Shown: positions 1 to 64,000 of the stretch, one piece after another
How positions within the stretch are numbered: position 1 is the stretch's first letter
Layout: every line of letters starts with the position of its first letter
NCBI RefSeq assembly: GCF_002549775.1
Contig: NZ_NMTR01000006.1
Coordinates: 1 to 64,000 of the forward strand
DNA: 64,000 nt
Source: Faecalibacterium langellae
Lineage (GTDB): Bacteria > Bacillota > Clostridia > Oscillospirales > Ruminococcaceae
Reading direction: 5' to 3'
Notes under the pieces: model-generated
What the model was told of the DNA's origin: nothing
Seen by the model: the letters and a program-made list of their open reading frames with translations, nothing else
Database searches by the model: none
Translations under genes and position numbers: made by a program

Positions 1-185
1 GTGCATAATTGTGTGATTTCCAAATAGTAAGAAGCAGGGTTTGGGGCAGGCACGCCCCAACAAGAAGCTGTCCCAAAGGGGCAAGAATTTTCAAGAATTG
101 AAAATTTGTGGCCACGGGACGATTCTTGCTCTCACCTTTTTCGCTGCGTTTCGCAATTTTCACATTTCAATCTGCTCGCAGATTG

Positions 186-214
186 TTGACAAGCTGCGCT
201 TGACCCGATACTAT
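186..214 (+). promoter_or_regulatory. sigma-A type promoter of the left-end recombinase
   Basis: A TTGACA -35 box (186-191) and a TACTAT -10 box (209-214) are separated by 17 bases. They sit about 37 bases upstream of the recombinase start codon, with an AAGGAGG ribosome site in between. The 185 bases before it hold no gene I can support. Confidence 0.6.
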
Positions 215-250
215 AAAGGCAAGTCGAATACGCGCCAAGGAGGTGCAACC

Positions 251-1882
251 ATGACCGCCGTGATCTACGCCCGCTATTCATCCGACAGCCAGCGTGAAGC
301 GTCCATTGAGGGACAGCTGCGCGACTGCAAGGACTACGCCGAGAAGAACGGCATCACCGTGGTCGGCACCTACATTGACCGTGCCTACTCTGCCAAAACG
401 GATGACCGCCCGGACTTTCAGCGGATGATTAAGGACAGCGCGAAGAAAATCTTCGATGTGGTTCTGGTCTGGAAGCTGGACCGCTTTGCCCGGAACCGAT
501 TCGATGCCGTGAACTACAAGTACCAGCTGGAAAAGAACAGTGTCCATCTGGTGTCTGCTATGGAACCCATCTCGCAGGGGCCTGAAGGCATTATGGTGGA
601 GAGTATGCTGATTGGCATGGCGGAATACTATTCCGCCGAACTCGCCCTGAAAGTGGCGCGCGGTGAGCGCGAAAACGCCCTCCAGTGCAAGTACAACGGC
701 GGTGTGGTGCCGCTGGGCTTCACCATTGGTAAGGAGGACAGGCTGTACCATATCGACCCGGAAACAGCTCCCATCGTGCAGGAGATCTTCAGCCGGTATG
801 CCGACGGCGAACCGGCGGAGAAGATCGCAGCCTCCCTGAATGAGCGCGGTCTGCGTACCCGCACCGGGAAGCCGTTCGTAAAGAACAGCTTCTTCCAGAT
901 CTTCCGCAACCGCCGCTACATCGGCGAATACCGCTACAAGGACATTGTGACGCCGGGCGGCGTTCCGGCTATTGTTGACCAGGATTTGTTCGACCGGGTG
1001 CAGCAGCGTTTCGAGCAGAACAGGATTGCCCACGGTCGGCCTGCAAAAGAGGATGTGAGCTATCTGCTGACCACCAAGCTGTTCTGTGGCAAGTGCGGCA
1101 CCCTGATGGGCGGTGAAAGCGGCACCAGCCACATGGGAAACACCTACTATTACTACAAGTGCGGCAACGCCAAACGCCACGGCAAGGCGCATTGCGACCT
1201 GAAAGCCATCCGCAAGGAGCCGCTGGAACGGTTCGTGGTGGACACCGCCATTAAGGTGATTTTCAGCGATGAAATCATCGAACAGCTAATAGATTTGGTC
1301 ATGGAAGCCCAGCAGAAGGAGAACACCCGATTGCCTATCCTGAAAGACCAGCTCAGGGACACAGAGAAGCGGCTGGCAAATCTTCTGGAAGCCATTGAAC
1401 AGGGCATCCTGACCCCGACCACCAAGCAGCGTTTGGACGAGCTGGAAGCCCGGAAAGAAGCCCTGAACACCAGCATTCTGGAAGAAGAGCTGAAAAAGCC
1501 CGTCCTGACCCGTGAGTGGATTCGGTTCTGGCTTGAAAAATTCCGCAAGGGTGACGTGGGCAGCACGGAACACCAGCGGCAGATCATTGATACCTTTGTC
1601 AACTCGGTCTACGTCTTTGATGACCGGGTCGTACTCAATTTCAACTTCACGGATGATGCCAAAACGGTCACCCGTGAGGAAGTGTTGGGTTCGAGTGCCG
1701 TGGACAATGCTCCACCAAATGGAAAGCCGTTTACCTTTTCAGGTAAGCGGCTTTTTTGCTGCAAAGCAGGCGGAAATGAAAGTGCTAAATTGAGTCAAGC
1801 AGGAGAGCTTTGCTTGCGTATGGGAAAACCCGTTATAAAAACAGGATCCCCAGCAGAAGTGCACCCTGCGCAGCAGTGTTGA
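251..1882 (+). CDS. large serine recombinase of an integrated element
   Basis: This is a site-specific recombinase that cuts and rejoins DNA through a serine-DNA link. The start is placed at the ATG 8 bases after AAGGAGG (543 residues). The resolvase fold opens with MTAVIYARYSS, which puts the catalytic serine at residue 10. It is followed by the recombinase domain (about 170-270), a zinc ribbon with CGKCG and a later C/H pair (about 280-330), and a coiled-coil arm (about 350-430). It is a paralogue of the recombinase at 35987-37918. The conserved protein ends near residue 490; the last ~50 residues look like chance coding that runs into the 3' end of the convergent gene at 1833, so the attachment site probably lies in this 3' end. 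It belongs to an element whose other genes lie left of the window. Confidence 0.9.
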   Translation: MTAVIYARYSSDSQREASIEGQLRDCKDYAEKNGITVVGTYIDRAYSAKTDDRPDFQRMIKDSAKKIFDVVLVWKLDRFARNRFDAVNYKYQLEKNSVHLVSAMEPISQGPEGIMVESMLIGMAEYYSAELALKVARGERENALQCKYNGGVVPLGFTIGKEDRLYHIDPETAPIVQEIFSRYADGEPAEKIAASLNERGLRTRTGKPFVKNSFFQIFRNRRYIGEYRYKDIVTPGGVPAIVDQDLFDRVQQRFEQNRIAHGRPAKEDVSYLLTTKLFCGKCGTLMGGESGTSHMGNTYYYYKCGNAKRHGKAHCDLKAIRKEPLERFVVDTAIKVIFSDEIIEQLIDLVMEAQQKENTRLPILKDQLRDTEKRLANLLEAIEQGILTPTTKQRLDELEARKEALNTSILEEELKKPVLTREWIRFWLEKFRKGDVGSTEHQRQIIDTFVNSVYVFDDRVVLNFNFTDDAKTVTREEVLGSSAVDNAPPNGKPFTFSGKRLFCCKAGGNESAKLSQAGELCLRMGKPVIKTGSPAEVHPAQQC

Positions 1883-2336
1883 TAAGCTGTGCGGTCCAGT
1901 TGGCTTTGAGCGAGTTGTCGAACCGGTTCTTTCGGTACCAGCTCATGCAGCCCATGCCGCACAACCACAGCAGAAAAAAGATCACACTGGGGAAATGGGT
2001 CAGCCGCGCAAGCACGCTGCTCCAGCGGATGGTACGGAGATGCAGCACAAGGGAAAGCAGGATCAGCACAAAACCGCTGATTTGACAGGGGATAAAGTAA
2101 CGGTTGAGCCAGGGAACGTTCTGCTTGCGCAGGCTGAGCAGCAGCTTCCACAGAACTTTTCCGCAGGAAGCCAGAACGATCACAGCTGCACCGAGGCAAA
2201 ACAGGATGCTTGCAAAACGGCCTGCGATTAGTACCATGCTGCAGGAAAAGAACAGAACCGGGAGCGCATCCACAAGAGCCAGTGACAGGGTGAAATCTTC
2301 GGGAATGAAATTGCGGTTTTTCATGCGATCAGCCAT
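1833..2336 (-). CDS. small integral membrane protein, unknown function
   Basis: The predicted protein has 167 residues and about five hydrophobic segments, with no catalytic motif I recognise. The start is the ATG at 2336 (MADRMKNRN), which overlaps the end of the upstream DUF1295-type reading frame by 16 bases and suggests translational coupling. Its last 50 bases overlap, on the opposite strand, the tail of the left-end serine recombinase. This indicates that the recombinase frame has run into host DNA rather than that both ends are functional. Function is unknown; a membrane partner of the neighbouring methyltransferase-like protein is only a guess from position. Confidence 0.6.
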   Translation of the reverse strand: MADRMKNRNFIPEDFTLSLALVDALPVLFFSCSMVLIAGRFASILFCLGAAVIVLASCGKVLWKLLLSLRKQNVPWLNRYFIPCQISGFVLILLSLVLHLRTIRWSSVLARLTHFPSVIFFLLWLCGMGCMSWYRKNRFDNSLKANWTAQLINTAAQGALLLGILFL

Positions 2337-3085
2337 TTGTACTTCTCCACGCTGTACAGAGGAATGAAGGGCAGCAGGATGGGAACGGTCTTTACATACT
2401 GCTGATACTCCGGGTCTTTGCCGTAGTTCTTGTTCTGGCGGATCTCCAGACGGCGTGCGCCGCTGAACATGACGAACACGATGCCGACATAGCCGATCAG
2501 AGCCATGATCCACTGACCGATCCCCTGCAGAGCGCCAATGCCGGACACCAGCACGCCGGTCCAGAACACCATTTCACCCAGGTAGTTGGGGCAGCGCACA
2601 AGGCGATAAAGGCCGGTATCCACAAAGCGGTGGGAATTTTTCTTTTTAGCAGCATTTTTCTGCAGGTCAGCAGCAGATTCCAACACCATGCCGCACAGCA
2701 TGATGACTGCACCGATGTAGCTTGCCGTACCGGCGCCGGTACCATTTGCAAGGCGGTAGAACACCGGCGTCACCTGCGTGACATACAGGCAGGCGCAGCT
2801 GAGCCAGATGGCGCACTTGGCACCAAAGGAAACGGTCTTGCCTTCCTTGATCTCACCGGTCATGTTCTTTTTATAAGAGGAACTCTTGATCTCACGGTAG
2901 GCCAGGTATCCACCCAGGCGGCAGCCGTAAAGGATGAACAGTACGCAGCACAGCCGGATCGCTCCACTTGCCGCCGTGCTTCTTCTGACAGGCGAAACTC
3001 CAGATCTTCGATGACTTTTGGCATAAGGTCTCCTTTTTGTGAACGTGTTCATAAAAAGAACAACGCTTTTTCGGGGGATTGTCAA
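2321..3085 (-). pseudogene. N-terminally truncated DUF1295 / isoprenylcysteine methyltransferase-like protein
   Basis: From about residue 41 onward the frame looks like the DUF1295 steroid-reductase/ICMT-like membrane family: GCRLGGYLAYREIKSSSYKK, a run of hydrophobic helices, then TGLYRLVRCPNYLGEMVFW and a C-terminal NKNYGKDPEYQQY region. The family normally has one or two more N-terminal helices. Here the sequence before residue 41 is basic, low in structure and covered in another frame by the start of a different gene (2860-3024). The simplest reading is a deletion that removed the 5' part of this gene. It could still be translated from an internal start such as MTGEIKEG, but a working enzyme is doubtful. 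Confidence 0.55.
2860..3024 (-). pseudogene. 5' remnant of a TetR-type regulator gene
   Basis: An AAGGAG ribosome site precedes ATG at 3024 and the frame reads MPKVIEDLEFRLSEEARRQ, resembling the opening helix of TetR-family repressors. After about 24 residues the frame loses sense and stops at 2860, while the DUF1295-type frame becomes meaningful. A short inverted repeat, TGAAC-GT-GTTCA (3040-3051), just upstream of the ribosome site would suit a TetR operator. I read this as the surviving start of a repressor gene fused out of frame to a neighbour by deletion. The family assignment rests on a short stretch. Confidence 0.4.
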
Positions 3086-3103
3086 TGTGCTTTGCGGGCA
3101 GAC

Positions 3104-3137
3104 ATAAAAAGCCCCTGAGTCTTTCGGCTCAGAGGCT
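3104..3137 (-). terminator. terminator of the Hxs operon
   Basis: A 10-bp stem (AGCCTCTGAG with CTCAGGGGCT, one mismatch) with a small loop is followed on the minus strand by a T run (3105-3109). It lies about 75 bases past the stop codon of the His-Xaa-Ser repeat gene. Confidence 0.75.
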
Positions 3138-3209
3138 GCGGAGCAGGATTGTTATGTCTGGATGAAATTTGATTACATAAGGCAGATGAACAAGGTATGG
3201 GCCGGATGA

Positions 3210-3716
3210 TTAGATTTGGGTAAGAGCATCATCGACAGTCACCGCCGCTGCAACACCATTGGTGGACCCGGATGCCGTATCAGGCAATGCAGGAATTGCA
3301 GGGACCGGGAGCGTGCCCATGGCAGGAGTATCATGGGTCTGCTGCGGCACAAGCACTTCTGGATAAGTAGGTGTCGTCACGGCCGCGCTCGTATTGCTGT
3401 GTGCGGCACTGACATTGCTGTGACTGCTATGGTTACTATGGGTGCTGCTGCTATGGCTGCTATGGCCGCTGCCGCTCTGATGGCTTTGATGACTCTGGTG
3501 GCTCACATGACTTCCATGACCGGAACCATGGCTGCTGGAGCGGTGTGAACTATGGGAACTGTGCGACCGGTGCCCGGCCTCTGCATCCAAAGCGAAAAGA
3601 ACACTCATGATAACGGCCAAAGAGCCTACCATCAGCAGTTTGTTCCGGGTGATATTGCCTTCTTCTTCATACAAATAATTCTGAATAGATTTTTTGATCT
3701 CAGGAAACTGTGCCAT
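3210..3716 (-). CDS. hxsA: His-Xaa-Ser repeat precursor (HxsA-like)
   Basis: This is the likely substrate of the operon, 168 residues. Residues 1-26 are a polar leader, 27-42 a hydrophobic segment and 49-105 a dense run of His-Xaa-Ser triplets (HRS, HSS, HGS, HVS, HQS repeated), followed by a Pro/Thr/Ala-rich tail. In known Hxs systems the radical SAM pair HxsB/HxsC with HxsD modifies a protein carrying such repeats. Two export routes are visible: a class III (prepilin-like) site after Gly20 in YEEEGNITRNK with the hydrophobic stretch right behind it, and a signal peptidase I type AEA site at residues 45-47. It is the last gene of the operon, 12 bases after the MORN gene, with AAAGGAG before the ATG. 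The normal +5 Glu of prepilins is absent. Confidence 0.8.
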   Translation of the reverse strand: MAQFPEIKKSIQNYLYEEEGNITRNKLLMVGSLAVIMSVLFALDAEAGHRSHSSHSSHRSSSHGSGHGSHVSHQSHQSHQSGSGHSSHSSSTHSNHSSHSNVSAAHSNTSAAVTTPTYPEVLVPQQTHDTPAMGTLPVPAIPALPDTASGSTNGVAAAVTVDDALTQI

Positions 3717-3728
3717 GATCTTTCTCCT

Positions 3729-4577
3729 TTATGCTTTCACAATGCTGACGCAGGCACCATTTTGCCAAGTCGTTTTGTACTTCACGCCGTTAACGGTATA
3801 GGTCAGTTCGCCGTTCGGAACACCATTTTCAAAATGACCGGTTAAGATTTGCCCCGTTGCAAAAACATAAGAGCCGTCGCACATTTTGTCAGACTTAAAG
3901 GTTCCGGTATAGGTATCGCCATTCTGAAAGACATATTTGCCGTTTACTTTCTGACCATTGCTCACAGAGCCCGCATAGGAATCTCCATTCGGATAGCCGA
4001 TAGCTGCATTTCCGGAAAATTCACCGGCCTTCGTCAGATCACCGGAATAGGTGACATCTACTGTTTTCTTTGCATCAAGATGGTCCGGGTAAGTAAACGT
4101 CAAATTCGCCTGATTCTTTTCGTCCGCAAGCGTCACAGTACCACGAAAGTTGCTGCCTTTGACCGAATAAGCAGCGTTTTGGAACGCATTACCCGCAAAA
4201 GAACCGGTCCAGGTCGTTCCATTTGGCGCGGTGACCACACCATCGCCGTTGATTTGGTCGTTTGCCCATGCACCCGCATAGCTGGTTCCGTCTGCCCACA
4301 CAAACGTACCATTGCCAGAACGCTTTCCATCCTGAAGATTTCCCTCATAGGTGCCGACATCGGGAAAATCCAGATGGGCCATGCCTTCAGCCAACCCGTT
4401 CTGAAGGTCAACGGATGCAACGCTTACTTCCGAGAATGCTGCTGCCGAACTGGCTGATGCCGTTGAAACCTCCGGTGTTTTGCCAAAGCTGCCGATCAGC
4501 CCAACCGCCAGAAAACCGATCAGTACCTTTTTGGCAGTGCCGGATTTTTTCTTTTGTCTTTGCGTACTCTTTTTCAT
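3729..4577 (-). CDS. MORN-repeat exported protein of the Hxs operon
   Basis: The protein has 282 residues with a lysine-rich N-terminus and a single hydrophobic segment (about 18-31), then a low-complexity linker and MORN-type repeats from about residue 72 onward (GTYEGNLQDGKRSGNGTFVW, SYAGAWANDQINGDG, DTYTGTFKSDKMCDG and similar). MORN repeats are beta hairpins that bind lipids or proteins; the hydrophobic segment suggests that they face outside the membrane. The gene lies between hxsB and the repeat precursor in the same orientation with gaps of 20 and 12 bases, so it is part of the operon. A scaffold or docking partner for the modified His-Xaa-Ser protein is possible but is inference. Confidence 0.75.
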   Translation of the reverse strand: MKKSTQRQKKKSGTAKKVLIGFLAVGLIGSFGKTPEVSTASASSAAAFSEVSVASVDLQNGLAEGMAHLDFPDVGTYEGNLQDGKRSGNGTFVWADGTSYAGAWANDQINGDGVVTAPNGTTWTGSFAGNAFQNAAYSVKGSNFRGTVTLADEKNQANLTFTYPDHLDAKKTVDVTYSGDLTKAGEFSGNAAIGYPNGDSYAGSVSNGQKVNGKYVFQNGDTYTGTFKSDKMCDGSYVFATGQILTGHFENGVPNGELTYTVNGVKYKTTWQNGACVSIVKA

Positions 4578-4597
4578 GATACGACCTCCTCAATGTT

Positions 4598-5998
4598 TTA
4601 TCGAACCCAGCGGTCCAATATGTTGTCGATTTCAGGATTCTTTTGATTCAGCAGCCCAAACACGGCATCCAACATTCCTTTATAAGTCTGACATTTGTAA
4701 TGGTTCGGTATCTTAGAGAACACGTCACCATCCAATGCGTAGTTCAGCACCGGGCAGGTCCCACAGTAGGGCTGGTATACGCAGTCACTGCAGGTGGGAG
4801 CTGCTTCCAATGTAGATGCAACACAGCAGGCCTTACAGACATTGCTGTTCATCAAAGAATCATAGGTGTCCTCAACCGTTCCCAGTTGAAATGCACGATC
4901 TCCCATTTCGGCAAGCATCCGACCCTCATCACAGGTGTAAACGTTGCCATCATAGTAATAGGCCATCTGTCCAACGGCTGCACCGCAGGGCGAACGCAGT
5001 TCCATGTAGTTCTTTCCCTGTCCAAGCAGGATTTTAGACAAGAAGGTCGCGGCGTGCCCTTCCGACAGGAAATAGCCCTGCCGGTTGATCTCCACAACAT
5101 AGGCCAGCGCTTTTTGATAGAATGCAATAAACTCGTCCGCAGTATAGCCAACCTGATTCCAGTCTGCATTTGCAAAGCCCAACGGCGTCAACGGGCGAAG
5201 GAAGATGCTGTGCAGCCCAAGCGCACGGTATTCGTCCACCAACTCTTTCCAGTGGTTCAGGCTGTACCGTGTTGTGGTTTCGATCGCGCCAACACATACG
5301 TCCGCTTCTTGCAGCCGCTTCAATCCACGAATCGTACCCTCATAGGTTCCGCCACCCTGACAGAGCGGGCGATTCGTATTGTGCAAACGCATCGGGCCAT
5401 CAATGGATGTTGAAACGCTGACATGATGCTCCTGAAAAAAGCGCACCATTTCTTCTGTGAGCAGATTCAGGTTGCTGACCAGGGAAAACTCCACTTTCTT
5501 TCTCGTTTCTGCGGCTTTTTTCTCGGCTTCGGATACGATGACTTGAAGCGTATCAAAATTCAAAAGTGGCTCACCGCCCTGAAACTCAATGGACAGGAAC
5601 GGTTCTGGGGATTGAAACGCCAGATTCACAGCCTTCTTTGCGGTTTCTGCGCTCATCAGCCCTTTCTTATGGGAAGCAGTGGACTGTGCCTGGCAGTAAA
5701 TACATCTTGCGTTGCACGCATTTGTCAGAACAAAAATATGCAAGCTGGTGGCATCCATCAAATAGCCTTTTGCTTCTCGGAAGGCACGGCTGTGACGCTC
5801 CAGATAAACATCCGCATCGTCCTCATAGAGAAAGCCCTTTTCCAAAAGCTCGGCATAAGATGGGTCTGTGCTGTCAAGTCTGTGCAGCAGCATCGCTTGA
5901 AAGGTTGGAAGTGATACAAACGCCCATCGCCCCAGATCATTCGTCAGCAGGATCTGCTGATCGTTCCATTTTTTGAAATTAAAATAGGTATACTTCAT
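4598..5998 (-). CDS. hxsB: radical SAM maturase HxsB
   Basis: This 466-residue enzyme has the radical SAM motif CNARCIYC (Cys95, Cys99, Cys102) for the first [4Fe-4S] cluster, the FQGGEPLLNF glycine motif after it, and a C-terminal SPASM-type cysteine set (CKACC, then CSDC, CGTC around 390-420) for auxiliary clusters. The N-terminal region before the cluster (YFNFKKWND, LLTNDLGRW) is typical of HxsB. It should act in the cytoplasm on the His-Xaa-Ser precursor together with HxsC and HxsD. The start lies 3 bases after the hxsC stop codon, which implies tight coupling. The chemistry of the Hxs modification is not established from sequence. Confidence 0.88.
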   Translation of the reverse strand: MKYTYFNFKKWNDQQILLTNDLGRWAFVSLPTFQAMLLHRLDSTDPSYAELLEKGFLYEDDADVYLERHSRAFREAKGYLMDATSLHIFVLTNACNARCIYCQAQSTASHKKGLMSAETAKKAVNLAFQSPEPFLSIEFQGGEPLLNFDTLQVIVSEAEKKAAETRKKVEFSLVSNLNLLTEEMVRFFQEHHVSVSTSIDGPMRLHNTNRPLCQGGGTYEGTIRGLKRLQEADVCVGAIETTTRYSLNHWKELVDEYRALGLHSIFLRPLTPLGFANADWNQVGYTADEFIAFYQKALAYVVEINRQGYFLSEGHAATFLSKILLGQGKNYMELRSPCGAAVGQMAYYYDGNVYTCDEGRMLAEMGDRAFQLGTVEDTYDSLMNSNVCKACCVASTLEAAPTCSDCVYQPYCGTCPVLNYALDGDVFSKIPNHYKCQTYKGMLDAVFGLLNQKNPEIDNILDRWVR

Positions 5999-6001
5999 TT
6001 T

Positions 6002-7126
6002 TTACTCCGCAATCGGTCGGGCAACGAAACACCCGGTCGAGATCGTGCTGTTGAACACACCGTAACAGATGCTTTTGACCTTGCAGGATTCACACACGGG
6101 TGTGTAGCGAATCTTGTAATCTGAAATACTGTCACGGCATAACGTCCAATATTTATGCTTCACTGCACAGAGCGGGAAATTGTAAAGGCCGATGTCGATG
6201 CCGGCTGAAACCAGCTTCTCGATTCCATCTTCACACGCCGCAGCCGCCTGCAGATAGTCGATCCACACCTGCTCACGGTTCTTAATTGCATTGCCGCACA
6301 TCTCCAGTGCGATAAAATTCACGACGGTGATACGCGGCAGGGTCAGAAGCAACTCCACAATATTGGAAATGTCCCTGTTGTTCAACTTGGAAACCACGAT
6401 GCGGATTTCGATCCGCATTGTGCCTTGGGCCAGTGTTCTCAATCCCTGGATCGTCTGTGCAAAAGAGCCTTGCGCTTGCGTTATCGCATCGTGCCGTTCA
6501 GCATTCGAGCCATGGATCGGGATCGCAATCTGATCCTGGGCAATCAAAATCCGGTTGAACGCCTGCGCATAAGGGGCAACGGAAAAAGTCCGCCCGTTGG
6601 TCAGGATCAGAATTTCAGCACTGGGGCATTGTTCTTTTGCATATTGGACCACTTCCAAAAGCCCTTGTTTCAGCAGGGTGGGTTCACCGCCGGTGATCGT
6701 AATATGCGGGATGTCGGTGCCGAAATATCGGAGCTGCATTTTGAGTTCATCCACAGGTGTTAGCTGTGCATGGCGGCGAGAGCTTTCGCTCACAGGGCAC
6801 ATCACACAGTTCGTGTTACAGGCCAGGCCCGTTACGATGGCTGCATCCCCCGCATCGGCCTGATAGAACCGATAGCAGATGCCGGTGTTCTCGAAAGAAA
6901 TTGCATCGGCATCCTGCAATTCTTTCCAGCGCAGCCACTCTGCATCCGAAATGGAATAGCGTTTCTCGAAGGGGTATAATGTGACTGTCTGGCTTTCCTG
7001 CTCCACATAAGCAACATTCAGCCCGATTTGCAAGTCACTCTCAATTTCTTTCCGAGCAAGGCGGACCCGTGCAAGCAAGTACACTGCGGCCGGCTGTGAG
7101 CGGTAAGCCGAAAGGTAAAATGTCAT
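6002..7126 (-). CDS. hxsC: radical SAM maturase HxsC
   Basis: This is the second radical SAM enzyme of the pair, 374 residues. An N-terminal domain of about 95 residues precedes CNTNCVMC (Cys103, Cys107, Cys110), then TITGGEPTL, the SAM-binding glycine motif. A C-terminal cysteine group (CAVKHKYWTLC, CESCKVKSIC) could hold one extra cluster. Length and layout fit HxsC of His-Xaa-Ser systems. It follows the A24 peptidase gene by 3 bases and precedes hxsB by 3 bases. Two radical SAM enzymes side by side with a histidine/serine repeat substrate is the defining arrangement of the system. Confidence 0.86.
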   Translation of the reverse strand: MTFYLSAYRSQPAAVYLLARVRLARKEIESDLQIGLNVAYVEQESQTVTLYPFEKRYSISDAEWLRWKELQDADAISFENTGICYRFYQADAGDAAIVTGLACNTNCVMCPVSESSRRHAQLTPVDELKMQLRYFGTDIPHITITGGEPTLLKQGLLEVVQYAKEQCPSAEILILTNGRTFSVAPYAQAFNRILIAQDQIAIPIHGSNAERHDAITQAQGSFAQTIQGLRTLAQGTMRIEIRIVVSKLNNRDISNIVELLLTLPRITVVNFIALEMCGNAIKNREQVWIDYLQAAAACEDGIEKLVSAGIDIGLYNFPLCAVKHKYWTLCRDSISDYKIRYTPVCESCKVKSICYGVFNSTISTGCFVARPIAE

Positions 7127-7129
7127 GGT

Positions 7130-8188
7130 TCAGATTCCCCACGATCCCAAAGTTGTTACAATATGATAGGCCGCAAATAAGATAACGCCCACCGCAATGA
7201 AGGAAGCAAACGGTATTTTGCGAACAGAAACCACCGTGGCTTTGCCGTATTTGGAGTCTTTCCAGCGCCGGACGGCTGCAGCTTCCTCCTCGGTCAGACG
7301 GCTTCGCATATCTTCATAGCTGATTTGCGGCAGTCCTTTTACCTTGGAGGGCGCAAAGCAGACGACCGTGGACCTGCTTAAGATCATTCCGGCCTTGACG
7401 TCTTCGGTCGGGACCGATTCATAAACGTACTTTCCTGCGATCCATGTTGTCCACATCACAAGGAGCACCAGCAGGTAGGTCTGTACCATCCGAAGAACTC
7501 CAGCAGCGGCAATGGTGTTTCTTGTAAGAAGCAGCACTGCGGCATCAAGCACCGCGCAGCTGCCGACCAGAACTTTGGAATGATAGACCGGCTTTTCTCG
7601 AAGAATTGTAATCAGGAAGTAGCTGATCAGCGAAAGCAGGAGAACGTTGTTCTCGACGAAAGAAGGGAGTGCAATGGAAAGAACACTGTTCCATGCATAT
7701 AAAACAACAAACGCATGAAGATAGGATTTGATTGCAGCCCATGCGCCTGCTTTGGTCACGGTCGGGAGTTTGACCGTGTGGCGGTGGAAGTCCAGATAGA
7801 CGGCTTCCCCGATCAGATAGAGATACCCGATGCTGAACACCAGAAGGAACAGATACGCCGCCGGAACGATCGTGTCTGTGTTTGCCCAGAACAGCCGCCC
7901 CGGCAAAAGCGAGATCAGGACGATCATCAACTTGCTGTCCCCGGCTGACCAGATGTGGACAAAATAGAAGCCGATCGAAAGCAACGCCGAAATCAGCAGA
8001 TTCAAAGCGGTGATGCCAAGACAGTCCTGACAGTACACAGCATAGTAGATGACGTTCAAGACGAGTCCCGCCGTAAACGCAATGATAAGGTGTTTGTTTT
8101 TGATCTGCCCATGCCGCAGATCCGTCCAGACGCTCAAGCCGCACAGTATAAATGCACAGCATAGGAGGAATATCTCACATAAAATCAT
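7130..8188 (-). CDS. A24-type prepilin peptidase within the Hxs operon
   Basis: The protein has 352 residues and an integral membrane N-terminal half. Two aspartates typical of aspartic prepilin peptidases are visible: Asp23 in TDLRHGQIKN and Asp84 in SAGDSKLM, corresponding to the conserved D and the GxGD-like motif of the TadV/CpaA type. The long C-terminal half adds more membrane segments and a cytosolic stretch (VVCFAPSKVKGLPQIS) with no family I recognise. No pilin, pilus ATPase or platform gene is nearby, so the likely client is the HxsA-like precursor, which has a Gly20 site before a hydrophobic helix. Its ATG overlaps the upstream stop codon (ATGA). Confidence 0.75.
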   Translation of the reverse strand: MILCEIFLLCCAFILCGLSVWTDLRHGQIKNKHLIIAFTAGLVLNVIYYAVYCQDCLGITALNLLISALLSIGFYFVHIWSAGDSKLMIVLISLLPGRLFWANTDTIVPAAYLFLLVFSIGYLYLIGEAVYLDFHRHTVKLPTVTKAGAWAAIKSYLHAFVVLYAWNSVLSIALPSFVENNVLLLSLISYFLITILREKPVYHSKVLVGSCAVLDAAVLLLTRNTIAAAGVLRMVQTYLLVLLVMWTTWIAGKYVYESVPTEDVKAGMILSRSTVVCFAPSKVKGLPQISYEDMRSRLTEEEAAAVRRWKDSKYGKATVVSVRKIPFASFIAVGVILFAAYHIVTTLGSWGI

Positions 8189-8400
8189 AGTGCTACGCTC
8201 GCAAGGTCGATCAGATAATTGAAAAATTCATGCGCGGTGAGTGCTGTATCGTATTGGCAGTTCTGAAAGGTCAGCACCCAGTTTTCCGCAGCGCGCTCCA
8301 CATGAATCTTTGCCAGCCCGCAGTACGCCTGGATTGCAGACCGAAGAACATCCTCCGAAAAAATTTCAGAACTGACCAAAAGTGTATTCTTATTTTTCAT
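8185..8400 (-). CDS. small HxsD-neighbour protein, 71 residues
   Basis: Begins MKNKNTLLVSSEIFSEDVL and continues with a short alpha/beta pattern (SAIQAYCGLAKIHVER, then WVLTFQNC). The start overlaps the end of the HxsD-like gene by 11 bases and the end overlaps the peptidase start by 4 bases. The compact size and the place beside radical SAM enzymes are reminiscent of peptide-recognition (PqqD-like) partners, and it may be a diverged second HxsD. I cannot assign it to a named family. Confidence 0.6.
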   Translation of the reverse strand: MKNKNTLLVSSEIFSEDVLRSAIQAYCGLAKIHVERAAENWVLTFQNCQYDTALTAHEFFNYLIDLASVAL

Positions 8401-8764
8401 CGAACCAGTCCTTTGCAATCGCATCCAGCTCATCCAGCGCGTCCTCTGTCATGGGGCTTTCAGCCACATCGGAGGATGCACCTTCATCTACCATCGTAGA
8501 GGACAGCGCACGAGCCACGAGCAGCTCCCGCAGAACCGTGGTTTCTTTGGAAACGGTCTGGTGGATCATCTGTGCCAGTAGCTCGTTCTTGAACGCATTT
8601 CCCAGTTTTTCTTTCTCAAACGGTGTGCCGTCTTTTGCGGTAAAGTCTACAAAGAAACAACCACCTTCCACGCCAAGGTAAACGTATGCCTTGTCTGTAA
8701 AATGGTATGCCGCTTTCAAGAGTGCCTCTTTGGAGTAGAGTGTTTTATCGTATCGGATCCTCAT
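8390..8764 (-). CDS. hxsD: HxsD-like protein, first gene of the Hxs operon
   Basis: 124 residues. The N-terminal part (YSKEALLKAAYHFTDKAYVYL, then GCFFVDFTAKDG) and the following helix (LLAQMIHQTVSKETTVLREL) fit the small HxsD family that accompanies HxsB and HxsC. The C-terminal 40 residues are acidic (DELDAIAKDWFDEK) and may be an extension. It is the promoter-proximal gene: upstream, on the minus strand, an AT-rich stretch (8775-8795) with TAATATTATAA could supply a -10 box, but I see no convincing -35. HxsD probably assists the radical SAM enzymes in binding the precursor; this is inferred from the system, not shown. Confidence 0.7.
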   Translation of the reverse strand: MRIRYDKTLYSKEALLKAAYHFTDKAYVYLGVEGGCFFVDFTAKDGTPFEKEKLGNAFKNELLAQMIHQTVSKETTVLRELLVARALSSTMVDEGASSDVAESPMTEDALDELDAIAKDWFDEK

Positions 8765-8973
8765 AATACCCTCACCAAACTTATAATATTACATCCTAAT
8801 TCTAACGCTTTGCGGATGCCGTTTCACTTACCATTTTGTGTCAGAATGGATAGAACTCCGACACATTGGTGACGGTATGAAGGTCCGAAAAAAAGGGGAC
8901 GAAACTTCTGTATCGACTCGTTTCTCCCGATGGTTAAAGGTTTTTGCATTCTGTTTTGCGGGAAAAGACAACA

Positions 8974-9016
8974 CAAAAGGCAGGGTATCACCGTGGCGGT
9001 GACAACCTGCCTTTTT
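8974..9016 (-). terminator. terminator of the fatty acid operon
   Basis: AAAGGCAGG and CCTGCCTTT form the outer stem, and a perfect inner TCACCG/CGGTGA hairpin caps it. T runs flank both sides, so it can stop transcription in both directions. It lies 57 bases past the fabZ stop. The rest of 8765-9072 holds only the AT-rich hxs upstream region and no gene. Confidence 0.8.
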
Positions 9017-9072
9017 GTATGATTGGGCGCGATGCGGCGCATTTTACGGTGGCGGCTGGGGGACAGGGAACG

Positions 9073-9549
9073 TTAAGTCTCTGCGTCCGCTTCCGTCAGC
9101 ACAAAGGTCAGCTCGGCGGTGGCGACGCATTTGCCGTCCACATAAGCCGACGCTTTGCCGATGCCCACCGGGCCGCGCTGTTCCACCAGCTCGCAGTGGA
9201 GGGTGAGTACATCGCCGGGGATGACCTGTTTGCGGAAGCGGGCGTTTTTGATGCCGCCGAAAAGGGCCAGCCTGCCTTTGTTTTCGGGCAGGCTCAGCGC
9301 CGCGACGGCCCCGGTCTGGGCCAGTGCTTCCAGAATGAGCACTCCGGGCATGACCGGCTGGCCGGGGAAGTGGCCGTTAAAAAATTCCTCGTTGCGGGAG
9401 ACACACTTGCGGCCAATGGCCCACTGCCCCGGTTCGTAATCCAGAATGCGGTCCACGAGGGCAAAGGGGTAGCGGTGTGGCAAAATCTCCGCGATCTGCA
9501 CACTGCTCAGGGTGTTGGCGTTTTCACGCACGGTACGGGGCTCTGCCAT
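9073..9549 (-). CDS. fabZ: 3-hydroxyacyl-ACP dehydratase FabZ
   Basis: Dehydrates (3R)-hydroxyacyl-ACP to trans-2-enoyl-ACP in the elongation cycle. 158 residues, a usual length, in a hot-dog fold with the signature HRYPF and the active-site segment [17 protein letters not shown], giving His60 and Glu74 as the catalytic pair. It is the last gene of the fab operon, 3 bases after fabF, and is followed by a strong terminator. No FabA or FabN partner is seen in the window, so how unsaturated chains are made cannot be told here. Confidence 0.95.
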
Positions 9550-9552
9550 GGG

Positions 9553-10791
9553 TCAGCCCTCCCATCTGCGCAGGGCGATGCAGGCGTTGTGGCCGCCAAA
9601 GCCCAGGCTGTTGCTCAGCGCATAGGTCATGGCCTGTGCGCGGCCGGTGTTCGGGACATAATCGAGGTCACACTCCGGGTCCGGCTGCTGGTAGTGGATG
9701 GTGGGCGGCGCAAACTGGTCCCGCAGGGCCAGAGCCGTAAACACTGCCTCGATGCCGCCCGCACCGCCCAGCAGATGGCCGGTCATGCTCTTGGTGCTGA
9801 CGACCGTCAGCTGCTTTGCGTGTTCCCCGAACACGGCATGGATGGCGGCGGTCTCACAGGCATCGTTCATGTGAGTGCCGGTGCCGTGGGCGTTGATGTG
9901 ATCTACCTGCTCCGGCGTGATGCCGGCATCGGCCAGCGTCAGCTTCATGCAGTCAATAGCTCCCGCGCCGCCGGGAGCCGGTGCGGTGAAGTGGTAGGCG
10001 TCGCAGTTGGCACCGTAGCCCACCACCTCGGCGTAGATGTGTGCACCGCGGGCGCGGGCATGCTCCAGTTCTTCCAGTACCAGCACGCCGCTGCCCTCGC
10101 CCATGACGAAACCGCCGCGCCGCGCGTCAAAGGGCAGGCTGGCGGCGTCCGGGTCGGCGGCGGTGGAAAGCGCCTTCATGCTGGTGAAGCCGCCGATGCC
10201 CAAGGGGCTGATGCAGCTTTCCGCGCCGCCGCAGACCATGGCCGTCTCGTAGCCGTCGCGGATGCGGTGGAAGGCGTCGCCCACGGCATTGGTGCCGCCC
10301 GCGCAGGCCGTGACCGGGCAGGTGCACATGCCCTTCAGGCCAAAGCGGATGGCCACCTGTGCCGCCGCCATGTTGGCAATGGACATGGGCACAAAGTAGG
10401 GGCTGACCTTCTCCATGCCCTTTTCTTCGCCCCGGGTGTGCTGCTCCTCAATGGTGGGCAGGCCGCCGATGCCGCTGGACAGGATGACGCCGATGCTTTT
10501 TGCTTCCGCTTCGGTGTCCAGGCCGCTGTCTGCAAGGGCCTCGGCGGCAGCGCCCAGTGCCAGCAGGGTGAAGCGTGCCATCTTGCGGACTTCCTTTTTG
10601 TCCACCACGGTCTCGGGGTCAAAATCCTTTACCTCACCGGCCAGCTTGCACTTGAAGTCGGTGGTGTCGAACTGGGTAATGGGCCCGATGCCGCATTGGC
10701 CGGCCTTGGCGGCGGCCCAGCTTTCGGAAACGTTATTGCCCAGCGGGTTCACGGTGCCGAGGCCGGTGATGACGACTCTGCGTTTTTCCAT
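9553..10791 (-). CDS. fabF: 3-oxoacyl-ACP synthase II FabF
   Basis: Elongating ketosynthase that condenses malonyl-ACP with acyl-ACP. 412 residues from MEKRRVVITG; upstream in-frame codons lack family similarity, and a GGAG-type ribosome site lies before this ATG. The thiolase-fold triad is present: Cys163 in VTACAGG, then His in AHGTGTHMND and His in SMTGHLLGGAGG. It follows fabG by 14 bases and precedes fabZ by 3. Transcription is with the rest of the fab operon from the promoter before acpP. Confidence 0.96.
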   Translation of the reverse strand: MEKRRVVITGLGTVNPLGNNVSESWAAAKAGQCGIGPITQFDTTDFKCKLAGEVKDFDPETVVDKKEVRKMARFTLLALGAAAEALADSGLDTEAEAKSIGVILSSGIGGLPTIEEQHTRGEEKGMEKVSPYFVPMSIANMAAAQVAIRFGLKGMCTCPVTACAGGTNAVGDAFHRIRDGYETAMVCGGAESCISPLGIGGFTSMKALSTAADPDAASLPFDARRGGFVMGEGSGVLVLEELEHARARGAHIYAEVVGYGANCDAYHFTAPAPGGAGAIDCMKLTLADAGITPEQVDHINAHGTGTHMNDACETAAIHAVFGEHAKQLTVVSTKSMTGHLLGGAGGIEAVFTALALRDQFAPPTIHYQQPDPECDLDYVPNTGRAQAMTYALSNSLGFGGHNACIALRRWEG

Positions 10792-10805
10792 GCGAAATTC
10801 TCCTT

Positions 10806-11555
10806 TTACATTGCCATGCCGCCGTCTGCACAGAGCACCTGCCCGGTGAGATAGCTGCTTTGTTCTGCGGCAAAGAACGCCACCGCGTTTGCCACATCTT
10901 CCGGCCTGCCTGCGCGGCCTGCCGGGATGCCCTTTGCCATTTCGGCACGGACAGCTTCCGGCAGGGCGGCGGTCATATCGGTCTCGATAAAGCCCGGGGC
11001 CACCGCGTTCACGGTCACGTTCCGGCTGGCCAGCTCCCGGGCAAGGCTCTTGGTCAGGCCGATCAGCCCTGCCTTGCTGGCGGCATAATTTGCCTGACCC
11101 GCGTTGCCCCGCAGGGCCACCACACTGCTCAGATTGATGATGCGGCCCCACCGCTGACGCACCATGCGGCGGGCGGCTTCCTTGCAGCAGAGGAACGCGC
11201 CCTTCAGGTTCGCGTTCAGCACGGCGTCAAAGTCCGCTTCGGTCATGCGCAGGATGAGATTATCCCGGGTGATGCCCGCGTTGTTTACCAAAATATCCAC
11301 CTGGCCAAAGGTGTTTACCGCCTGCTCAAACAGCGCTTTGCAGCCCTCGGCAGTGGAGACATCGGCCTGCACGGCCACGGCATTTGCGCCCGCAGCGCTG
11401 CACAGGGCAACCGTTTCAGCGGCAGCGGCTTCGCCGTGGCAGTAGTTCACCACAACATTGCAGCCCTGCCTGGCAAGCTGTACGCACACCGCCCGTCCAA
11501 TGCCGCGGCTGCCGCCGGTGACGACGGCAGTGCGGATGATCTTTTCTTCACTCAT
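10806..11555 (-). CDS. fabG: 3-oxoacyl-ACP reductase FabG
   Basis: NADPH-dependent reductase of the elongation cycle, a short-chain dehydrogenase of 249 residues from the ATG at 11555. The start was chosen because GGAAGG lies at the right distance; an upstream ATG at 11570 would overlap this ribosome site. The nucleotide motif is TGGSRGIG (13-20), the NNAG motif is at 91-94 and the catalytic set is Ser144, Tyr157 and Lys161. Its start overlaps the fabD stop by 4 bases. Confidence 0.95.
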   Translation of the reverse strand: MSEEKIIRTAVVTGGSRGIGRAVCVQLARQGCNVVVNYCHGEAAAAETVALCSAAGANAVAVQADVSTAEGCKALFEQAVNTFGQVDILVNNAGITRDNLILRMTEADFDAVLNANLKGAFLCCKEAARRMVRQRWGRIINLSSVVALRGNAGQANYAASKAGLIGLTKSLARELASRNVTVNAVAPGFIETDMTAALPEAVRAEMAKGIPAGRAGRPEDVANAVAFFAAEQSSYLTGQVLCADGGMAM

Positions 11556-12484
11556 TGTTCTTCCTTCCATGCGGTCAGCACGATCTCCAGTTCTGCCGGA
11601 GTTTCCACGGCGGCGCAGGCCACGCCGGGCAGGGTCTTTTTCACAAAACCGCTCAGGGCGCTGCCGGGGCCGACTTCCAGAATGTGGTCCACGCCCAGAT
11701 CACCCAGACGACGCAGGGTGTCTTCCATATACACACTGCTCTGCACCTGCTTCACCAGCAGGGCCGGGATGGTGTCCGCGTCGGCCTTTTCGCGGCCCAG
11801 ACAGTTGAACAGCACCGGGATCTGCATCTCACTGAACCGATCGGTCTTGAACCGTTCGGCGAGGGCATCTCCGGCGGGGGCCATCAGCCGGGTGTGGAAG
11901 GGGCCGCTCACTTTCAGCGGAAGGCAGCGGCGGGCGCCGGCTTCCTTTGCCAGCGCGGCAGCCTGCTCCACAGCGGCTTTCTCGCCGCCGATGACCAGCT
12001 GCCCCGGGCAGTTGTAGTTGCAGATCTGCACACAGCCCGTCTCTGCTGCCTGTTCGCAACAAGCGGACAGCTTTTCTCTGTCCAGCCCCAGTACGGCGGT
12101 CATGCCGCAGTCAAGGCCTTTTGCAGCCTCAGCCATGGCCTTGCCCCGGAAGGCAGTCAGCTCAATGGCCTGCTTGGCGGTGAACACCCCGGCTGCCTGC
12201 AGCGCGGAGTATTCGCCCAGCGAAAGCCCTGCCAGATATGCGGGCTTTACGCCCTTTTCGGCCAGCACGGCGGTCACGCCGCAGGCAAAAGCCACCATGC
12301 AGGGCTGAGTGTATTCGGTCTGGTTCAGAACGCCGTCCGGGTCTTCGAAGCAGACGCGGTGCAGGTCAAAATCCAGCGCCGCGCTATCGAATGCTGCCCG
12401 GAAGGCGGGAGATTCTTCGTAAAATTCTTTGCCCATGCCGGGGTGCTGGGCACCCTGACCGGCGTATAAAACGGCAAGTTTCAT
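11552..12484 (-). CDS. fabD: malonyl-CoA:ACP transacylase FabD
   Basis: Moves malonyl groups from CoA to acyl carrier protein. 310 residues beginning MKLAVLYAGQGAQHPGMG. The active serine is Ser88 in GLSLGEYSAL, where the usual GHSxG is GLSLG, so the residue before the serine is Leu rather than His. The partner His is in SGPFHTRLM. Start and stop codons overlap those of its neighbours (ATGA with the upstream gene, 4 bases with fabG). The GLSLG variant occurs in some clostridial FabD proteins and does not suggest inactivation. Confidence 0.94.
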   Translation of the reverse strand: MKLAVLYAGQGAQHPGMGKEFYEESPAFRAAFDSAALDFDLHRVCFEDPDGVLNQTEYTQPCMVAFACGVTAVLAEKGVKPAYLAGLSLGEYSALQAAGVFTAKQAIELTAFRGKAMAEAAKGLDCGMTAVLGLDREKLSACCEQAAETGCVQICNYNCPGQLVIGGEKAAVEQAAALAKEAGARRCLPLKVSGPFHTRLMAPAGDALAERFKTDRFSEMQIPVLFNCLGREKADADTIPALLVKQVQSSVYMEDTLRRLGDLGVDHILEVGPGSALSGFVKKTLPGVACAAVETPAELEIVLTAWKEEQ

Positions 12485-13548
12485 TGGTTTTGCCTCCATT
12501 CGGTCACAAGTTCGTCCATCAGTTCGCGGACGGTGTACATCCGGCTGAGCCTGCCCACATTGGCCCCGCAGAAGAAAAGCCCTTCCTCCACATTGCCCTT
12601 CACGGCTTCGATGAGCGCGTGGGTGATGCAATAGGGCACTCTGGCGGGGTCACAGGTCTTCAGGCAGCGGGCGCAGTGCTTTGGCGGGAAGCGCGTTCCC
12701 TCGGCCAGTGCCTGCACCAGCGGGGTGTTCAGCGCCCGGCCCGGCATCCCCACCGGGCTATGGATGATGCGCACATCCTCGGGCTTTGCGTGCAGCAGAA
12801 CGTCCTTGTAGGTTTGGGATGCATCGCACTCGTAAGTGGGGATAAAGCGGGTGGCAAGCTGGACACCCGCCGCGCCCATCTTTGTAAAGTGGGCCATGTC
12901 GGCTCCGGTGTACACGCCGCCCGCCACGAACACGGGGATGGGGTGGCCGAACTGCACTTCAAAGGGCTGCACTTCGGCCAGAACCTCGGGCAGAATTTCG
13001 TCGAGGGTCTGGCATTTGTCTGCCAGTAGGTCGGCTTCGGCAAAGCCGAGATGTCCACCCGCTTTGCAGCCCTCAATGACCACAAAATCGGCGGTGCGGC
13101 CAAACTCCTTGGCCCAGCGGCGCAGGATGAGCTTTGCGGCCCGCCCGCTGGAAACGATGGGCGCAATGGCCACTTCCGGCGTGTTTACAAGGCCGGGCAG
13201 TTCCAGCGGCAGGCCCGCGCCGGACACCACCGCATCCACGCCCGCTTCTACGGCGGTGCGGATGGCGGCGGCGTAGTCCTGCGTGGCGACCATGGCGTTG
13301 ATGGCTACCATGCCTGCGCCTTTGGCGATCGCTTTTGCTTTTTGGATCTCCGCAGCCAGCGCGCGGTGGTTGGCGCTGACCGGGTCGCGGGCAAAATCCG
13401 GCTCCCGGTAGCCTGCATCGGCGGTGGAGATGCACCCCATGCCGCCGCAGGCCGCCACGGCCCCGGCCAGCCCGCCGAGGGAAACGCCCACGCCCATGCC
13501 GCCCTGCAGGATGGGCACCTGCAGCTGCTTTTGGCCGAGGGTCAGCAT
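12481..13548 (-). CDS. FMN-dependent nitronate monooxygenase / FabK-like protein
   Basis: 355 residues in a TIM-barrel flavoprotein layout: PILQGGMGVGVSLGGLAGAVA at the start, then GCKAGGHLGF and VFVAGGVYTG as FMN/phosphate-binding segments. It resembles 2-nitropropane dioxygenase/nitronate monooxygenases and the enoyl-ACP reductase FabK, but has a longer C-terminus with a cysteine cluster (CARCLKTC, later YC and FFC). It lies directly after fabK with a 7-base overlap and before fabD with an ATGA overlap. A role linked to fatty acid synthesis is likely from position; the reaction is not known. It may be a second enoyl reductase or a detoxifying enzyme. Confidence 0.75.
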   Translation of the reverse strand: MLTLGQKQLQVPILQGGMGVGVSLGGLAGAVAACGGMGCISTADAGYREPDFARDPVSANHRALAAEIQKAKAIAKGAGMVAINAMVATQDYAAAIRTAVEAGVDAVVSGAGLPLELPGLVNTPEVAIAPIVSSGRAAKLILRRWAKEFGRTADFVVIEGCKAGGHLGFAEADLLADKCQTLDEILPEVLAEVQPFEVQFGHPIPVFVAGGVYTGADMAHFTKMGAAGVQLATRFIPTYECDASQTYKDVLLHAKPEDVRIIHSPVGMPGRALNTPLVQALAEGTRFPPKHCARCLKTCDPARVPYCITHALIEAVKGNVEEGLFFCGANVGRLSRMYTVRELMDELVTEWRQNQ

Positions 13549-14477
13549 TCGGCGTTCAGCGCGGCGATGCGCTGCCTCCCGCTTTCGTACAGGTCGGCAA
13601 GGATGTCGGCTACCGGGCGTACCTCGTGCAGCATGCCCGCCACCTGACCGGCCATCAGGCTGCCGGTGGCGGTATCGCCCTCAAACACGGCCCGGCGCAG
13701 ACTGCCGAGGGTGAATTTTTCCAGCTCCATCTTGTCGGCACCGGCCTTTTCCTGCCGGACATACTCACGGCTCATGCGGTTTTTCAGCACGCGGACGGGC
13801 GAGCCGCCGATGCGGCCGGTGACGATGGTGTCACTGTCCTTGGCCTTGAGCAGGGCGGCTTTGTAGTTTTCGTGGATGGGGCATTCTTCGCTCACCAGCA
13901 GGCAGGTGCCCACCTGTACGCCGCAGGCACCCAGGGCCAGCGCGGCCGCCATCTGACGGCCATCCGCAATGCCGCCCGCCGCGATGACGGGCACGCTGAC
14001 CGCATCCACTACCTGCGGCACCAGCGCCATGGTGGTCATTTCGCCCACATGGCCGCCGCTCTCGGTGCCCTCGGCAATGACGGCGTCGATGCCCAGCGGT
14101 TCCAGATGCTTTGCCAGCACAGCAGCGGCCACCACCGGGATGACTTTGATGCCTGCAGCCTTCCACATGGGAACATACTTGCCGGGGTTGCCCGCGCCGG
14201 TGGTGACGACGGGCACGCCTTCTTCCACGACGATCTTTGCAAATTCATCTGCCTGCGGGTGCATGAGCATGATGTTCACGCCGAAAGGCTTGTTTGTCAA
14301 TGCTTTGCAGCGGCGGATGTTCTGGCGCAGGGTGTCGGCGTTCATGCCGCCAGCCCCGATGATGCCGAGAGCTCCCGCGTTGGAGCAGGCGGCGGCAAAC
14401 TCGCCGGTGGCGATGTTCGCCATGCCGCCCTGAATGATGGGGTATCTGGTCCCTAAAATTTCATTTAAAAGTTTCAT
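13542..14477 (-). CDS. fabK: enoyl-ACP reductase II FabK
   Basis: FMN and NAD(P)H-dependent reductase that completes each elongation round. 311 residues; YPIIQGGMANIATGEFAAA at the N-terminus, VITTGAG-like VVTTGAGNPG, AEGTESGGHVGE and IAAGGIADGRQ are the FMN-binding and catalytic segments usual for FabK. The C-terminal MAGQVAGMLHE motif also fits. It is separated from fabH by 153 bases containing a 121-bp hairpin repeat, the only gap of this size inside the operon. No fabI or fabL is seen, so FabK is the likely main enoyl reductase. Confidence 0.92.
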   Translation of the reverse strand: MKLLNEILGTRYPIIQGGMANIATGEFAAACSNAGALGIIGAGGMNADTLRQNIRRCKALTNKPFGVNIMLMHPQADEFAKIVVEEGVPVVTTGAGNPGKYVPMWKAAGIKVIPVVAAAVLAKHLEPLGIDAVIAEGTESGGHVGEMTTMALVPQVVDAVSVPVIAAGGIADGRQMAAALALGACGVQVGTCLLVSEECPIHENYKAALLKAKDSDTIVTGRIGGSPVRVLKNRMSREYVRQEKAGADKMELEKFTLGSLRRAVFEGDTATGSLMAGQVAGMLHEVRPVADILADLYESGRQRIAALNAEC

Positions 14478-14504
14478 AAAAGTGACTCTTATTGTTCAAC
14501 GTCC

Positions 14505-14625
14505 TCGCCCTCTCAGGCGCTGTCGCGCCAGCTCTCCCAAGGGGAGAGCCAAGAACGTTGCGGTAAGGCTCTTGCCTCTCCCTTTGGGAGAGGTGGCACG
14601 GCGTAAGCCGTGACGGAGAGGGCGA
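14505..14625. repeat. dispersed hairpin repeat, copy 1
   Basis: A 121-base unit bounded by TCGCCCTCTC and its inverse GAGAGGGCGA, with inner inverted segments (CTCTCCCAAGGGGAGAG, then CTCTCCCTTTGGGAGAG). It lies between fabH and fabK inside the operon. Similar units are at 20734-20855 and 30904-30996, and a fragment is at about 34214. It looks like a MITE or REP-like element with no coding capacity. Confidence 0.8.
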
Positions 14626-14630
14626 GCCTG

Positions 14631-15590
14631 TTAAAATCTTGCAGGGTCATATTCCACGATCATGCCGCCCCAGGTCAGGCCGCCGCCGAAGCCGATGCAG
14701 GCCAGCAGCTGGCCCGGCTGCAGCTGGCCGCTCTCGGCCAGCTCATTGAGGGCGACCGGGATGCTGGCGGCGCTGGTGTTGCCGTGGCGGTCCATGTTCT
14801 TGTAGAATTTCGCCGGGTCGGCCTGCAGTGCTTTCACGCAGTGGTCGATGATGCGGCTGTTGGCCTGATGGCAGACCACCCACGATAAATCATCGAGGGT
14901 CAGCTGCGTTTCGTCCAGCACGGCGTGCAGACACTTCGGCAGGGCGTCCACTGCAAAGCGGAATACCGCCCGGCCGTCCATGGTGATGGGCGCGGAGCCT
15001 GCGCGGCTGGGCCCGCCCGCGTGGATGGCGGCATCGCCGCGGGCACCCAGCATCACGGCAAAGGGCGTCGGGTCTGCCGCCAGTTCAAAGATGGCGGCCC
15101 CGGCCCCGTCGCCGAACAGCACACAGGTGGAGCGGTCGGCCGGGTCCATCAGGCGGGAAAGGGCCTCGCACCCGATGACGAGGGCGTACTGCCCGCCCAG
15201 AGTGGCAAGCAGGCCCCGGGCCACGGCGGTGCCGTACAAAAAGCCGGAACAGGCTGCGTTGATGTCCAGCGCAGGGCAGGTCTCGGGCAGGCCCAGTGCC
15301 GCCTGTACCTGACAGGCCACGCTGGGGGTCGCGTCCGGGGCCGAGAGGGTGGCACAGATGCAGCAGGCGATGTCCGCCGGGGCAAGGCCGCTGCGTGCCA
15401 GTGCCTGCTTTGCGGCGGCAATGGCCAGTGTGGCGGCGGATTCGCCTTCGGTGCACCAGTGCCGGGTGCGGATGCCAGTGCGGCTGATGATCCAGTCATC
15501 GCTGGTGTCCACCATGCGGCTCAGATCGTCGTTCGTGACCGTCCGGCCCGGCAGGGCCCCGCCGGTGGCAAGTAACTGGAAACCGTTCAT
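14631..15590 (-). CDS. fabH: 3-oxoacyl-ACP synthase III FabH
   Basis: Starts fatty acid synthesis by condensing acyl-CoA with malonyl-ACP. 319 residues. The triad is Cys114 in NAACSGF, His in VCHQANSRI and Asn in HGNTSAAS. The DDWIISRTGIRTR segment near residue 31 is the usual CoA-binding region. Its ATG overlaps the accA stop by 4 bases. Chain-length and branched-primer choice cannot be read from sequence alone. Confidence 0.95.
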   Translation of the reverse strand: MNGFQLLATGGALPGRTVTNDDLSRMVDTSDDWIISRTGIRTRHWCTEGESAATLAIAAAKQALARSGLAPADIACCICATLSAPDATPSVACQVQAALGLPETCPALDINAACSGFLYGTAVARGLLATLGGQYALVIGCEALSRLMDPADRSTCVLFGDGAGAAIFELAADPTPFAVMLGARGDAAIHAGGPSRAGSAPITMDGRAVFRFAVDALPKCLHAVLDETQLTLDDLSWVVCHQANSRIIDHCVKALQADPAKFYKNMDRHGNTSAASIPVALNELAESGQLQPGQLLACIGFGGGLTWGGMIVEYDPARF

Positions 15591-16540
15591 GTGTTCCTCG
15601 TTTCTCCGATCTGGCGGTATTTTTTGTAGCGCTGGTCAGCCAACTGCTTCCCGCTCATGCGGCACAGCTCTTTCAGGTGGGCGCGCAGTGCGGCGTCCAT
15701 GCGCTCAAACAGGGCCGCGTGGCCGCGCTGGGCACCACCCAGCGGCTCCGGGATCACTTCTTCCACAATGCCATCGTTGTACAAGTCCTGTGCCGTCAGC
15801 TTCATCAGCTCGCAGGCCTCGCCGCTGCGGGAGGAGTCCTTCCACAGAATGCTGGCAAAGCCCTCGGGACTCAGCACCGAGTAGACGGCATTTTCCAGCA
15901 TGAGGATATGGTTCGCCACGCCCAGCGCCAGCGCACCGCCGGAGGAACCTTCGCCGGTGACGACGGCAATGACCGGTACGGTCAGGCCGCTCATCTCCAT
16001 CAGATTGCGGGCAATGGCTTCGCCCTGGCCGCGCTCCTCGGCGTCCTTGCCGGGGTACGCGCCCGGCGTGTCGATGAAGGTGATGATGGGCCGGCCAAAC
16101 TTTTCGGCCTGCTGCATCAGGCGCAGGGCCTTGCGGTAGCCTTCCGGCCCGGGCATGCCGAAGTTGCAGGCGAGATTTTCTTCCAGTGTGGAGCCCTTGC
16201 GGTGGCCGATGACGGTCACCGGCATCCCGTGGAACCGGGCCACACCGCCCAGGATGGCGGCATCCTCTTTGCACTGGCGGTCGCCGCGCTGCTCAAAAAA
16301 GTCGGTGAACAGGGCAGAAACCATCTCGTCGATGTGAGGGCGCTCCGGGTGCCGAGCCAGAAAGACCCGGTCCTCGGCGGTCAGCGGGCCGCAGGAGCGC
16401 AGAATTTCGTCTTCCTCGACAGCCAGCTCTGCCAGTTCGGACGCATGGGCCGTGATGGCGTCCATATCATTGCCGCTGCCTTTCAGCGCGGCGATCTGGG
16501 CGTCCAGCGGGGCCAGCTGCTCTAAAATTTCCTTAATCAT
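15587..16540 (-). CDS. accA: acetyl-CoA carboxylase carboxyltransferase alpha, AccA
   Basis: Alpha half of the carboxyltransferase that makes malonyl-CoA. 317 residues in a crotonase fold; PVTVIGHRKG, TFIDTPGAYPG, and GEGSSGGALALGVAN carry the acyl-CoA oxyanion-hole and biotin-binding segments. It overlaps accD and fabH by 4 bases on each side. The biotin carrier accB and biotin carboxylase accC, often in this cluster, are missing here and must be elsewhere. Confidence 0.94.
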   Translation of the reverse strand: MIKEILEQLAPLDAQIAALKGSGNDMDAITAHASELAELAVEEDEILRSCGPLTAEDRVFLARHPERPHIDEMVSALFTDFFEQRGDRQCKEDAAILGGVARFHGMPVTVIGHRKGSTLEENLACNFGMPGPEGYRKALRLMQQAEKFGRPIITFIDTPGAYPGKDAEERGQGEAIARNLMEMSGLTVPVIAVVTGEGSSGGALALGVANHILMLENAVYSVLSPEGFASILWKDSSRSGEACELMKLTAQDLYNDGIVEEVIPEPLGGAQRGHAALFERMDAALRAHLKELCRMSGKQLADQRYKKYRQIGETRNT

Positions 16541-17409
16541 GGGCGTTTCCCTCCGGCGTGAAGCTGCAAGACCTGAATGAGCGTATCCCGCAGCTGGCTG
16601 CGGGGCACCACCTGATCCACAAAGCCGTGCTCCATCTGGAACTCGCTGCGCTGGAACCCGGCGGGCAGTTTTTCACCGATGGTCTGCTCGATGACGCGGG
16701 GTCCGGCAAAACCGATCAGCGCCCCGGGCTCGGCCAGCATGATGTCGCCAAGGCTGGCAAAGCTGGCGGTGACGCCGCCGGTGGTGGGGTGGGTGAGCAC
16801 GCTGACGTACAGCCCACCTTTGGCGGAAAAACGCTGGATGGCAGCGGACGTTTTTGCCATTTGCATCAGGCTGAAAATGCCCTCCTGCATCCGGGCACCG
16901 CCGCTGGCCGAAAAGATGACCAGAGGCAGGCGCTTGGCGGCGGCGTACTCCACGGCGCGGGTGATCTTGTCGCCCACGGCAGTGCTCATGCTGCCCATGA
17001 AAAAGCGGCTGTCCAGCACGGCGGCCACGCAGGCCACCCCGCCGATGCGGCCGACGGCCGTGACAGCGGCTTCGTGCAGGCCGGTCTTGCTTTGGGCGGC
17101 GGCAAGCTTTTCGTCGTAGCCGGGGAAGTGCAGCACATCCTGCGGGGCAAGGTCGGCGTCAAGCTCGCGGAAGCTGCCGTGGTCCAGCACCAGACTGAGC
17201 CGGTAGTAGCCGCCAATGGGCATGTGGTAGCCGCAGTTGGGGCAGACGAAAAGGCTTTTGGCCCAGAGGGTGCGGGCGGCGCGGCGGCCGCACTGTTTGC
17301 ACTCTACGAACTGGGGCTCGTGCCAGACGGCCCCGGCATCCCGCCGGGCCTTCAGCTGGAAGGTGCGCTCCCGCATCCGGCCGGGGAACAGGTCTCGGAT
17401 ATCGTTCAT
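16537..17409 (-). CDS. accD: acetyl-CoA carboxylase carboxyltransferase beta, AccD
   Basis: Beta half of the carboxyltransferase. 290 residues with an N-terminal zinc ribbon, Cys37-x2-Cys40 and Cys56-x2-Cys59, followed by the crotonase-type domain with SASGGARMQEG and LTHPTTGGVTASFA. It forms an alpha2beta2 complex with AccA, and the two genes overlap by 4 bases. It begins 11 bases after acpP. Confidence 0.94.
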   Translation of the reverse strand: MNDIRDLFPGRMRERTFQLKARRDAGAVWHEPQFVECKQCGRRAARTLWAKSLFVCPNCGYHMPIGGYYRLSLVLDHGSFRELDADLAPQDVLHFPGYDEKLAAAQSKTGLHEAAVTAVGRIGGVACVAAVLDSRFFMGSMSTAVGDKITRAVEYAAAKRLPLVIFSASGGARMQEGIFSLMQMAKTSAAIQRFSAKGGLYVSVLTHPTTGGVTASFASLGDIMLAEPGALIGFAGPRVIEQTIGEKLPAGFQRSEFQMEHGFVDQVVPRSQLRDTLIQVLQLHAGGKRP

Positions 17410-17420
17410 GGCCGTTCGCC

Positions 17421-17648
17421 TCAGACGTGTGCGGTGATGTAGTTGTAGATGTCACCCACGGTCTTGAGCTTTGCCAGCTCCTCGTCCGGGATGGACACGC
17501 CGCAGGCATCTTCCAGCGCCATGTTCAGCTCCACGGCATCCAGGCTGTCGGCTTCCAGATCCTCGGTCAGGCTGGCTTCCATGGTCACTTTGTCCTCGTC
17601 GCAGTTCAGGGTATCGACAACGATCTTTTTCATTTCTTCAAACGTCAT
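17421..17648 (-). CDS. acpP: acyl carrier protein AcpP
   Basis: 75 residues, acidic and helical. The phosphopantetheine attachment serine is Ser35 in EADSLDAVELNMALE. It carries the growing chain for all the enzymes downstream. It is the first gene of the operon, with AAAGGAG before the ATG and a strong promoter about 65 bases upstream. A Pro or Ile in the region after the serine helix, as in other ACPs, is replaced by CGVSIPDEEL. Confidence 0.95.
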   Translation of the reverse strand: MTFEEMKKIVVDTLNCDEDKVTMEASLTEDLEADSLDAVELNMALEDACGVSIPDEELAKLKTVGDIYNYITAHV

Positions 17649-17712
17649 GGTAATGTTCTCCTTTGAATCTTGTTATTATCTAAAAAGTTTGAGGTTTCTT
17701 TCGAACACGACC

Positions 17713-17740
17713 ATTATACCCGAACCGTTGGATAAGTCAA
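17713..17740 (-). promoter_or_regulatory. promoter of the fatty acid operon
   Basis: On the minus strand TTGACT (17735-17740) and a perfect TATAAT (17713-17718) are spaced by 16 bases. The 5' leader is about 60 bases. I found no clear FapR or FabT box and no regulator gene beside it. Confidence 0.8.
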
Positions 17741-17876
17741 GAAAAATAGTTAAAATATTTTATCTTTTACAATTCTGACACACTTTGCATTGCGGCTGAC
17801 GGCAAAACAAAGCGCCGCCGGTGCACGAGAAATCTCGCACGCCGACGGCGCGGTTCAGGTGTTATTGGTTTTTGCT

Positions 17877-17893
17877 GGGGGGGGGGGGGGGGG
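17877..17893. repeat. G17/C17 homopolymer tract
   Basis: Seventeen consecutive G (C on the minus strand) directly after the TGA stop of the SLH-domain frame. Tracts of this length slip during replication and also during sequencing, so the exact length is uncertain. It lies outside coding sequence, so phase variation of the upstream frame is not obvious. Confidence 0.9.
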
Positions 17894-18598
17894 TCACTGC
17901 TTGGGGAAGGCGGTGTTCCAGGTCTGGATCACCTTGACGCGGGTCACCCAACCGTTGGGGCGGAAGGTGGTCTCGCCGGGAGCGGTCAGGATGCCCTGCT
18001 CCACGCACCACTGGGCGGCCTTGGCCATTTCGGGCTCGGACACGTCGGTGAAGGCGGGCTGGTTCTCGGGTTCCGGTGCGCCCTTTGCGCCCCAGATGAG
18101 CCAGGCCAGCTGGCCGCGGTTCACGGGGATGTCGGCCCCGGCGGGCAGCAGATCGCGCAGGATAATGTCGGTGGCAATCTCATAGCCCACGAAGGCCGCT
18201 GCGCCGCCGATGGCGGTGCCCACGATCACAGCACCCACGGCGCCGGAGGAAGCGTCGGTGTCGGGCACGTCGGGAATGACTGCCGCCGCCGGGACGATGC
18301 GGATGTAAGCTTCGGTGTGGGATGCGGGGCCGTAGGTTTTGCCCTCGTCGTCTGTGCGAACGACCTCAGCGGCTTCGGCAGCGGACCGGTTCGCACCGGC
18401 GCGCACCTCATAGGCCCCGGCGGGGGACGGGGTATAGGTGAGCTGGCCGCTCAGAGCACGGCCGCTCTCGTTCTTTACCTTTATAATAGCGTCCCCGCGC
18501 GGCCCGCCGACGCGGTTCGACACGAATCGACCTGTGCACAATTTTGGATAATTCTGCCCTTTCTTTTGTGAAATTGTTTCATTCTGACAAAGGCCCAA
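17894..18598 (-). pseudogene. C-terminal fragment of an SLH-domain surface protein
   Basis: The frame gives 234 residues. The last 70 resemble an S-layer homology domain (NRGQLAWLIW, FTDVSEPEMAKAAQWCVEQG, FRPNGWVTRVKVIQTW), which binds secondary cell wall polymer. Before that lies a hydrophobic Gly/Ala segment (about 120-145) and a region rich in Thr and Ser. There is no signal peptide and the first ~33 residues look like unrelated sequence, with the leu leader immediately upstream. I read it as the 3' remnant of a longer cell-surface protein. An intact small protein with a non-ATG start cannot be excluded. Confidence 0.5.
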
Positions 18599-18603
18599 AC
18601 TTC

Positions 18604-18632
18604 TTGACAGGGCCCCCGAATCATGCTAAACT
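18604..18632 (+). promoter_or_regulatory. leuA: promoter of the leucine operon
   Basis: TTGACA (18604-18609) and TAAACT (18627-18632) are separated by 17 bases. Transcription would begin near 18639, ahead of the T-box leader. Confidence 0.75.
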
Positions 18633-18639
18633 GAATCCA

Positions 18640-18953
18640 CTTTGAAAAAAGCACAAATGCGTTGACGGGGAAAAAACGATTTTCTTCTGCGTGCAGAGAG
18701 CCGCCGGTTGGTGCAAGGCGGGTGCAGAGGGCTTCGGTTACTGGCCCCTGAGCGGCAGGGCTGAACGGGAAGTAGGCTCTGACGGACGCCCACCGTTACA
18801 AGGGCAGCGATTCGCTGCAAAAAGCCGATCGTGCAAAGTGGCTGTATCCACAAAAGGTGCAGCAAAGAGAGTGGTACCACGGGTGCCCTGTAGTTTGAAC
18901 TTTACAGGCTCTCGTCTCTCAAGGTTTTCGCCTTGAAAGACGGGAGCCTTTTC
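18640..18953 (+). promoter_or_regulatory. T-box leader of the leucine operon
   Basis: The T-box core reads GTGGTACCACGGGTGCC at 18871-18887 and precedes an intrinsic terminator (18907-18953: GGCTCTCGTC...GACGGGAGCC, then TTTT). Upstream lie AGAGAGCC pairing with GGCTCT and a CCGTTAC element usual for clostridial T-boxes. Uncharged tRNA binding would favour the antiterminator and switch on leuACDB. The specifier codon is not certain; a CTG (Leu) codon in GGTTACTGGCC (18739-18749) is one candidate that fits the pathway. Confidence 0.85.
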
Positions 18954-19063
18954 GTATGTATGCCATGTGCTGAGTGATGTATTTCCCCGCGCAGCGGGGA
19001 AATACACACATTCCCGTTTGCATGGCGAAACAAAAAGTGCATTTGCTTAGGAGGACACGCAAG

Positions 19064-20716
19064 ATGATGGACGCAACCAAGTACGCTCCGGGTTACTACC
19101 CGGTTCCCGCCGGTTATGACAGCTGGGTCAAGAAAGACCACATTGAAAAAGCACCGGCATGGTGCAGTGTGGACCTGCGCGACGGCAACCAGGCCCTGAT
19201 CGTGCCCATGAGCTTGGAGGAAAAGCTGGAGTTCTTCCAGATGCTGGTGAAAATCGGCTTTAAGGAGATCGAAGTCGGCTTCCCCGCCGCCAGCGAGACC
19301 GAGTACGAGTTCCTGCGCACCCTGATCGAGAAGGACATGATCCCCGCCGATGTCACCGTGCAGGTGCTGACCCAGTGCCGCGACCACATCATTCGCAAGA
19401 CTTTTGAGGCCGTCAAGGGCGCACCCCGCGCGGTCATCCACTTCTATAACTCCACCTCCGTGGCCCAGCGCGAGCAGGTGTTCCACAAGAGCAAAGAGGA
19501 GATCAAGAAGATCGCCACCGACGGTGCAAAGCTGGTCAAGCAGCTCAGCGAGGAGTACGAGGGCAACTTCCTGTTCGAGTACAGCCCCGAAAGCTTCACC
19601 GGCACCGAAGTGGATTATGCCGTGGATGTGTGCAACGCCGTGCTGGACATCATGCAGCCCACCCCGGAGCGCCCCATGATCATCAACCTGCCCGTCACCG
19701 TGGAAATGAGCATGCCGCATGTCTACGCAAACCAGATCGAGTACTGCGACAAGCACCTCAAGTACCGTGACAGCGTGATCATCTCCACCCACCCCCACAA
19801 CGACCGCGGCACCGGCGTGGCCTGCGCCGAGCTGGCTGTTCTGGCCGGTGCCCAGCGCGTGGAGTGCTGCCTGTTCGGCAATGGCGAGCGCACCGGCAAC
19901 GTGGACGCCGTCACCCTCGCCATGAACATGTACAGCCACGGCGTGGACCCGAAGCTGGACTTCTCCGATATGCCGGAAATTTGTGCCACCTACGAGCGCG
20001 TGACCCGGATGCACATCTACGAGCGCAGCCCCTATGCAGGCCAGCTGGTGTTCGCTGCCTTCTCCGGCAGCCATCAGGACGCCATTGCAAAGGGCATGGC
20101 CTACCGCAAGGAGCACGGCGAACACCGCTGGACCTGCCCCTACATCCCGGTGGACCCCCACGACATCGGCCGTACCTACGACGCCGACGTCATCCGCATC
20201 AACAGCCAGAGCGGCAAGGGCGGCATCGGCTTTGTGCTGGAGCAGAACTACGGCTACAACCTGCCGCCCAAGATGCGCGAGGCCCTGGGCTACAAGGTCA
20301 AGAACGTATCCGACCACAACCACAAGGAGCTGAGCGCAGGCGAAGTGCTGCACATCTTCGAGGATACCTTCCTCAACCGCTGCAAGCCGCTCAACGTCAT
20401 CGAAGCACACTTTGCACAGGTGGGCGGCATCACCGCCACCGTCACGCTGGAGCTGAACGGTCAGCGCAAGGTGGTCACCTCGGTGGGCAATGGCCGTCTG
20501 GACGCTGTGGCAAATGCCATCCAGAGCGCTACCGGCATGGACTTCCACCTGGAGACCTACTCCGAGCACAGCCTGGACGAAGGCTCTACCTCCCGCGCCG
20601 CCTCCTACGTCGGCCTTGTCTGGGGCGATAACACCGTCACCTGGGGTGCCGGTACCGACACCGATATCATCGTGGCCGGTATCAAGGCTCTGGTGAGCGC
20701 GATCAATAATAAATAA
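19064..20716 (+). CDS. leuA: 2-isopropylmalate synthase LeuA
   Basis: First committed step of leucine synthesis: acetyl-CoA plus 2-ketoisovalerate. 550 residues starting MMDATKYAPG after TTAGGAGG; this is the long form of the family. The catalytic TIM barrel shows CSVDLRDGNQAL, EVGFPAASETE, STHPHNDRGTG and LFGNGERTGN, with the metal and substrate ligands. The C-terminal 130 residues form the regulatory domain that senses leucine in related enzymes. Controlled by the T-box leader. A hairpin repeat sits between it and leuC. Confidence 0.95.
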   Translation: MMDATKYAPGYYPVPAGYDSWVKKDHIEKAPAWCSVDLRDGNQALIVPMSLEEKLEFFQMLVKIGFKEIEVGFPAASETEYEFLRTLIEKDMIPADVTVQVLTQCRDHIIRKTFEAVKGAPRAVIHFYNSTSVAQREQVFHKSKEEIKKIATDGAKLVKQLSEEYEGNFLFEYSPESFTGTEVDYAVDVCNAVLDIMQPTPERPMIINLPVTVEMSMPHVYANQIEYCDKHLKYRDSVIISTHPHNDRGTGVACAELAVLAGAQRVECCLFGNGERTGNVDAVTLAMNMYSHGVDPKLDFSDMPEICATYERVTRMHIYERSPYAGQLVFAAFSGSHQDAIAKGMAYRKEHGEHRWTCPYIPVDPHDIGRTYDADVIRINSQSGKGGIGFVLEQNYGYNLPPKMREALGYKVKNVSDHNHKELSAGEVLHIFEDTFLNRCKPLNVIEAHFAQVGGITATVTLELNGQRKVVTSVGNGRLDAVANAIQSATGMDFHLETYSEHSLDEGSTSRAASYVGLVWGDNTVTWGAGTDTDIIVAGIKALVSAINNK

Positions 20717-20733
20717 TTAAAAGGGCAGTGTCC

Positions 20734-20855
20734 GCGCCCTCTCAGTCACCTGCGGTGACAGCTCTCCCAAAGGGAGAGCCAAGAGCATGACGGGAGCGCT
20801 TCTTGCCTCTCCCTTTGGGAGAGGTGGCAATGCGCAAGCATTGACGGAGAGGGCG
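20734..20855. repeat. dispersed hairpin repeat, copy 2
   Basis: A 122-base relative of the unit at 14505-14625, bounded by CGCCCTCTC and GAGAGGGCG and containing CTCTCCCAAAGGGAGAG and CTCTCCCTTTGGGAGAG. It lies between leuA and leuC, inside the operon, and could reduce read-through or act on mRNA stability. Confidence 0.8.
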
Positions 20856-20896
20856 AGCTGCTCAGCAATAGAGAGTATCAAAAGGAGAGTACCACC

Positions 20897-22156
20897 ATGG
20901 GAATGACCCTGACGCAGAAGATCCTTGCCGCACATGCCGGGCTTGCCGAGGTCAAGGCAGGCCAGCTCATCAACGCAAAGCTGGACATCGTGCTGGGCAA
21001 CGATATCACCACCCCCGTCGCCATCAACGAGTTTGAAAAGGCCGGTTTTGACGGCGTGTTCGACAAAGAGCACATTGCCATCGTGCTGGACCACTTTGTG
21101 CCCAACAAGGACATCAAGAGTGCCACCCAGTCCAAGCAGTGCCGCGAGTTTGCCAACAAATACGACATCCTCAACTTCTACGATGTGGGCCAGATGGGCA
21201 TTGAGCACGCTCTGCTGCCGGAAAAAGGCATCGTGACCGCAGGCGACTGCGTCATTGGTGCGGACAGCCACACCTGCACCTACGGTGCACTGGGCGCTTT
21301 CTCCACCGGCGTTGGCTCCACCGACATGGCCGCTGGCATGGCCACCGGCATGGCATGGTTCAAGGTGCCCTCGGCTATCAAGTTCGTGCTCACTGGCAAG
21401 CTGGGCCCCCGGGTGTCCGGCAAAGACCTGATCCTGCACATCATCGGCATGATCGGCGTGGACGGTGCGCTGTACAAATCCATGGAGTTCACCGGCCCGG
21501 GCGTTGCGTCCCTGACCATGGACGACCGCCTGTGCATCTGCAATATGGCCATCGAGGCCGGTGCCAAGAACGGCATCTTCCCAGTGGACGAGGTGACCAA
21601 GGCGTATCTGAACGGCCGCAGCCAGCGCACCCCCGTGTACTACGAAGCCGACCCGGATGCCGAGTACGAAAAGACCATCGAGATCGACCTCTCCAAGCTG
21701 GAACCCACCGTCAGCTACCCGCACCTGCCGGAGAACACCCACCTTGCCAGCGAGGGCAAGGACATCAAGATCGACCAGGTGGTCATCGGCAGCTGCACCA
21801 ACGGACGGCTGGAGGACATGGAAGCCGCCTACAACGTGCTGAAGGGCAAGCACATCGCCAAGGGCATGCGCGGCATCATCATCCCCGCCACCATGGCCGT
21901 GTACAAGGAGTGCATCCTGCGCGGCTGGACCACCGCCTTCATCGACGCGGGCTGCATCGTGTCCACCCCCACCTGCGGCCCGTGCCTGGGCGGCTACATG
22001 GGCATTCTGGCCGAGGGCGAGCGCTGCGTTTCCACCACCAACCGCAACTTTGTGGGCCGCATGGGCCATGTCAAGAGCGAAGTGTATCTGGCTTCCCCCG
22101 CCACCGCCGCCGCCAGCGCACTGACCGGCTACATCACCGACCCCCGCACGGTCTGA
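20897..22156 (+). CDS. leuC: 3-isopropylmalate dehydratase large subunit LeuC
   Basis: With LeuD isomerises 2- to 3-isopropylmalate. 419 residues, the short LeuC/HacA form. The [4Fe-4S] ligands are in IGSCTNGR and [22 protein letters not shown] carries further active-site residues. AAGGAG precedes the ATG. LeuD begins 18 bases downstream. Confidence 0.96.
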
Positions 22157-22174
22157 TCGGAAAGGAGCACAACA

Positions 22175-22663
22175 ATGAACGCAAAAGGTTCTGTTTTCAA
22201 ATATCCGGATAACGTGGATACCGATGTCATCATCCCGGCCCGCCACCTGAACACCCAGGACGCCAAGGAGCTGGCCAGCCACTGCATGGAGGACATCGAC
22301 AAGGACTTCGTCAAGAATGTGAAGGACGGAGACATCATGGTGGGCGGCTGGAACTTCGGCTGCGGCTCCTCCCGTGAGCACGCCCCTCTGTGCATCAAGA
22401 CCGCCGGTATTTCCGTCGTCATCGCCAAGAGCTTTGCCCGCATCTTCTACCGCAACAGCATCAACATCGGTCTGCCTATCATGGAGTGCCCGGAGGCTGT
22501 GGATGCCATCAGCGCAGGCGACACCGTCAGCGTGGATTTTGACACCGGCATCATCACCGACGAGACCAACGGCAAGGTGTTCCACGCCGAACCATTCCCG
22601 CCGTTCATTCAGGAGATCATTTCGGCAGGCGGTTTGATGAAGTCCATCAAGAATAAGCAGTAA
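22175..22663 (+). CDS. leuD: 3-isopropylmalate dehydratase small subunit LeuD
   Basis: 162 residues, the swivelling domain that pairs with Leu[14 protein letters not shown] at the start and [15 protein letters not shown] in the middle are the substrate-binding segments, and [13 protein letters not shown] follows. A perfect 12-bp hairpin (22669-22697, GTTTTGTCGCGG and its inverse) without a T run lies between this gene and leuB and may tune mRNA stability. Confidence 0.96.
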
Positions 22664-22726
22664 CGCAGGTTTTGTCGCGGCTGCGCCGCGACAAAACTGC
22701 CTTATCCAAAATAGAAGGAGCTTTCC

Positions 22727-23800
22727 ATGGAAAAAAACATTGCTGTCATCTGGGGCGACTGCTCCAGCCCGGAGATCGTCAAGCAGACCATCCGCGTGCT
22801 TGACAAGGTGGCTGAAAAGTACGGCCACACCTTCCACTACACCGACGCTGCCATGGGCGGCGAAGCCATTGACAAATACGGCGACCCGCTGCCCCAGCAC
22901 GAGCTGGACAAGTGCCTGGCTGCCGACAGCGTGCTGCTGGGTGCCGTGGGCGGTCCCAAGTGGGAGGGCCTGCCCGGTGAGCAGCGCCCGGAGAAGGGCC
23001 TGCTGCGCCTGCGTGCGGGCATGGGCCTGTACTCCAACAACCGCCCGGCCAAGATCTGGCCGCAGCTGGCCCCGGCCAGCCCCCTGAAGCCCGAGATCGT
23101 GGCCCAGGGCATTGATTTCATCATTGTTCGTGAGCTCATTGGCGGCGTGTACTTCGGCAATCACGAGACCCACACCCTCGAGAATGGTGAGAAGCAGGCC
23201 ATCGACTCCATGCCCTACTCCGAGCACGAGATCGAGCGCATTGGCCGCATCGGCTTTGAGACCGCGCAGAAGCGCCGCAAGAAGCTCTGCTGCGTGGACA
23301 AAGCAAACGTGCTGGATACCAGCCGCCTGTGGCGCAGCGTGATGCACCGCCTGCAGGCCGAGTACCCGGACGTGGAGTACAGCGAGATGTTCGTGGACAA
23401 CTGCGCCATGCAGATCGTGAAGAACCCCGCTCAGTTTGACGTCATCGTTACCGAGAACATGTTCGGCGACATCCTCTCCGACGAGGCTTCCATGATCACC
23501 GGCTCCATCGGCATGATCCCGTCCTCCTCTCTGGGTGACGGCACCCGCGGCCTGTACGAGCCCATCCACGGCTCCGCCCCCGACATTGCGGGCAAGGATA
23601 TCGTCAACCCCACCGCCTGCATCCTGTCCGCTGCCATGATGCTGCGCTACTCCTTCGGCATGGCCGAGGAAGCCGACGCCATTGAGAACGCCGTGAACAA
23701 GGTGCTGGACAAGGGCCTGCGCACTGCCGACAACATGAGCGAAGGCTGCACCTGCCTGGGCTGCACCGCCATGGGCGACGCCATCCTGGCCGAAATTTAA
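22727..23800 (+). CDS. leuB: 3-isopropylmalate dehydrogenase LeuB
   Basis: NAD-dependent oxidative decarboxylation giving 2-ketoisocaproate. 357 residues. The family signature NMFGDILSDEASMITGSIGM is present, as are the substrate Arg/Lys region (RAGMGLYSNNRPAKIWP) and HGSAPDIAGK. Odd feature: the usual N-terminal GDGIGPE motif reads GDCSSPE (residues 11-17), replacing two glycines with serines and adding a cysteine. The rest looks intact. Last gene of the operon before a strong terminator. Confidence 0.93.
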   Translation: MEKNIAVIWGDCSSPEIVKQTIRVLDKVAEKYGHTFHYTDAAMGGEAIDKYGDPLPQHELDKCLAADSVLLGAVGGPKWEGLPGEQRPEKGLLRLRAGMGLYSNNRPAKIWPQLAPASPLKPEIVAQGIDFIIVRELIGGVYFGNHETHTLENGEKQAIDSMPYSEHEIERIGRIGFETAQKRRKKLCCVDKANVLDTSRLWRSVMHRLQAEYPDVEYSEMFVDNCAMQIVKNPAQFDVIVTENMFGDILSDEASMITGSIGMIPSSSLGDGTRGLYEPIHGSAPDIAGKDIVNPTACILSAAMMLRYSFGMAEEADAIENAVNKVLDKGLRTADNMSEGCTCLGCTAMGDAILAEI

Positions 23801-23814
23801 ACGATAAAACAGCG

Positions 23815-23856
23815 AACGCCCCCGGCTTCGAGGAACAGAAGCTGGGGGCGTTTTTT
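23815..23856 (+). terminator. terminator of the leucine operon
   Basis: AACGCCCCCGGCTT pairs with AAGCTGGGGGCGTT and is followed by TTTTTT. It lies 15 bases after the leuB stop and also faces the end of ftsH. Confidence 0.9.
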
Positions 23857-23885
23857 CGGTTTCAGGCGGCAGGGGAACGGGGGCG

Positions 23886-25718
23886 TTACTCTGCGTCGTC
23901 CCTGTTCAGGATTTCCATGAATTCTTCGCCGGTGATGGTCTCTTTCTGGTACAGGTACTGGGCCAGCTCGTCCAGCTTGGCGCGGTTATCGGTGAGGATC
24001 TTCACGGCCTTTTCGTGCTGGGCCTTCACCAGCTCCACCACCTTCTGGTCGATCTCGCGCTGGGTCTGGGCAGAGCAGGCCAGCGAGGTGTCGCCGCCCA
24101 GGTACTGGTTCGTGACCGTTTCCAGCGCCACCATGTCAAAGTCGCTGCTCATGCCGTAGCGGGTGATCATGGCGCGGGCCAGCTTGGTGGCCTGCTCGAT
24201 ATCGTTGGAAGCGCCGGTGGTGATGGAACCGAACACCACTTCCTCAGCGGCTCTGCCGCCGGTCAGGGTGGCGATCTTGTTTTCCAGCTCGGTCTTGTCC
24301 ATCAGGTAGTGGTTGCCCTCGTCCACCTGCATGGTGTAGCCCAGCGCACCCGAGGTGCGGGGGATGATGGTGATCTTCTGCACCGGGGCGGAGTTGGTCT
24401 GCTTGGCTGCCACCAGCGCGTGGCCGATCTCGTGGTAGGCCACGATGCACTTTTCCTTATCCGTGAGGATGGAGTTCTTCTTCTGGTAGCCTGCAATGAC
24501 CACCTCGATGCTCTCCTCCAGGTCCGCCTGGGTCACGCTCTTGCGGCCCGCCCGCACGGCCCGCAGGGCGGCTTCGTTGACGATGTTGGCCAGCTCTGCG
24601 CCAGAGGCACCGGAGGCCATGCGCGCCACCGTGTTGAAGTCCACCCCCGGGGCGATCTTGACCTTTTTGGTGTGTACCTTCAAGATCTCCTCGCGGCCCT
24701 TCAGGTCCGGCAGCTCCACGGGCACCCGGCGGTCAAAGCGGCCGGGGCGGGTGAGGGCCGGGTCCAGCGAATCCGGACGGTTGGTGGCTGCCAGAATGAT
24801 GACGCCGGTGTTGCCCTCGAAGCCGTCCATCTCGGTGAGCAGCTGGTTCAGGGTCTGCTCGCGCTCATCGTTGCCGCCGAGATTGCCGCTGTTGCGCTTC
24901 TGGCCGATGGCGTCGATCTCGTCAATGAACACGATGCAGGGGGCTTTTTCCTTGGCCTGCTTGAACAGGTCGCGCACCTTGGACGCGCCCATGCCCACGA
25001 ACATCTCCACGAACTCCGAACCGGAGATGGAGAAGAAGGGCACGTTGGATTCGCCTGCCACGGCCTTGGCCAGCATGGTCTTGCCGGTGCCCGGAGGGCC
25101 CACCAGCAGGATGCCCTTGGGCATGGAAGCACCGATCTCCTCATACTGCTTGGGGTCGTGGAGGTAGTTCACGATCTCCTGCAGGTTCTCTTTCGCTTCG
25201 TCCTCACCGGCCACATCCGTAAAACGGATGCCGTGGGTGGACTGCACATACACTTTGGCGTTGGATTTGCCCGCGCCGCCGAACATCATGGCACCGGGGC
25301 CGCCGCCGGCTTTCTCCATCAGCTTTTTGTTCATCTGGTTGCCGATGAAGCTGAACAGCAGGATGGGCAGCACGAACCACACCAGGAAGCTGACCAACGG
25401 CGAACCCTGCTCCACGATCTCGCTGGAGAAGGTGGCACCGGCGGCATACAGCCGCTCGGTGAGGTTCGGGTCGTTCATCAGGCCGGTCTTGTAGACCTGG
25501 GTCTCGTCCTTATCGGTGAAGATGATCTGGTTGGATTCGATATCCACCCGGCCGATGTTCTTTTCTTCGGTCATGCTCATAAAGGTGCCGTAGTCCACCT
25601 CTTTGACCTGACGCTCGGTGAGCCATGGCACCAGCACAAAGTTCAGCACCAGCAGCACCACAAGCACAAAGGCGTAGTAGATCGCCAGCGGCTTGCGGGA
25701 AGGCTTGACTTCTTTCAT
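23886..25718 (-). CDS. ftsH: ATP-dependent zinc metalloprotease FtsH
   Basis: Membrane-anchored AAA+ protease for quality control. 610 residues: two transmembrane segments (about 12-30 and 105-125) around an extracytoplasmic loop, an AAA domain with [15 protein letters not shown] and the [23 protein letters not shown] region, then the peptidase domain with HEIGH (His429, Glu430, His433). A single gene with AGGAGG before the ATG. It uses an extended -10 promoter (25806-25834). Confidence 0.96.
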
Positions 25719-26044
25719 GGGGGTCCTCCTCTTTTATAATAATGTATCCGTCCGGGCAGCCGGGGCGTTTTGTCCGACCCTCGTCCGGGAAAGGCTGCTG
25801 AGTGTAGTATAGCACAGCCGCCCGGACCCGAACAGCGATTCGAGGATGACTTTGCAAAAACTTATCAATTCCTTAACAAAGGACGAAAAAAATAAAATTT
25901 TCCGGGCGGGTGCAATAATCCCTGCTGCCCATCCGTTTACAAGACAGAACGGCGGAACACTAGCACCGCCGCCAAACCCTGATCCGGAACATCAAGCTGA
26001 AATTTGCGCGGCCCGCAAGGCCGCCATCATTGGAGGTTTTTCTT
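25719..26044. other. divergent intergenic region, ftsH and secreted protein
   Basis: Of these 326 bases the left part holds the ftsH 5' leader and its promoter. The right part is AT-rich around 25855-25910 and then contains an inverted GGCGG...CCGCC segment and the GGAGG site of the next gene. I see no gene or recognised riboswitch here. Confidence 0.5.
25806..25834 (-). promoter_or_regulatory. probable ftsH promoter with extended -10
   Basis: The minus strand carries TGC directly before TATACT (25806-25811), an extended -10 arrangement. The -35 position reads TGTTCG and is weak, which the extended -10 would compensate for. Confidence 0.5.
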
Positions 26045-26683
26045 ATGAAGTGCAACAACAAGATCGTCCGTACCCTCACCGGCACCGTCGTGGTGCTGGG
26101 AGCCGCCGCCATGCTCAGTGTGGGTGCCTTTGCCGCCGAGACTGCCGACCTTGCCGACCCCGTGGCGGCAGGCTATCTGCCCCCGCAGGAGCAGATGGTG
26201 CAGGGGGACATCGCCCTGCACAGCGCCGATGTGGCGATCGGCGAAAAGGACCCCACCTACGGCGGCTACGGCGCACCGGAGGGGAACCCCATTCAGGGCA
26301 ACATCATGCTGATCTCCGGCGATGAGCTGGCCGCCCCGTCCGCAGATGCAGCGGCGAAAAAGAGCGAGGCCCGCTACACCGTTAAGGGCCTGTTCGGCAG
26401 GGAAGTGCTGTACACTGCCCGCCAGAAGGACAGCGTGCTGACGCTGGATGTGCCCGCCGGCTGCGCCACCTTCCGCACCACCGTGGCGGACATGCAGACC
26501 CTGCTGAACGAGGGTGTGAGCACGCTGGTGGTCCAGACCGAGAAGGGTTCCACCACCCTGAACCTGTCCCTGCTGGTGGAGGGCCAGAAGGGCACCGACC
26601 GCGTGGTGCTGCGCCGCATGGGCAGCACCACCACCCTGAGCGTGGGCCTGCGCTGCCGCCGCGATCTGCTGATCGGCCGCTGA
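26045..26683 (+). CDS. secreted protein of unknown function
   Basis: 212 residues from MKCNNKIVRT after GGAGG. A clear signal peptide (hydrophobic 12-28, then VGAFAAE) predicts signal peptidase I cleavage after AFA. The mature N-terminal part is acidic and rich in Gly/Pro (GEKDPTYGGYGAPEG). The C-terminal part (RYTVKGLFGREVLYTARQ onward) looks like a compact beta domain with a basic end (GLRCRRDLLIGR). I do not recognise the family. It stands alone, with its own terminator. Confidence 0.75.
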   Translation: MKCNNKIVRTLTGTVVVLGAAAMLSVGAFAAETADLADPVAAGYLPPQEQMVQGDIALHSADVAIGEKDPTYGGYGAPEGNPIQGNIMLISGDELAAPSADAAAKKSEARYTVKGLFGREVLYTARQKDSVLTLDVPAGCATFRTTVADMQTLLNEGVSTLVVQTEKGSTTLNLSLLVEGQKGTDRVVLRRMGSTTTLSVGLRCRRDLLIGR

Positions 26684-26705
26684 GCGCGGGACCGGAACTG
26701 CCTCG

Positions 26706-26742
26706 AAAGGCTGCTGCACCAGGAAGGTGCAGCAGCCTTTTT
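26706..26742 (+). terminator. terminator after the secreted protein gene
   Basis: AAAGGCTGCTGCACC pairs with GGTGCAGCAGCCTTT around a 5-base loop, with a T run extending the stem. Confidence 0.9.
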
Positions 26743-26782
26743 GCTTTTTCTGTTAAGTTTTTGAAAATTTGCGCAGATGTCT

Positions 26783-26811
26783 TTGCAAAGTCTGACGGGA
26801 GATGTTATAGT
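26783..26811 (+). promoter_or_regulatory. promoter of the ABC ATPase-permease pair
   Basis: TTGCAA (26783-26788) and TATAGT (26806-26811) are 17 bases apart. The -35 lies inside the palindrome CTTTGCAAAG, a possible regulator site. Confidence 0.55.
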
Positions 26812-26855
26812 TAAATTGAAACACTATGCATTCCCGACAGAAAGGAAAAAACGCC

Positions 26856-27560
26856 ATGGAACATTTTGTGGAGTTTGAGGATGTCTGCAAATATTACCAG
26901 ACCGGCAGCGTGAAGATCGCCGCCGCCGACCACATGAGCTTTTATGTGGACAAGGGGGAGTTCTGCATCATCGTGGGCCCCTCCGGCGCGGGCAAGACCA
27001 CCCTGCTGAACATTCTGGGCGGCATGGACAGCTGCGATGAGGGCAGCGTCTGGCTGGACGGGCGGAACGTGGCACGCTTTACCCCCAAGGAGCTGACCAC
27101 CTACCGCCGCTACGACGTGGGGTTCGTGTTCCAGTTCTACAATCTGGTGCAGAACCTGACCGCGCTGGAAAATGTGGAGCTTGCCAGCGAGATCTGCCGT
27201 GACCCGCTGGACCCCGCCGAGACGCTGCGCAGCGTGGGGCTGGGCGAGCGGCTGAACAACTTCCCTGCACAGCTGTCCGGCGGCGAGCAGCAGCGTGTGT
27301 CCATCGCCCGCGCGCTCGCCAAGAACCCGAAGCTGCTGCTGTGCGACGAGCCCACCGGCGCGCTGGACTACAAGACCGGCAAGCAGGTGCTGGCCCTGCT
27401 GCAGGACACCTGCCGCCGCACCGGACGCACTGTCATCGTCATTACCCACAACACCGCCCTGACCGGCATGGCAGACCGCATCATTCAGGTGCGCAGCGGT
27501 CAGATCGTGTCCAATCAGGTGAACGAGCACCCGGTTCCGGTGCAGGAGATCGAGTGGTGA
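26856..27560 (+). CDS. ABC transporter ATP-binding protein (MacB/LolD type)
   Basis: 234 residues from [10 protein letters not shown] after AAAGGA. Walker A is GPSGAGKTT, the signature LSGGEQQR and Walker [13 protein letters not shown], with VITHNTAL as the switch histidine. This is the class that pairs with FtsX-type permeases for lipid, peptide or antibiotic handling rather than solute import. It is followed after 4 bases by its permease. Confidence 0.92.
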
Positions 27561-27564
27561 TATC

Positions 27565-30500
27565 ATGCTGAAGAGTTATCGCAAAAACATCCTGCGGGAG
27601 ATGAAGGGCAACCTGAGCCGCATGGTCTCGCTGTTCGGCATCGCGGCGCTGGGCGTGATGATGCTGACCGGCCTGATGTGCATTGCGCCCGATATGCGCA
27701 GCGCCGGGCAGGAATACTATGTGCAGCAGAACGTGTTCGACCTGCGGGTGCTGTCCACGCTGGGCCTGACGGAACAGGACATCGCCGCCATCGCAGCGGT
27801 GGACGGGGTGGAAGCCGTGCAGCCGGTGAAGTATCAGGACGTGGAAGCCCACTGGCAGGGCCGCGAGGACACCATCGTGGTGCGGCTGCAGCAGCTGCCT
27901 GCCGACCCGGAAGCCGACACTGCCGCCAACATGAACCGCCTTGTGCTGCGCAGCGGACGGATGCCGCAGGCAGACGATGAGTGCGTGGTGCATGTCATGG
28001 GCTACGAGGACCCGGTGGAGCTGGGCACGGTGCTGACCCTGCCGGAGGACACCGAAAACGTCCGCAAAAAGCAGTACACCGTGGTGGGCACCGTGCAGGA
28101 CCCCCAGCACATCTCCACCGATAAGGAGAGCAGCACCGCAGGCAGCGGACAGCTGAACGCCATCGTGTTCCTGCCCGAGGGCAGCCTGACCACGGATTAT
28201 TACACAGTGTGTTATATCAAGGCGGAAAATGCCGACCTGTACGACAACTACTCCGAGGAATATCAGGCGGCAGTGGATGCCGTGGCAGAAAACATCAAGG
28301 CCATCCAGTCCCAGCGGTGCGACATCCGGCGGGCGGAACTGATCGAGGATGCCAACGCAAAGCTGACCGATGCCCGGGCAGAGTACGACAGCCAGAAGGC
28401 GCAGGCCGAGCAGAAGTTTGCCGAAGCGGAACAGCAGCTGGCGGACGCGCAGGCGCAGCTGGACAGCGCCAAAGCCCGGCTGGATGCGGGCGAAGCGGAG
28501 CTTGCCGCCAACAAAAAGGCCCTGCCCGATACCATGCAGAGCGGTGCCGACACGCTGGTGACCAGCGAGGCGCAGGTGCTGGAATTTGAGGAGCAGCTGC
28601 AGCAGATGGAGCTGCTGGTGAACCTGAAAAAGGTGGCAGATCCCCTTCTGGGCTACGCCGAGACCGCCCTGAACAACGCCCGCAAGGCGCTGGACGAGGC
28701 CGAGCCGGAGGACGAGGAATACACAGAGCTGCGGGACGCCCTGCAGAAGGCGCAGGACGGCTACGACAACATCAACGGACAGCTGCAGGGCTATCAGGCA
28801 CAGCTGGACGCAGGCAAACAGCAGATGTACCAGCAGGGACTGATCTCTTCCCCCACGCTGGACAATGACCGGCTCATCACCGAGGCGAAGGCGGCGCTGC
28901 GCAAGATGAAGCTGCAGCTTCTGCAGGGACAGCTGCAGCTGACCACCGGCACCGCCACCGCCTACACCCAGTTTGACGCCGCCCGGCAGCAGCTGGATGC
29001 GGGCTGGCAGGAATACAATGACGGTGTGCAGCAGCTGGCGGACTCCCGCGCGGAGTACCAGAGCCAGAAAGCCGATGCCGAAGAAAAACTGGCGCAGGGC
29101 CTTGCCCAGCTGAACGATGCCGAGGAGCAGGTCAGCCAGATCAAAAGCGGCGAGTGGTATGTGCTGGACCGGGGGTCCACCCTCAGCTTTGTCACCTTTG
29201 AGCAGTACGCCGACCGCATGGACGCCATCGCCCGGGTGTTCCCGGTGTTCTTCTTCCTGGTGGCGGCGCTGGTGGCCACCACCACCATGACCCGCATGGT
29301 GGACGAGAACCGTCTGCAGATGGGCACCCTGAAGGCGCTGGGTTACACCAAGGCTGCCATTGCGGGCAAGTATCTGTTCTATGCCCTCAGTGCCACAGTG
29401 CTGGGCAGCATCGTGGGCATGGTCATCGGCTTTGTGGTGTTCCCCTTCATCATCTGGAACGCCTATCAGCTGATCTTTGACCTGCCCACCTTCACCCTGC
29501 GCTTCTACCCGGGCATGGCGGCAGCCAGCGTGGCGCTCAGCGCTGCGGTCATCGGCCTTGCCACATGGAGCGCCTGCCGCTCCAGCCTGAAGGAGCGCAC
29601 CGCCGCGCTGCTGCTGCCCCGGGCCCCGGTGGCGGGCAAGCGCATCTTTCTGGAGTACATCACCCCGCTGTGGAAGCACATGAGCTTTTCGCAAAAGACC
29701 ACCGCCCGCAACCTGTTCCGCTATAAAAAGCGCTTCTTTATGACGGTGCTGGGCGTGGCGGGCTGCACAGCATTGCTGCTCATCGGCTTTGGCCTGCAGG
29801 ACTCGCTGCTGCCCATCGTGGACAAGCAGACCTCGCAGCTGACCCACAACGACATGACCGTTTCCTTCCGCGACGAAAAGGCCCTGATCAATGAGGGCGG
29901 GCTTGCCGATGCGCTGAAGCAGGCGGGAACGGTGGACAGCTGGGGTGTGTTCTACGTCAAGTCCACCACCCTGTACAACGAGGCCGGCGACAGCGCCGAG
30001 ATCAGCGTGGTGGGCGCGCAGAAGGACGCCGACATGACCAGCTGCTTCACCTTCCGCACCCGGAAGGACCACGAGGAGATCCCCTTTGACGACAGCAGCG
30101 TCATCCTGACCGAAAAGACCGCCCTGAATCTGGGCGTGAAGGTGGGGGACACCCTGTATGTGGAAGGCACCGATGGGCGGCGGGTGCCGGTGACCCTGAC
30201 CGGCATCACCGAAAACTACATGTTCACCCGGCTGTATCTGTCCAACGCCCAGCTGAAGAGCTATCTGGACGGCGAACCGGCGTGGAACACCGTCTACGGC
30301 CTGACCCACTGCAAAAACGATGCCGAGTACAACGCCCTGCGGGCAAGGCTGCTGGAGTGCAGCTATGTCAGCGGCGTCAGCTTTACCGAGGACACCAACT
30401 CGATGTTCGACAACCTCATCGTCAGCCTGAACTCGGTGGTGGTGCTGATCATCGTCTGCGCGGCGGCGCTGGCAGCCGTGGTGCTGTACAACCTCATCAG

Positions 30501-30828
30501 CGTCAACCTTGCCGAGCGCAAGAAGGAGCTTGCCACCATCAAGGTGCTGGGCTTCTACGACAAAGAGGTCTACCGCTATATCTTCCGCGAGATCGAGCTG
30601 CTGGCGCTCATCGGCTCCGGCGTGGGCCTGCTGCTGGGTGTACCGCTGCACCGGTTCATCATCCTGACGGTGGAGATGGACCAGCTGATGTTCATCCGCA
30701 CCATCGCCCCCCACAGCTATCTGCTGTCGGTGGCACTGACCATGCTGTTCACCGTTGTCGTCTGCCTTGGCATGCGCCGCCATGTCAAGCGCATCAGCAT
30801 GGTGGAAAGCATGAAGGCACCGGAATAA
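27565..30828 (+). CDS. FtsX-type ABC permease with a large coiled-coil extracytoplasmic domain
   Basis: 1087 residues, much longer than a simple FtsX-family permease. One membrane segment near the N-terminus (about 15-40) is followed by an extracytoplasmic domain, whose residues about 250-520 are a long coiled coil rich in Ala, Gln, Leu and Asp (AEQQLADAQAQLDSAKARLD and many like it). Two sets of FtsX-type membrane helices follow (about 550-690 and 950-1080) with a second outside domain between them. It probably works with the ATPase just upstream as a mechanotransmission or export machine that reaches to the cell wall. Substrate unknown. Confidence 0.88.
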   Translation: MLKSYRKNILREMKGNLSRMVSLFGIAALGVMMLTGLMCIAPDMRSAGQEYYVQQNVFDLRVLSTLGLTEQDIAAIAAVDGVEAVQPVKYQDVEAHWQGREDTIVVRLQQLPADPEADTAANMNRLVLRSGRMPQADDECVVHVMGYEDPVELGTVLTLPEDTENVRKKQYTVVGTVQDPQHISTDKESSTAGSGQLNAIVFLPEGSLTTDYYTVCYIKAENADLYDNYSEEYQAAVDAVAENIKAIQSQRCDIRRAELIEDANAKLTDARAEYDSQKAQAEQKFAEAEQQLADAQAQLDSAKARLDAGEAELAANKKALPDTMQSGADTLVTSEAQVLEFEEQLQQMELLVNLKKVADPLLGYAETALNNARKALDEAEPEDEEYTELRDALQKAQDGYDNINGQLQGYQAQLDAGKQQMYQQGLISSPTLDNDRLITEAKAALRKMKLQLLQGQLQLTTGTATAYTQFDAARQQLDAGWQEYNDGVQQLADSRAEYQSQKADAEEKLAQGLAQLNDAEEQVSQIKSGEWYVLDRGSTLSFVTFEQYADRMDAIARVFPVFFFLVAALVATTTMTRMVDENRLQMGTLKALGYTKAAIAGKYLFYALSATVLGSIVGMVIGFVVFPFIIWNAYQLIFDLPTFTLRFYPGMAAASVALSAAVIGLATWSACRSSLKERTAALLLPRAPVAGKRIFLEYITPLWKHMSFSQKTTARNLFRYKKRFFMTVLGVAGCTALLLIGFGLQDSLLPIVDKQTSQLTHNDMTVSFRDEKALINEGGLADALKQAGTVDSWGVFYVKSTTLYNEAGDSAEISVVGAQKDADMTSCFTFRTRKDHEEIPFDDSSVILTEKTALNLGVKVGDTLYVEGTDGRRVPVTLTGITENYMFTRLYLSNAQLKSYLDGEPAWNTVYGLTHCKNDAEYNALRARLLECSYVSGVSFTEDTNSMFDNLIVSLNSVVVLIIVCAAALAAVVLYNLISVNLAERKKELATIKVLGFYDKEVYRYIFREIELLALIGSGVGLLLGVPLHRFIILTVEMDQLMFIRTIAPHSYLLSVALTMLFTVVVCLGMRRHVKRISMVESMKAPE

Positions 30829-30840
30829 CGAGAAAAGAAA

Positions 30841-30879
30841 AAGTCATCTGCAGCCGGTCGGCTGCAGATGACTTTTTTG
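30841..30879 (+). terminator. terminator after the ABC permease
   Basis: AAGTCATCTGCAGCC pairs perfectly with GGCTGCAGATGACTT around GGTC and is followed by TTTTT. Confidence 0.92.
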
Positions 30880-30903
30880 CTATGGAGAGGGTGCTTAGAC
30901 GAA

Positions 30904-30996
30904 GGCTTTCAAAGGGGGAGGCAAGAAGCGCTCCCGTTATGCCCTTGGCTCCCCCTTCGGGGGAGCTGGCATCGCGCAGCGATGACTGAGAGGGTT
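30904..30996. repeat. dispersed hairpin repeat, copy 3 (inverted, diverged)
   Basis: The segment with GAGGCAAGAAGCGCTCCCGT and, further on, GACTGAGAGGG matches copy 2 read on the other strand. The outer end near 30880-30904 is degraded. It touches the stop codon of the transglycosylase gene. Confidence 0.7.
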
Positions 30997-30998
30997 TG

Positions 30999-31736
30999 TT
31001 ACTGTAAGATCGGCAGTGCGGCCACTTCTGCCGCCACTTCGTCAGCCTGCTGCTGGGTGAACACCCGGCACTTGACCATCCGCTTCAGCACCACCTGCGC
31101 CCGCTTGAGGGCCAGTTCCGGGTTGCTGGCGTAGGCAGAGGGGGCGTTGGGCAGACCTGCCAGATAGACCGCTTCGGCGTCGGTGAGCTCGGCAGCCGTC
31201 TTGCCGAAGTAGCCCTCGGCGGCTTCCTCGATGCCATAGCAGCCGTTGCCGAAATAGATCGTGTTGGCGTACATCTCGAAGATCTGCTGTTTTGAGTAGG
31301 CCTTTTCCATGTCGATGGCCGCAAAGGCTTCGGCAGCCTTGCGGGTCAGTCGCTTTTCCTGCGTGAACAGGGCGTTCTTGGCCAGCTGCTGGGTGAGGGT
31401 GCTGCCGCCCTCGGCCAGCGACCGGGTGCGCAGATCGTACAGCAGCGCCCGGAAGATGGCCCCGGGGTCGATGCCTTTATGGGTCATGAAGTGCTCGTCC
31501 TCAGTGCAGATCACCGCCTGCACGAAGGTCTGGGGCAGCTGGTCGTAGGCCGCATAGTGGGTGCGGCTGCTGATGGTATCATACAGCGTGGCAATGGGCG
31601 TGACGCTGGCCGCGCTCTGATAAAGCTGACGGCCCTGATACACGAACCACCCGCCCGCCGCCAGCAGCAACAGCAGCAAAACCAGCAGTACCGTGAGCAG
31701 AGAGCGCTTGAGAAAACAGAAAAACCGGTGGAACAT
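30999..31736 (-). CDS. mtgA: monofunctional peptidoglycan glycosyltransferase (GT51)
   Basis: Polymerises lipid II into glycan strands. 245 residues: one N-terminal membrane anchor (12-34), then the GT51 domain with ICTEDEHFMTHKGID (catalytic Glu79), GGSTLTQQLAKN, and EKAYSKQQIFEMYANTIYFGNG. No transpeptidase domain follows, so it is monofunctional. It stands alone. The gene name is by analogy with the proteobacterial enzyme. Confidence 0.9.
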   Translation of the reverse strand: MFHRFFCFLKRSLLTVLLVLLLLLLAAGGWFVYQGRQLYQSAASVTPIATLYDTISSRTHYAAYDQLPQTFVQAVICTEDEHFMTHKGIDPGAIFRALLYDLRTRSLAEGGSTLTQQLAKNALFTQEKRLTRKAAEAFAAIDMEKAYSKQQIFEMYANTIYFGNGCYGIEEAAEGYFGKTAAELTDAEAVYLAGLPNAPSAYASNPELALKRAQVVLKRMVKCRVFTQQQADEVAAEVAALPILQ

Positions 31737-31831
31737 CGGGGAACTCCTTTGTTTTTTGGAAAATCACCATGCGGTAGGAACGTTACGCACCTATTATAAC
31801 GGGCGTTTTTGAAGGTTCTGTGTAGGGCAGC

Positions 31832-31860
31832 TTGACAAAAGCTTAAGATTTCACTATACT
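31832..31860 (+). promoter_or_regulatory. promoter of antitoxin RNA, locus A
   Basis: TTGACA (31832-31837), 17 bases, TATACT (31855-31860). It matches the promoter at the same place in locus B (49730-49758), which has identical boxes and spacing. Confidence 0.8.
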
Positions 31861-31866
31861 ACAACT

Positions 31867-31968
31867 AGAAAAGGCGCTGCCCGCAAGGGTCAGCTCCCAT
31901 ACCCGATCATCAAAATCAAAAGAGATTGACTGCGCGAGTTTGCGAGGCTGGGCGGTCAATCTCTTTTG
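31867..31968 (+). ncRNA. predicted type I antitoxin RNA, locus A
   Basis: From the promoter to a terminator hairpin (AAAAGAGATTGAC and its inverse, 31918-31968) gives an RNA of about 100 bases without an open frame. Its 3' part is antisense to the stop codon and the last 4 codons of the toxin gene on the other strand, as in TxpA/RatA-like systems. The 5' part (GGCGCTGCCCGCAAGGGTCA) reappears near the toxin transcript 5' end. Confidence 0.65.
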
Positions 31969-32075
31969 TCATGTTTGCCTTCGATGTACTGTAACACCTG
32001 CAGCGTAATGTCCACCGTCCCGTGGATCACGGTGATGATGAGCGTCAGCAGAGCCAGAGTTTCCAGCAGCGTCAT
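31956..32075 (-). CDS. type I toxin-like small hydrophobic peptide, locus A
   Basis: 39 residues: MTLLETLALLTLIITVIHGT then a short polar tail ending KHDKRD. One membrane helix with a charged end is the pattern of holin-like type I toxins (TxpA/BsrE/Fst-like). GGGGGGAT lies just ahead of the ATG. Its N-terminus shares MTLLETLALLT with the peptide at 49849-49986. The gene has a long 5' leader of about 165 bases with a strong 5' hairpin and its own promoter at 32247-32275. Too short for standard gene calls. Confidence 0.75.
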   Translation of the reverse strand: MTLLETLALLTLIITVIHGTVDITLQVLQYIEGKHDKRD

Positions 32076-32246
32076 TTGGCATCCCCCCTTTGCCAGCAGG
32101 CTCGGGAAGATTTACACTTCAAAAAAGTTCCTTTCCCGGCGGCACAGACCGCTCCGAAGAACGAACTGCACAAGCTGGGCATGGAAGCATGACCACCTGT
32201 GATGCAGGCAGCACCTATCCACCACTCCATACGGGGTGGTGTTTTT

Positions 32247-32275
32247 AGTTTAGCATACTTTTGCGCGGAATACAA
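32247..32275 (-). promoter_or_regulatory. promoter of toxin mRNA, locus A
   Basis: On the minus strand TTGTAT (32270-32275), 17 bases, TAAACT (32247-32252). The transcript would begin with a CCACCCCGTATGGAGTGGTGG-type hairpin (32221-32241 region), a common shield on type I toxin mRNAs. Confidence 0.6.
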
Positions 32276-32393
32276 CTGGGGGCCTGTCTCTCCCTATAGT
32301 CCTACTTTTAACAGAACTGCACAACCCGGGCAGTGCAAAATGGGAAAGCCATCGTGCAGAAAATGCAATCTGCAAAAAAGTGGAATTAACCTA

Positions 32394-32422
32394 TTGACAA
32401 ACTGGGTAAGAGGGAATATAAT
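32394..32422 (+). promoter_or_regulatory. promoter of the metY leader
   Basis: TTGACA (32394-32399), 17 bases and a perfect TATAAT (32417-32422). The leader then holds a GAAATC-GA-GATTTC hairpin (about 32457-32470) before the leader-peptide ribosome site. Between the toxin promoter and here (32276-32393) I see no gene. Confidence 0.85.
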
Positions 32423-32529
32423 GCAAACAACAAATCCACAAACCTAGTGGGGAATTGAAATCGAGATTTCCCGAGCATCCGGTTTGTAGATGAGTGGGAA
32501 AGAAATTTTTTGAAAGGAGGGCACGAAAA

Positions 32530-32661
32530 ATGAAGCTGATTTGGAACAACCTGCTGCATGCAAACTTCCGCTGTGGGCGAATGTGCGGTGACCGGGCAGA
32601 ACATCTGGCTGTGAACTGTACGATGCCCTCTTGTTGTGCACGAATGTGTACCCAAATGTGA
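32530..32661 (+). CDS. Cys/Met-rich leader peptide ahead of metY
   Basis: 43 residues, preceded by a strong AAGGAGG at 32514-32520. It has six cysteines (15, 19, 30, 35, 36, 40) and five methionines, very unusual for a peptide of this size. The gene downstream makes sulfur amino acids, and an intrinsic terminator lies between. I read it as an attenuation leader whose translation reports the supply of Cys- or Met-tRNA. An alternative is a short metal- or thiol-binding peptide, but the position argues for a leader. Confidence 0.75.
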   Translation: MKLIWNNLLHANFRCGRMCGDRAEHLAVNCTMPSCCARMCTQM

Positions 32662-32695
32662 CATTGGAACAGCCCTTAGCCTTGAATTGTGTTTG

Positions 32696-32731
32696 CCCGG
32701 TGCGCCTTGTATCACGCATCGGGATTTTTTG
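32696..32731 (+). terminator. attenuator before metY
   Basis: CCCGGTGCG pairs with CGCATCGGG (one G-T pair) around a 10-base loop, then TTTTTT. The segment TTTGCCCGGT (32692-32701), which holds part of the 5' arm, is complementary to ACCGGGCAGA (32591-32600) inside the leader-peptide gene, so a competing antiterminator helix is possible. Confidence 0.8.
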
Positions 32732-32776
32732 TATCAGAAAATTATACTAAATGTTGAAATAGAGAGGTAAAATACT

Positions 32777-34066
32777 ATGTCTAACTATAAATTTGAGACC
32801 CTGCAGCTTCACGTTGGCCAGGAGCAGGCCGATCCCGCAACCGATTCCCGCGCAGTGCCCATCTACCAGACCACTTCTTACGTCTTCCGCAACAGCCAGC
32901 ACGCTGCTGACCGCTTCGGTCTGGCCGACGCAGGCAACATCTACGGCCGCCTGACCAACTCCACCCAGGACGTCTTCGAGAAGCGCATCGCTGCTCTGGA
33001 AGGCGGCGTGGCTGCTCTGGCTACCGCTTCCGGTGCTGCTGCCATCACCTACACCATCGAGGCTCTGGCACAGGCCGGTGACCACATCGTGGCTCAGAAG
33101 ACCATCTACGGCGGCAGCTACAACCTGCTGGAGCACACCCTGACCCAGTTCGGCGTCAAGACCACCTTCGTGAACGCCCACGACCTGGCCGAGGTGGAGA
33201 ACGCCATCCAGCCCAACACCAAGGCCGTCTATCTGGAGACCCTGGGCAACCCCAACAGCGATATCCCCGACATCGACGCTATCGCAGCCATCGCTCATAA
33301 GCACGGCCTGCCGCTGGTCATTGATAACACCTTCGGCACCCCGTACCTGATCCGTCCCATCGAGCACGGCGCAGACATCGTGGTGCACTCCGCCACCAAG
33401 TTCATCGGCGGCCACGGCACCACCCTGGGCGGCATCATCGTGGACAGCGGCAAGTTCGACTGGAAGGCCAGCGGCAACTACCCCAACATCGCTGCCCCGA
33501 ACCCCAGCTACCACGGCGTTTCCTTTGCCGAGGCTGCAGGCCCCGCCGCTTTCGTCACCTACATCCGCGCCATCCTGCTGCGTGATACCGGCGCGACCAT
33601 CTCTCCGTTCAACGCCTTCCTGCTGCTGCAGGGCACCGAGACCCTGAGCCTGCGCATTGAGCGCCATGTGGAGAACACCAAGAAGGTCGTGGAGTTCCTG
33701 GCCAACCATCCGCAGGTCGAGAAAGTCAACCACCCCTCTCTGCCGGATCACCCGGACCATGCCCTGTATGAGAAGTACTTCCCCAACGGCGGTGCTTCCA
33801 TCTTTACCTTCAACATCAAGGGCGGCCGTGAGGAAGCCTTTAAGTTCATCGACAACCTGAAGGTCTTCTCCCTGCTGGCAAATGTGGCCGACGTCAAGAG
33901 CCTGGTCATCCACCCGGCTTCCACCACCCACAGCCAGCTGAACGATGAGGAGCTGGCCGATCAGCAGATCTATCAGAATACCATCCGCCTGTCCATCGGC
34001 ACCGAGCACATCGACGACATCATTGCCGACCTGGAAGCCGGTTTCGCAGCCGTCCGCGGCGAATAA
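32777..34066 (+). CDS. metY: O-acetylhomoserine sulfhydrylase MetY
   Basis: PLP enzyme that makes homocysteine from O-acetylhomoserine and sulfide. 429 residues, the usual length for this class and longer than cystathionine synthases. The PLP lysine is Lys208 in [29 protein letters not shown] and [15 protein letters not shown] near residues 30-70 and the C-terminal [10 protein letters not shown] are diagnostic. A GAGAGG ribosome site lies ahead. Expression is probably governed by the leader peptide and attenuator. Substrate preference for cysteine synthesis is possible. Confidence 0.93.
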
Positions 34067-34164
34067 ATCTTCCGCCCGTCTCCCGAACTCCGGCGGAACA
34101 TGTACCTTTTGCCTTGTCTCCTGAAAAATAAACTCTCCTGAATTCCTGATTCCAAAACACGCAG

Positions 34165-34195
34165 AATGCCCCGCCTGAACAAGGCCGGGGCGTTT
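34165..34195 (+). terminator. terminator of metY
   Basis: A GCCCCG/CGGGGC stem extended by AAT and GTT ends, then TTTT. It lies about 100 bases after the metY stop. Beyond it, at about 34214, a short fragment of the dispersed repeat (CGCGCCCTCTCAGG) is visible. Confidence 0.75.
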
Positions 34196-34247
34196 TGTGT
34201 TGTAGGGAATGTGCGGCGCGCCCTCTCAGGTTTTTGCTGTCTGCCTC

Positions 34248-34291
34248 TTGACAAATAAAAATATCCTCATATAATTATCGATGGTAATTAT
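34248..34291 (+). promoter_or_regulatory. promoter and palindromic operator of marR-MATE
   Basis: TTGACA (34248-34253), 16 bases, TATAAT (34270-34275). A perfect inverted repeat, ATAATTA-7-TAATTAT (34271-34291), overlaps the -10, and a partial GGTAATC repeat follows. This is where a MarR repressor would block its own operon. Confidence 0.8.
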
Positions 34292-34325
34292 CTTTGGTAA
34301 TCTTTGTCTCAAAAAGGAGTTCCTC

Positions 34326-34778
34326 ATGACCGTTGAACACATCAAGCAGCTGATGGATGCCTGCTACCTGGCCAAGCGCGCGCGGGACATGCTGCCGCCG
34401 CTGCCGGACGGGGTGCAGCCCTCCTACATCCGGTATCTGGACACCATCCAGAAGCTGCAGTCTCAGGGCAGGCGGGTGCGCGTGTCGGATCTGAGCGACG
34501 CGCTGGGTCTGCCGCGCCCGGGCGTGACCCGCACCGTAAAGGAGATGGAAGCGCAGGGCTACCTGCAAAAGCAGGTCTCGGCCGAGGATGGCCGGGTGAC
34601 CTACCTGCAGCTCACCGCAGCGGGGGAGCAGCTCTCCCGCGAGTACGACGCCGACTATTTCCGGGCGCTGGCCCCGGCGCTGGACGGCATCTCGGATGCA
34701 GACGCCGTGTGCACCGTCCGCACCCTCGAAGCCTTTTATCAGGTGATGTATGAAAGGAGAAATACCCTTGAAAAATGA
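34326..34778 (+). CDS. MarR-family repressor
   Basis: 150 residues from MTVEHIKQLM after AAAAGGAG. The winged helix spans about 45-105 (RVRVSDLSDALGLPRPGVTRTVKEME, then the wing with EDGRVTYLQL). It overlaps the MATE gene and is probably its regulator through the palindrome over the promoter. The ligand is unknown; an exported drug or bile-type compound would be usual. Confidence 0.88.
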   Translation: MTVEHIKQLMDACYLAKRARDMLPPLPDGVQPSYIRYLDTIQKLQSQGRRVRVSDLSDALGLPRPGVTRTVKEMEAQGYLQKQVSAEDGRVTYLQLTAAGEQLSREYDADYFRALAPALDGISDADAVCTVRTLEAFYQVMYERRNTLEK

Positions 34779-36117
34779 TCGTTCGGATTTCACGCAGGGC
34801 AGCATCCTGAAAAAGCTGGCCCTGTTCATGCTGCCCATTCTAGGCGCACTGGTGCTGCAGGCCGCCTACGGCGCAGTGGACCTGCTGGTGGTGGGCCGCT
34901 TTGGCAGCACCTCGGGCCTGTCGGCGGTGTCCACCGGCAGCCAGGTGCTCAACCTCGTCACCTTTGTGGTCACCCAGTTCGCCATGGGCATCACGGTGCT
35001 CATCGCCCGCTATCTGGGCGAAAAGCGGCCCCAGTATATCGGGCAGGTCATCGGCGGCGGCGCGGTGGTGTTTGCCCTGATGGCAGCCGTGCTGTTCGTG
35101 GCGCTGGTGGGGTTTGCCCGGGGCATCTCGGTGCTGATGCAGGCCCCGGCGGAAGCGCTGGACCTGACGGCCAGCTATGTGCGCATCTGCGGTGCAGGCA
35201 TCTTCTTCATTGTGGCCTATAATGTGCTTTCGGCCATCTTCCGCGGCCTTGGTGACAGCAAGTCGCCGCTGCTGTTCGTGCTGGTAGCCTGCATCGTGAA
35301 TGTCTTCGGCGATCTGCTTCTGGTGGCCGGGCTGCACCTGGATGCCGCTGGTGCGGCCATCGCCACCGTGGCGGCACAGGCCGTCAGTGTGGTGTGCGCG
35401 GTGGCCATGCTGCTCAAAAAGAAAAAAGAGCTGCAGTTCAAACTGCAAAAGAGTGATTTCCGGCTGAATGCCCAGTGCCGCAAGTTCCTGGCCATCGGCC
35501 TGCCGCTGGCCCTGCAGGAATTTCTGACCCAGATGTCTTTTCTGGCCCTGTGTGCCTTCGTGAATCGGCTGGGTCTGGAAGCCTCCTCCGGCTACGGTGT
35601 AGCCAGCAAGATCGTCAACTTCGCCATGCTCATCCCCAGCGCTCTCATGCAGTCCATGGCGTCCTTTGTCTCTCAGAACATCGGCGCGGGCAACAAAAAG
35701 CGGGCACGGCAGTCTATGCTCACCGGCATCGGCGTCGGCCTTGCCTTCGGCTGCGCGGTGTTTGCGCTGGTGTGGTGCAAGGGCGACGTGCTGTGCAGCG
35801 CCTTCACCACCGAAGCGGGGGTCATCGCCAGCGGCTTTGCCTATCTGAAGGGCTTTGCACCGGAGACCATCGCCACGGCGGTGCTGTTCAGCATGGTGGG
35901 CTACTTCAACGGCAACGACAAAACCGTCTGGGTCATGGTGCAGGGCCTTATCCAGACGCTGCTGGTGCGCCTGCCCATGGCCTATTTCATGAGCATCCAG
36001 CCGAACGCCAGCCTGACCATGATCGGCCTGGCGGCCCCCACTTCCACTCTGGTGGGCGTCGTGCTGAACATCGGGTTCTATTTGTACCTGCAGCGGCAGG
36101 AGCGCAAGGCAGCGTGA
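34768..36117 (+). CDS. MATE-family efflux transporter
   Basis: 449 residues from a TTG start at 34768; AAAGGAG at 34753-34759 lies downstream of the in-frame ATG at 34750 and fits the TTG better. Twelve membrane segments with the two-fold MATE pattern (LGALVLQAAYGAVDLLVVGRFG near the start, and PLALQEFLTQMSF in the second half). It should export drugs or metabolites with Na+ or H+. The start overlaps marR by 11 bases. A terminator follows. Confidence 0.9.
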   Translation: MKNDRSDFTQGSILKKLALFMLPILGALVLQAAYGAVDLLVVGRFGSTSGLSAVSTGSQVLNLVTFVVTQFAMGITVLIARYLGEKRPQYIGQVIGGGAVVFALMAAVLFVALVGFARGISVLMQAPAEALDLTASYVRICGAGIFFIVAYNVLSAIFRGLGDSKSPLLFVLVACIVNVFGDLLLVAGLHLDAAGAAIATVAAQAVSVVCAVAMLLKKKKELQFKLQKSDFRLNAQCRKFLAIGLPLALQEFLTQMSFLALCAFVNRLGLEASSGYGVASKIVNFAMLIPSALMQSMASFVSQNIGAGNKKRARQSMLTGIGVGLAFGCAVFALVWCKGDVLCSAFTTEAGVIASGFAYLKGFAPETIATAVLFSMVGYFNGNDKTVWVMVQGLIQTLLVRLPMAYFMSIQPNASLTMIGLAAPTSTLVGVVLNIGFYLYLQRQERKAA

Positions 36118-37918
36118 GATAACAGAATAGAAACATGAGAAAAACCGAGGCGTGCCCCGCGTGGGGAGTGCCTCGGTTTTTTGGTTCGAATCCACCCGCG
36201 TGCCCTATTGGAAACGAACATATAACAAAAAGCTCAACGCGATCGTCCCCATTGGGAGAGACGAGGCAGTTGTGGGACAACTGTGGATTCGCGAGCCGCG
36301 CATCTAAAAAGGCCCCGCAGGGGCCTTTTTGCCCGCCGGACTGTTCGGCGGGCCGATGCTGTTCGAATCCACCCGCGTCTATGGCCGCAGCGGGGTTACA
36401 TAAGAAAAACGCCTGTGTATTTCTACACAAGCGTTTTCTTGGTGGAGTGAAGCAACCCAAATCCGAACCATTGCCCTCTGGGGCATCTTTGGCGGCGATT
36501 TCATCGAAAGTGATGGTTTTTGTGCCGTCTTTGTAGTTGAATGTGATCAAAACTTTTTCATCATAGAGATAAACGGCGTTCACGAATGTATTGATGAGCG
36601 TTTCACGGTGGCTTTTCACATTCGGGTCGAGTTTGCGGAACCGGGTCAGCCAGAACCGAACCTGATTTTCGCTTAACCGTGGCCGAGCGATTTTTTCTTC
36701 GGCAATCCGAACCTCAAGTTCTTTCTGCTGGGCTTCCAGCTTTTCCAGACGTGCCTTGGTGGAGCTGGTCAGCACACCTGCTTGAATAGCGTTCAACATA
36801 TTCTCGATGCCATTCTCTACCTCACGCATCTGCTTTTCCAGCAATGGGATCGTGGTGTTTTCCTGATCCTGCAACTCCATCACTTCCGCAACGATGGCAT
36901 CAATCACGGCATCGTCCTGAATCAGCTTCATGGTTTCAGCTATGACCAAATCTTCCAGCCACTCTTTACGGACGGTCTTTTTCTTGCAGGTCTTGAAACG
37001 CTTCGCAGTGGCACACTTATAATAATGATGAACTACCTTGTTTCTACCCGTACCGCACTCGCCGAACATCATCGCGCCGCACATTCCGCAGAACAGCTTG
37101 GTGGTGAGCAAGTAATCGTCCTCGGCCTTGTGACGGGCAGGAGCGCGGCTGTTCTTCTTGATTTTTTGCTGCACTTCTTCAAACAAGTCCTTGTCCACGA
37201 TGGCCGGGATGCTGTCGGGCATCACAATGTCCTTGAAGTGGTTTTCTCCGATGTACCGTTTGTTCGTCAGCAGCGTCTGAACACTGTTGTAGGTAAACTT
37301 CTGGTTGCGGTTGGTGGTCACGCCGCTGTCGTTCAGCCAGTTCATCAATTCTTTCATGGTCGCGCCATCGTTGTACCGCTGAAAGGCTTCTACCACAAAG
37401 GGAGCTTTCAGCGGGTCGACTTGAAAGAACTTCTCCTCATCCACCTTAAAACCAATGGGAATCGTGCCGCCGTTGTACTTCCCCTTCAGAACATTCTCGG
37501 TCATGCCGCGCACGACTTTTTCAGAAAGTTCTGCGGAATAGTATTCAGCCATGCCGGTGAGCATGCTCTTGACCATGATACCTGCAGGGCTGTCAGAGAT
37601 AGGCTCCGTGGCAGATACCAGCTTGACATGATTTCGTTCCAGCTGATACTCATAGTGGGCCGAATCATAGCGGTTTCGGGCAAAACGGTCAAGCTTCCAG
37701 ACCAGCACAATGTCAAACAACCGTTTCTCGCTGTCCTTGATCATCTGCTGGAAGTCCGGGCGGTTATCGGTTTTGGCGGAAAGGGCGCGGTCAATGTAGT
37801 GCTTGACCACGGTAATGCCGTTCTTTTCGGCGTAGGCCGTACACTCGCGAATCTGACCTTCGATGGATTCTTCGCGCTGGTTATCGCTGGAATAGCGAGC
37901 ATAAATCACGGCGGTCAT
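35987..37918 (-). CDS. large serine recombinase of the mobilizable element
   Basis: Integrase of the 36-47 kb element, starting ATG at 37918 with AAGGGG ahead (643 residues as the frame runs). It opens with MTAVIYARYSS (catalytic Ser10), followed by the recombinase domain, a zinc ribbon (CGMCG and a later CKK), and a coiled-coil arm. The conserved part ends near residue 500 at TKTITFDEIAAKD; a terminator-like hairpin (36403-36440) follows. The remaining ~140 residues pass through tRNA-like repeats and 131 bases antisense to the MATE gene, so they are very likely not a functional domain. As with the recombinase at 251, the att site appears to lie in the 3' end. Confidence 0.88.
   Translation of the reverse strand: MTAVIYARYSSDNQREESIEGQIRECTAYAEKNGITVVKHYIDRALSAKTDNRPDFQQMIKDSEKRLFDIVLVWKLDRFARNRYDSAHYEYQLERNHVKLVSATEPISDSPAGIMVKSMLTGMAEYYSAELSEKVVRGMTENVLKGKYNGGTIPIGFKVDEEKFFQVDPLKAPFVVEAFQRYNDGATMKELMNWLNDSGVTTNRNQKFTYNSVQTLLTNKRYIGENHFKDIVMPDSIPAIVDKDLFEEVQQKIKKNSRAPARHKAEDDYLLTTKLFCGMCGAMMFGECGTGRNKVVHHYYKCATAKRFKTCKKKTVRKEWLEDLVIAETMKLIQDDAVIDAIVAEVMELQDQENTTIPLLEKQMREVENGIENMLNAIQAGVLTSSTKARLEKLEAQQKELEVRIAEEKIARPRLSENQVRFWLTRFRKLDPNVKSHRETLINTFVNAVYLYDEKVLITFNYKDGTKTITFDEIAAKDAPEGNGSDLGCFTPPRKRLCRNTQAFFLCNPAAAIDAGGFEQHRPAEQSGGQKGPCGAFLDARLANPQLSHNCLVSPNGDDRVELFVICSFPIGHAGGFEPKNRGTPHAGHASVFLMFLFCYLTLPCAPAAAGTNRTRCSARRPPEWKWGPPGRSWSGWRSAGCS
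36139..36184 (+). terminator. terminator of marR-MATE
   Basis: AAAACCGAGGC and GCCTCGGTTTT form the stem around an inner GCCCCGCGTGGGG hairpin, with a T run after it. Confidence 0.85.
36182..36200 (+). repeat. tRNA-Tyr 3'-end fragment, copy 1 (att-like)
   Basis: TGGTTCGAATCCACCCGCG matches 19 bases of the T-arm and acceptor of the tRNA-Tyr gene at 47382-47466, in the opposite orientation. No tRNA body is upstream. A remnant of integration at a tRNA end is the likely source. Confidence 0.7.
36305..36330. terminator. bidirectional terminator-like hairpin
   Basis: AAAAAGGCCCC and GGGGCCTTTTT around a 2-3 base loop, with T runs on both strands. It lies between the two tRNA-like fragments. Confidence 0.7.
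36361..36377 (+). repeat. tRNA-Tyr 3'-end fragment, copy 2 (att-like)
   Basis: GTTCGAATCCACCCGCG, a 17-base repeat of copy 1 placed 178 bases away in the same orientation. The pair brackets the hairpin at 36305 and lies at the element edge. Confidence 0.7.
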
Positions 37919-37931
37919 GCAAACACCCCTT

Positions 37932-38252
37932 TCACTTCATTCTCCGCAGGCGGCGCACAAGGTCGGATGCACTGTACAGCACACGGGCTACCGACACCGC
38001 ATCCTCGCTCACGATGTAGAACACCGAGTAGTTGTCCACCAGCATCTGCCGCAGCCCTTGGGTGCGCTCCGGCTCGCTTTCCACTAGCGCACAGCGTTCC
38101 GGCAGGATGTTCAGCGACTGGATTGCTTCTGCAATGCGGTCATACTGTCGCATTGCGGTGTCAGATTCCAACAGACGGTCGGCAATGTAGCTGTAGATCT
38201 GCTCCATATCGCTGAGTGCCATCCGGGAAATTTTCACATCATACTGTTTCAT
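37932..38252 (-). CDS. RelE/ParE-family toxin
   Basis: 106 residues, basic, in the RelE/ParE fold: VKISRMALSDMEQIYSYIAD at the start, then ERCALVESEPERTQGLRQMLVDNYSVFYIV and the C-terminal strand VSVARVLYSASDLVRRL. It would either cleave mRNA on the ribosome (RelE) or poison gyrase (ParE); sequence alone does not decide. Overlaps its antitoxin by 4 bases and lies 13 bases before the recombinase gene, so it probably stabilises the element. Confidence 0.88.
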   Translation of the reverse strand: MKQYDVKISRMALSDMEQIYSYIADRLLESDTAMRQYDRIAEAIQSLNILPERCALVESEPERTQGLRQMLVDNYSVFYIVSEDAVSVARVLYSASDLVRRLRRMK

Positions 38253-38554
38253 CTGTGCTGTTCCCTGAACTGGGCGAATGCGCTTGCGGCATCCACGGTG
38301 TCACCGTTCTGTATTTCTTTGATGCCCACCTGCAAGTCTGCATGGAGCTGGTCATCGGTCATAGTGTCAGCGTTCAGCGCAGCCGGAGCCTTCGGCAGGG
38401 ACAGCGAGAACGGAATGCCGCCAGTCAGGGTAATCTGGCGCAGGTACATATCAATGGCTGTTGCCATTGGGATGCCGAGCTGCTTCAGCACATCCTCGGC
38501 TTGCTGTTTAACGCTGGGGCTGACTCGGACGTTCAGCATCATCGTTTTTTCCAT
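38249..38554 (-). CDS. RelB/DinJ-family antitoxin
   Basis: 101 residues from MEKTMMLNVRVSP, after GAGGTG. The N-terminal ribbon-helix-helix (LNVRVSPSVKQQAEDVLKQL, MATAIDMYLRQI) binds DNA and autoregulates; the C-terminal part wraps the toxin. A promoter with TTGACT, 17 bases and TACAAT (38573-38601, minus) lies upstream. Confidence 0.88.
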   Translation of the reverse strand: MEKTMMLNVRVSPSVKQQAEDVLKQLGIPMATAIDMYLRQITLTGGIPFSLSLPKAPAALNADTMTDDQLHADLQVGIKEIQNGDTVDAASAFAQFREQHR

Positions 38555-38572
38555 GGTTATCACCTCGAAATT

Positions 38573-38601
38573 ATTGTAATGCTTTTTGCTTTACAAGTCA
38601 A
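38573..38601 (-). promoter_or_regulatory. promoter of the RelBE-type pair
   Basis: On the minus strand TTGACT (38596-38601), 17 bases, TACAAT (38573-38578). The antitoxin start is 19 bases downstream of the -10 box. Confidence 0.65.
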
Positions 38602-38787
38602 CCGAGTGCGCAACCTCAATCAAAGTTCTCTCAGTTGCACAATATTTCTCGTGATATATTGGTTAAAGTACCAAACATTTTCAAGCTGCTATTTTATTTG
38701 CAACAAATAAAACGCATTTTCCGTATATTCATTAGATTATATATTTGTCGCTTTACCAATATTTATAAAAACACAAAGGGGATAATT

Positions 38788-39144
38788 ATGGAGATTGTAT
38801 GGTTAAATACGGAAGTTGACGCTATCCATTACGTCTACGATTATGCGGTTCCTAAACAAATACCACTTGATACTTTTGAAAAATTCGTTCGGAGCAGCAA
38901 AGAAGGAACCTTGCCTGAATTTTATGTAATATCTGAAAACGGGAAATATATCGGATATATTTTATTACTAGCCGACAAAAAAGAAGATATTCCGAAGCCT
39001 TTTACATTTCTTGCATGTCATAATGGCGATACTCTATCAAAAGAAAATCACAAAAAAATCTTGGAATTTATCAATAAACAGTGTCATGCAAACGGATGGA
39101 ATAAACTCGCTTGGTTGGCTGAACAAGAAAGTCATCAATTGTAA
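38788..39144 (+). CDS. hypothetical cytosolic protein, 118 residues
   Basis: Starts MEIVWLNTEVDAIH after AAAGGGG. It has an alpha/beta pattern (FYVISENGKYIGYILLLADKKE, then FINKQCHANGWNKLAWLAE) that hints at a small acetyltransferase-like fold, but the CoA-binding motif is not evident. Base composition is clearly more AT-rich than the neighbours, which suggests later arrival as cargo. It points away from the RelBE-type genes. Confidence 0.6.
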   Translation: MEIVWLNTEVDAIHYVYDYAVPKQIPLDTFEKFVRSSKEGTLPEFYVISENGKYIGYILLLADKKEDIPKPFTFLACHNGDTLSKENHKKILEFINKQCHANGWNKLAWLAEQESHQL

Positions 39145-39295
39145 AAAAGTCTTCAGTTCTTAAAGGTAGCCTGAGGAATCATGCTCATTCTAAAACCCCA
39201 CCTGAAACAGACTCTTTTAATTGAAATGCCTGTTGCAGATGGGGTTCACTTTATACTATATACTGCTTTATACATGAACTTTTGCTTAGTCATTC

Positions 39296-39769
39296 TTATT
39301 GCTGCCGATCAGCTCCATCCTGCAAGCACTCCAAAAGATGTCCATAAAGCCTATTGCCTGCATATTTAAGAGAAAGCGGATATGCTCTTTTACCATTGAT
39401 TTGAATGTAGCCATTTTCAGAAACCGTTATGCGAATATCTGGCATTCCGTCCATTGTTTCACCAAAAGCTATCGTGAGTTCATTGAGTGCACCGCTATCA
39501 CCAGAACCACCAGCATAATCAGTGACAAAATATGTCTGCTCAAAAGTTTTGGCAATATCTATATATGTCAGGTGATCCTTTTCAAATAGCCAAGACTGGT
39601 CAATTTGAGCACCATTAGTGTCTACTGTAAGATGGTATGCTGATACTATCCTGCATTGTTTCAATGGACGTTCTATTATCACAAAGTGAGTGACTTTTAT
39701 ACAAATCAGTATGACCACCAAAATCAAGGTCACAGTCATTGTGATTACTTTTTCTTTTTTTCTCATCAT
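39296..39769 (-). CDS. membrane-anchored hypothetical protein
   Basis: 157 residues from MMRKKEKVITMTV; GGAGGTG precedes at a slightly long distance. One N-terminal membrane segment (about 8-27) and an extracytoplasmic domain (IVSAYHLTVDTNGAQIDQSW, FGETMDGMPDIRITVSENGY). AT-rich like the gene at 38788. Convergent context with nothing downstream on its strand. Being near an anti-sigma factor it may belong to the same envelope response, but that is a guess. Confidence 0.6.
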   Translation of the reverse strand: MMRKKEKVITMTVTLILVVILICIKVTHFVIIERPLKQCRIVSAYHLTVDTNGAQIDQSWLFEKDHLTYIDIAKTFEQTYFVTDYAGGSGDSGALNELTIAFGETMDGMPDIRITVSENGYIQINGKRAYPLSLKYAGNRLYGHLLECLQDGADRQQ

Positions 39770-39898
39770 AAATAGACAATACACCTCCAATTTTTTGCTC
39801 CCAATAGGAGCATTTGTTTAGTTAACGTGGTTTGCCGTGTGTTTGTGACAACTTTTTTGAAAAAATTTCTGCTTTTTGTTATATTTGTATACTTGTAC

Positions 39899-39944
39899 AA
39901 AAAACTCCATGCTATTTGTGAATTCCAACAAATAGCATGGAGTT
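39899..39944 (-). terminator. terminator of the sigma/anti-sigma operon
   Basis: AAACTCCATGCTATTTGT pairs perfectly over 18 bases with its inverse around an 8-base loop, and the minus strand continues with a T run. It begins 6 bases past the anti-sigma stop. Confidence 0.88.
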
Positions 39945-39949
39945 TCATA

Positions 39950-40639
39950 TTAAAATACGTTTTCAGCAATTTTCATAATCTCATCTCGTGAAATGTTTCC
40001 CATAATCGTGTTTGAAACGCCTCCTCGCTCCCAGCTTAAAATATAAACGGTGTCTCCGTTTTCTCCTACGCTCGTTCCCAAAGTTGCGTCTACATCTCCA
40101 ACTTTTACATTCTCATAAGTTGTATGCTCATTGTCAAACGAGGACTGTTGCCCCGGCTGTATAATGGAGCAGCGAACAGTATATCCTTTACCGCTTTCTT
40201 TTGACGAGTAAACGTGCAAAAAGTTTTCTGCTCTTTCAAATTCCTGCTCACGATCTCGTTCAAAGCCATCCAGCACATAATGGTCGCTGTATCCATTCGG
40301 AAGCTGTTCCAACGGTTCGCCGTCCACTTGATACGTCAGCTGCATCTCAATAGGAAAGAACTTCTGAATCATCGTATAGACTGCCTTGCGGAAGTCTGCG
40401 CTTACCGCAAGTGCGCCGAGAGTTAAAATTACCAGCGTCAGGACCGCAACAAGCACTCGCTTCAGCACAGGGCGGCGTTTATGCAACGCCGCTTGCAGGC
40501 GGGCATCCCATCGGGAAGTGTCCGGGTAGCGTTCTTTAAGCTGCGCCGGAGTTGGTAGCTCGTTCAGTTCTTTCTGTGCATCTGCATGGAGTGCCATCAC
40601 CAACGCAGTGTCAAAAGAAACTTCTGTCTGCTCACTCAT
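39950..40639 (-). CDS. membrane anti-sigma factor with DUF4367-type domain
   Basis: 229 residues. The cytosolic N-terminus (about 1-58) would bind the sigma factor, a single membrane helix follows (about 59-80, VLVAVLTLVILTLGALAVSA) and the outer domain reads like DUF4367 (GYTVRCSIIQPGQ, VGDVDATLGTS, YILSWERGGVSNTIMGNIS). The start overlaps the sigma gene by 8 bases, the usual layout of an ECF sigma/anti-sigma pair. Confidence 0.82.
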   Translation of the reverse strand: MSEQTEVSFDTALVMALHADAQKELNELPTPAQLKERYPDTSRWDARLQAALHKRRPVLKRVLVAVLTLVILTLGALAVSADFRKAVYTMIQKFFPIEMQLTYQVDGEPLEQLPNGYSDHYVLDGFERDREQEFERAENFLHVYSSKESGKGYTVRCSIIQPGQQSSFDNEHTTYENVKVGDVDATLGTSVGENGDTVYILSWERGGVSNTIMGNISRDEIMKIAENVF

Positions 40640-41162
40640 GGTGGTTCAACTCCTTCCACAATAGTTTTCTTCCACGGAAAAGCCGCATCCGAACCACTTC
40701 GTCCGTCAGACCAAGCGATTCGGCAATCTCCCGGTTGGTATAGCCCATTGCCAAAAGGCGAAGAGGATCACGGTACATCGGTTTCATCTGTCCGATCAGT
40801 TCTGTCAGATGTTGGATGTTATCGGTGCTGACTGCTGCATCATCTGGCACTGGGGCATCATCTGGTGCGTCCGGGATTTCTTCCAGCGGTTCTTCCCGCT
40901 GCTTGCGAAGCATATCGTATGCACGGCTTCTACTACAACTAACGAGATAAGCAGCGAGTTCGTGACAGTTTTCTCGATGAATTTTAGAAAAATTTTTGGC
41001 AACGTACAAAAACACCTCTTGCAGTACATCTTCTGCCAGATACGAATCGCCCATAATTTTGTAAGCGGTATGGTAGACCAGCCGTTTGTAGGTATTATAT
41101 ACATCTATAAACTGTTCTTCGCTGCTCCGGTCATCCAGAACTGCCAGATACATTGCCAGCAT
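40632..41162 (-). CDS. ECF-type RNA polymerase sigma factor
   Basis: 176 residues. Region 2 is FIDVYNTYKRLVYHTAYKI with DSYLAEDVLQEVFLYVAKN; region 4 is MKPMYRDPLRLLAMGYTNRE with a helix-turn-helix IAESLGLTDEVVRMRLFRGR. It would redirect RNA polymerase to a small regulon, held in check by the membrane protein encoded next. A nearly perfect 31-base palindrome lies just upstream (41187-41217). Confidence 0.88.
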   Translation of the reverse strand: MLAMYLAVLDDRSSEEQFIDVYNTYKRLVYHTAYKIMGDSYLAEDVLQEVFLYVAKNFSKIHRENCHELAAYLVSCSRSRAYDMLRKQREEPLEEIPDAPDDAPVPDDAAVSTDNIQHLTELIGQMKPMYRDPLRLLAMGYTNREIAESLGLTDEVVRMRLFRGRKLLWKELNHHE

Positions 41163-41186
41163 TTTCGCTCACATCCCTCTTATCGG

Positions 41187-41217
41187 GAGGAATTATGTCA
41201 ATTTGACACAATTCCTC
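41187..41217. promoter_or_regulatory. 31-base palindrome between the two sigma genes
   Basis: GAGGAATTATGTCAA, one T, then TTGACACAATTCCTC: 15-base arms with one mismatch. There is no T run on either side, so an operator or a mRNA structure is more likely than a terminator. TTGACA can be read on one strand and TTGACATAA-like on the other. Confidence 0.7.
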
Positions 41218-41226
41218 TCTGCCCAT

Positions 41227-41892
41227 TCATAAAAACCACCACGGCAGTTCCAGCCACAGGTTATCCATGGCCTGTTCTTCGGTCTTTTTGGCGCGGCCTT
41301 TCGTCAGGTGAAAGTATATCGCCGTGCCGATCAGCGGATGTTCCTCGCCATCGGTAAAGCCATAGCGGTACAGCAGATAGGTCTGTTCCCGCTGGGTCAG
41401 CCGTTTCAGACCATCGTACAGTTCCCGGCGCGATTCCTGCTCTTCCATAATACTCTGCGGCTGCATGGCATAAGGGTCGGCTATGGCTTCGATGCGCCGC
41501 AGTTGTTCCTCTCCCGGCAGAACATCGTCCAGCGAAACGCGCTGGTAGCAGATACCGTCCTTGTCCTCCGTTACCATCCGCTGCTCAAAAGCGGCAAAGG
41601 CATCCCGCACCATGTCCATCATGGCGTTATGAATGGCAGGAGCCGCATAGGTCAGGAACTTCATGCCGCGCGCTGCATCGAACTTCGGCACAGCTTTCCA
41701 TAAGCCCAGATTGCCCGCCTGTTTCAAATCGTCCGTGTCAAGGTTCAGGCCGGACTGTGCCAGATTCATGCTGCGGAAAAGGTCATTTTCCACCTTGCCA
41801 ATAAAGGACTTGTTGTTGTCGATCAGGCTGTCCAGTGCGGCAGCATCGCCTTTCTGTGCCAGCGCACAAAGCCGTTCATTCGTCTGCTTCAT
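41227..41892 (-). CDS. sigma-70-like factor of the mobilizable element
   Basis: 221 residues. Region 2 similarity is clear: DSLIDNNKSFIGKVENDLF, DLKQAGNLGLWKAVPKFDAARGMKFLTYAAPAIHNAMMD. The C-terminal part (LKRLTQREQTYLLYRYGF) resembles the start of region 4, but the following helix-turn-helix is short or changed. Such factors are common on clostridial conjugative and mobilizable elements. It overlaps the upstream HTH gene by 17 bases, so the two are coexpressed. Confidence 0.78.
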   Translation of the reverse strand: MKQTNERLCALAQKGDAAALDSLIDNNKSFIGKVENDLFRSMNLAQSGLNLDTDDLKQAGNLGLWKAVPKFDAARGMKFLTYAAPAIHNAMMDMVRDAFAAFEQRMVTEDKDGICYQRVSLDDVLPGEEQLRRIEAIADPYAMQPQSIMEEQESRRELYDGLKRLTQREQTYLLYRYGFTDGEEHPLIGTAIYFHLTKGRAKKTEEQAMDNLWLELPWWFL

Positions 41893-42739
41893 GGGCGTTT
41901 TCCTGCTCTGCGGCAGACTGCAAGATTCCCAGCAGACCGTTCCGCAGCTGTTCCAGTGTTTCTGGCGTGGCTCCCTCCATGCCCGAAACGCTACCCAACA
42001 TTGCGTCTGTCAGCTGCTCTGCCGTAATCGTTGGGTGCTGCACATCCTGCCCTTTGGTCAATTCGGTGAACATCTTCTCTGCCACTTTCTTGCTCATGGC
42101 TTCCTGTTTGGCGTAATGGCTCCCGATCCCCTTTTTGATTTCCTTGACCGCCGCCATGAAGTACATTTCAATGTCATCAAGATCGCCTTGATACACCGGC
42201 TTTCTCCGAAGGCTGATGTCCTTTGCGGCTTTAGTTGCTGCCGAGGTCTTGACCTTTGTGCGCAGCAGGGTGCTCAATGTCGTGAGCATGGCGTTCTGTG
42301 CTGCAATGCCGGATGCAAACGTATCATCAAAATACTGCGCTATGCGGTAAGTAAGCTCTGCAAAGCGGGCATTTTCCAGCAGTAGATTGACCACCTCTGT
42401 ATTGACACGCCCTGTGTAGAGGTTCTTTGCAGCTTCTACGGACAAGCCCAGTTCGGCAATGTCGTAGTTCTTGCGATCGGGGATGTTGGTTTCTCCCAGC
42501 AGGAAATCCGTAGATACGTTGAACAGCCTTGCGATCTTCAGCACCTGCTCATGGGTCAGCGTCCCTTTTGCACCGCTTATGAAGCGGCTGATGGTGCTTT
42601 TGGAGCAGCCGATTTCCTTGGCAAGCTCCGGTTGGCTTATGTTGTGCTCTTTCATCAAGTCCGCAAGACGGACGTTGGATGGTGCGGGCAGATATTCCTG
42701 TGCCACGTGGTCGGCCCTCCTTTTGGCGTTTTTTCTCAT
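41876..42739 (-). CDS. XRE-family HTH regulator of the element
   Basis: 287 residues if the ATG at 42739 is used; the ribosome site there is weak and a TATTAT box lies right before it, so a start further in is possible. The HTH (about 25-80) reads LADLMKEHNISQPELAKEIGCSKSTISRFISGAKG, then LLGETN. The C-terminal two thirds are helical, with no known motif. It probably controls maintenance and transfer genes, being divergent from the CHC2-primase-mob set. Confidence 0.8.
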   Translation of the reverse strand: MRKNAKRRADHVAQEYLPAPSNVRLADLMKEHNISQPELAKEIGCSKSTISRFISGAKGTLTHEQVLKIARLFNVSTDFLLGETNIPDRKNYDIAELGLSVEAAKNLYTGRVNTEVVNLLLENARFAELTYRIAQYFDDTFASGIAAQNAMLTTLSTLLRTKVKTSAATKAAKDISLRRKPVYQGDLDDIEMYFMAAVKEIKKGIGSHYAKQEAMSKKVAEKMFTELTKGQDVQHPTITAEQLTDAMLGSVSGMEGATPETLEQLRNGLLGILQSAAEQENAHEADE

Positions 42740-42960
42740 TATAATACGCTCTGCCGTTTTGTTCAATATACGGTTACCTCTCCGCCCTTGCTGTTGCAGT
42801 CCTGCAACCAGTGAGGGCATTTTTCTTTTTCCGTTGCAGTTCTGCCGCTTTTTTGCTCTTTCCGCAAAATTCCCCGTATATTCAGGCACAAGGCAAAAAA
42901 CACCAGAGTTCCCACTTTGGGGTACTCTGGTGCAACGCACGAAATAAAGGAGGAATGCCC

Positions 42961-43563
42961 TTGAGCCTGTATCAAACTGTCAAGTCCGCCATCACCGTTC
43001 GGCAGGTGGGAGAAATGTATGGTATGGAGCCAGACCGCCATGGCATGGTGTGCTGTCCGTTCCATTCTGACAGCGACCCCAGCATGAAGCTGAACGACAC
43101 CTATTATTACTGCTTTGGCTGCGGAGCCAACGGCGATGCCATCGACCTCACCGCCAAGCTGTTTGACCTGAACCCCCGGCAAGCCGCCGAGAAGCTCGCA
43201 AGTGACTTCGGGCTTGACCCGGATAAGCCGCCCGCCAATGCCATCGCCCTGCCGCCGCCCAAGCGTGGCCTGGCAGACGAGCAGTGGGCAGACATCGCCT
43301 ACTACCTGCGGGTGCTGACCGATTATCTCGACCTGCTGCACGACTGGCAGGAGCGCTACAAGCCCGCCACCCCGGAGGAACCGCATGACCCACGGTTTGA
43401 AGAAGCCCTCTACATGACCGAGACCATCGAGCACCTGACGGACTGCGTTGCATTTGGAACACCCCAGCAGAAGGCTGATGCCGCCGCACGGCTGCTGTCC
43501 GGGTCGTACCTGCTGATGCTGGAGGAGCGCACCGACCGCATTGCTCTGGCAAAGTGCGCCTGA
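42961..43563 (+). CDS. CHC2 zinc-finger primase-like protein
   Basis: 200 residues from a TTG at 42961, 7 bases after AAAGGAGG; an ATG at 42955 is too close to the ribosome site. The DnaG-type zinc ribbon is HGMVCCPFHSDSDPSMKL with YYYCFGCGANGDAIDL (about 25-65). The catalytic TOPRIM domain is missing, so it is not a whole primase. The rest is helical. It likely loads or assists the primase/helicase encoded 73 bases downstream. Confidence 0.85.
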   Translation: MSLYQTVKSAITVRQVGEMYGMEPDRHGMVCCPFHSDSDPSMKLNDTYYYCFGCGANGDAIDLTAKLFDLNPRQAAEKLASDFGLDPDKPPANAIALPPPKRGLADEQWADIAYYLRVLTDYLDLLHDWQERYKPATPEEPHDPRFEEALYMTETIEHLTDCVAFGTPQQKADAAARLLSGSYLLMLEERTDRIALAKCA

Positions 43564-43636
43564 CGATTCATTCACCTAAAGTGGTGCTTATCATTATGAT
43601 AAACACCACTTTACTTTTTTAAAGGAGAACCACCAC

Positions 43637-44953
43637 ATGAAGAAAAACATTTCCCGCAACCCCTTATGGCCGGACTGGTACAACGGCAAGAAGATCGATG
43701 AAGTCCAGTTTGGCCGTGCCTTTCTGGAACAGTGGCCGCTGAAATGCGTCAACGGAACGCTGTACACGCTGGACGGCCCGGTAGAGGATGAGAGCGAGAT
43801 CAAGCAGCGCATCTTGGAGAACATTGAGGAATATGTCACCTCCGGCCTGTCAAAAAAGGTCACCAACATTCTGGAGACCATCAAGCTGCTGGCCTTTTCC
43901 GACCCGTTCCCCATCGAGCAGGACTGCATCCACCTCCAGAACGGCGTGTACCATCTGCCGGACGGCTCTTTTCAGGAGAGCCGCCTGTTCTGTCAGAACC
44001 GCCTCCCGGTGAAATACGACCCCAAGGCCCCCAGCCCGGAACGCTGGCTGACCTTTCTGCACGAGCTGCTGGACGATGCCGATATCCCCACCTTGCAGGA
44101 ATATCTGGGCTACTGCCTGATCCCCAGCACCAAAGGGCAGAAGATGATGCTCATTGTCGGCAAAGGCGGCGAGGGCAAATCCCGCATCGGGCTGGTGCTC
44201 AAGCGGCTCATGGGAGATGCCGCCAGCAACGGCAGCGTCCAGAAAGTCGAGAACAACCGCTTTGCCCGTGCCGATCTGGAACGCCGCCTGCTGATGATCG
44301 ACGATGACATGGACATGAACGCCCTGCCTAAGACGAATTATATTAAGACCATCGTGACCGCCGAAGCCAAGCTGGACTTGGAGCGCAAGGGTGTCCAGAG
44401 CTACCAGCGGGACATTTACGCCCGGTTCCTCTGCTTCGGCAACGGCGCGTTGACCTCGCTGTATGACCATTCGGACGGTTTCTTTCGCCGCCAGCTTATC
44501 CTGACCACTAAGGACAAGCCTGCCGACCGCACGGATGACCCCTTCCTTGTGGAGAAGATGTGCGCCGAGTTGGAAGGCATCCTGCTCTGGTGTCTGGAAG
44601 GGCTGCACCGGCTGGTGCAGAACGATTTCCGCTTCACGGTCAGCGAACGAGCCGCTGCCAACGTGGACACCATCAAACGCAGCAGCAACAATGTCATCGA
44701 CTTCATGGAGTCCGAGGGCTATTTCCGCTTCAAGGCGGACTACTCCATCAGCTCCAAGGAGTTCTACGACATTTATAAGCAGTGGTGTGAGGACAACGCC
44801 TGCCACAGCGTATCGGCGATCCGTTTCAGCGCAGAGCTGCGCCAGAATGACCGCCGTTACAACCTTGAAGCAACCAACAACATTTATCTGCCCGGTGGCC
44901 GCAGGGTGCGGGGTTTCGTGGGCATTGAGCCGCTTGTCCACCCCTGTCCGTAA
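43637..44953 (+). CDS. phage/plasmid P4-type primase-helicase (SF3)
   Basis: 438 residues. The SF3 helicase core is visible: Walker A GKGGEGKSRIG (about 175-185), Walker B LLMIDDDMDMNALP, and the B' and C motifs around IVTAEAKLDLERKG and FLCFGNGALTS. A D5-like N-terminal region precedes it. It would unwind the element origin and prime replication after excision or transfer. AAAGGAG precedes the ATG. A run of GTAC repeats follows the gene. Confidence 0.88.
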   Translation: MKKNISRNPLWPDWYNGKKIDEVQFGRAFLEQWPLKCVNGTLYTLDGPVEDESEIKQRILENIEEYVTSGLSKKVTNILETIKLLAFSDPFPIEQDCIHLQNGVYHLPDGSFQESRLFCQNRLPVKYDPKAPSPERWLTFLHELLDDADIPTLQEYLGYCLIPSTKGQKMMLIVGKGGEGKSRIGLVLKRLMGDAASNGSVQKVENNRFARADLERRLLMIDDDMDMNALPKTNYIKTIVTAEAKLDLERKGVQSYQRDIYARFLCFGNGALTSLYDHSDGFFRRQLILTTKDKPADRTDDPFLVEKMCAELEGILLWCLEGLHRLVQNDFRFTVSERAAANVDTIKRSSNNVIDFMESEGYFRFKADYSISSKEFYDIYKQWCEDNACHSVSAIRFSAELRQNDRRYNLEATNNIYLPGGRRVRGFVGIEPLVHPCP

Positions 44954-44974
44954 AAAGTGCATTTTTCACGGAAG

Positions 44975-45150
44975 AAGTTCGTACAACCTGTACGGTCTGT
45001 ACTTGTACGCACCTGTACAGCGAATTGAAACAAATTAAAACGTGTTATCGTTTATATTTCGAATTTCCGTACGTCGTACGAACCGTACAGGTTATTTGAA
45101 CTCCGTACGCGATTTTTTCAGATGTGTACGGAGCAATCAAGTTCGCATTG
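44975..45150. other. iteron-like GTAC repeats, candidate replication origin
   Basis: Ten GTAC tetranucleotides occur within about 150 bases, mostly as CCTGTACRG, TCCGTACG or TTGTACGC variants and partly inverted to each other, around an AT-rich core (45022-45064). This follows the helicase gene directly. An origin bound by an element-encoded initiator is the likely role. Confidence 0.55.
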
Positions 45151-45237
45151 TGCGAACTTGTCGGGGCGAGGCCCCTCCATCTTGCTGGCGCAAGACCGTT
45201 CGGTCACTTAAAAGCCCCACTGGGGCTTTCATTGCTT
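45143..45237 (+). other. hairpin cluster with terminator, upstream of oriT
   Basis: Three stems in a row: AGTTCGCATTGTGCGAACT, GGGGCGAGGCCCC, and AAAAGCCCCACTGGGGCTTT, the last with T residues. The last would end transcription from the helicase gene before the transfer region. Confidence 0.6.
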
Positions 45238-45301
45238 CGCAAACGTGAACTCGATTAACTCTCCCGCAGGAGACGTTCCCCCTCGGAGAGTCCTCGAAGA
45301 G

Positions 45302-45360
45302 CCCACTACACTTTGCAGCCCATAGGGATGAAAGTGTTATAGTGGGTTATTACACTTCCG
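45302..45360 (+). other. oriT: oriT resembling the MobV/pMV158 type
   Basis: CCCACTACACTTT and AAAGTGTTATAGTGGG form an inverted repeat, followed by TTATTACACTT. The layout matches the pMV158 origin, where the relaxase nicks in TAGTGTG/TTA; here the equivalent is TAGTGGG/TTA, between 45346 and 45347. It lies about 75 bases before the MobV gene, as expected. Confidence 0.75.
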
Positions 45361-45419
45361 CAGAAGTGCATCTCCGTTCCCCGTCACCTCTCGATGAACC
45401 TTGAAAGGAGGGATGCCCT

Positions 45420-46685
45420 TTGGCAAGAAATGATGGCATTGACCGCACCAGTGTTCGAAATCTCGCCGTTTCGGACAAGGCCGTTGGCAACACTCAGCAG
45501 CACAACGAGCGCGAAAAGGACAGCTACCGGAACCCCGACATCATCCCCCAGCGCACTGCATGGAACATCCACTTCAAAAAGCCAACCGCCAGCTACACCG
45601 ACCTGTTCTCCCAACTGGAAACCGCTGGCACGATTTCAACGCGCGGCTTGAAGCCGGATGCCACCCATTACTGCGAGCTTGTCTTTGATGTCAACTCGGC
45701 CTACTTTGACAACCACGGCGGCTACGAGTTCGCCAAGCAGTTCTATGAGAATGCCTACAAAGCAGCCGTTCAGATCGTGGGTGGTGAGCAGTATATCCTC
45801 TCGGCAGTCATGCACGCCGACGAGATCAACCGTGCCATGACCGAAGCACTAGGCCGGGAGGTCTACCACTACCATCTCCATGTGGTCTATGTACCTGTCG
45901 TGGAAAAGCAAATCCTGTGGTCGAAACACTGCAAGGACAAGGCACTGGTGGGCACAATCAAGGAGACCGTCATGCAGGTCAGCCGGAGCAAGAAGTGGGC
46001 TTCCAAGCCCCTGCTGGACGATGCCGGAAAGCCTGTCCTGCAAAAGAACGGCAAGCCAGTCCTGAAGAAGTCGTACAGTGTCCTGCAAGACGATTTCTTC
46101 AACTATATGCGCAATGCCGGGTACACGGATGTAGAGCGCGGTGAGCGTGGCAGCACTGAAGAACACCTGACCGTCACCCAGTTCAAAGTTCAACGGGAGC
46201 AGGAACGGCTGGACAGCCTGACCGCCCAGATTGACCAGAAAGAGCAGCACCTCACCCAAACCAACAAAACCCTCTCCAAGACCGAAAAGGAACTTGCCGC
46301 TGTGCAGAAAAAGGCCACGCTCACAAAAGAAGCCCTCATTCATGCGCGCGATCTAGATTATATCGGCAAGCGCACCTTTCTCGGTAACTACTCACTGACC
46401 GAAGAAGAATTTTCCAAGCTGAAAAAGCAAGCCGACCACGGCTATATGATGGACGTGGAGAACCGCCGCTTGAAAGAAGAACTTTCCACCGCCAAGAAGG
46501 AAGCTGCTCATTGGGGTCAAAAGTATCATGAACTCTGGTATGAAGTGAAGCCCTATCTGGACGCGCTCCACCGTGCGCCCGAACTGGTGCGCGGCTTTCT
46601 GGAAAAGATTCTTGCCCCCAAGCAGGAGCTCACCATGAATGTGCAGCAGCGAAACCGCAGGCGTAGTCAAGATATGGAACTTTGA
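45420..46685 (+). CDS. mob: MobV-family relaxase (plasmid recombination enzyme)
   Basis: Nicks oriT and pilots the strand for transfer by a helper conjugation system. 421 residues from TTG at 45420, 8 bases after GAAAGGAGG. N-terminal Pre/Mob domain with HNERE (the catalytic-region histidine/glutamates), FVFDVNSAYF-like strand and REVYHYHLHVVYVPVVE (metal-binding histidines). The C-terminal half is a coiled coil (KVQREQERLDSLTAQIDQKE onward). No coupling protein or type IV secretion gene is present, hence mobilizable rather than conjugative. Confidence 0.88.
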   Translation: MARNDGIDRTSVRNLAVSDKAVGNTQQHNEREKDSYRNPDIIPQRTAWNIHFKKPTASYTDLFSQLETAGTISTRGLKPDATHYCELVFDVNSAYFDNHGGYEFAKQFYENAYKAAVQIVGGEQYILSAVMHADEINRAMTEALGREVYHYHLHVVYVPVVEKQILWSKHCKDKALVGTIKETVMQVSRSKKWASKPLLDDAGKPVLQKNGKPVLKKSYSVLQDDFFNYMRNAGYTDVERGERGSTEEHLTVTQFKVQREQERLDSLTAQIDQKEQHLTQTNKTLSKTEKELAAVQKKATLTKEALIHARDLDYIGKRTFLGNYSLTEEEFSKLKKQADHGYMMDVENRRLKEELSTAKKEAAHWGQKYHELWYEVKPYLDALHRAPELVRGFLEKILAPKQELTMNVQQRNRRRSQDMEL

Positions 46686-46702
46686 TTCTCGGAGGATACC
46701 AT

Positions 46703-46879
46703 TTGAACAAAAAGAAAAAGTCAAACAAATCCGGCTACCCGGATGAAGCAATCAAGACCCTTGCACGTTGCTTTTATCCCTCCATGGTTGAGTTTTTCAA
46801 CAGCGAGGAAGGCCAGCGTGAATACGAGGAATGGCTGAAAGAGCAGGAAACTCTACAAGCCTTGCCTGTTGCAGCATAA
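46703..46879 (+). CDS. small protein after the relaxase gene
   Basis: 58 residues from TTG at 46703, 7 bases after GGAGG. Lysine-rich start (LNKKKKSNKSGYPDEA), then KTLARCFYPSMVEFFNSEEGQREYEEWLKEQE. Small proteins of this kind often close the mobilization module of such elements; the function is unknown. Confidence 0.65.
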   Translation: MNKKKKSNKSGYPDEAIKTLARCFYPSMVEFFNSEEGQREYEEWLKEQETLQALPVAA

Positions 46880-46937
46880 AAACAGCAGGACGCTCCCAGT
46901 AAAGGGAACGCCCTGCCTTATATAGATGTATCTCACC

Positions 46938-46972
46938 GAGGTGTGTCCAGCTGGGCACACCTCTTATTTTTT
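46938..46972 (+). terminator. terminator at the end of the mobilization module
   Basis: GAGGTGTGTCC pairs with GGGCACACCTC around AGCT, followed by TTATTTTTTT. Confidence 0.85.
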
Positions 46973-46977
46973 TGTCC

Positions 46978-47229
46978 TTAATCTTCTAGCCCATGGCTCC
47001 CGGCTGCATTTTTCAAATATTTCTCCGGGTCACCATTCAAAATCAAATCCGCATATCCCAGCGGGTCATTATAGATGAGGTAATCCAACTCCGACCTCTG
47101 CGCCATGGTCACGTCCAGTGCATCCTCGACCCCGGTGCAGTCAATGGAGATCATTCTCCCATCCCGGAGCAGCAGTTCCACGCACCCGGTATCCATGTTG
47201 AAATGGTAAGCTTTTGCATCGTACTTCAT
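46978..47229 (-). CDS. DUF6061-like small protein
   Basis: 83 residues from MKYDAKAYHFNMDTG, after GGAGG. It has a short beta pattern (CVELLLRDGRMISIDC) and an acidic end (LGYADLILNGDPEKYL). Small proteins of this look are frequent near mobile elements in gut Clostridia. Family assignment from memory, not verified. It may belong to the element or to the flank. Confidence 0.6.
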   Translation of the reverse strand: MKYDAKAYHFNMDTGCVELLLRDGRMISIDCTGVEDALDVTMAQRSELDYLIYNDPLGYADLILNGDPEKYLKNAAGSHGLED

Positions 47230-47334
47230 AATCGCATCCTCCAAATCTTGTTATCGGCTTACGGTCTATGACAAGGTATCGGAGTTTTGTGCCGTCCACA
47301 GGAACCTTCGTTGTTGTACCCGAAGAAAACGAAA

Positions 47335-47378
47335 AATCCGAACCCTTCTCCAATCGGAAACAGGTTCGGATTTTTCTT
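47335..47378 (-). terminator. terminator of tRNA-Tyr
   Basis: AAAATCCGAACC and GGTTCGGATTTTT form a long stem around an inner loop, 4-10 bases past the tRNA 3' end on the minus strand. Confidence 0.8.
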
Positions 47379-47381
47379 GTT

Positions 47382-47466
47382 TGGTGGGCGCGGGTGGATT
47401 CGAACCACCGAAGCTGAAAGCAGCAGATTTACAGTCTGTCCCCATTGGCCACTCGGGAACACGCCC
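47382..47466 (-). tRNA. tRNA-Tyr (anticodon GTA), CCA encoded
   Basis: The minus strand folds as a class II tRNA: acceptor GGGCGTG with CGCGCCC, anticodon loop ACTGTAAATC with GTA, a long variable arm, T-arm GGTTCGAATCC, discriminator A and encoded CCA. Promoter TTGACA, 17 bases, TAAAAT lies at 47509-47537 on the same strand. Confidence 0.95.
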
Positions 47467-47768
47467 ATATTCACTTCCTGTGCATCCGTTAAGCCGGACG
47501 ACTTGCTTATTTTAGCATGAAAGGTCGATTTTGTCAACGGGTTTTCTGCATTTTGGACAAAGAAATTTTTCCCGCCACCCGGTGCGGCGGCTGTGGGGCG
47601 GGGCAATGCATCGGCAAAGCGTGAAAAACGGCTGCGGGAATTGTACAAAGCGCAGACTTTCCCTGCCCGCATTGCAAATTGCGGGCGAACATGCTATTAT
47701 AAAAGGTATCACGAAGTTATAACGTTCCCGGAACGCACCGGGCGAAAGAAAGGCACGGTGATCGCTCG
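47467..47768. other. divergent region between tRNA-Tyr and the HPt gene
   Basis: The tRNA promoter (minus: TTGACA at 47532-47537, TAAAAT at 47509-47514) is on the left. On the right a promoter for the HPt gene (plus: TTGCAA 47672-47677, 17 bases, TATTAT 47695-47700) overlaps an inverted repeat GCCCGCA-8-TGCGGGC, a possible operator. No gene is seen between. Confidence 0.6.
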
Positions 47769-48182
47769 ATGACGATGGAAGAATGCTACACCCAGATGGG
47801 GGCCAATTATCACAGGGTGCTCCGGCGATTGGGCAAAGAGTCGCTGCTCGTGAAGATCGCCGAGATGTTCCCGCAGGACGAAAGCTACAACCGGATGAAG
47901 GCCATGATGGACCAACCAGAGGGAAACATAGAGCTGACCATGCGCGCGGCGCACAAATTCTATGGTCTGTGCCTGAACGCGGGCTACGCCAACCTGAGCA
48001 AGGTGATGGAGCTGCTGGTCGATGCGCTGGAGGACGGCGACATAGAGGAAGCGCAGCATCAGCTGCGGCGGGTTACGCGGCAGTATAATTTCACCTGCAA
48101 GCTCCTCAAGGATGTGGACGAACTCAAACCCAAAGAGGACTACGGCACGGGACGATACTTCATCCCGCGGAATCGGTTGTAA
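47769..48182 (+). CDS. orphan HPt-domain protein
   Basis: 137 residues, nearly all helical. The segment TMRAAHKFYGLCLNAGYANLSKVMELLVDAL (about 57-87) has the layout of a histidine phosphotransfer domain, with His62 as the phosphoacceptor, Lys63 and Gly66 near it, and a final helix DIEEAQHQLRRVTRQY. No kinase or response regulator is nearby, so partners are unknown. A loss of phosphotransfer with retention of the fold is possible, since His-Lys-Phe differs slightly from the usual H-x-L-K-G. Confidence 0.7.
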   Translation: MTMEECYTQMGANYHRVLRRLGKESLLVKIAEMFPQDESYNRMKAMMDQPEGNIELTMRAAHKFYGLCLNAGYANLSKVMELLVDALEDGDIEEAQHQLRRVTRQYNFTCKLLKDVDELKPKEDYGTGRYFIPRNRL

Positions 48183-48189
48183 AACAAAG

Positions 48190-48226
48190 GAGCGGCTCCC
48201 CGCGCAAGGGAGCCGCTCCTTTTTGT
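48190..48226. terminator. bidirectional terminator, HPt gene and AGCS gene
   Basis: AGGAGCGGCTCCC and GGGAGCCGCTCCT pair around GCGCAA, with T runs on both strands. It serves both convergent genes. Confidence 0.9.
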
Positions 48227-48233
48227 CTGCGTG

Positions 48234-49616
48234 TCAGAGCCTGCGCTGCCGCTCGTAGGTGCGCAGGGCGTCCAGCGATTCCGGGGCCATGGGCACCAGC
48301 GCAAGCATGTTGAAGATGGTCATCAGCCCGATGCCCACGTCGCCCAGATCCCACACCACGGTGTAGGCCTGTGTGCCGCCCACCAGCAGCATAGCCAGCG
48401 CCAGCAGCTTGTAGGCGGTCTGGCTCCACCAGTTGTCGCCGCACAGGTAGGCCACGTTGCCCCGGGCGTAGTACAGCACCCCCAAAAAGGTGGAGAAGCT
48501 GAACAGCGCTAAGATCACCGCAATGAACACGATGCCAAAGCTGCCCAGGTGGTACTGCATGGCGGCCTGCAAAAGGTCCATGCCCGCAAGGTCTGCGGTG
48601 AGCGATTCCGGCACCAGCAGCATCAGAAAGGCCGTGCAACTGCAGATGACCACCGTGTCGATCAGCACGCCCAGCGCCTGCACGAAGCCCATCTTCACCG
48701 GGTCGTCGCATTCGGCGGCGGCCGCCGCGCAGGGGGCCGAGCCGCTGCCCGCCTCGTTGGAGAACAGCCCGCGCTTGACGCCGTTCATCAGCACGGCGCC
48801 AAAGCCGCCTGCCGCTGCCTGCCGCAGCCCGAAGGCCTCGGCAAAGATGCGCCCGAACACGGCCGGGAGCTTGGGCAGGTTGAACAGCACCACCCCCACC
48901 GTGAGCACGAAGTAGCACACCGCCATGATGGGCACCATCACGTCCAGGCTTTTCACGGTAGCGTTCTTGCGCAGCACGATCACCGCCGCGATGGCCGTGA
49001 GCACCAGCGTGGTGGCAAGCGGCGGGACGTGGAAGGCGTTCTGGAACGCCGAGCTCACCGAGTTGGAGATGACCTGACTGATGCCGCACCAGCAGATGAG
49101 GCCGGACACCGCGAACAGCGCCGCCACAACAGACCGCTTGAGCTTTTTGCCCCGCTTGCGCTCGGCCAGCACATGGAGGTAGTAGGCCGGGCCGCCCCGC
49201 CAGCCGCCGTACAGCGGGTCCGGCTGGCGGTATTTCTGCGCCAGCGTGGACTCCACGAACGAGGTGGAAGCCCCCAGCAGGGCCGTGACCCACATCCAGA
49301 ACACCGCGCCTGCGCCGCCTGCAGACACGGCCGCCACCACGCCCACCAGGTTGCCCATGCCCACGCGGGTGGCAGTAGAGATGACCAGTGTCTGGAAGGA
49401 GGAAAGCCCGCCCGCAGCCTGCTTTTTTTCGCACACTGCGCCGATCATATCCCGGAACAGCCGCACCGGCAGCAGCCTTGTGCGCAGGGTAAAGCCGATA
49501 CCGGCTGCAAACAGCAGCACCACCATAAAGGAGATGCCAATGCCGCCCGCCACCGGCAGGGTGAACAGATCGCCCCACAGCAGGCGGTAAAGCGCTTCGA
49601 TCAGATCAACTATCAA
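48234..49616 (-). CDS. alanine/glycine:cation symporter (AGCS family)
   Basis: 460 residues, about 11 membrane segments. Family marks: TRVGMGNLVGVVAAVSAGGAGAVFWMW near residue 85, SSFVESTLAQKYRQ-like STSFVESTLAQKYR, and NEAGSGSAPCAAAA in the middle. It takes up alanine or glycine with Na+ or H+. A single gene with its own terminator. Substrate choice within the family cannot be told. Confidence 0.92.
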   Translation of the reverse strand: MIVDLIEALYRLLWGDLFTLPVAGGIGISFMVVLLFAAGIGFTLRTRLLPVRLFRDMIGAVCEKKQAAGGLSSFQTLVISTATRVGMGNLVGVVAAVSAGGAGAVFWMWVTALLGASTSFVESTLAQKYRQPDPLYGGWRGGPAYYLHVLAERKRGKKLKRSVVAALFAVSGLICWCGISQVISNSVSSAFQNAFHVPPLATTLVLTAIAAVIVLRKNATVKSLDVMVPIMAVCYFVLTVGVVLFNLPKLPAVFGRIFAEAFGLRQAAAGGFGAVLMNGVKRGLFSNEAGSGSAPCAAAAAECDDPVKMGFVQALGVLIDTVVICSCTAFLMLLVPESLTADLAGMDLLQAAMQYHLGSFGIVFIAVILALFSFSTFLGVLYYARGNVAYLCGDNWWSQTAYKLLALAMLLVGGTQAYTVVWDLGDVGIGLMTIFNMLALVPMAPESLDALRTYERQRRL

Positions 49617-49729
49617 GAAAACAGCCTCCTGTACTTTTGAGAAATAAAGTTGCTACTTCATTATAGTACAGCACAGAAGAATTGTAAAATCTAAAATATT
49701 GATAGAAAGAATCGATAGAACGGGATGGC

Positions 49730-49758
49730 TTGACAAATCACATAGCTTCGATTATACT
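49730..49758 (+). promoter_or_regulatory. promoter of antitoxin RNA, locus B
   Basis: TTGACA (49730-49735), 17 bases, TATACT (49753-49758), the same boxes as locus A at 31832. Confidence 0.8.
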
Positions 49759-49765
49759 ACAAACA

Positions 49766-49861
49766 GAAGGGGCGCTGACTGCAAGGGTCAGCTTTCCATC
49801 CCGCTAGTCAAAAAGATTGACCGCTCGAGTTGGGGAACTGTTAGGCGGTCAATCTTTTTTG
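49766..49861 (+). ncRNA. predicted type I antitoxin RNA, locus B
   Basis: About 95 bases from the promoter to the terminator AAAAGATTGACCGC...GCGGTCAATCTTTT (49809-49861). The 3' end is antisense to the end of the toxin gene. The 5' end GGCGCTGACTGCAAGGGTCA is close to that of locus A. Confidence 0.65.
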
Positions 49862-49986
49862 TTATCATCGTTTTTCATCTGGGAAAACTTTGCCATGACC
49901 TCAAGGGTCAAATGGATCACATCCACGATCAAACTCAGCAATGCGAGGATGAACGTGAGAAGTGCGAGAGTCTCCAACAGAGTCAT
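49849..49986 (-). CDS. type I toxin-like small hydrophobic peptide, locus B
   Basis: 45 residues: MTLLETLALLTFILALLSLI, then a second hydrophobic part and a charged tail (KNDDNKKD). It shares the first eleven residues with the locus A peptide. GGGAGG is ahead of the ATG. Membrane depolarisation when unrepressed is the expected activity from related holin-like toxins. Its promoter is at 50139-50167 (minus: TTGTAA, 17 bases, TAAAAT), so the mRNA has a leader of about 145 bases. Confidence 0.75.
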   Translation of the reverse strand: MTLLETLALLTFILALLSLIVDVIHLTLEVMAKFSQMKNDDNKKD

Positions 49987-50138
49987 TCGATATCCCTCCC
50001 TTCGCCTTCAAGGCTCCGGGCAGGGCACTTCAAAAAAGTTTCTTCCCGGAACCTCTGCTTGTTCTATGTAAAAATAGAAAAACAGCGACGCGGGATAGAA
50101 AGCATGACCACCAATTTTGCAATCAGCGCCTTATTGTT

Positions 50139-50167
50139 ATTTTAACATAATCTTTTATAGATTACAA
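50139..50167 (-). promoter_or_regulatory. promoter of toxin mRNA, locus B
   Basis: On the minus strand TTGTAA (50162-50167), 17 bases and TAAAAT (50139-50144). The downstream leader begins GGCGCTGATTGCAA, similar to the antitoxin RNA start. Confidence 0.6.
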
Positions 50168-50170
50168 CAT

Positions 50171-50197
50171 AAAAGCCGCCCGGTTATGCCGGGCGGC
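50171..50197 (-). terminator. terminator of the thiamin operon
   Basis: GCCGCCCGG pairs perfectly with CCGGGCGGC around a 5-base loop, then TTTT on the minus strand. It is 40 bases past the thiC stop. Confidence 0.85.
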
Positions 50198-50236
50198 GGA
50201 GGAAGAAGCGCGTTTCAGCGCGTTTGAAAATAGCAG

Positions 50237-51547
50237 TTACAAAATGTCGATGTACTCACCGGCCAGCGCTTTGTTCATGCTGCGCACGGCGCAGAACTTG
50301 CCGCACATGCTGCAGGTGTCGCTGTGGTCGTCCTCAGGCAGGCGGGCGTCGCGGATGGCCTTGGCGGTCTCCGGGTCCAGCGCGCAGGCGAACTGTGCAT
50401 CCCAGTCCAGTACGCGGCGGGCGTCTCCCATTTTGTCGTCGATATCCCGGGCATGGGGGATGCCCTTGGCGATGTCGGCGGCGTGGGCCGCGATCTTGGA
50501 GGCCACGATGCCCTGCTTCACGTCCTCCACATTGGGCAGTGCCAGATGTTCGGCGGGGGTCACATAGCACAGGAAGGCCGCGCCGCTCATGGCCGCCACG
50601 GCACCGCCGATGGCAGCGGTGATGTGGTCGTAGCCGGGGGCAATATCAGTGACCAGGGGTCCCAGCACGTAGAAGGGTGCACCCATGCAGATGGACTTCT
50701 GCACCTCCATGTTAGCGGCCACCTGATTCAGAGGCACATGGCCGGGGCCTTCCACCATGACCTGCACGTTGTGGGCCCATGCACGCTTGGTCAGCTCGCC
50801 CAGACGCACCAGTTCTTCGATCTGGCACACATCGGTGGCATCGGCAAGGCAGCCGGGGCGGCAGGCGTCGCCCAGCGAGATGGTCACGTCGTGCTCGGCG
50901 CAGATGTCGCAGATTTCATCAAAGTGCTCGTAGAAAGGGTTCTCGTTGCCGGTCATGCTCATCCACGCAAACACCAGAGAGCCGCCGCGGCTGACGATGT
51001 TCATCTTACGCTTGTGCTTGCGGATCTGCTCGATGGTCTTGCGGGTGATGCCGCAGTGCAGGGTGACAAAGTCCACGCCGTCCTCGGCGTGCAGACGCAC
51101 CACGTCGATGAAGTCCTGGGCCGTCAGCTCGGCTAGGTCGCGCTGGTAGTGGATGACCGAGTCGTACACCGGCACAGTGCCGATCATCACCGGGCACTCG
51201 TGGGTCAGCTTCTGGCGGAAGGGCTGGGTGTTGCCGTGGCTGGACAGGTCCATAATGGCTTCTGCGCCCATGTTCACGGCGCTCATCACCTTCTGCATCT
51301 CAATGTTGTAGTCCTTGCAGTCGCGGGAGACGCCAAGGTTCACGTTGATCTTGGTGCGCAGCATGGAACCCACGCCCTCGGGGTTCAGGCACTTGTGGTG
51401 CTTGTTGGCGGGGATGGCTACCTTGCCCTCGGCGACCCACTGGCGGATCTCCTCGGTGGTGCGGCATTCCTTTTTGGCTACGATCTCCATCTCCGGGGTA
51501 ACGATGCCCTTGCGGGCGGCATCCATCTGGGTGGTATAAGTCTGCAT
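50237..51547 (-). CDS. thiC: phosphomethylpyrimidine synthase ThiC
   Basis: Radical SAM enzyme that rearranges AIR into the pyrimidine HMP-P. 436 residues from [14 protein letters not shown] after TGGAGG. The unusual C-terminal cluster motif is [30 protein letters not shown] and [11 protein letters not shown] are family segments. The last gene of the operon. Length fits the anaerobic bacterial form without the long N-terminal domain. Confidence 0.95.
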
Positions 51548-51572
51548 ACGCTGTGTTCCTCCAAATGACAGT

Positions 51573-51683
51573 TTATCTCTGAACAGCAGGGTGCTGGTCA
51601 TACAAAGGGAGTTGCAGATAGCCGTCATTCAGAAAAAACAGTACGCTCTGGATGCCGACACCTGCGCAAAATACGCTTTTCAT
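51573..51683 (-). CDS. possible 36-residue peptide between thiE and thiC
   Basis: ATG at 51683 with GGAGAA before it gives [20 protein letters not shown] and a neutral tail, stopping 25 bases before thiC. It fills most of the 205-base gap in an otherwise tight operon. No known family; it may be chance or a leader that tunes thiC translation. Confidence 0.3.
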
Positions 51684-51752
51684 GTTGGTTTTCTCCATGA
51701 ATTTTGTAACGCGGCCCAAGGTGGTGCCCCCGGTTTGCCGCGGGTTGATAGC

Positions 51753-52391
51753 TTACTTTATGATCTGCTCCGAAAGGGCGCGCAGCTTCCGGCACTCGGC
51801 CTCAATGTCCTTTGCGGCAAAGATGGCGCTCACAAGGGCCACGCCGTCCACGCCGGTGCCCTTCAGCTGGAGGATGTTCTCTTTGTGGATACCGCCGATG
51901 GCCACCACCGGCACGTCCACGGCATTGCAGATGTCGATGAGGGTCTGGCGGGGCAGAACGTCCACGTCGGTCTTGGTGCTGGTGGCGAACACCGCCCCCA
52001 CGCCCAGGCAGTCGGCACCGTGGGCCACGGCGCGGCGCGCCTCCTCCACCGTGTGGGCGGAAACGCCGATCATCATGTTCTCGCCCACGCGCTGGCGCAC
52101 CTGGGCTGCTTCCATGTCGCTCTGGCCCACATGCACGCCCTCGGCGTGGCACCGGATGGCCACCTCCACATTGTCGTTGATGAACAGCGGCACGCCGTAG
52201 CGCTGGCACAGGGCATGAATTTCGATGGCTTCGCGCAGGAAATCTTCATCGCCCAGGTGCTTTTCCCGCAGCTGCACGCAGGTGGCACCACCTTTCAGGG
52301 CACTTTCCACCTGCTCATACAGGGTCTGTTTGCCCACCCATGCGCGGTCGGTGACGGCGTACAAAAGCATGGTCTGCTTATCGCACTTCAT
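51753..52391 (-). CDS. thiE: thiamin phosphate synthase ThiE
   Basis: Joins HMP-PP and thiazole phosphate to give thiamin phosphate. 212 residues in a TIM barrel: VQLREKHLGDEDFL, LFINDNVEVAI, HVGQSD, GVSAHTVEEA, GADCLGVGAVFAT and VAIGGIHKENI carry the pyrophosphate and pyrimidine sites. Overlaps thiM by 14 bases. Confidence 0.95.
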   Translation of the reverse strand: MKCDKQTMLLYAVTDRAWVGKQTLYEQVESALKGGATCVQLREKHLGDEDFLREAIEIHALCQRYGVPLFINDNVEVAIRCHAEGVHVGQSDMEAAQVRQRVGENMMIGVSAHTVEEARRAVAHGADCLGVGAVFATSTKTDVDVLPRQTLIDICNAVDVPVVAIGGIHKENILQLKGTGVDGVALVSAIFAAKDIEAECRKLRALSEQIIK

Positions 52392-53199
52392 AGTTTGCTC
52401 CTTTTTCCAGCTGTTCCGGGGTCATGTTGTAGATGGCGTCGATGATGTAATTGCGGTAGGAAGAATTGCCGTCCAGCGCGGTCAGGCGCTTGTGGGCAAT
52501 CTCGCCTGCAAGGCCCATGGCGCACACGGCGGCCGCAGCAGCGTCCAGCGCATGGCCCGGGTTCGCGGTGACGAAGGCCGCCGTCAGGGCCGAGAGCTGG
52601 CAGCCGGTGCCGGTGATGCTGCTCATCATGGGGTGGCCGTTGCGGATGCAGTAGGCCTTCTCCCCGTCGGCCACGATGTCGATGGCCCCGGTGATGGCGA
52701 CCACGGCCCCGGTCTCGGCGGCAAACTTTTTGGCAAAGGCCACGGCGGCGTCGAGGTTTTCTTCGGTGACTTTATCAGCCACATCGGCGTCCACGCCCTT
52801 GGTGGTGCCCGCGCCGGAAGCCAGGGTCTTCACCTCCGAGATGTTGCCGCGGATGACCGTGAACTTCACCTCCCGCAGCAGGCGGAAGGCGGTGTCGGTG
52901 CGCAGCTTGGAAGCGCCCGCGCCCACCGGGTCCAGCACCACGGGGTGGCCCAGGGCGTTCGCCTTTTTGCCCGCCAGCAGCATGCTGGTGATGGTGCGGC
53001 TGTTCAGGGTGCCGATGTTGATGTTCAGCCCGCCGCAGATGGTGGTGATGTCCTCCACCTCGGCGGCATCGTCGGCCATGATGGGCGAAGCACCGCAGGC
53101 CAGCACCATGTTGGCGCAGTCGTTCACGGTGACGTAATTTGTGATGTTGTGGATGAGCGGGCACTTGGTGCGCACATTCTCGAACTCCGTTTTAAACAT
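52378..53199 (-). CDS. thiM: hydroxyethylthiazole kinase ThiM
   Basis: Phosphorylates thiazole for salvage. 273 residues of the ribokinase-like fold: CPLIHNITNYVTVNDCAN at the start, GASPIMADD, DPVGAGASKLR, and VAITGAIDIV then MMSSITGTGCQLSAL with the catalytic Cys/Gly region. It lies 15 bases after thiW. Together with thiW it suggests that the cell imports thiazole; no thiazole synthesis genes (thiG, thiH, thiS) are in the operon. Confidence 0.95.
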   Translation of the reverse strand: MFKTEFENVRTKCPLIHNITNYVTVNDCANMVLACGASPIMADDAAEVEDITTICGGLNINIGTLNSRTITSMLLAGKKANALGHPVVLDPVGAGASKLRTDTAFRLLREVKFTVIRGNISEVKTLASGAGTTKGVDADVADKVTEENLDAAVAFAKKFAAETGAVVAITGAIDIVADGEKAYCIRNGHPMMSSITGTGCQLSALTAAFVTANPGHALDAAAAAVCAMGLAGEIAHKRLTALDGNSSYRNYIIDAIYNMTPEQLEKGANYEVR

Positions 53200-53214
53200 T
53201 TCGAAGCACCTCCG

Positions 53215-53730
53215 TTAAGAAAGGCTCTGCTGCATGGAGCGCAGGGCACCGGAACGCTGCAGGCTGTACACCAGCACGCCTGCAATGATGGAACCCACGG
53301 CGGTGGAGATCAGGAAGGGCACGATGTAGGCGTAGAAGGCGATGTCGCCGGCGCTCTTGCCCATGAGGAAGATGGCTACGGGGTAAGCGCACAGGCCGCC
53401 CAGGATGCTGGTGCCGAACACCTCACCCACCATGGTGGCAAAGATGTTTTTGGTCTTGTGGTACACCAGGCCGCACAGCAGCGCACCGAACATGCTGCCG
53501 GGGAAGGCCATCAGGCTGCCCAGGCCCAGCAGATTGCGCAGCAGGGAAGCCACAAAGGCCACGCCGAGGCCCCACCAGGGGCCCAGCAGCACGGCACAGG
53601 TCACGTTGACCATGTGCTGGATGGGGGCGCACTTGCTGCCGAACATGGGGAAGCTGAACACGCTGCCCACCACGCACAAAGCGCACAGCATACCGGCCAG
53701 AGCCAGCTTTTTCACAGAGATGTTTTTCAT
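53215..53730 (-). CDS. thiW: ThiW, thiazole-specific ECF transporter S component
   Basis: 171 residues from MKNISVKKLALAGML after GAAAGGAG. Five to six membrane segments; PMFGSKCAPIQHMVNVTCAVLLGP near residue 28 is typical of ThiW. It binds hydroxyethylthiazole and uses a shared EcfAT module located elsewhere. First gene of the operon, behind the TPP riboswitch. Confidence 0.9.
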   Translation of the reverse strand: MKNISVKKLALAGMLCALCVVGSVFSFPMFGSKCAPIQHMVNVTCAVLLGPWWGLGVAFVASLLRNLLGLGSLMAFPGSMFGALLCGLVYHKTKNIFATMVGEVFGTSILGGLCAYPVAIFLMGKSAGDIAFYAYIVPFLISTAVGSIIAGVLVYSLQRSGALRSMQQSLS

Positions 53731-53997
53731 AGGGACGCTCCTTTCAAGGCGGCAGGGGCACAGCCAGCGCCCCCGCAGAACACCCCCGCACCGGGCGCAG
53801 ACGGGCGCACCGGGGGCAGGGGATATACGGAAGCGGTCGAGGCTTGCTGGCCTCCTCTCACGCCGGAACACGGCTTCCCATCGCTGACGGTTTTCCAGGC
53901 TCAGGGCGCTCCCCCTCAGCCCGCTGCGGCCCTCCCGCAGAAGCCGCCCCTTTTACATCCGGCGCGGCTGGGTCTTCCTCCTTAAGAAAAAATGCAA

Positions 53998-54034
53998 CAA
54001 AAAAAAAAACAGGGGGCCCCGGCGGAGCCTCCTG
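53998..54034 (-). terminator. riboswitch-controlled terminator
   Basis: CAGGAGGCTCC and GGGGCCCCCTG pair with one mismatch, then a run of at least eleven T on the minus strand. This is the off-state of the TPP riboswitch. Confidence 0.8.
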
Positions 54035-54054
54035 CAAAAAATCACGCACATGCT

Positions 54055-54138
54055 GACTTCCTACGGCGGCATTATCCGCATCAGGTAAAAGGGTCGAAGT
54101 TCGGGTACTTCCTCTCAGCCCGCGCACGAGCTCCCCTG
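54055..54138 (-). promoter_or_regulatory. TPP riboswitch (THI element)
   Basis: The minus strand shows the conserved cores: GGGGAGC, GCGGGCTGAGAGG, TACCCG, then ACCTGATGCGGATAATGCCGC and GTAGGAAG. TPP binding would favour the terminator just downstream and shut off thiW-M-E-C. Confidence 0.95.
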
Positions 54139-54284
54139 TATTTGCTTGTGCCTTGTATTCTACACCTCTTTCCCCAAAATTGCAAGGGGGAAGGCTTACC
54201 CCCCGCAAAAACAGCCGGACACGGTTTTCGTGCCCGGCTGTTTTTGTTAGGAAGGAGAAATTATGAAAATGCTTTGCGAAACGC

Positions 54285-56720
54285 TTATCCCATGGTGACC
54301 CGCACGGCCACTTCGGTGCCTGCCGGGGCCAGCGGCAGCACATTGCCCGCGATGGCCCTGCCGTCCACAGTGACGACCTTCACGCCGTGCTGGACGGCGG
54401 CGGCATTGTCCACCGTGATGTGGTACACCGCGCCCCGGAAGCGGCGGGTGACTGTAAAGCTGCCCAGCGTGTGGGGAATGCAGGGGTCCACCTTCAGGCC
54501 GTCCAGCGTGGGCTGGATGCCCAGAATGTACTGGCTCACGTTGAAGAAGGTCCACGCCGCCGTGCCGGTCAGCCAGCTGTTCTTCGCTTCGCCGAAGGTG
54601 GGGGCGTCCCTGCCCGCCACCATCTGGCTGTAGACGTAGGGCTCGGTGCGGTGGATCTCGGAAATGTCCTCAATGTAGGCCGGGCAGGTCTTGCGGTAGA
54701 CCTCAAAGGCCCGGTCGCCGTGGCCGAGCACCGCCTCGGCGCAGCTGATCCAGGGGTTGTTGTGGCAGAAGATGCCCGCGTTCTCCTTGTAGCCCGGGGG
54801 ATAGCTGGAAATTTCGCCCAGGTTCAGCTGGTAACTGGTGTAGGCGGGCTGGTGCAGCACCACGCCGTACTTGGTGTCCAGCCGTTCCTCCACGCTCCTA
54901 AGGGCAGCGGCGGCCTGGCCGGTCTCTTTGCCGATGCCCGCCATGACGCACATGCCCTGGGGCTCGATGAAGATCTGGCCCTCGGTGCACTCCTTGCTGC
55001 CCACCGGCTTGCCAAAGGCGTCGTAGGCGCGGCGGAACCACGCGCCGTCCCAGCCCGCGGTGAGGGTGGCCTGCTCCACCGCGTCGATGCTCTTGCGGGC
55101 CGCGGCGGCCTCGTCGGTGAGGTGCAGGTGATCGCACAGTTCGGCGTACTCATGGCCGTACTTGACGAACATGCCCGCGATGAACACGCTCTCGGCCACG
55201 GGGCCCTCGCTGGGGCCGGTGATCTGGAAGCTCTCGCCCGGGTGCTCCGAGAAGCAGTTCAGGTTCAGGCAGTCGTTCCAGTCGGCGCGGCCGATGAGGG
55301 GCAGGCCGTGGGGGCCCAGGTGGGTGCAGGTGAAGTTGAAGCTGCGGCGCAGGTGCTCCATCAGGGGCTGGGCCTTGCTTTCGTCGTTGTCAAAGGGCAC
55401 CTGCTCGTCCAGAATGGACCAGTCGCCGGTCTCGCGCAGGTAGGCGGCGGTGCCCGCAATGAGCCACAGCGGGTCATCGTTGAAGCCGGTGCCGATGTCG
55501 CGGTTGCCCTTCTTGGTCAGGGGCTGGTACTGGTGGTAGGCGCTGCCGTCCTCAAACTGGGTGGCGGCGATGTCCAGGATGCGCTCCCGGGCGCGGGAGG
55601 GGATGATGTGCACGAAGCCCAGCAGGTCCTGACAGCTGTCGCGGAAGCCCATGCCGCGGCCGGTGCCGCTCTCAAAGTAGCTGGCGGAGCGGCTCATGTT
55701 GAAGGTGACCATGCACTGGTACTGGTGCCAGATGTTCACCATGCGGTCCAGCTTTTCCTCGCTGGATTCCAGGTGGTAGGTGGAGAGCAGTGCTTCCCAA
55801 TGGTCGGCCAGGGCTTTGCGGGCGGCATCCACCTGGGCGCTGGTGGCGTAGCGGCTGATCATGGCGTGGGCACGCGCTTTATTGATGACGCCCGGGGCGG
55901 TGAACTTCTCGTCCTGGGGGTTCTCGATGTAGCCGAGACCGAACAAAATCTTCTTTTCCTCGCCCGGGGCCAGGGTGACGTGGATGTGCAGCGCGCCCAC
56001 CGGGGCCCACCCGTGGGCGATGGAGCCGGAGCAGTGCCCGGCGCGGACGGCCTCGGGGTCTGCCGGGCCGCCGTACACCCCGCAGAATGCGTCGCGGGTG
56101 GTGTCGAAGCTGGTGACCGGCGTGTCGGACCAGAACACCGCGTAGTGGTCGCGGCGTTCGCGGTACTCGGTCTTGTGGTAGATGACGCCGGGCTCCACCT
56201 CCACTTCGCCGGTGGAGAAGTTGCGCTGGAAGTTGGAGCTGTCGTCGATGGCGTCCCACAGGCAGAACTCCACATAGCCGAAGACGTCCAGCTCCTTCAC
56301 GGCGTCGGTGTGGTTCTGCAGGGTCAGGCGGTCCAGCTCGCAGGCGTCGCCTTTGGGTACGAACAGCTCCTGCGCGGCGGCCACGCCGTTCTTCTCGCCC
56401 TCGATCACGGTGTAGCCCAGGCCGTGGCGGCAGGTGTAGCGGTCCAGCGGGGTCTTGGTGGGCTGCCAGCCGGGGTTCCAGACGGTATCGCCGTCCTTGA
56501 TGTAGATGTGGTGGCCGTCCATGTCCAGCGGGGAGCTGTTGTAGCGGTAGCGGGTCAGGCGGCGCATCCGGGCGTCGCGGTAGAAGCTGTAGCCGCCCGC
56601 CGTGTTGGAGACAAGGCTGAAGAAATCCTCGCTGCCCAGGTAGTTGATCCAGGGCAGGGGCGTGCGCGGGGTGGTGATGACGTATTCCTTGTGTTCATCA
56701 TCGAAGTGACCGAATCTCAT
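54285..56720 (-). CDS. cbp: cellobiose phosphorylase, GH94
   Basis: Splits cellobiose with phosphate into glucose-1-phosphate and glucose. 811 residues from [13 protein letters not shown] after AAGGAGG; this matches the usual length. N-terminal beta-sandwich, then the alpha/alpha barrel with the catalytic acid in [10 protein letters not shown] and the phosphate site region of [19 protein letters not shown]-like YTCRHGLGY and [10 protein letters not shown] are further GH94 marks. Controlled by the divergent LacI protein through the operator at 56770. Chitobiose or laminaribiose specificity is less likely but open. Confidence 0.9.
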
Positions 56721-56769
56721 AAATGCTTCCTCCTTGTACAGCTGCCGGGAAGGCCCGGCTGCTTCGCGT

Positions 56770-56786
56770 TTGCGAAAACGATTAAG
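56770..56786. promoter_or_regulatory. LacI-type operator, copy 1
   Basis: TTGCGAAAACGATTAAG, identical over 17 bases to the site at 57171-57187. It lies in the 5' leader of the cellobiose phosphorylase gene, about 30 bases downstream of its -10 box. Confidence 0.8.
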
Positions 56787-56816
56787 CATGACGGCGGGAG
56801 CATTCTCTTTGCTTTT

Positions 56817-56845
56817 AGAATAGCCGAACCGCACACAAAATGCAA
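56817..56845 (-). promoter_or_regulatory. promoter of the cellobiose phosphorylase gene
   Basis: On the minus strand TTGCAT (56840-56845), 17 bases, TATTCT (56817-56822). Between here and 57137 I see no gene, only AT-rich sequence. Confidence 0.6.
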
Positions 56846-57137
56846 GAGCTTTTGCGAAAAAACTTTGGAAAGATTTTTTCACAAAACGGGCGTGGATGCA
56901 CGGTTTTTGCGGAAACTTTTTCCGGCGGGCCCGTCAGGGCAGAGCGGCGCGCAGCAAAACGAAGGGGCCGGAAGCCCATTTAAAAGTAATATTAGATGGG
57001 ACGAAAACGACAGCGAAAAAAGTTTCGATTTTAACCGAAATGTAACGAAAACCATTCGAGATGCACAATTCCGGCCCGCCGGAACCGAACAAAACGCCAA
57101 AAGTGATGCTAAAAGCCCAAAACTTTTGCGTTTGCGC

Positions 57138-57166
57138 TTGATTTTTCGTGCAGAGTGCGCTATCAT
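57138..57166 (+). promoter_or_regulatory. promoter of the LacI regulator gene
   Basis: TTGATT (57138-57143), 17 bases, TATCAT (57161-57166). The operator begins 5 bases after it, so repression of its own gene is expected. Confidence 0.65.
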
Positions 57167-57170
57167 GAAC

Positions 57171-57187
57171 TTGCGAAAACGATTAAG
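57171..57187. promoter_or_regulatory. LacI-type operator, copy 2
   Basis: TTGCGAAAACGATTAAG, a second exact copy, at the transcription start of the regulator gene. Confidence 0.8.
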
Positions 57188-57245
57188 GACATGACGAAGA
57201 ACATCCACCCGCGAAACCGTTCTTCGGGAAGGAGGCGAGCAGGCG

Positions 57246-58247
57246 ATGCCATCCCTGAAAGATCTGGCAAAGGAATGCGGCGTGTCGGTGGCAACGGTCA
57301 GCAAGGCACTGAACGACCAGCCGGATATCTCGCCTGCCACACGGGAGCGGGTACGCGCCGCAGCGCACCGCATGGGCTACCTGCCCAACGCCGCCGCCCG
57401 CGCCCTGAAGACCAACCGAACTTACAACCTGGGCGTTCTGTTCGTGGACGAACGGCAGAGCGGCCTGACCCACGAATACTTCTCCGCTGTGCTGGACAGC
57501 TTCAAGGTGGAAGCGGAAAAGCGCGGCTACGACATCACCTTCATCAACCACAGCGGCAAGAGCATGAGCTACCTCGAACATTGCCGCTACCGCAATGTGG
57601 ACGGCGTGGTGATCGCCTGCGTGAACTTCTACGACCCGCAGGTGGTGGAGCTGGTGAACAGCGAGGTGCCGGTGGTGACCATCGACCATGTGTTCAACAA
57701 CCGCATGGCGGTGCTCTCCGACAACGTCGCCGGTCTGAAAGCTCTGGTGCGGCAGGCATGGGCCTGCGGCCACCGGCGCATCGCCTTCATCCACGGCGAA
57801 AAGACCGCCGTCACCGAGAACCGTCTGGCGGGCTTCTATCAGGTGTGCGAGGAGTTGGGCCTGCAGGTGCCGGAGGAGTACGTCCGCAGCGGCGTCTACC
57901 ACGACGCAGACCGCTGCGCCGCCGAGACCCGGGCCCTGCTGGAACTGCACGAGCCGCCCACCTGCATCATCTTCCCCGACGACTTCTCCGCTCTGGGCGG
58001 CTACAACGCCATCAGCGAGAAAGGTCTTTCCATCCCGGAGGACATCTCGGTGATGGGCTACGACGGCATCTACCTCTCCCGGGTGGTCAAGCCCCAGCTG
58101 GTGACCTACCAGCAGAACACCGCGGCTTTGGGCCGCACCGCAGCCGAAAAGCTCATTGAGCTGATCGAACACCCCCGCGTGACGCTGCCCGAACAGATCC
58201 GGGTCTCCGGCAGGCTGCTGGACGGTGGCTCGGTGCGCGGGCTGTAA
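57246..58247 (+). CDS. LacI-family regulator of cellobiose use
   Basis: 333 residues. HTH at 3-23 (SLKDLAKECGVSVATVSKALN), hinge with YLPNAAARALKTNRT, then a periplasmic-binding-like core (NLGVLFVDERQS, FINHSGKS, IIFPDDFSALGG). It should repress the phosphorylase gene and itself through the paired operators, and probably the ABC genes 93 bases downstream, until a sugar such as cellobiose binds. AAGGAGG precedes the ATG. Confidence 0.9.
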   Translation: MPSLKDLAKECGVSVATVSKALNDQPDISPATRERVRAAAHRMGYLPNAAARALKTNRTYNLGVLFVDERQSGLTHEYFSAVLDSFKVEAEKRGYDITFINHSGKSMSYLEHCRYRNVDGVVIACVNFYDPQVVELVNSEVPVVTIDHVFNNRMAVLSDNVAGLKALVRQAWACGHRRIAFIHGEKTAVTENRLAGFYQVCEELGLQVPEEYVRSGVYHDADRCAAETRALLELHEPPTCIIFPDDFSALGGYNAISEKGLSIPEDISVMGYDGIYLSRVVKPQLVTYQQNTAALGRTAAEKLIELIEHPRVTLPEQIRVSGRLLDGGSVRGL

Positions 58248-58340
58248 AACACTTTTGGCTCCAAAGGCTCCCGTGCAAAGGACCTTTTCTGAACAACAAA
58301 TAAGAATAAGTATGGAAAACCATGAAGGAGGTTTACCCTT

Positions 58341-59780
58341 ATGAAAAAGATCTCTCGCCGTAATTTCCTGCTCGCTTCCGGTGCCGTGACCATTGGTGCA
58401 GCTCTGGCTGCCTGCGGCGGCAGTTCCGCCTCCACCAGCACCGCTTCCTCGGCCGCTGCTTCTTCTGCCGCTTCCGAAGCCCCCGCCGCACAGGGCAAGG
58501 TGCTGAACATCTGGTGCTGGAACGATGAGTTCCAGAGCCGCTTCAACGCCTACTACCCCGAGGTCTCCGAGGTGGCAGAGGATAAGTCCACCACCACCCT
58601 GAAGGACGGCACCGTCGTCAAGTGGACCATCAACCCCAACGAGAACAACAACTACCAGAACAAGCTGGACGAAGCCCTGCTGAGCCAGGATTCCGCCGCC
58701 GATGACGACAAGATCGACATCTTCCTGATCGAGGCCGACTACGCTCTGAAGTATGTGGACTCCGATTACGCGCTGGACGTGAAGGCCGACATCGGCCTGA
58801 CCGACGACGACCTGTCCGGCCAGTACCAGTACACCAAGGACATCGTCACCGTGGACGGCAGCCAGCGCGGCACCACCTGGCAGGCTACCCCGGGTCTGTT
58901 CGCTTACCGCCGCAGCATCGCAAAGGATGTTCTGGGCACCGACGACCCCACCGAAGTGCAGAGCTACCTGTCCGACTGGGATAAGTTCAACGATGTGGCA
59001 GCCCAGGCCTACGCCAAGGGCTACAAGATGCTCTCCGGCTTCGACGATTCCTTCCGCACCTTCTCCAACAACATCAGTGCACCCTGGGTGGACGGCACCA
59101 CCATCAACGTGGACCCCAATATGATGAAGTGGGTGGACCAGACCAAGGAGTACACCGATAAGGGCTACAACAACAAGTCCAGCCTGTGGGACAGCCAGTG
59201 GGCCGCCGACCAGGGCCCCACCGGCAAGGTGTTCGGCTTCTTCTACTCCACCTGGGGCATCAACTTCACCCTGCTGGGCAACTCGCTGGAGACCCCGGTG
59301 GCCGACGGTGAGACCCCGCAGGTAGGCAACGGCATCTACGGCGACTACGCTGTGTGCGAAGGCCCTCAGCCCTACTACTGGGGCGGCACCTGGATCTGCG
59401 GCGCAGCGGGCAGCGACAACATTGAGCTCATCCGCGACATCATGCAGAAGCTGACCTGCGACGAAGCCATCATGAAGCAGATCACCCTGGATACTCAGGA
59501 CTACACCAACAACGAAAAGGCCATGAACGAGATCGCCAACAGCGATTACAGCTCCGACTTCCTGGGCGGCCAGAACCACATCGCTCTGTTCGCCGAGGCT
59601 GCAGGCAAGATCGACATGTCCAACGCGGGCCCCTACGATCAGGGCATCACCGAGAGCTTCCAGGCCGCATTCAAGGATTACTTCACCGGCAACGTGGACG
59701 AAGACACCGCCAAGGCGAACTTCCAGACCGCTATCCAGGAGAAGTACCCCGAGCTGACCGACGTGGTCTGGCCCGCATAA
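58341..59780 (+). CDS. ABC sugar-binding lipoprotein
   Basis: 479 residues. The signal has SRRNFLLASG, which resembles a twin-arginine motif, and the lipobox LAAC ending at Cys25; a Ser/Ala-rich linker follows. The core resembles family 1 solute-binding proteins (LNIWCWNDEFQSRF, LIEADYALKYVDS, NGIYGDYAVCEGPQPYYWGG). It likely captures cellobiose or cellodextrins. AAGGAGG precedes the ATG. Confidence 0.88.
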   Translation: MKKISRRNFLLASGAVTIGAALAACGGSSASTSTASSAAASSAASEAPAAQGKVLNIWCWNDEFQSRFNAYYPEVSEVAEDKSTTTLKDGTVVKWTINPNENNNYQNKLDEALLSQDSAADDDKIDIFLIEADYALKYVDSDYALDVKADIGLTDDDLSGQYQYTKDIVTVDGSQRGTTWQATPGLFAYRRSIAKDVLGTDDPTEVQSYLSDWDKFNDVAAQAYAKGYKMLSGFDDSFRTFSNNISAPWVDGTTINVDPNMMKWVDQTKEYTDKGYNNKSSLWDSQWAADQGPTGKVFGFFYSTWGINFTLLGNSLETPVADGETPQVGNGIYGDYAVCEGPQPYYWGGTWICGAAGSDNIELIRDIMQKLTCDEAIMKQITLDTQDYTNNEKAMNEIANSDYSSDFLGGQNHIALFAEAAGKIDMSNAGPYDQGITESFQAAFKDYFTGNVDEDTAKANFQTAIQEKYPELTDVVWPA

Positions 59781-59811
59781 CGGCTTCCGACGTTTGACTG
59801 AAAACTGAATC

Positions 59812-59849
59812 AAAAGGGGCGGGCGGCATATCTCGCCCGCCCCTTTTCT
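59812..59849 (+). terminator. hairpin between binding protein and permease genes
   Basis: AAAAGGGGCGGGCG pairs with CGCCCGCCCCTTTT, followed by CTTT. In sugar ABC operons such a stem lets the binding protein be made in excess while some transcripts continue. Confidence 0.75.
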
Positions 59850-59864
59850 TTGGGAGGCGATCCT

Positions 59865-60848
59865 ATGGGAGAAAAGAAAAAGAAAGGGTCGATCAGCTAC
59901 GCGAAGTGGGGCTACATCTTCATTGCGCCGTTCTTCATCATCTTCGCGGTATTTCAGCTGATCCCTCTGGTATCCACCATCTACTACAGCTTCTTTGAAT
60001 ATTACCGCAGCGGCCTGAAGGTCATTGGCCCGAACTTCGTGGGCCTGAAGAACTACATCACCCTGTTCGCCACCGATCTGCCCAAGTATTTCGGCAACAC
60101 GCTGATTTTGTGGATCATCGGCTTCATCCCGCAGATCGCCGTCTCGCTGCTGCTGGCGGCCTGGTTCACCGACCTGCGGCTCAAGCTCAAGGGCCAGACC
60201 TTCTTTAAGACGGTCATCTACATGCCCAACCTGATCATGGCCTCGGCCTTTGCCATGCTGTTCTTCGCGCTGTTCTCGGACAACGGCCCGGTGAACTCGG
60301 TGCTGCTGAGCATGGGCATCCTGGACGAGCCCTTCAGCTTCATGAACTCGGTGTGGGGCAACCGCGGCCTTGTGGGCCTGATGAACTTTCTGATGTGGTT
60401 CGGCAACACCACCATCATGCTGATGGCTGCCATCATGGGTGTGGACCCCACCCTGTATGAGGCCGCCGAGCTGGACGGCTGCACCCCGAACCAGATGTTC
60501 TGGAAGATCACCATCCCGCTCATCCGGCCCATCCTGATCTATGTCATGATCACTTCCATGATCGGCGGCCTGCAGATGTTCGATGTGCCGCAGATCTTGA
60601 CCAACGGCAAGGGCGGCCCCAACCGCACCTCCACCACCATGATCATGTATCTGAACAACCACCTGTTCAGCAAGAACTATGGCATGGCCGGTGCCGTTTC
60701 CGTGGTGCTGTTCCTCGTGTGTGCTGTGCTGTGCGTGGTGGTCTACTTCTCCCTCACCAAGGAAGACGACGGCCTGACCCGCGCCCAGCGCAAAGAGCTG
60801 AAAGCGGCCAGAAAAGCAGCTGCCAAGGCAGCAAAAGGAGGGAACTGA
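59865..60848 (+). CDS. ABC sugar permease, first subunit (MalF-like)
   Basis: 327 residues from MGEKKKKGSI, after GGGAGG. Six membrane segments and the coupling loop EAAELDGCT, which docks on the ATPase. The lysine/alanine-rich C-terminus is soluble. Works with the next gene as the channel. No ATPase gene is present, as is usual when a shared MsmK-type ATPase serves several importers. Confidence 0.9.
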   Translation: MGEKKKKGSISYAKWGYIFIAPFFIIFAVFQLIPLVSTIYYSFFEYYRSGLKVIGPNFVGLKNYITLFATDLPKYFGNTLILWIIGFIPQIAVSLLLAAWFTDLRLKLKGQTFFKTVIYMPNLIMASAFAMLFFALFSDNGPVNSVLLSMGILDEPFSFMNSVWGNRGLVGLMNFLMWFGNTTIMLMAAIMGVDPTLYEAAELDGCTPNQMFWKITIPLIRPILIYVMITSMIGGLQMFDVPQILTNGKGGPNRTSTTMIMYLNNHLFSKNYGMAGAVSVVLFLVCAVLCVVVYFSLTKEDDGLTRAQRKELKAARKAAAKAAKGGN

Positions 60849-60849
60849 T

Positions 60850-61716
60850 ATGGCACACGCTCCTAAATCTCAGTCTGAAAAAGCTACGCTGGCGGCACGC
60901 CGTGCATGGTGCTATCTGGTGCTGGTGGTCATCAGCTTTCTGTGCCTGTTCTTCTTCTACGTGCTGGTGATCAACTCCACCCGCAACCACTTCGAGATCC
61001 AGAAAGGCTTCTCGCTGCTGCCGGGCGGCGCGTTCGTCACCAACCTGAAGAACGTGCTGGCCGACGCCAACATCCCGGTGCTCACCGGCATCCGCAACAG
61101 CCTGATCGTGTCCGCCTTCTCGGCGGCGTTCAGCGTCTACTTCTCGGCCCTGACGGCTTACGGCATCTACGCCTATAACTTCAAGTTCAAGAAGGCCGCC
61201 TTTGCCCTCATCCTGCTGATTATGACCATGCCCACGCAGGTGTCGGCCCTGGGCTTTTTGCAGCTGATCACCAAGATGGGCCTGAAGAACAGCTTCATCC
61301 CGCTGATCGTGCCCAGCATCGCAGCGCCCACCGTCTTCTTCTTCATGAAGCAGTACCTGGATGCGTCCCTGCCCATGGAGATCGTGGAAGCGGCCCGCAT
61401 TGACGGCGCAGGCGAGTTCTACACCTTTAATAAGATCGTGCTGCCCATCATGAAACCGGCCCTGGCCGTGCAGGCCATCTTCTCCTTCGTGGCCAGCTGG
61501 AACAACTACTTCATCCCCGCGCTGGTGCTGGACAGTGCCGACAAAAAGACCCTGCCCATCCTCATCGCACAGCTGCGCAGCGCAGACTTCCTGAAGTTTG
61601 ATATGGGCAAGGTGTATATGATGGTGGCCATCGCCATCCTGCCCGTCATCGTCGTGTACCTGCTGCTGTCGAAATTCATCGTCCGCGGCGTGGCACTGGG
61701 TGGTGTCAAAGGCTAA
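60850..61716 (+). CDS. ABC sugar permease, second subunit (MalG-like)
   Basis: 288 residues, starting 1 base after the previous stop, with AAAGGAGG in the previous gene's end. Six membrane segments; the coupling loop is EAARIDGAG. It ends with a typical FIVRGVALGGVKG. The operon stops here because of the inserted element just downstream. Confidence 0.9.
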   Translation: MAHAPKSQSEKATLAARRAWCYLVLVVISFLCLFFFYVLVINSTRNHFEIQKGFSLLPGGAFVTNLKNVLADANIPVLTGIRNSLIVSAFSAAFSVYFSALTAYGIYAYNFKFKKAAFALILLIMTMPTQVSALGFLQLITKMGLKNSFIPLIVPSIAAPTVFFFMKQYLDASLPMEIVEAARIDGAGEFYTFNKIVLPIMKPALAVQAIFSFVASWNNYFIPALVLDSADKKTLPILIAQLRSADFLKFDMGKVYMMVAIAILPVIVVYLLLSKFIVRGVALGGVKG

Positions 61717-61785
61717 TGTGATTCAAACGAAAAAGGGAACGGCGAAAGGTGCCTCCCGATAAGAAAACATCGTGAGGCAAGAGAG

Positions 61786-61816
61786 AAACGGTATAGCTTC
61801 GGCTATGCCGTTTTTC
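61786..61816. terminator. terminator at the element edge
   Basis: AAACGGTATAGC and GGCTATGCCGTTT pair around TTC with T runs on both sides. It follows the recombinase stop on the minus strand and can also end the sugar operon. Confidence 0.8.
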
Positions 61817-63544
<1,728 letters not shown>

Positions 63545-63590
63545 TCATTATACCGCGCTTTCTTTTTCCTGTCTGCCTGTTAGGAGGATT

Positions 63591-63764
63591 TCAAGTCACA
63601 GTTTCTTTCTGGACATCGGCTTTTATCAAGTTCTCCAGTTTGGAGGCGATCGTTTGATTTCCCTTTTGAGGAAAGAAAGAATTGACGATAAAGGTCGTGT
63701 TGCCGATCTTCTTTTTGCTCCGCATAGGCGGGGCATATTTATTTTCAGATTGATTTTTCTGCAT
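63591..63764 (-). CDS. tnpW: TnpW-like transposon-encoded small protein
   Basis: 57 residues from MQKNQSENKYAPP after AAAGGGG. The core KKKIGNTTFIVNSFFPQKGNQT and SKLENLIK match the small TnpW-type proteins beside TnpX recombinases. The function is unknown. It lies 91 bases upstream of tnpX on the same strand. Confidence 0.75.
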   Translation of the reverse strand: MQKNQSENKYAPPMRSKKKIGNTTFIVNSFFPQKGNQTIASKLENLIKADVQKETVT

Positions 63765-63790
63765 GATAAAGCCCCTTTCATGCCATTTCA

Positions 63791-64000
63791 TTAAAACCAT
63801 AAAAGAGGCAGAAAACGGATGGCTGCTGGCCGCAGCTCCACGGGAATTTCACCCCGGCCCATGCTGATGGGTGCGCCGCGCAATGCTTTGAGGGCGTTCA
63901 ACGCGGGAGTCTCATTGTCCTGTCTGTGCATCTTCGCCCACAGGTTGCCACACCTGTTTCGCGGCCTGGTTTTGTCGCTCGCCTGTTTGGTAGGGGTCCC
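63791..64000 (-). CDS. C-terminal part of an unidentified protein, cut by the window edge
   Basis: An open frame runs from the window edge to TAA at 63791 and gives 69 residues: CGNLWAKMHRQDNETPALNA, then LRGAPISMGRGEIPVEL and a hydrophobic end. It is in line with the TnpW and recombinase genes. Too short to name; it may be a transfer or replication protein of the element. Confidence 0.4.
   Translation of the reverse strand, partial: GTPTKQASDKTRPRNRCGNLWAKMHRQDNETPALNALKALRGAPISMGRGEIPVELRPAAIRFLPLLWF

Follow-up and report, generated by a model that had tools for sequence, protein, structure and literature searches.

Haft and Basu are said to have predicted the classical His-Xaa-Ser (Hxs) system, in which a repeat precursor, HxsA or HxsA2, accompanies HxsB, HxsC and HxsD. 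PMC9062424 cites this prediction of a His-Xaa-Ser system. As far as the literature surveyed shows, the Hxs system is a prediction lacking a known product or role. NCBIfam also holds HxsA3 (NF038309) and HxsD-like (NF038315), to which the precursor and the small partner of the locus analyzed here belong by cut-off; these are names for single families, unlike the whole operon. A published description of an Hxs operon that bears a peptidase was not found in the literature searched.

The window is a 64,000-nucleotide stretch of Faecalibacterium langellae contig NZ_NMTR01000006.1. Its open reading frames include all seven genes of the operon on the minus strand, each with an ATG start, as follows.
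8390..8764, minus strand: hxsD, 124 aa (TIGR03976 72.6 bits, cut-off 50)
8185..8400, minus strand: HxsD-like paralogue, 71 aa (NF038315 62 bits, cut-off 41), overlapping hxsD by 11 bases
7130..8188, minus strand: A24/GxGD-type membrane aspartyl peptidase (putative), 352 aa, catalytic candidates D23 and D84, C-terminal soluble domain
6002..7126, minus strand: hxsC, radical SAM enzyme, 374 aa (TIGR03977 277.2 bits, cut-off 267.9)
4598..5998, minus strand: hxsB, radical SAM enzyme with SPASM-like cysteines, 466 aa (TIGR03978 547.3 bits, cut-off 370)
3729..4577, minus strand: MORN-repeat protein with an N-terminal hydrophobic segment, 282 aa (PF02493 E 3.3e-14)
3210..3716, minus strand: hxsA3 precursor, 168 aa (NF038309 114.2 bits, cut-off 65; alignment A5; leader statistics)
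3110..3137, minus strand: intrinsic-terminator-like stem and T tail (terminator scan; fold versus shuffles)

The intergenic gaps are -11, -4, +3, +3, +20 and +12 bases. An earlier note had read this region as a seven-gene Hxs operon, and the genes, their families and the tight spacing bear this out: the HxsB/HxsC radical SAM pair, HxsD and the His-Xaa-Ser precursor all score over their NCBIfam cut-offs. Two of its assignments are sharpened. The 71-residue "partner" is a second HxsD-family protein (NF038315, in a scan begun at position 8433), and the His-Xaa-Ser protein falls in the NCBI subtype HxsA3. The closing terminator it named is present as a stem with a T tail at 3137-3110, but is barely above shuffled sequence; the window scan gave 10 such sites where shuffles gave 6.8 (sd 2.6), and this stem folds only slightly better than its shuffled versions (z -1.56; 13 of 200 did as well). 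Promoter-like sites in the window scan were at chance level (6 versus 6.0 expected). A phage origin was considered and rejected. Window 9633-2686, whole operon included, is colinear at 98.7% identity with a record labelled Bacteriophage sp. (MT837156), and window 1963-1706 matches that record too; we take the record to be bacterial carry-over. On balance we lean toward an operon of the peptidase-bearing (HxsA3) subtype that contains everything needed to mature a His-Xaa-Ser surface protein and display it.

HxsB residues C95, C99, C102, C338, C356, C403, C406, C412, C415 and C436 are invariant in the four-sequence alignment A1, window included, and the set from C338 onward is presumably SPASM-like, judged by the motif. 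The AlphaFold model of HxsD (pLDDT 87.5) has the order beta-alpha-beta-beta-alpha-alpha. An RRE-type leader-binding domain is a PqqD-like winged helix. The HxsD comparison listed no RRE match; its hits, ferredoxin-like, Pcc1-like and others, were all weak, and HxsD may yet be an RRE. A defense system was rejected as a reading of the locus, with PADLOC matching HxsB and HxsC to viperin models only by their radical-SAM similarity. From their families, HxsB and HxsC, aided by HxsD and its small paralogue, would modify the tandem HxsA3 triads in the cytoplasm; our guess at the chemistry is His-Ser side-chain crosslinking as the most likely modification.

HxsA3 is laid out as a prepilin-like leader (residues 1-20), a hydrophobic segment (about 27-46) with AxA at its end, and a His-Xaa-Ser core from residue 49. 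Residues 47-168 contain 13 His-Xaa-Ser triads, compared to a mean of 4.0 and a maximum of 10 in 20,000 shuffles. The window precursor does not match the classical HxsA family TIGR03979 even at E <= 1 and has NF038309 as its sole family at E <= 0.001, the threshold at which 32 of 63 aligned precursors match TIGR03979. A C-terminal HxsA3 motif that appeared conserved by eye was dropped after a loose pattern fit just 27 of 72 sequences. The core's 122 residues include 17 His and 29 Ser, a composition that would also suit a plain His-rich metal-binding surface protein, with the radical SAM genes acting on another target. We consider this very improbable: the His of the first four core triads is invariant in the 63 HxsA3 rows of alignment A5, with their Ser conserved at >=90%, and a search restricted to the vicinity of HxsB found a repeat precursor at 73 of 82 HxsB loci and 11 of 11 plasmid loci, with HRSHSS-type cores shared by HxsA, HxsA2 and HxsA3. 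A secreted modified peptide, either a RiPP-type signal or an antimicrobial with the peptidase as its leader protease, is improbable to a lesser degree. Such a peptide would likewise have a leader and a repeat core, and PapB, a RiPP maturase, ranks second among the NCBIfam models for HxsB (170 bits, under its own cut-off of 340). Against it, the precursor is 168 residues long with a membrane segment, neither an exporter nor an immunity gene was recognised within the operon, and the wall-binding domains of relatives point to retention.

The leader of HxsA3 carries the acidic residues and the Gly at -1 of a Flp/Tad pilin (PF04964) leader. Position -1 is Gly in 60 and Ala in 2 of the 62 usable rows, the count excluding the L087 row of A5 for its wrong start, and -2 to -4 are mostly acidic. 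Thirty Flp pilins used for comparison have Gly at -1 in 30/30, Glu at -3 in 28/30, and an acidic residue at -4 in 27/30 and at -2 in 19/30. The leader pattern, with any residue allowed at +1, fits 70 of 70 precursors, one of which reads EEEGDIS (locus L063). The Glu at +5 and Tyr at +6 of mature Flp pilins are not shared; HxsA3 rows mostly have N/S/G and K/R at these positions. A prepilin-like leader beside a prepilin-peptidase-like enzyme is what a pilin-like subunit polymerising into a fiber would display, but we regard HxsA3 as such a subunit as highly improbable given the replacement of E5-Y6, mostly by N/S/G and K, and a genome in which neither a Flp match nor a convincing pilus ATPase was found. 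We rejected the genome's top PF00437 hit (25.2 bits, cut-off 24.9) as part of a pilus system; it has two TGA inside the frame and by eye resembles the sporulation protein SpoIIIAA.

The A24-type identity proposed earlier for the peptidase holds at the level of the family and the fold, but the window protein itself falls under the PF01478 cut-off (22.1 bits versus 26.5; 25.5 bits in the genome search). PF01478 is matched at E <= 0.01 by 62 of 68 aligned relatives, window peptidase included, and D23 and the G83-D84 pair of the GxGD-like motif are invariant across the 68 sequences. Structure comparison gives a FlaK-like fold. The sequence match to FlaK is weak (E 0.0055), with both Asp aligned to the FlaK Asp. 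The extra C-terminal soluble domain is conserved in the family. The window peptidase matches no NCBIfam family; FlaK and EppA models match 5 and 2 of the 68 relatives, respectively (E <= 0.01). The operon peptidase is the sole PF01478 match at E <= 1 in its own genome.

Dozens of bacteria from the gut and rumen also carry the seven-gene set, and loci are known in Agathobaculum butyriciproducens (L053) and Clostridium ljungdahlii (L067). After removal of L030 and L053, which duplicate L008 and L009, 73 of 82 loci gathered from HxsB alone have the peptidase, and 59 of these have a MORN match and 51 an HxsD-like match. Conversely, the peptidase family occurs in 3 of 388 genomes of the host's order, identical to the three HxsB carriers among 394 genomes, own included. 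The co-occurrence sought in the earlier note thus holds, both ways, for the peptidase and the Hxs core. That note would have abandoned its reading on finding hxsABCD intact in the absence of the peptidase, a situation that holds for classical HxsA/HxsA2 (peptidase unmatched in 11 of 11 plasmid stretches) and not for the HxsA3 subtype. An apparent A24-HxsC fusion in L059 was discarded, the long open frame being a run of N. Leader motif and peptidase occur both in 74 cases and neither in 12, with 1 intermediate, and the two coincide in members of the Bacillota, Omnitrophota, Elusimicrobiota, Patescibacteria and Myxococcota. Where no such protease was found, the leader motif decays: in one Myxococcota locus, L086, whose genome has no detected peptidase, the leader Gly and a neighboring Glu are replaced and F, L, T, R and the remaining Glu are kept (a single case).

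A signal-peptidase-I-like AxA site is likewise conserved before the HxsA3 core. This raises the alternative that HxsB/HxsD recognise the precursor by its EEEG-NI-R-K motif, with signal peptidase I cutting at AxA and the A24 protein acting later on the leftover signal piece or elsewhere. Most of the 63 HxsA3 rows have AxA-like residues ahead of the core, 53 of 63 keep a ruler-like spacing of 29 residues between the leader Gly and the first core His, and the motif is confined to one HxsB clade of the tree (labels assigned by genome for L073, L085 and L090; L036, a near-copy of L039, was kept out of the alignments). However, classical precursors lie beside HxsB, HxsC and HxsD without the motif in 11 of 11 plasmid loci, the motif persists in the 18 loci that have HxsD with HxsD-like unmatched, it tracks the peptidase, and in L086, the single case above, the Gly and a Glu of the motif are replaced in a genome with no detected peptidase. 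We judge a recognition role unlikely on these grounds. The AxA cut and the leader cut may both occur, in turn.

Retention at the wall is suggested by the MORN protein (PF02493 52.2 bits, cut-off 22.5), whose translation begins with a hydrophobic stretch. PF02493 is matched at E <= 0.001 by 56 of 58 aligned relatives, and MORN is fused to CWB2, SLH or PG_binding in four loci. These fusions back the wall role in the earlier proposal of a MORN scaffold, but MORN is not obligatory: it is limited to Bacillota plus a few other records and is unmatched in 14 of 73 peptidase loci, a few of which are incomplete or yielded no precursor. A hydrophobic HxsA3 C-terminal stretch is present in 5 of 10 precursors without MORN (the L041 tail, among the five, is doubtful) versus 4 of 58 with MORN, an association that is exploratory because the threshold was chosen after the data were seen.

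For the maturation and display operon that we favor, comparison with relatives suggests that HxsA3 would be inserted via its hydrophobic segment and that the FlaK-like GxGD peptidase would act on the cytoplasmic face, cutting at EEEG|N to remove the leader of 20 residues, in prepilin-peptidase fashion without pilus assembly. The domain fusions suggest that the core would be retained at the envelope, with the MORN protein, membrane-anchored or wall-bound, holding or organizing it; lineages without MORN have longer HxsA3 tails, some with apparent anchors of their own. As a guess at its role, the modified product may be a stiff polymer of the wall or surface. The full pathway of the earlier note thus gains a matching prepilin-like site and a peptidase that tracks the Hxs core, and loses MORN as an obligatory part. 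More tentatively, a prepilin-type GxGD protease with a Flp-like leader code could have been recruited to mature a radical-SAM-crosslinked non-pilin, a His-Xaa-Ser wall polymer on a MORN scaffold. Because parts for processing and wall attachment come with the operon in this subtype, it offers cheap predictions: a cut after Gly20, a core starting at His49, a protease with no second match to its family in the genome, and a defined cell location.

The locus shares homologous HxsB, HxsC and HxsD and an HRSHSS-type core with classical Hxs systems. The classical precursor differs in having a Sec-like signal without the EEEG motif and often carries PG_binding itself (PG_binding_1 in 5 of 9 classical precursors tested), and the peptidase and MORN are unmatched in 11 of 11 plasmid stretches (11 of 323 plasmid records with an HxsB match). 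The RiPP leader proteases reviewed in PMC10885120 likewise sit within a radical-SAM peptide pathway; in its main text the words prepilin, aspartic, aspartyl and A24 are absent and the one mention of intramembrane refers to the M50 metalloprotease EpeP. With the FlaK/EppA/Flp-type A24 peptidases the operon enzyme shares the GxGD-like motif, the paired Asp, the FlaK-like fold and a leader Gly at -1, and it differs in its extra C-terminal soluble domain and in a genome with no recognised pilus genes. If the proposed cut is correct, prepilin-type proteases would extend past pili and archaella to radical-SAM-modified proteins.

The seven genes of the Hxs operon are all present on the minus strand (8764 to 3210) with intergenic gaps of -11 to +20 bases, which agrees with the earlier note. 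Six products passed their family cut-offs; the peptidase gene is of the A24 type as claimed, but in the Pfam scan its product fell below the PF01478 cut-off. A terminator-like stem beyond the last gene was located by a scan of a kind that gives nearly as many stems in shuffled sequence.

8764-8390, minus strand: hxsD
8400-8185, minus strand: HxsD-like paralogue
8188-7130, minus strand: A24-type peptidase (PF01478 match below cut-off)
7126-6002, minus strand: hxsC
5998-4598, minus strand: hxsB
4577-3729, minus strand: MORN protein
3716-3210, minus strand: hxsA3, the His-Xaa-Ser precursor
3137-3110: terminator-like stem

The HxsA3 core contains 13 His-Xaa-Ser triads, far above chance given a maximum of 10 in 20,000 shuffles. 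Directly beyond the terminator-like stem, a DUF1295/isoprenylcysteine-methyltransferase-like gene occupies 2321-3085 of the window on the minus strand.

An alignment of four HxsB proteins was used to query a genome collection. The best 80 of 503 relatives, ranked by likeness to the window HxsB, plus the window and three further loci minus two duplicates gave 82 loci, in which gene presence was scored with profiles built in this analysis. These relatives, many of them metagenome bins, are mostly Clostridia, with one record each titled Synergistales, Spirochaetales, Chloroflexi and Eggerthellaceae. The peptidase was found in 73/82 HxsB loci of this set, most from Clostridia, which bears out the co-occurrence expected by the earlier note. 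The MORN gene, which it had also counted as part of the set, was matched in 59 of the 73 peptidase loci but not in the remainder. HxsD-like matches occurred in 51/73, and three loci beside these 51 (L011, L042, L060) end within the peptidase gene. The order of the genes is not constant, a second arrangement having MORN and hxsA3 ahead of hxsD. In two Clostridia loci nested inside the peptidase-bearing clade (L072, L080), HxsB is present but HxsC, the peptidase and any recognisable repeat precursor are missing; this HxsB is perhaps repurposed.

HxsB is rare, occurring in 3/394 genomes of the window's order (E <= 1e-80) and 2/398 of a phylum sample, own genome counted in both, and was absent from four other genomes of the genus (0/4). 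A peptidase-alignment search of the order returned 3/388 genomes (E <= 1e-10), the same three as for HxsB; therefore, in this order the peptidase accompanies Hxs genes and nothing else.

The 63-row HxsA3 alignment has four invariant His residues at the start of the core, and the matching Ser residues are kept in at least 90%. The commonest leader form, F-[LI]-x-[ED]-E-E-G-N-I-[PTS]-R-x-K, precedes the hydrophobic segment. Of 62 usable rows, 60 have G at position -1 and the other two have A; positions -2 to -4 are acidic in most. Flp pilins (n = 30) have G at -1 in 30/30, E at -3 in 28, and acidic residues at -4 in 27 and at -2 in 19. In the HxsA3-Flp profile comparison the match spans just 13 columns at a probability of 29%, and is thus short and weak, yet it lies exactly at the cleavage site. 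HxsA3 differs in lacking E5 and Y6 of mature Flp, which would fit a substrate that undergoes cutting but no assembly.

The leader motif was present in 70/70 loci having both precursor and peptidase. The earlier note would have counted related genomes with an intact hxsABCD set but never the peptidase against its proposal, a pattern seen in classical systems and not in the HxsA3 subtype. Among the 323 plasmid records that match HxsB, 11 loci carrying classical precursors were examined over stretches of 11 to 13 kb, and motif and peptidase are both missing from all 11. Nine of the 82 loci have no peptidase at the locus itself (L072, L073, L079, L080, L083, L085, L086, L089 and L090). The L073 peptidase lies ~22 kb downstream within a contiguous cluster, and those of L085 and L090 are on other contigs of the same genomes, the L090 match being partial and at a contig end. 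Motif and peptidase thus occur together in 74 cases, counting those located elsewhere in genomes; the precursors in the L085 and L082 genomes read SEEG. L086 has neither, with no such peptidase found in its genome and a leader reading SEQQ versus EEGK in relatives. L079 is intermediate: with RTEG in the precursor, the G remains but the acidic run is mostly gone, a twin-arginine-like stretch is present, and the Hxs-type peptidase was not found in the L079 genome. No precursor match was found in L072, L080 or L083, and L089 gave weak ones only.

An ordinary prepilin peptidase could act in every genome searched, as 10/10 contain some PF01478 protein; many of these genomes are metagenome bins, which makes an absence soft. 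Shared descent also contributes. The peptidase label is clustered on the HxsB tree, with 4 changes by genome (5 by locus) versus 15.8 and 18.2 in shuffles, so kinship accounts for part of the leader-peptidase pattern, not all. Two Myxococcota precursors (L155; L086, 2704-3096) carry twin-arginine-like leaders (SRRGF, TRRDF), and no Hxs-type peptidase was found in their genomes; these leaders suggest a changed export route.

In Portnoybacteria, Myxococcota and Elusimicrobia genomes, Hxs-type peptidases are also embedded in series of HxsC-profile matches, some weak, that number from four to about eleven (L147, 3690-11326 and 18310-19215; L073, 15463-21410; L148, 4075-8680; L082, 11565-19950). 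HGS/HAS-repeat precursors occur in the same genomes, and the clusters are read as enlarged versions of the His-Xaa-Ser system in which modifying enzymes are numerous.

The G+C content is 47 to 55% in window 1-9000 versus 62 to 67% in 9001-16000, where a fatty-acid gene region adjoins. A recombinase-like gene, named by eye as the large-serine type, lies at 41-1882. Low G+C, this gene and the patchy occurrence together point to horizontal gain of the operon region, and window 1-9000 looks like an acquired island interrupted by the contig start. A record labelled Bacteriophage sp. (MT837156.1, L095) is colinear with this chromosomal region, entire operon included, and is probably bacterial DNA within a virome. 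Downstream of the operon in genome G536 (L010, 1-6034), there are genes whose products resemble, by eye, a protein kinase, an FHA-type protein and a membrane protein, the last being similar to one adjoining the operon in L009.

No description of a peptidase- and MORN-bearing Hxs operon was found in the literature searched, a coverage mostly outside subscription papers; three papers touch on the Hxs system in passing. NCBIfam has named families for HxsA3 and the HxsD-like protein; therefore, curators had already noticed parts of the operon. The gene set is a real and conserved variant of the Hxs system; its chemistry, peptidase cut and biological role are predicted and unproven.

Pfam confirmed MORN in 56/58 MORN-profile proteins scanned (L048 and L011 unconfirmed). 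An N-terminal hydrophobic segment is present in 42/59, a count affected by profile-picked starts that are sometimes truncated. Four loci encode a MORN protein that also carries a fused wall-binding domain, which is CWB2 in L088, SLH in L016 and PG_binding_1 in L077 and L075. Exploratory comparison gave a median HxsA3 tail of 162 residues without MORN versus 99.5 with it, and some HxsA3 from loci without MORN end in a hydrophobic segment and basic tail. Butyrivibrio-type HxsA3 (L013, L012, L024, L035), from loci with no MORN match, have ~40-residue C-terminal repeats; scans of L013, L024 and L035 gave no Pfam family above cut-off. In classical systems PG_binding_1 is on the precursor itself in 5/9 tested (of 11); the domain is missing from the remaining four, of which three are HxsA2 and one is a short precursor from Leptospira. 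We read a common theme in these architectures, in which the His-Xaa-Ser core would be taken to the wall via its own domain or a MORN partner.
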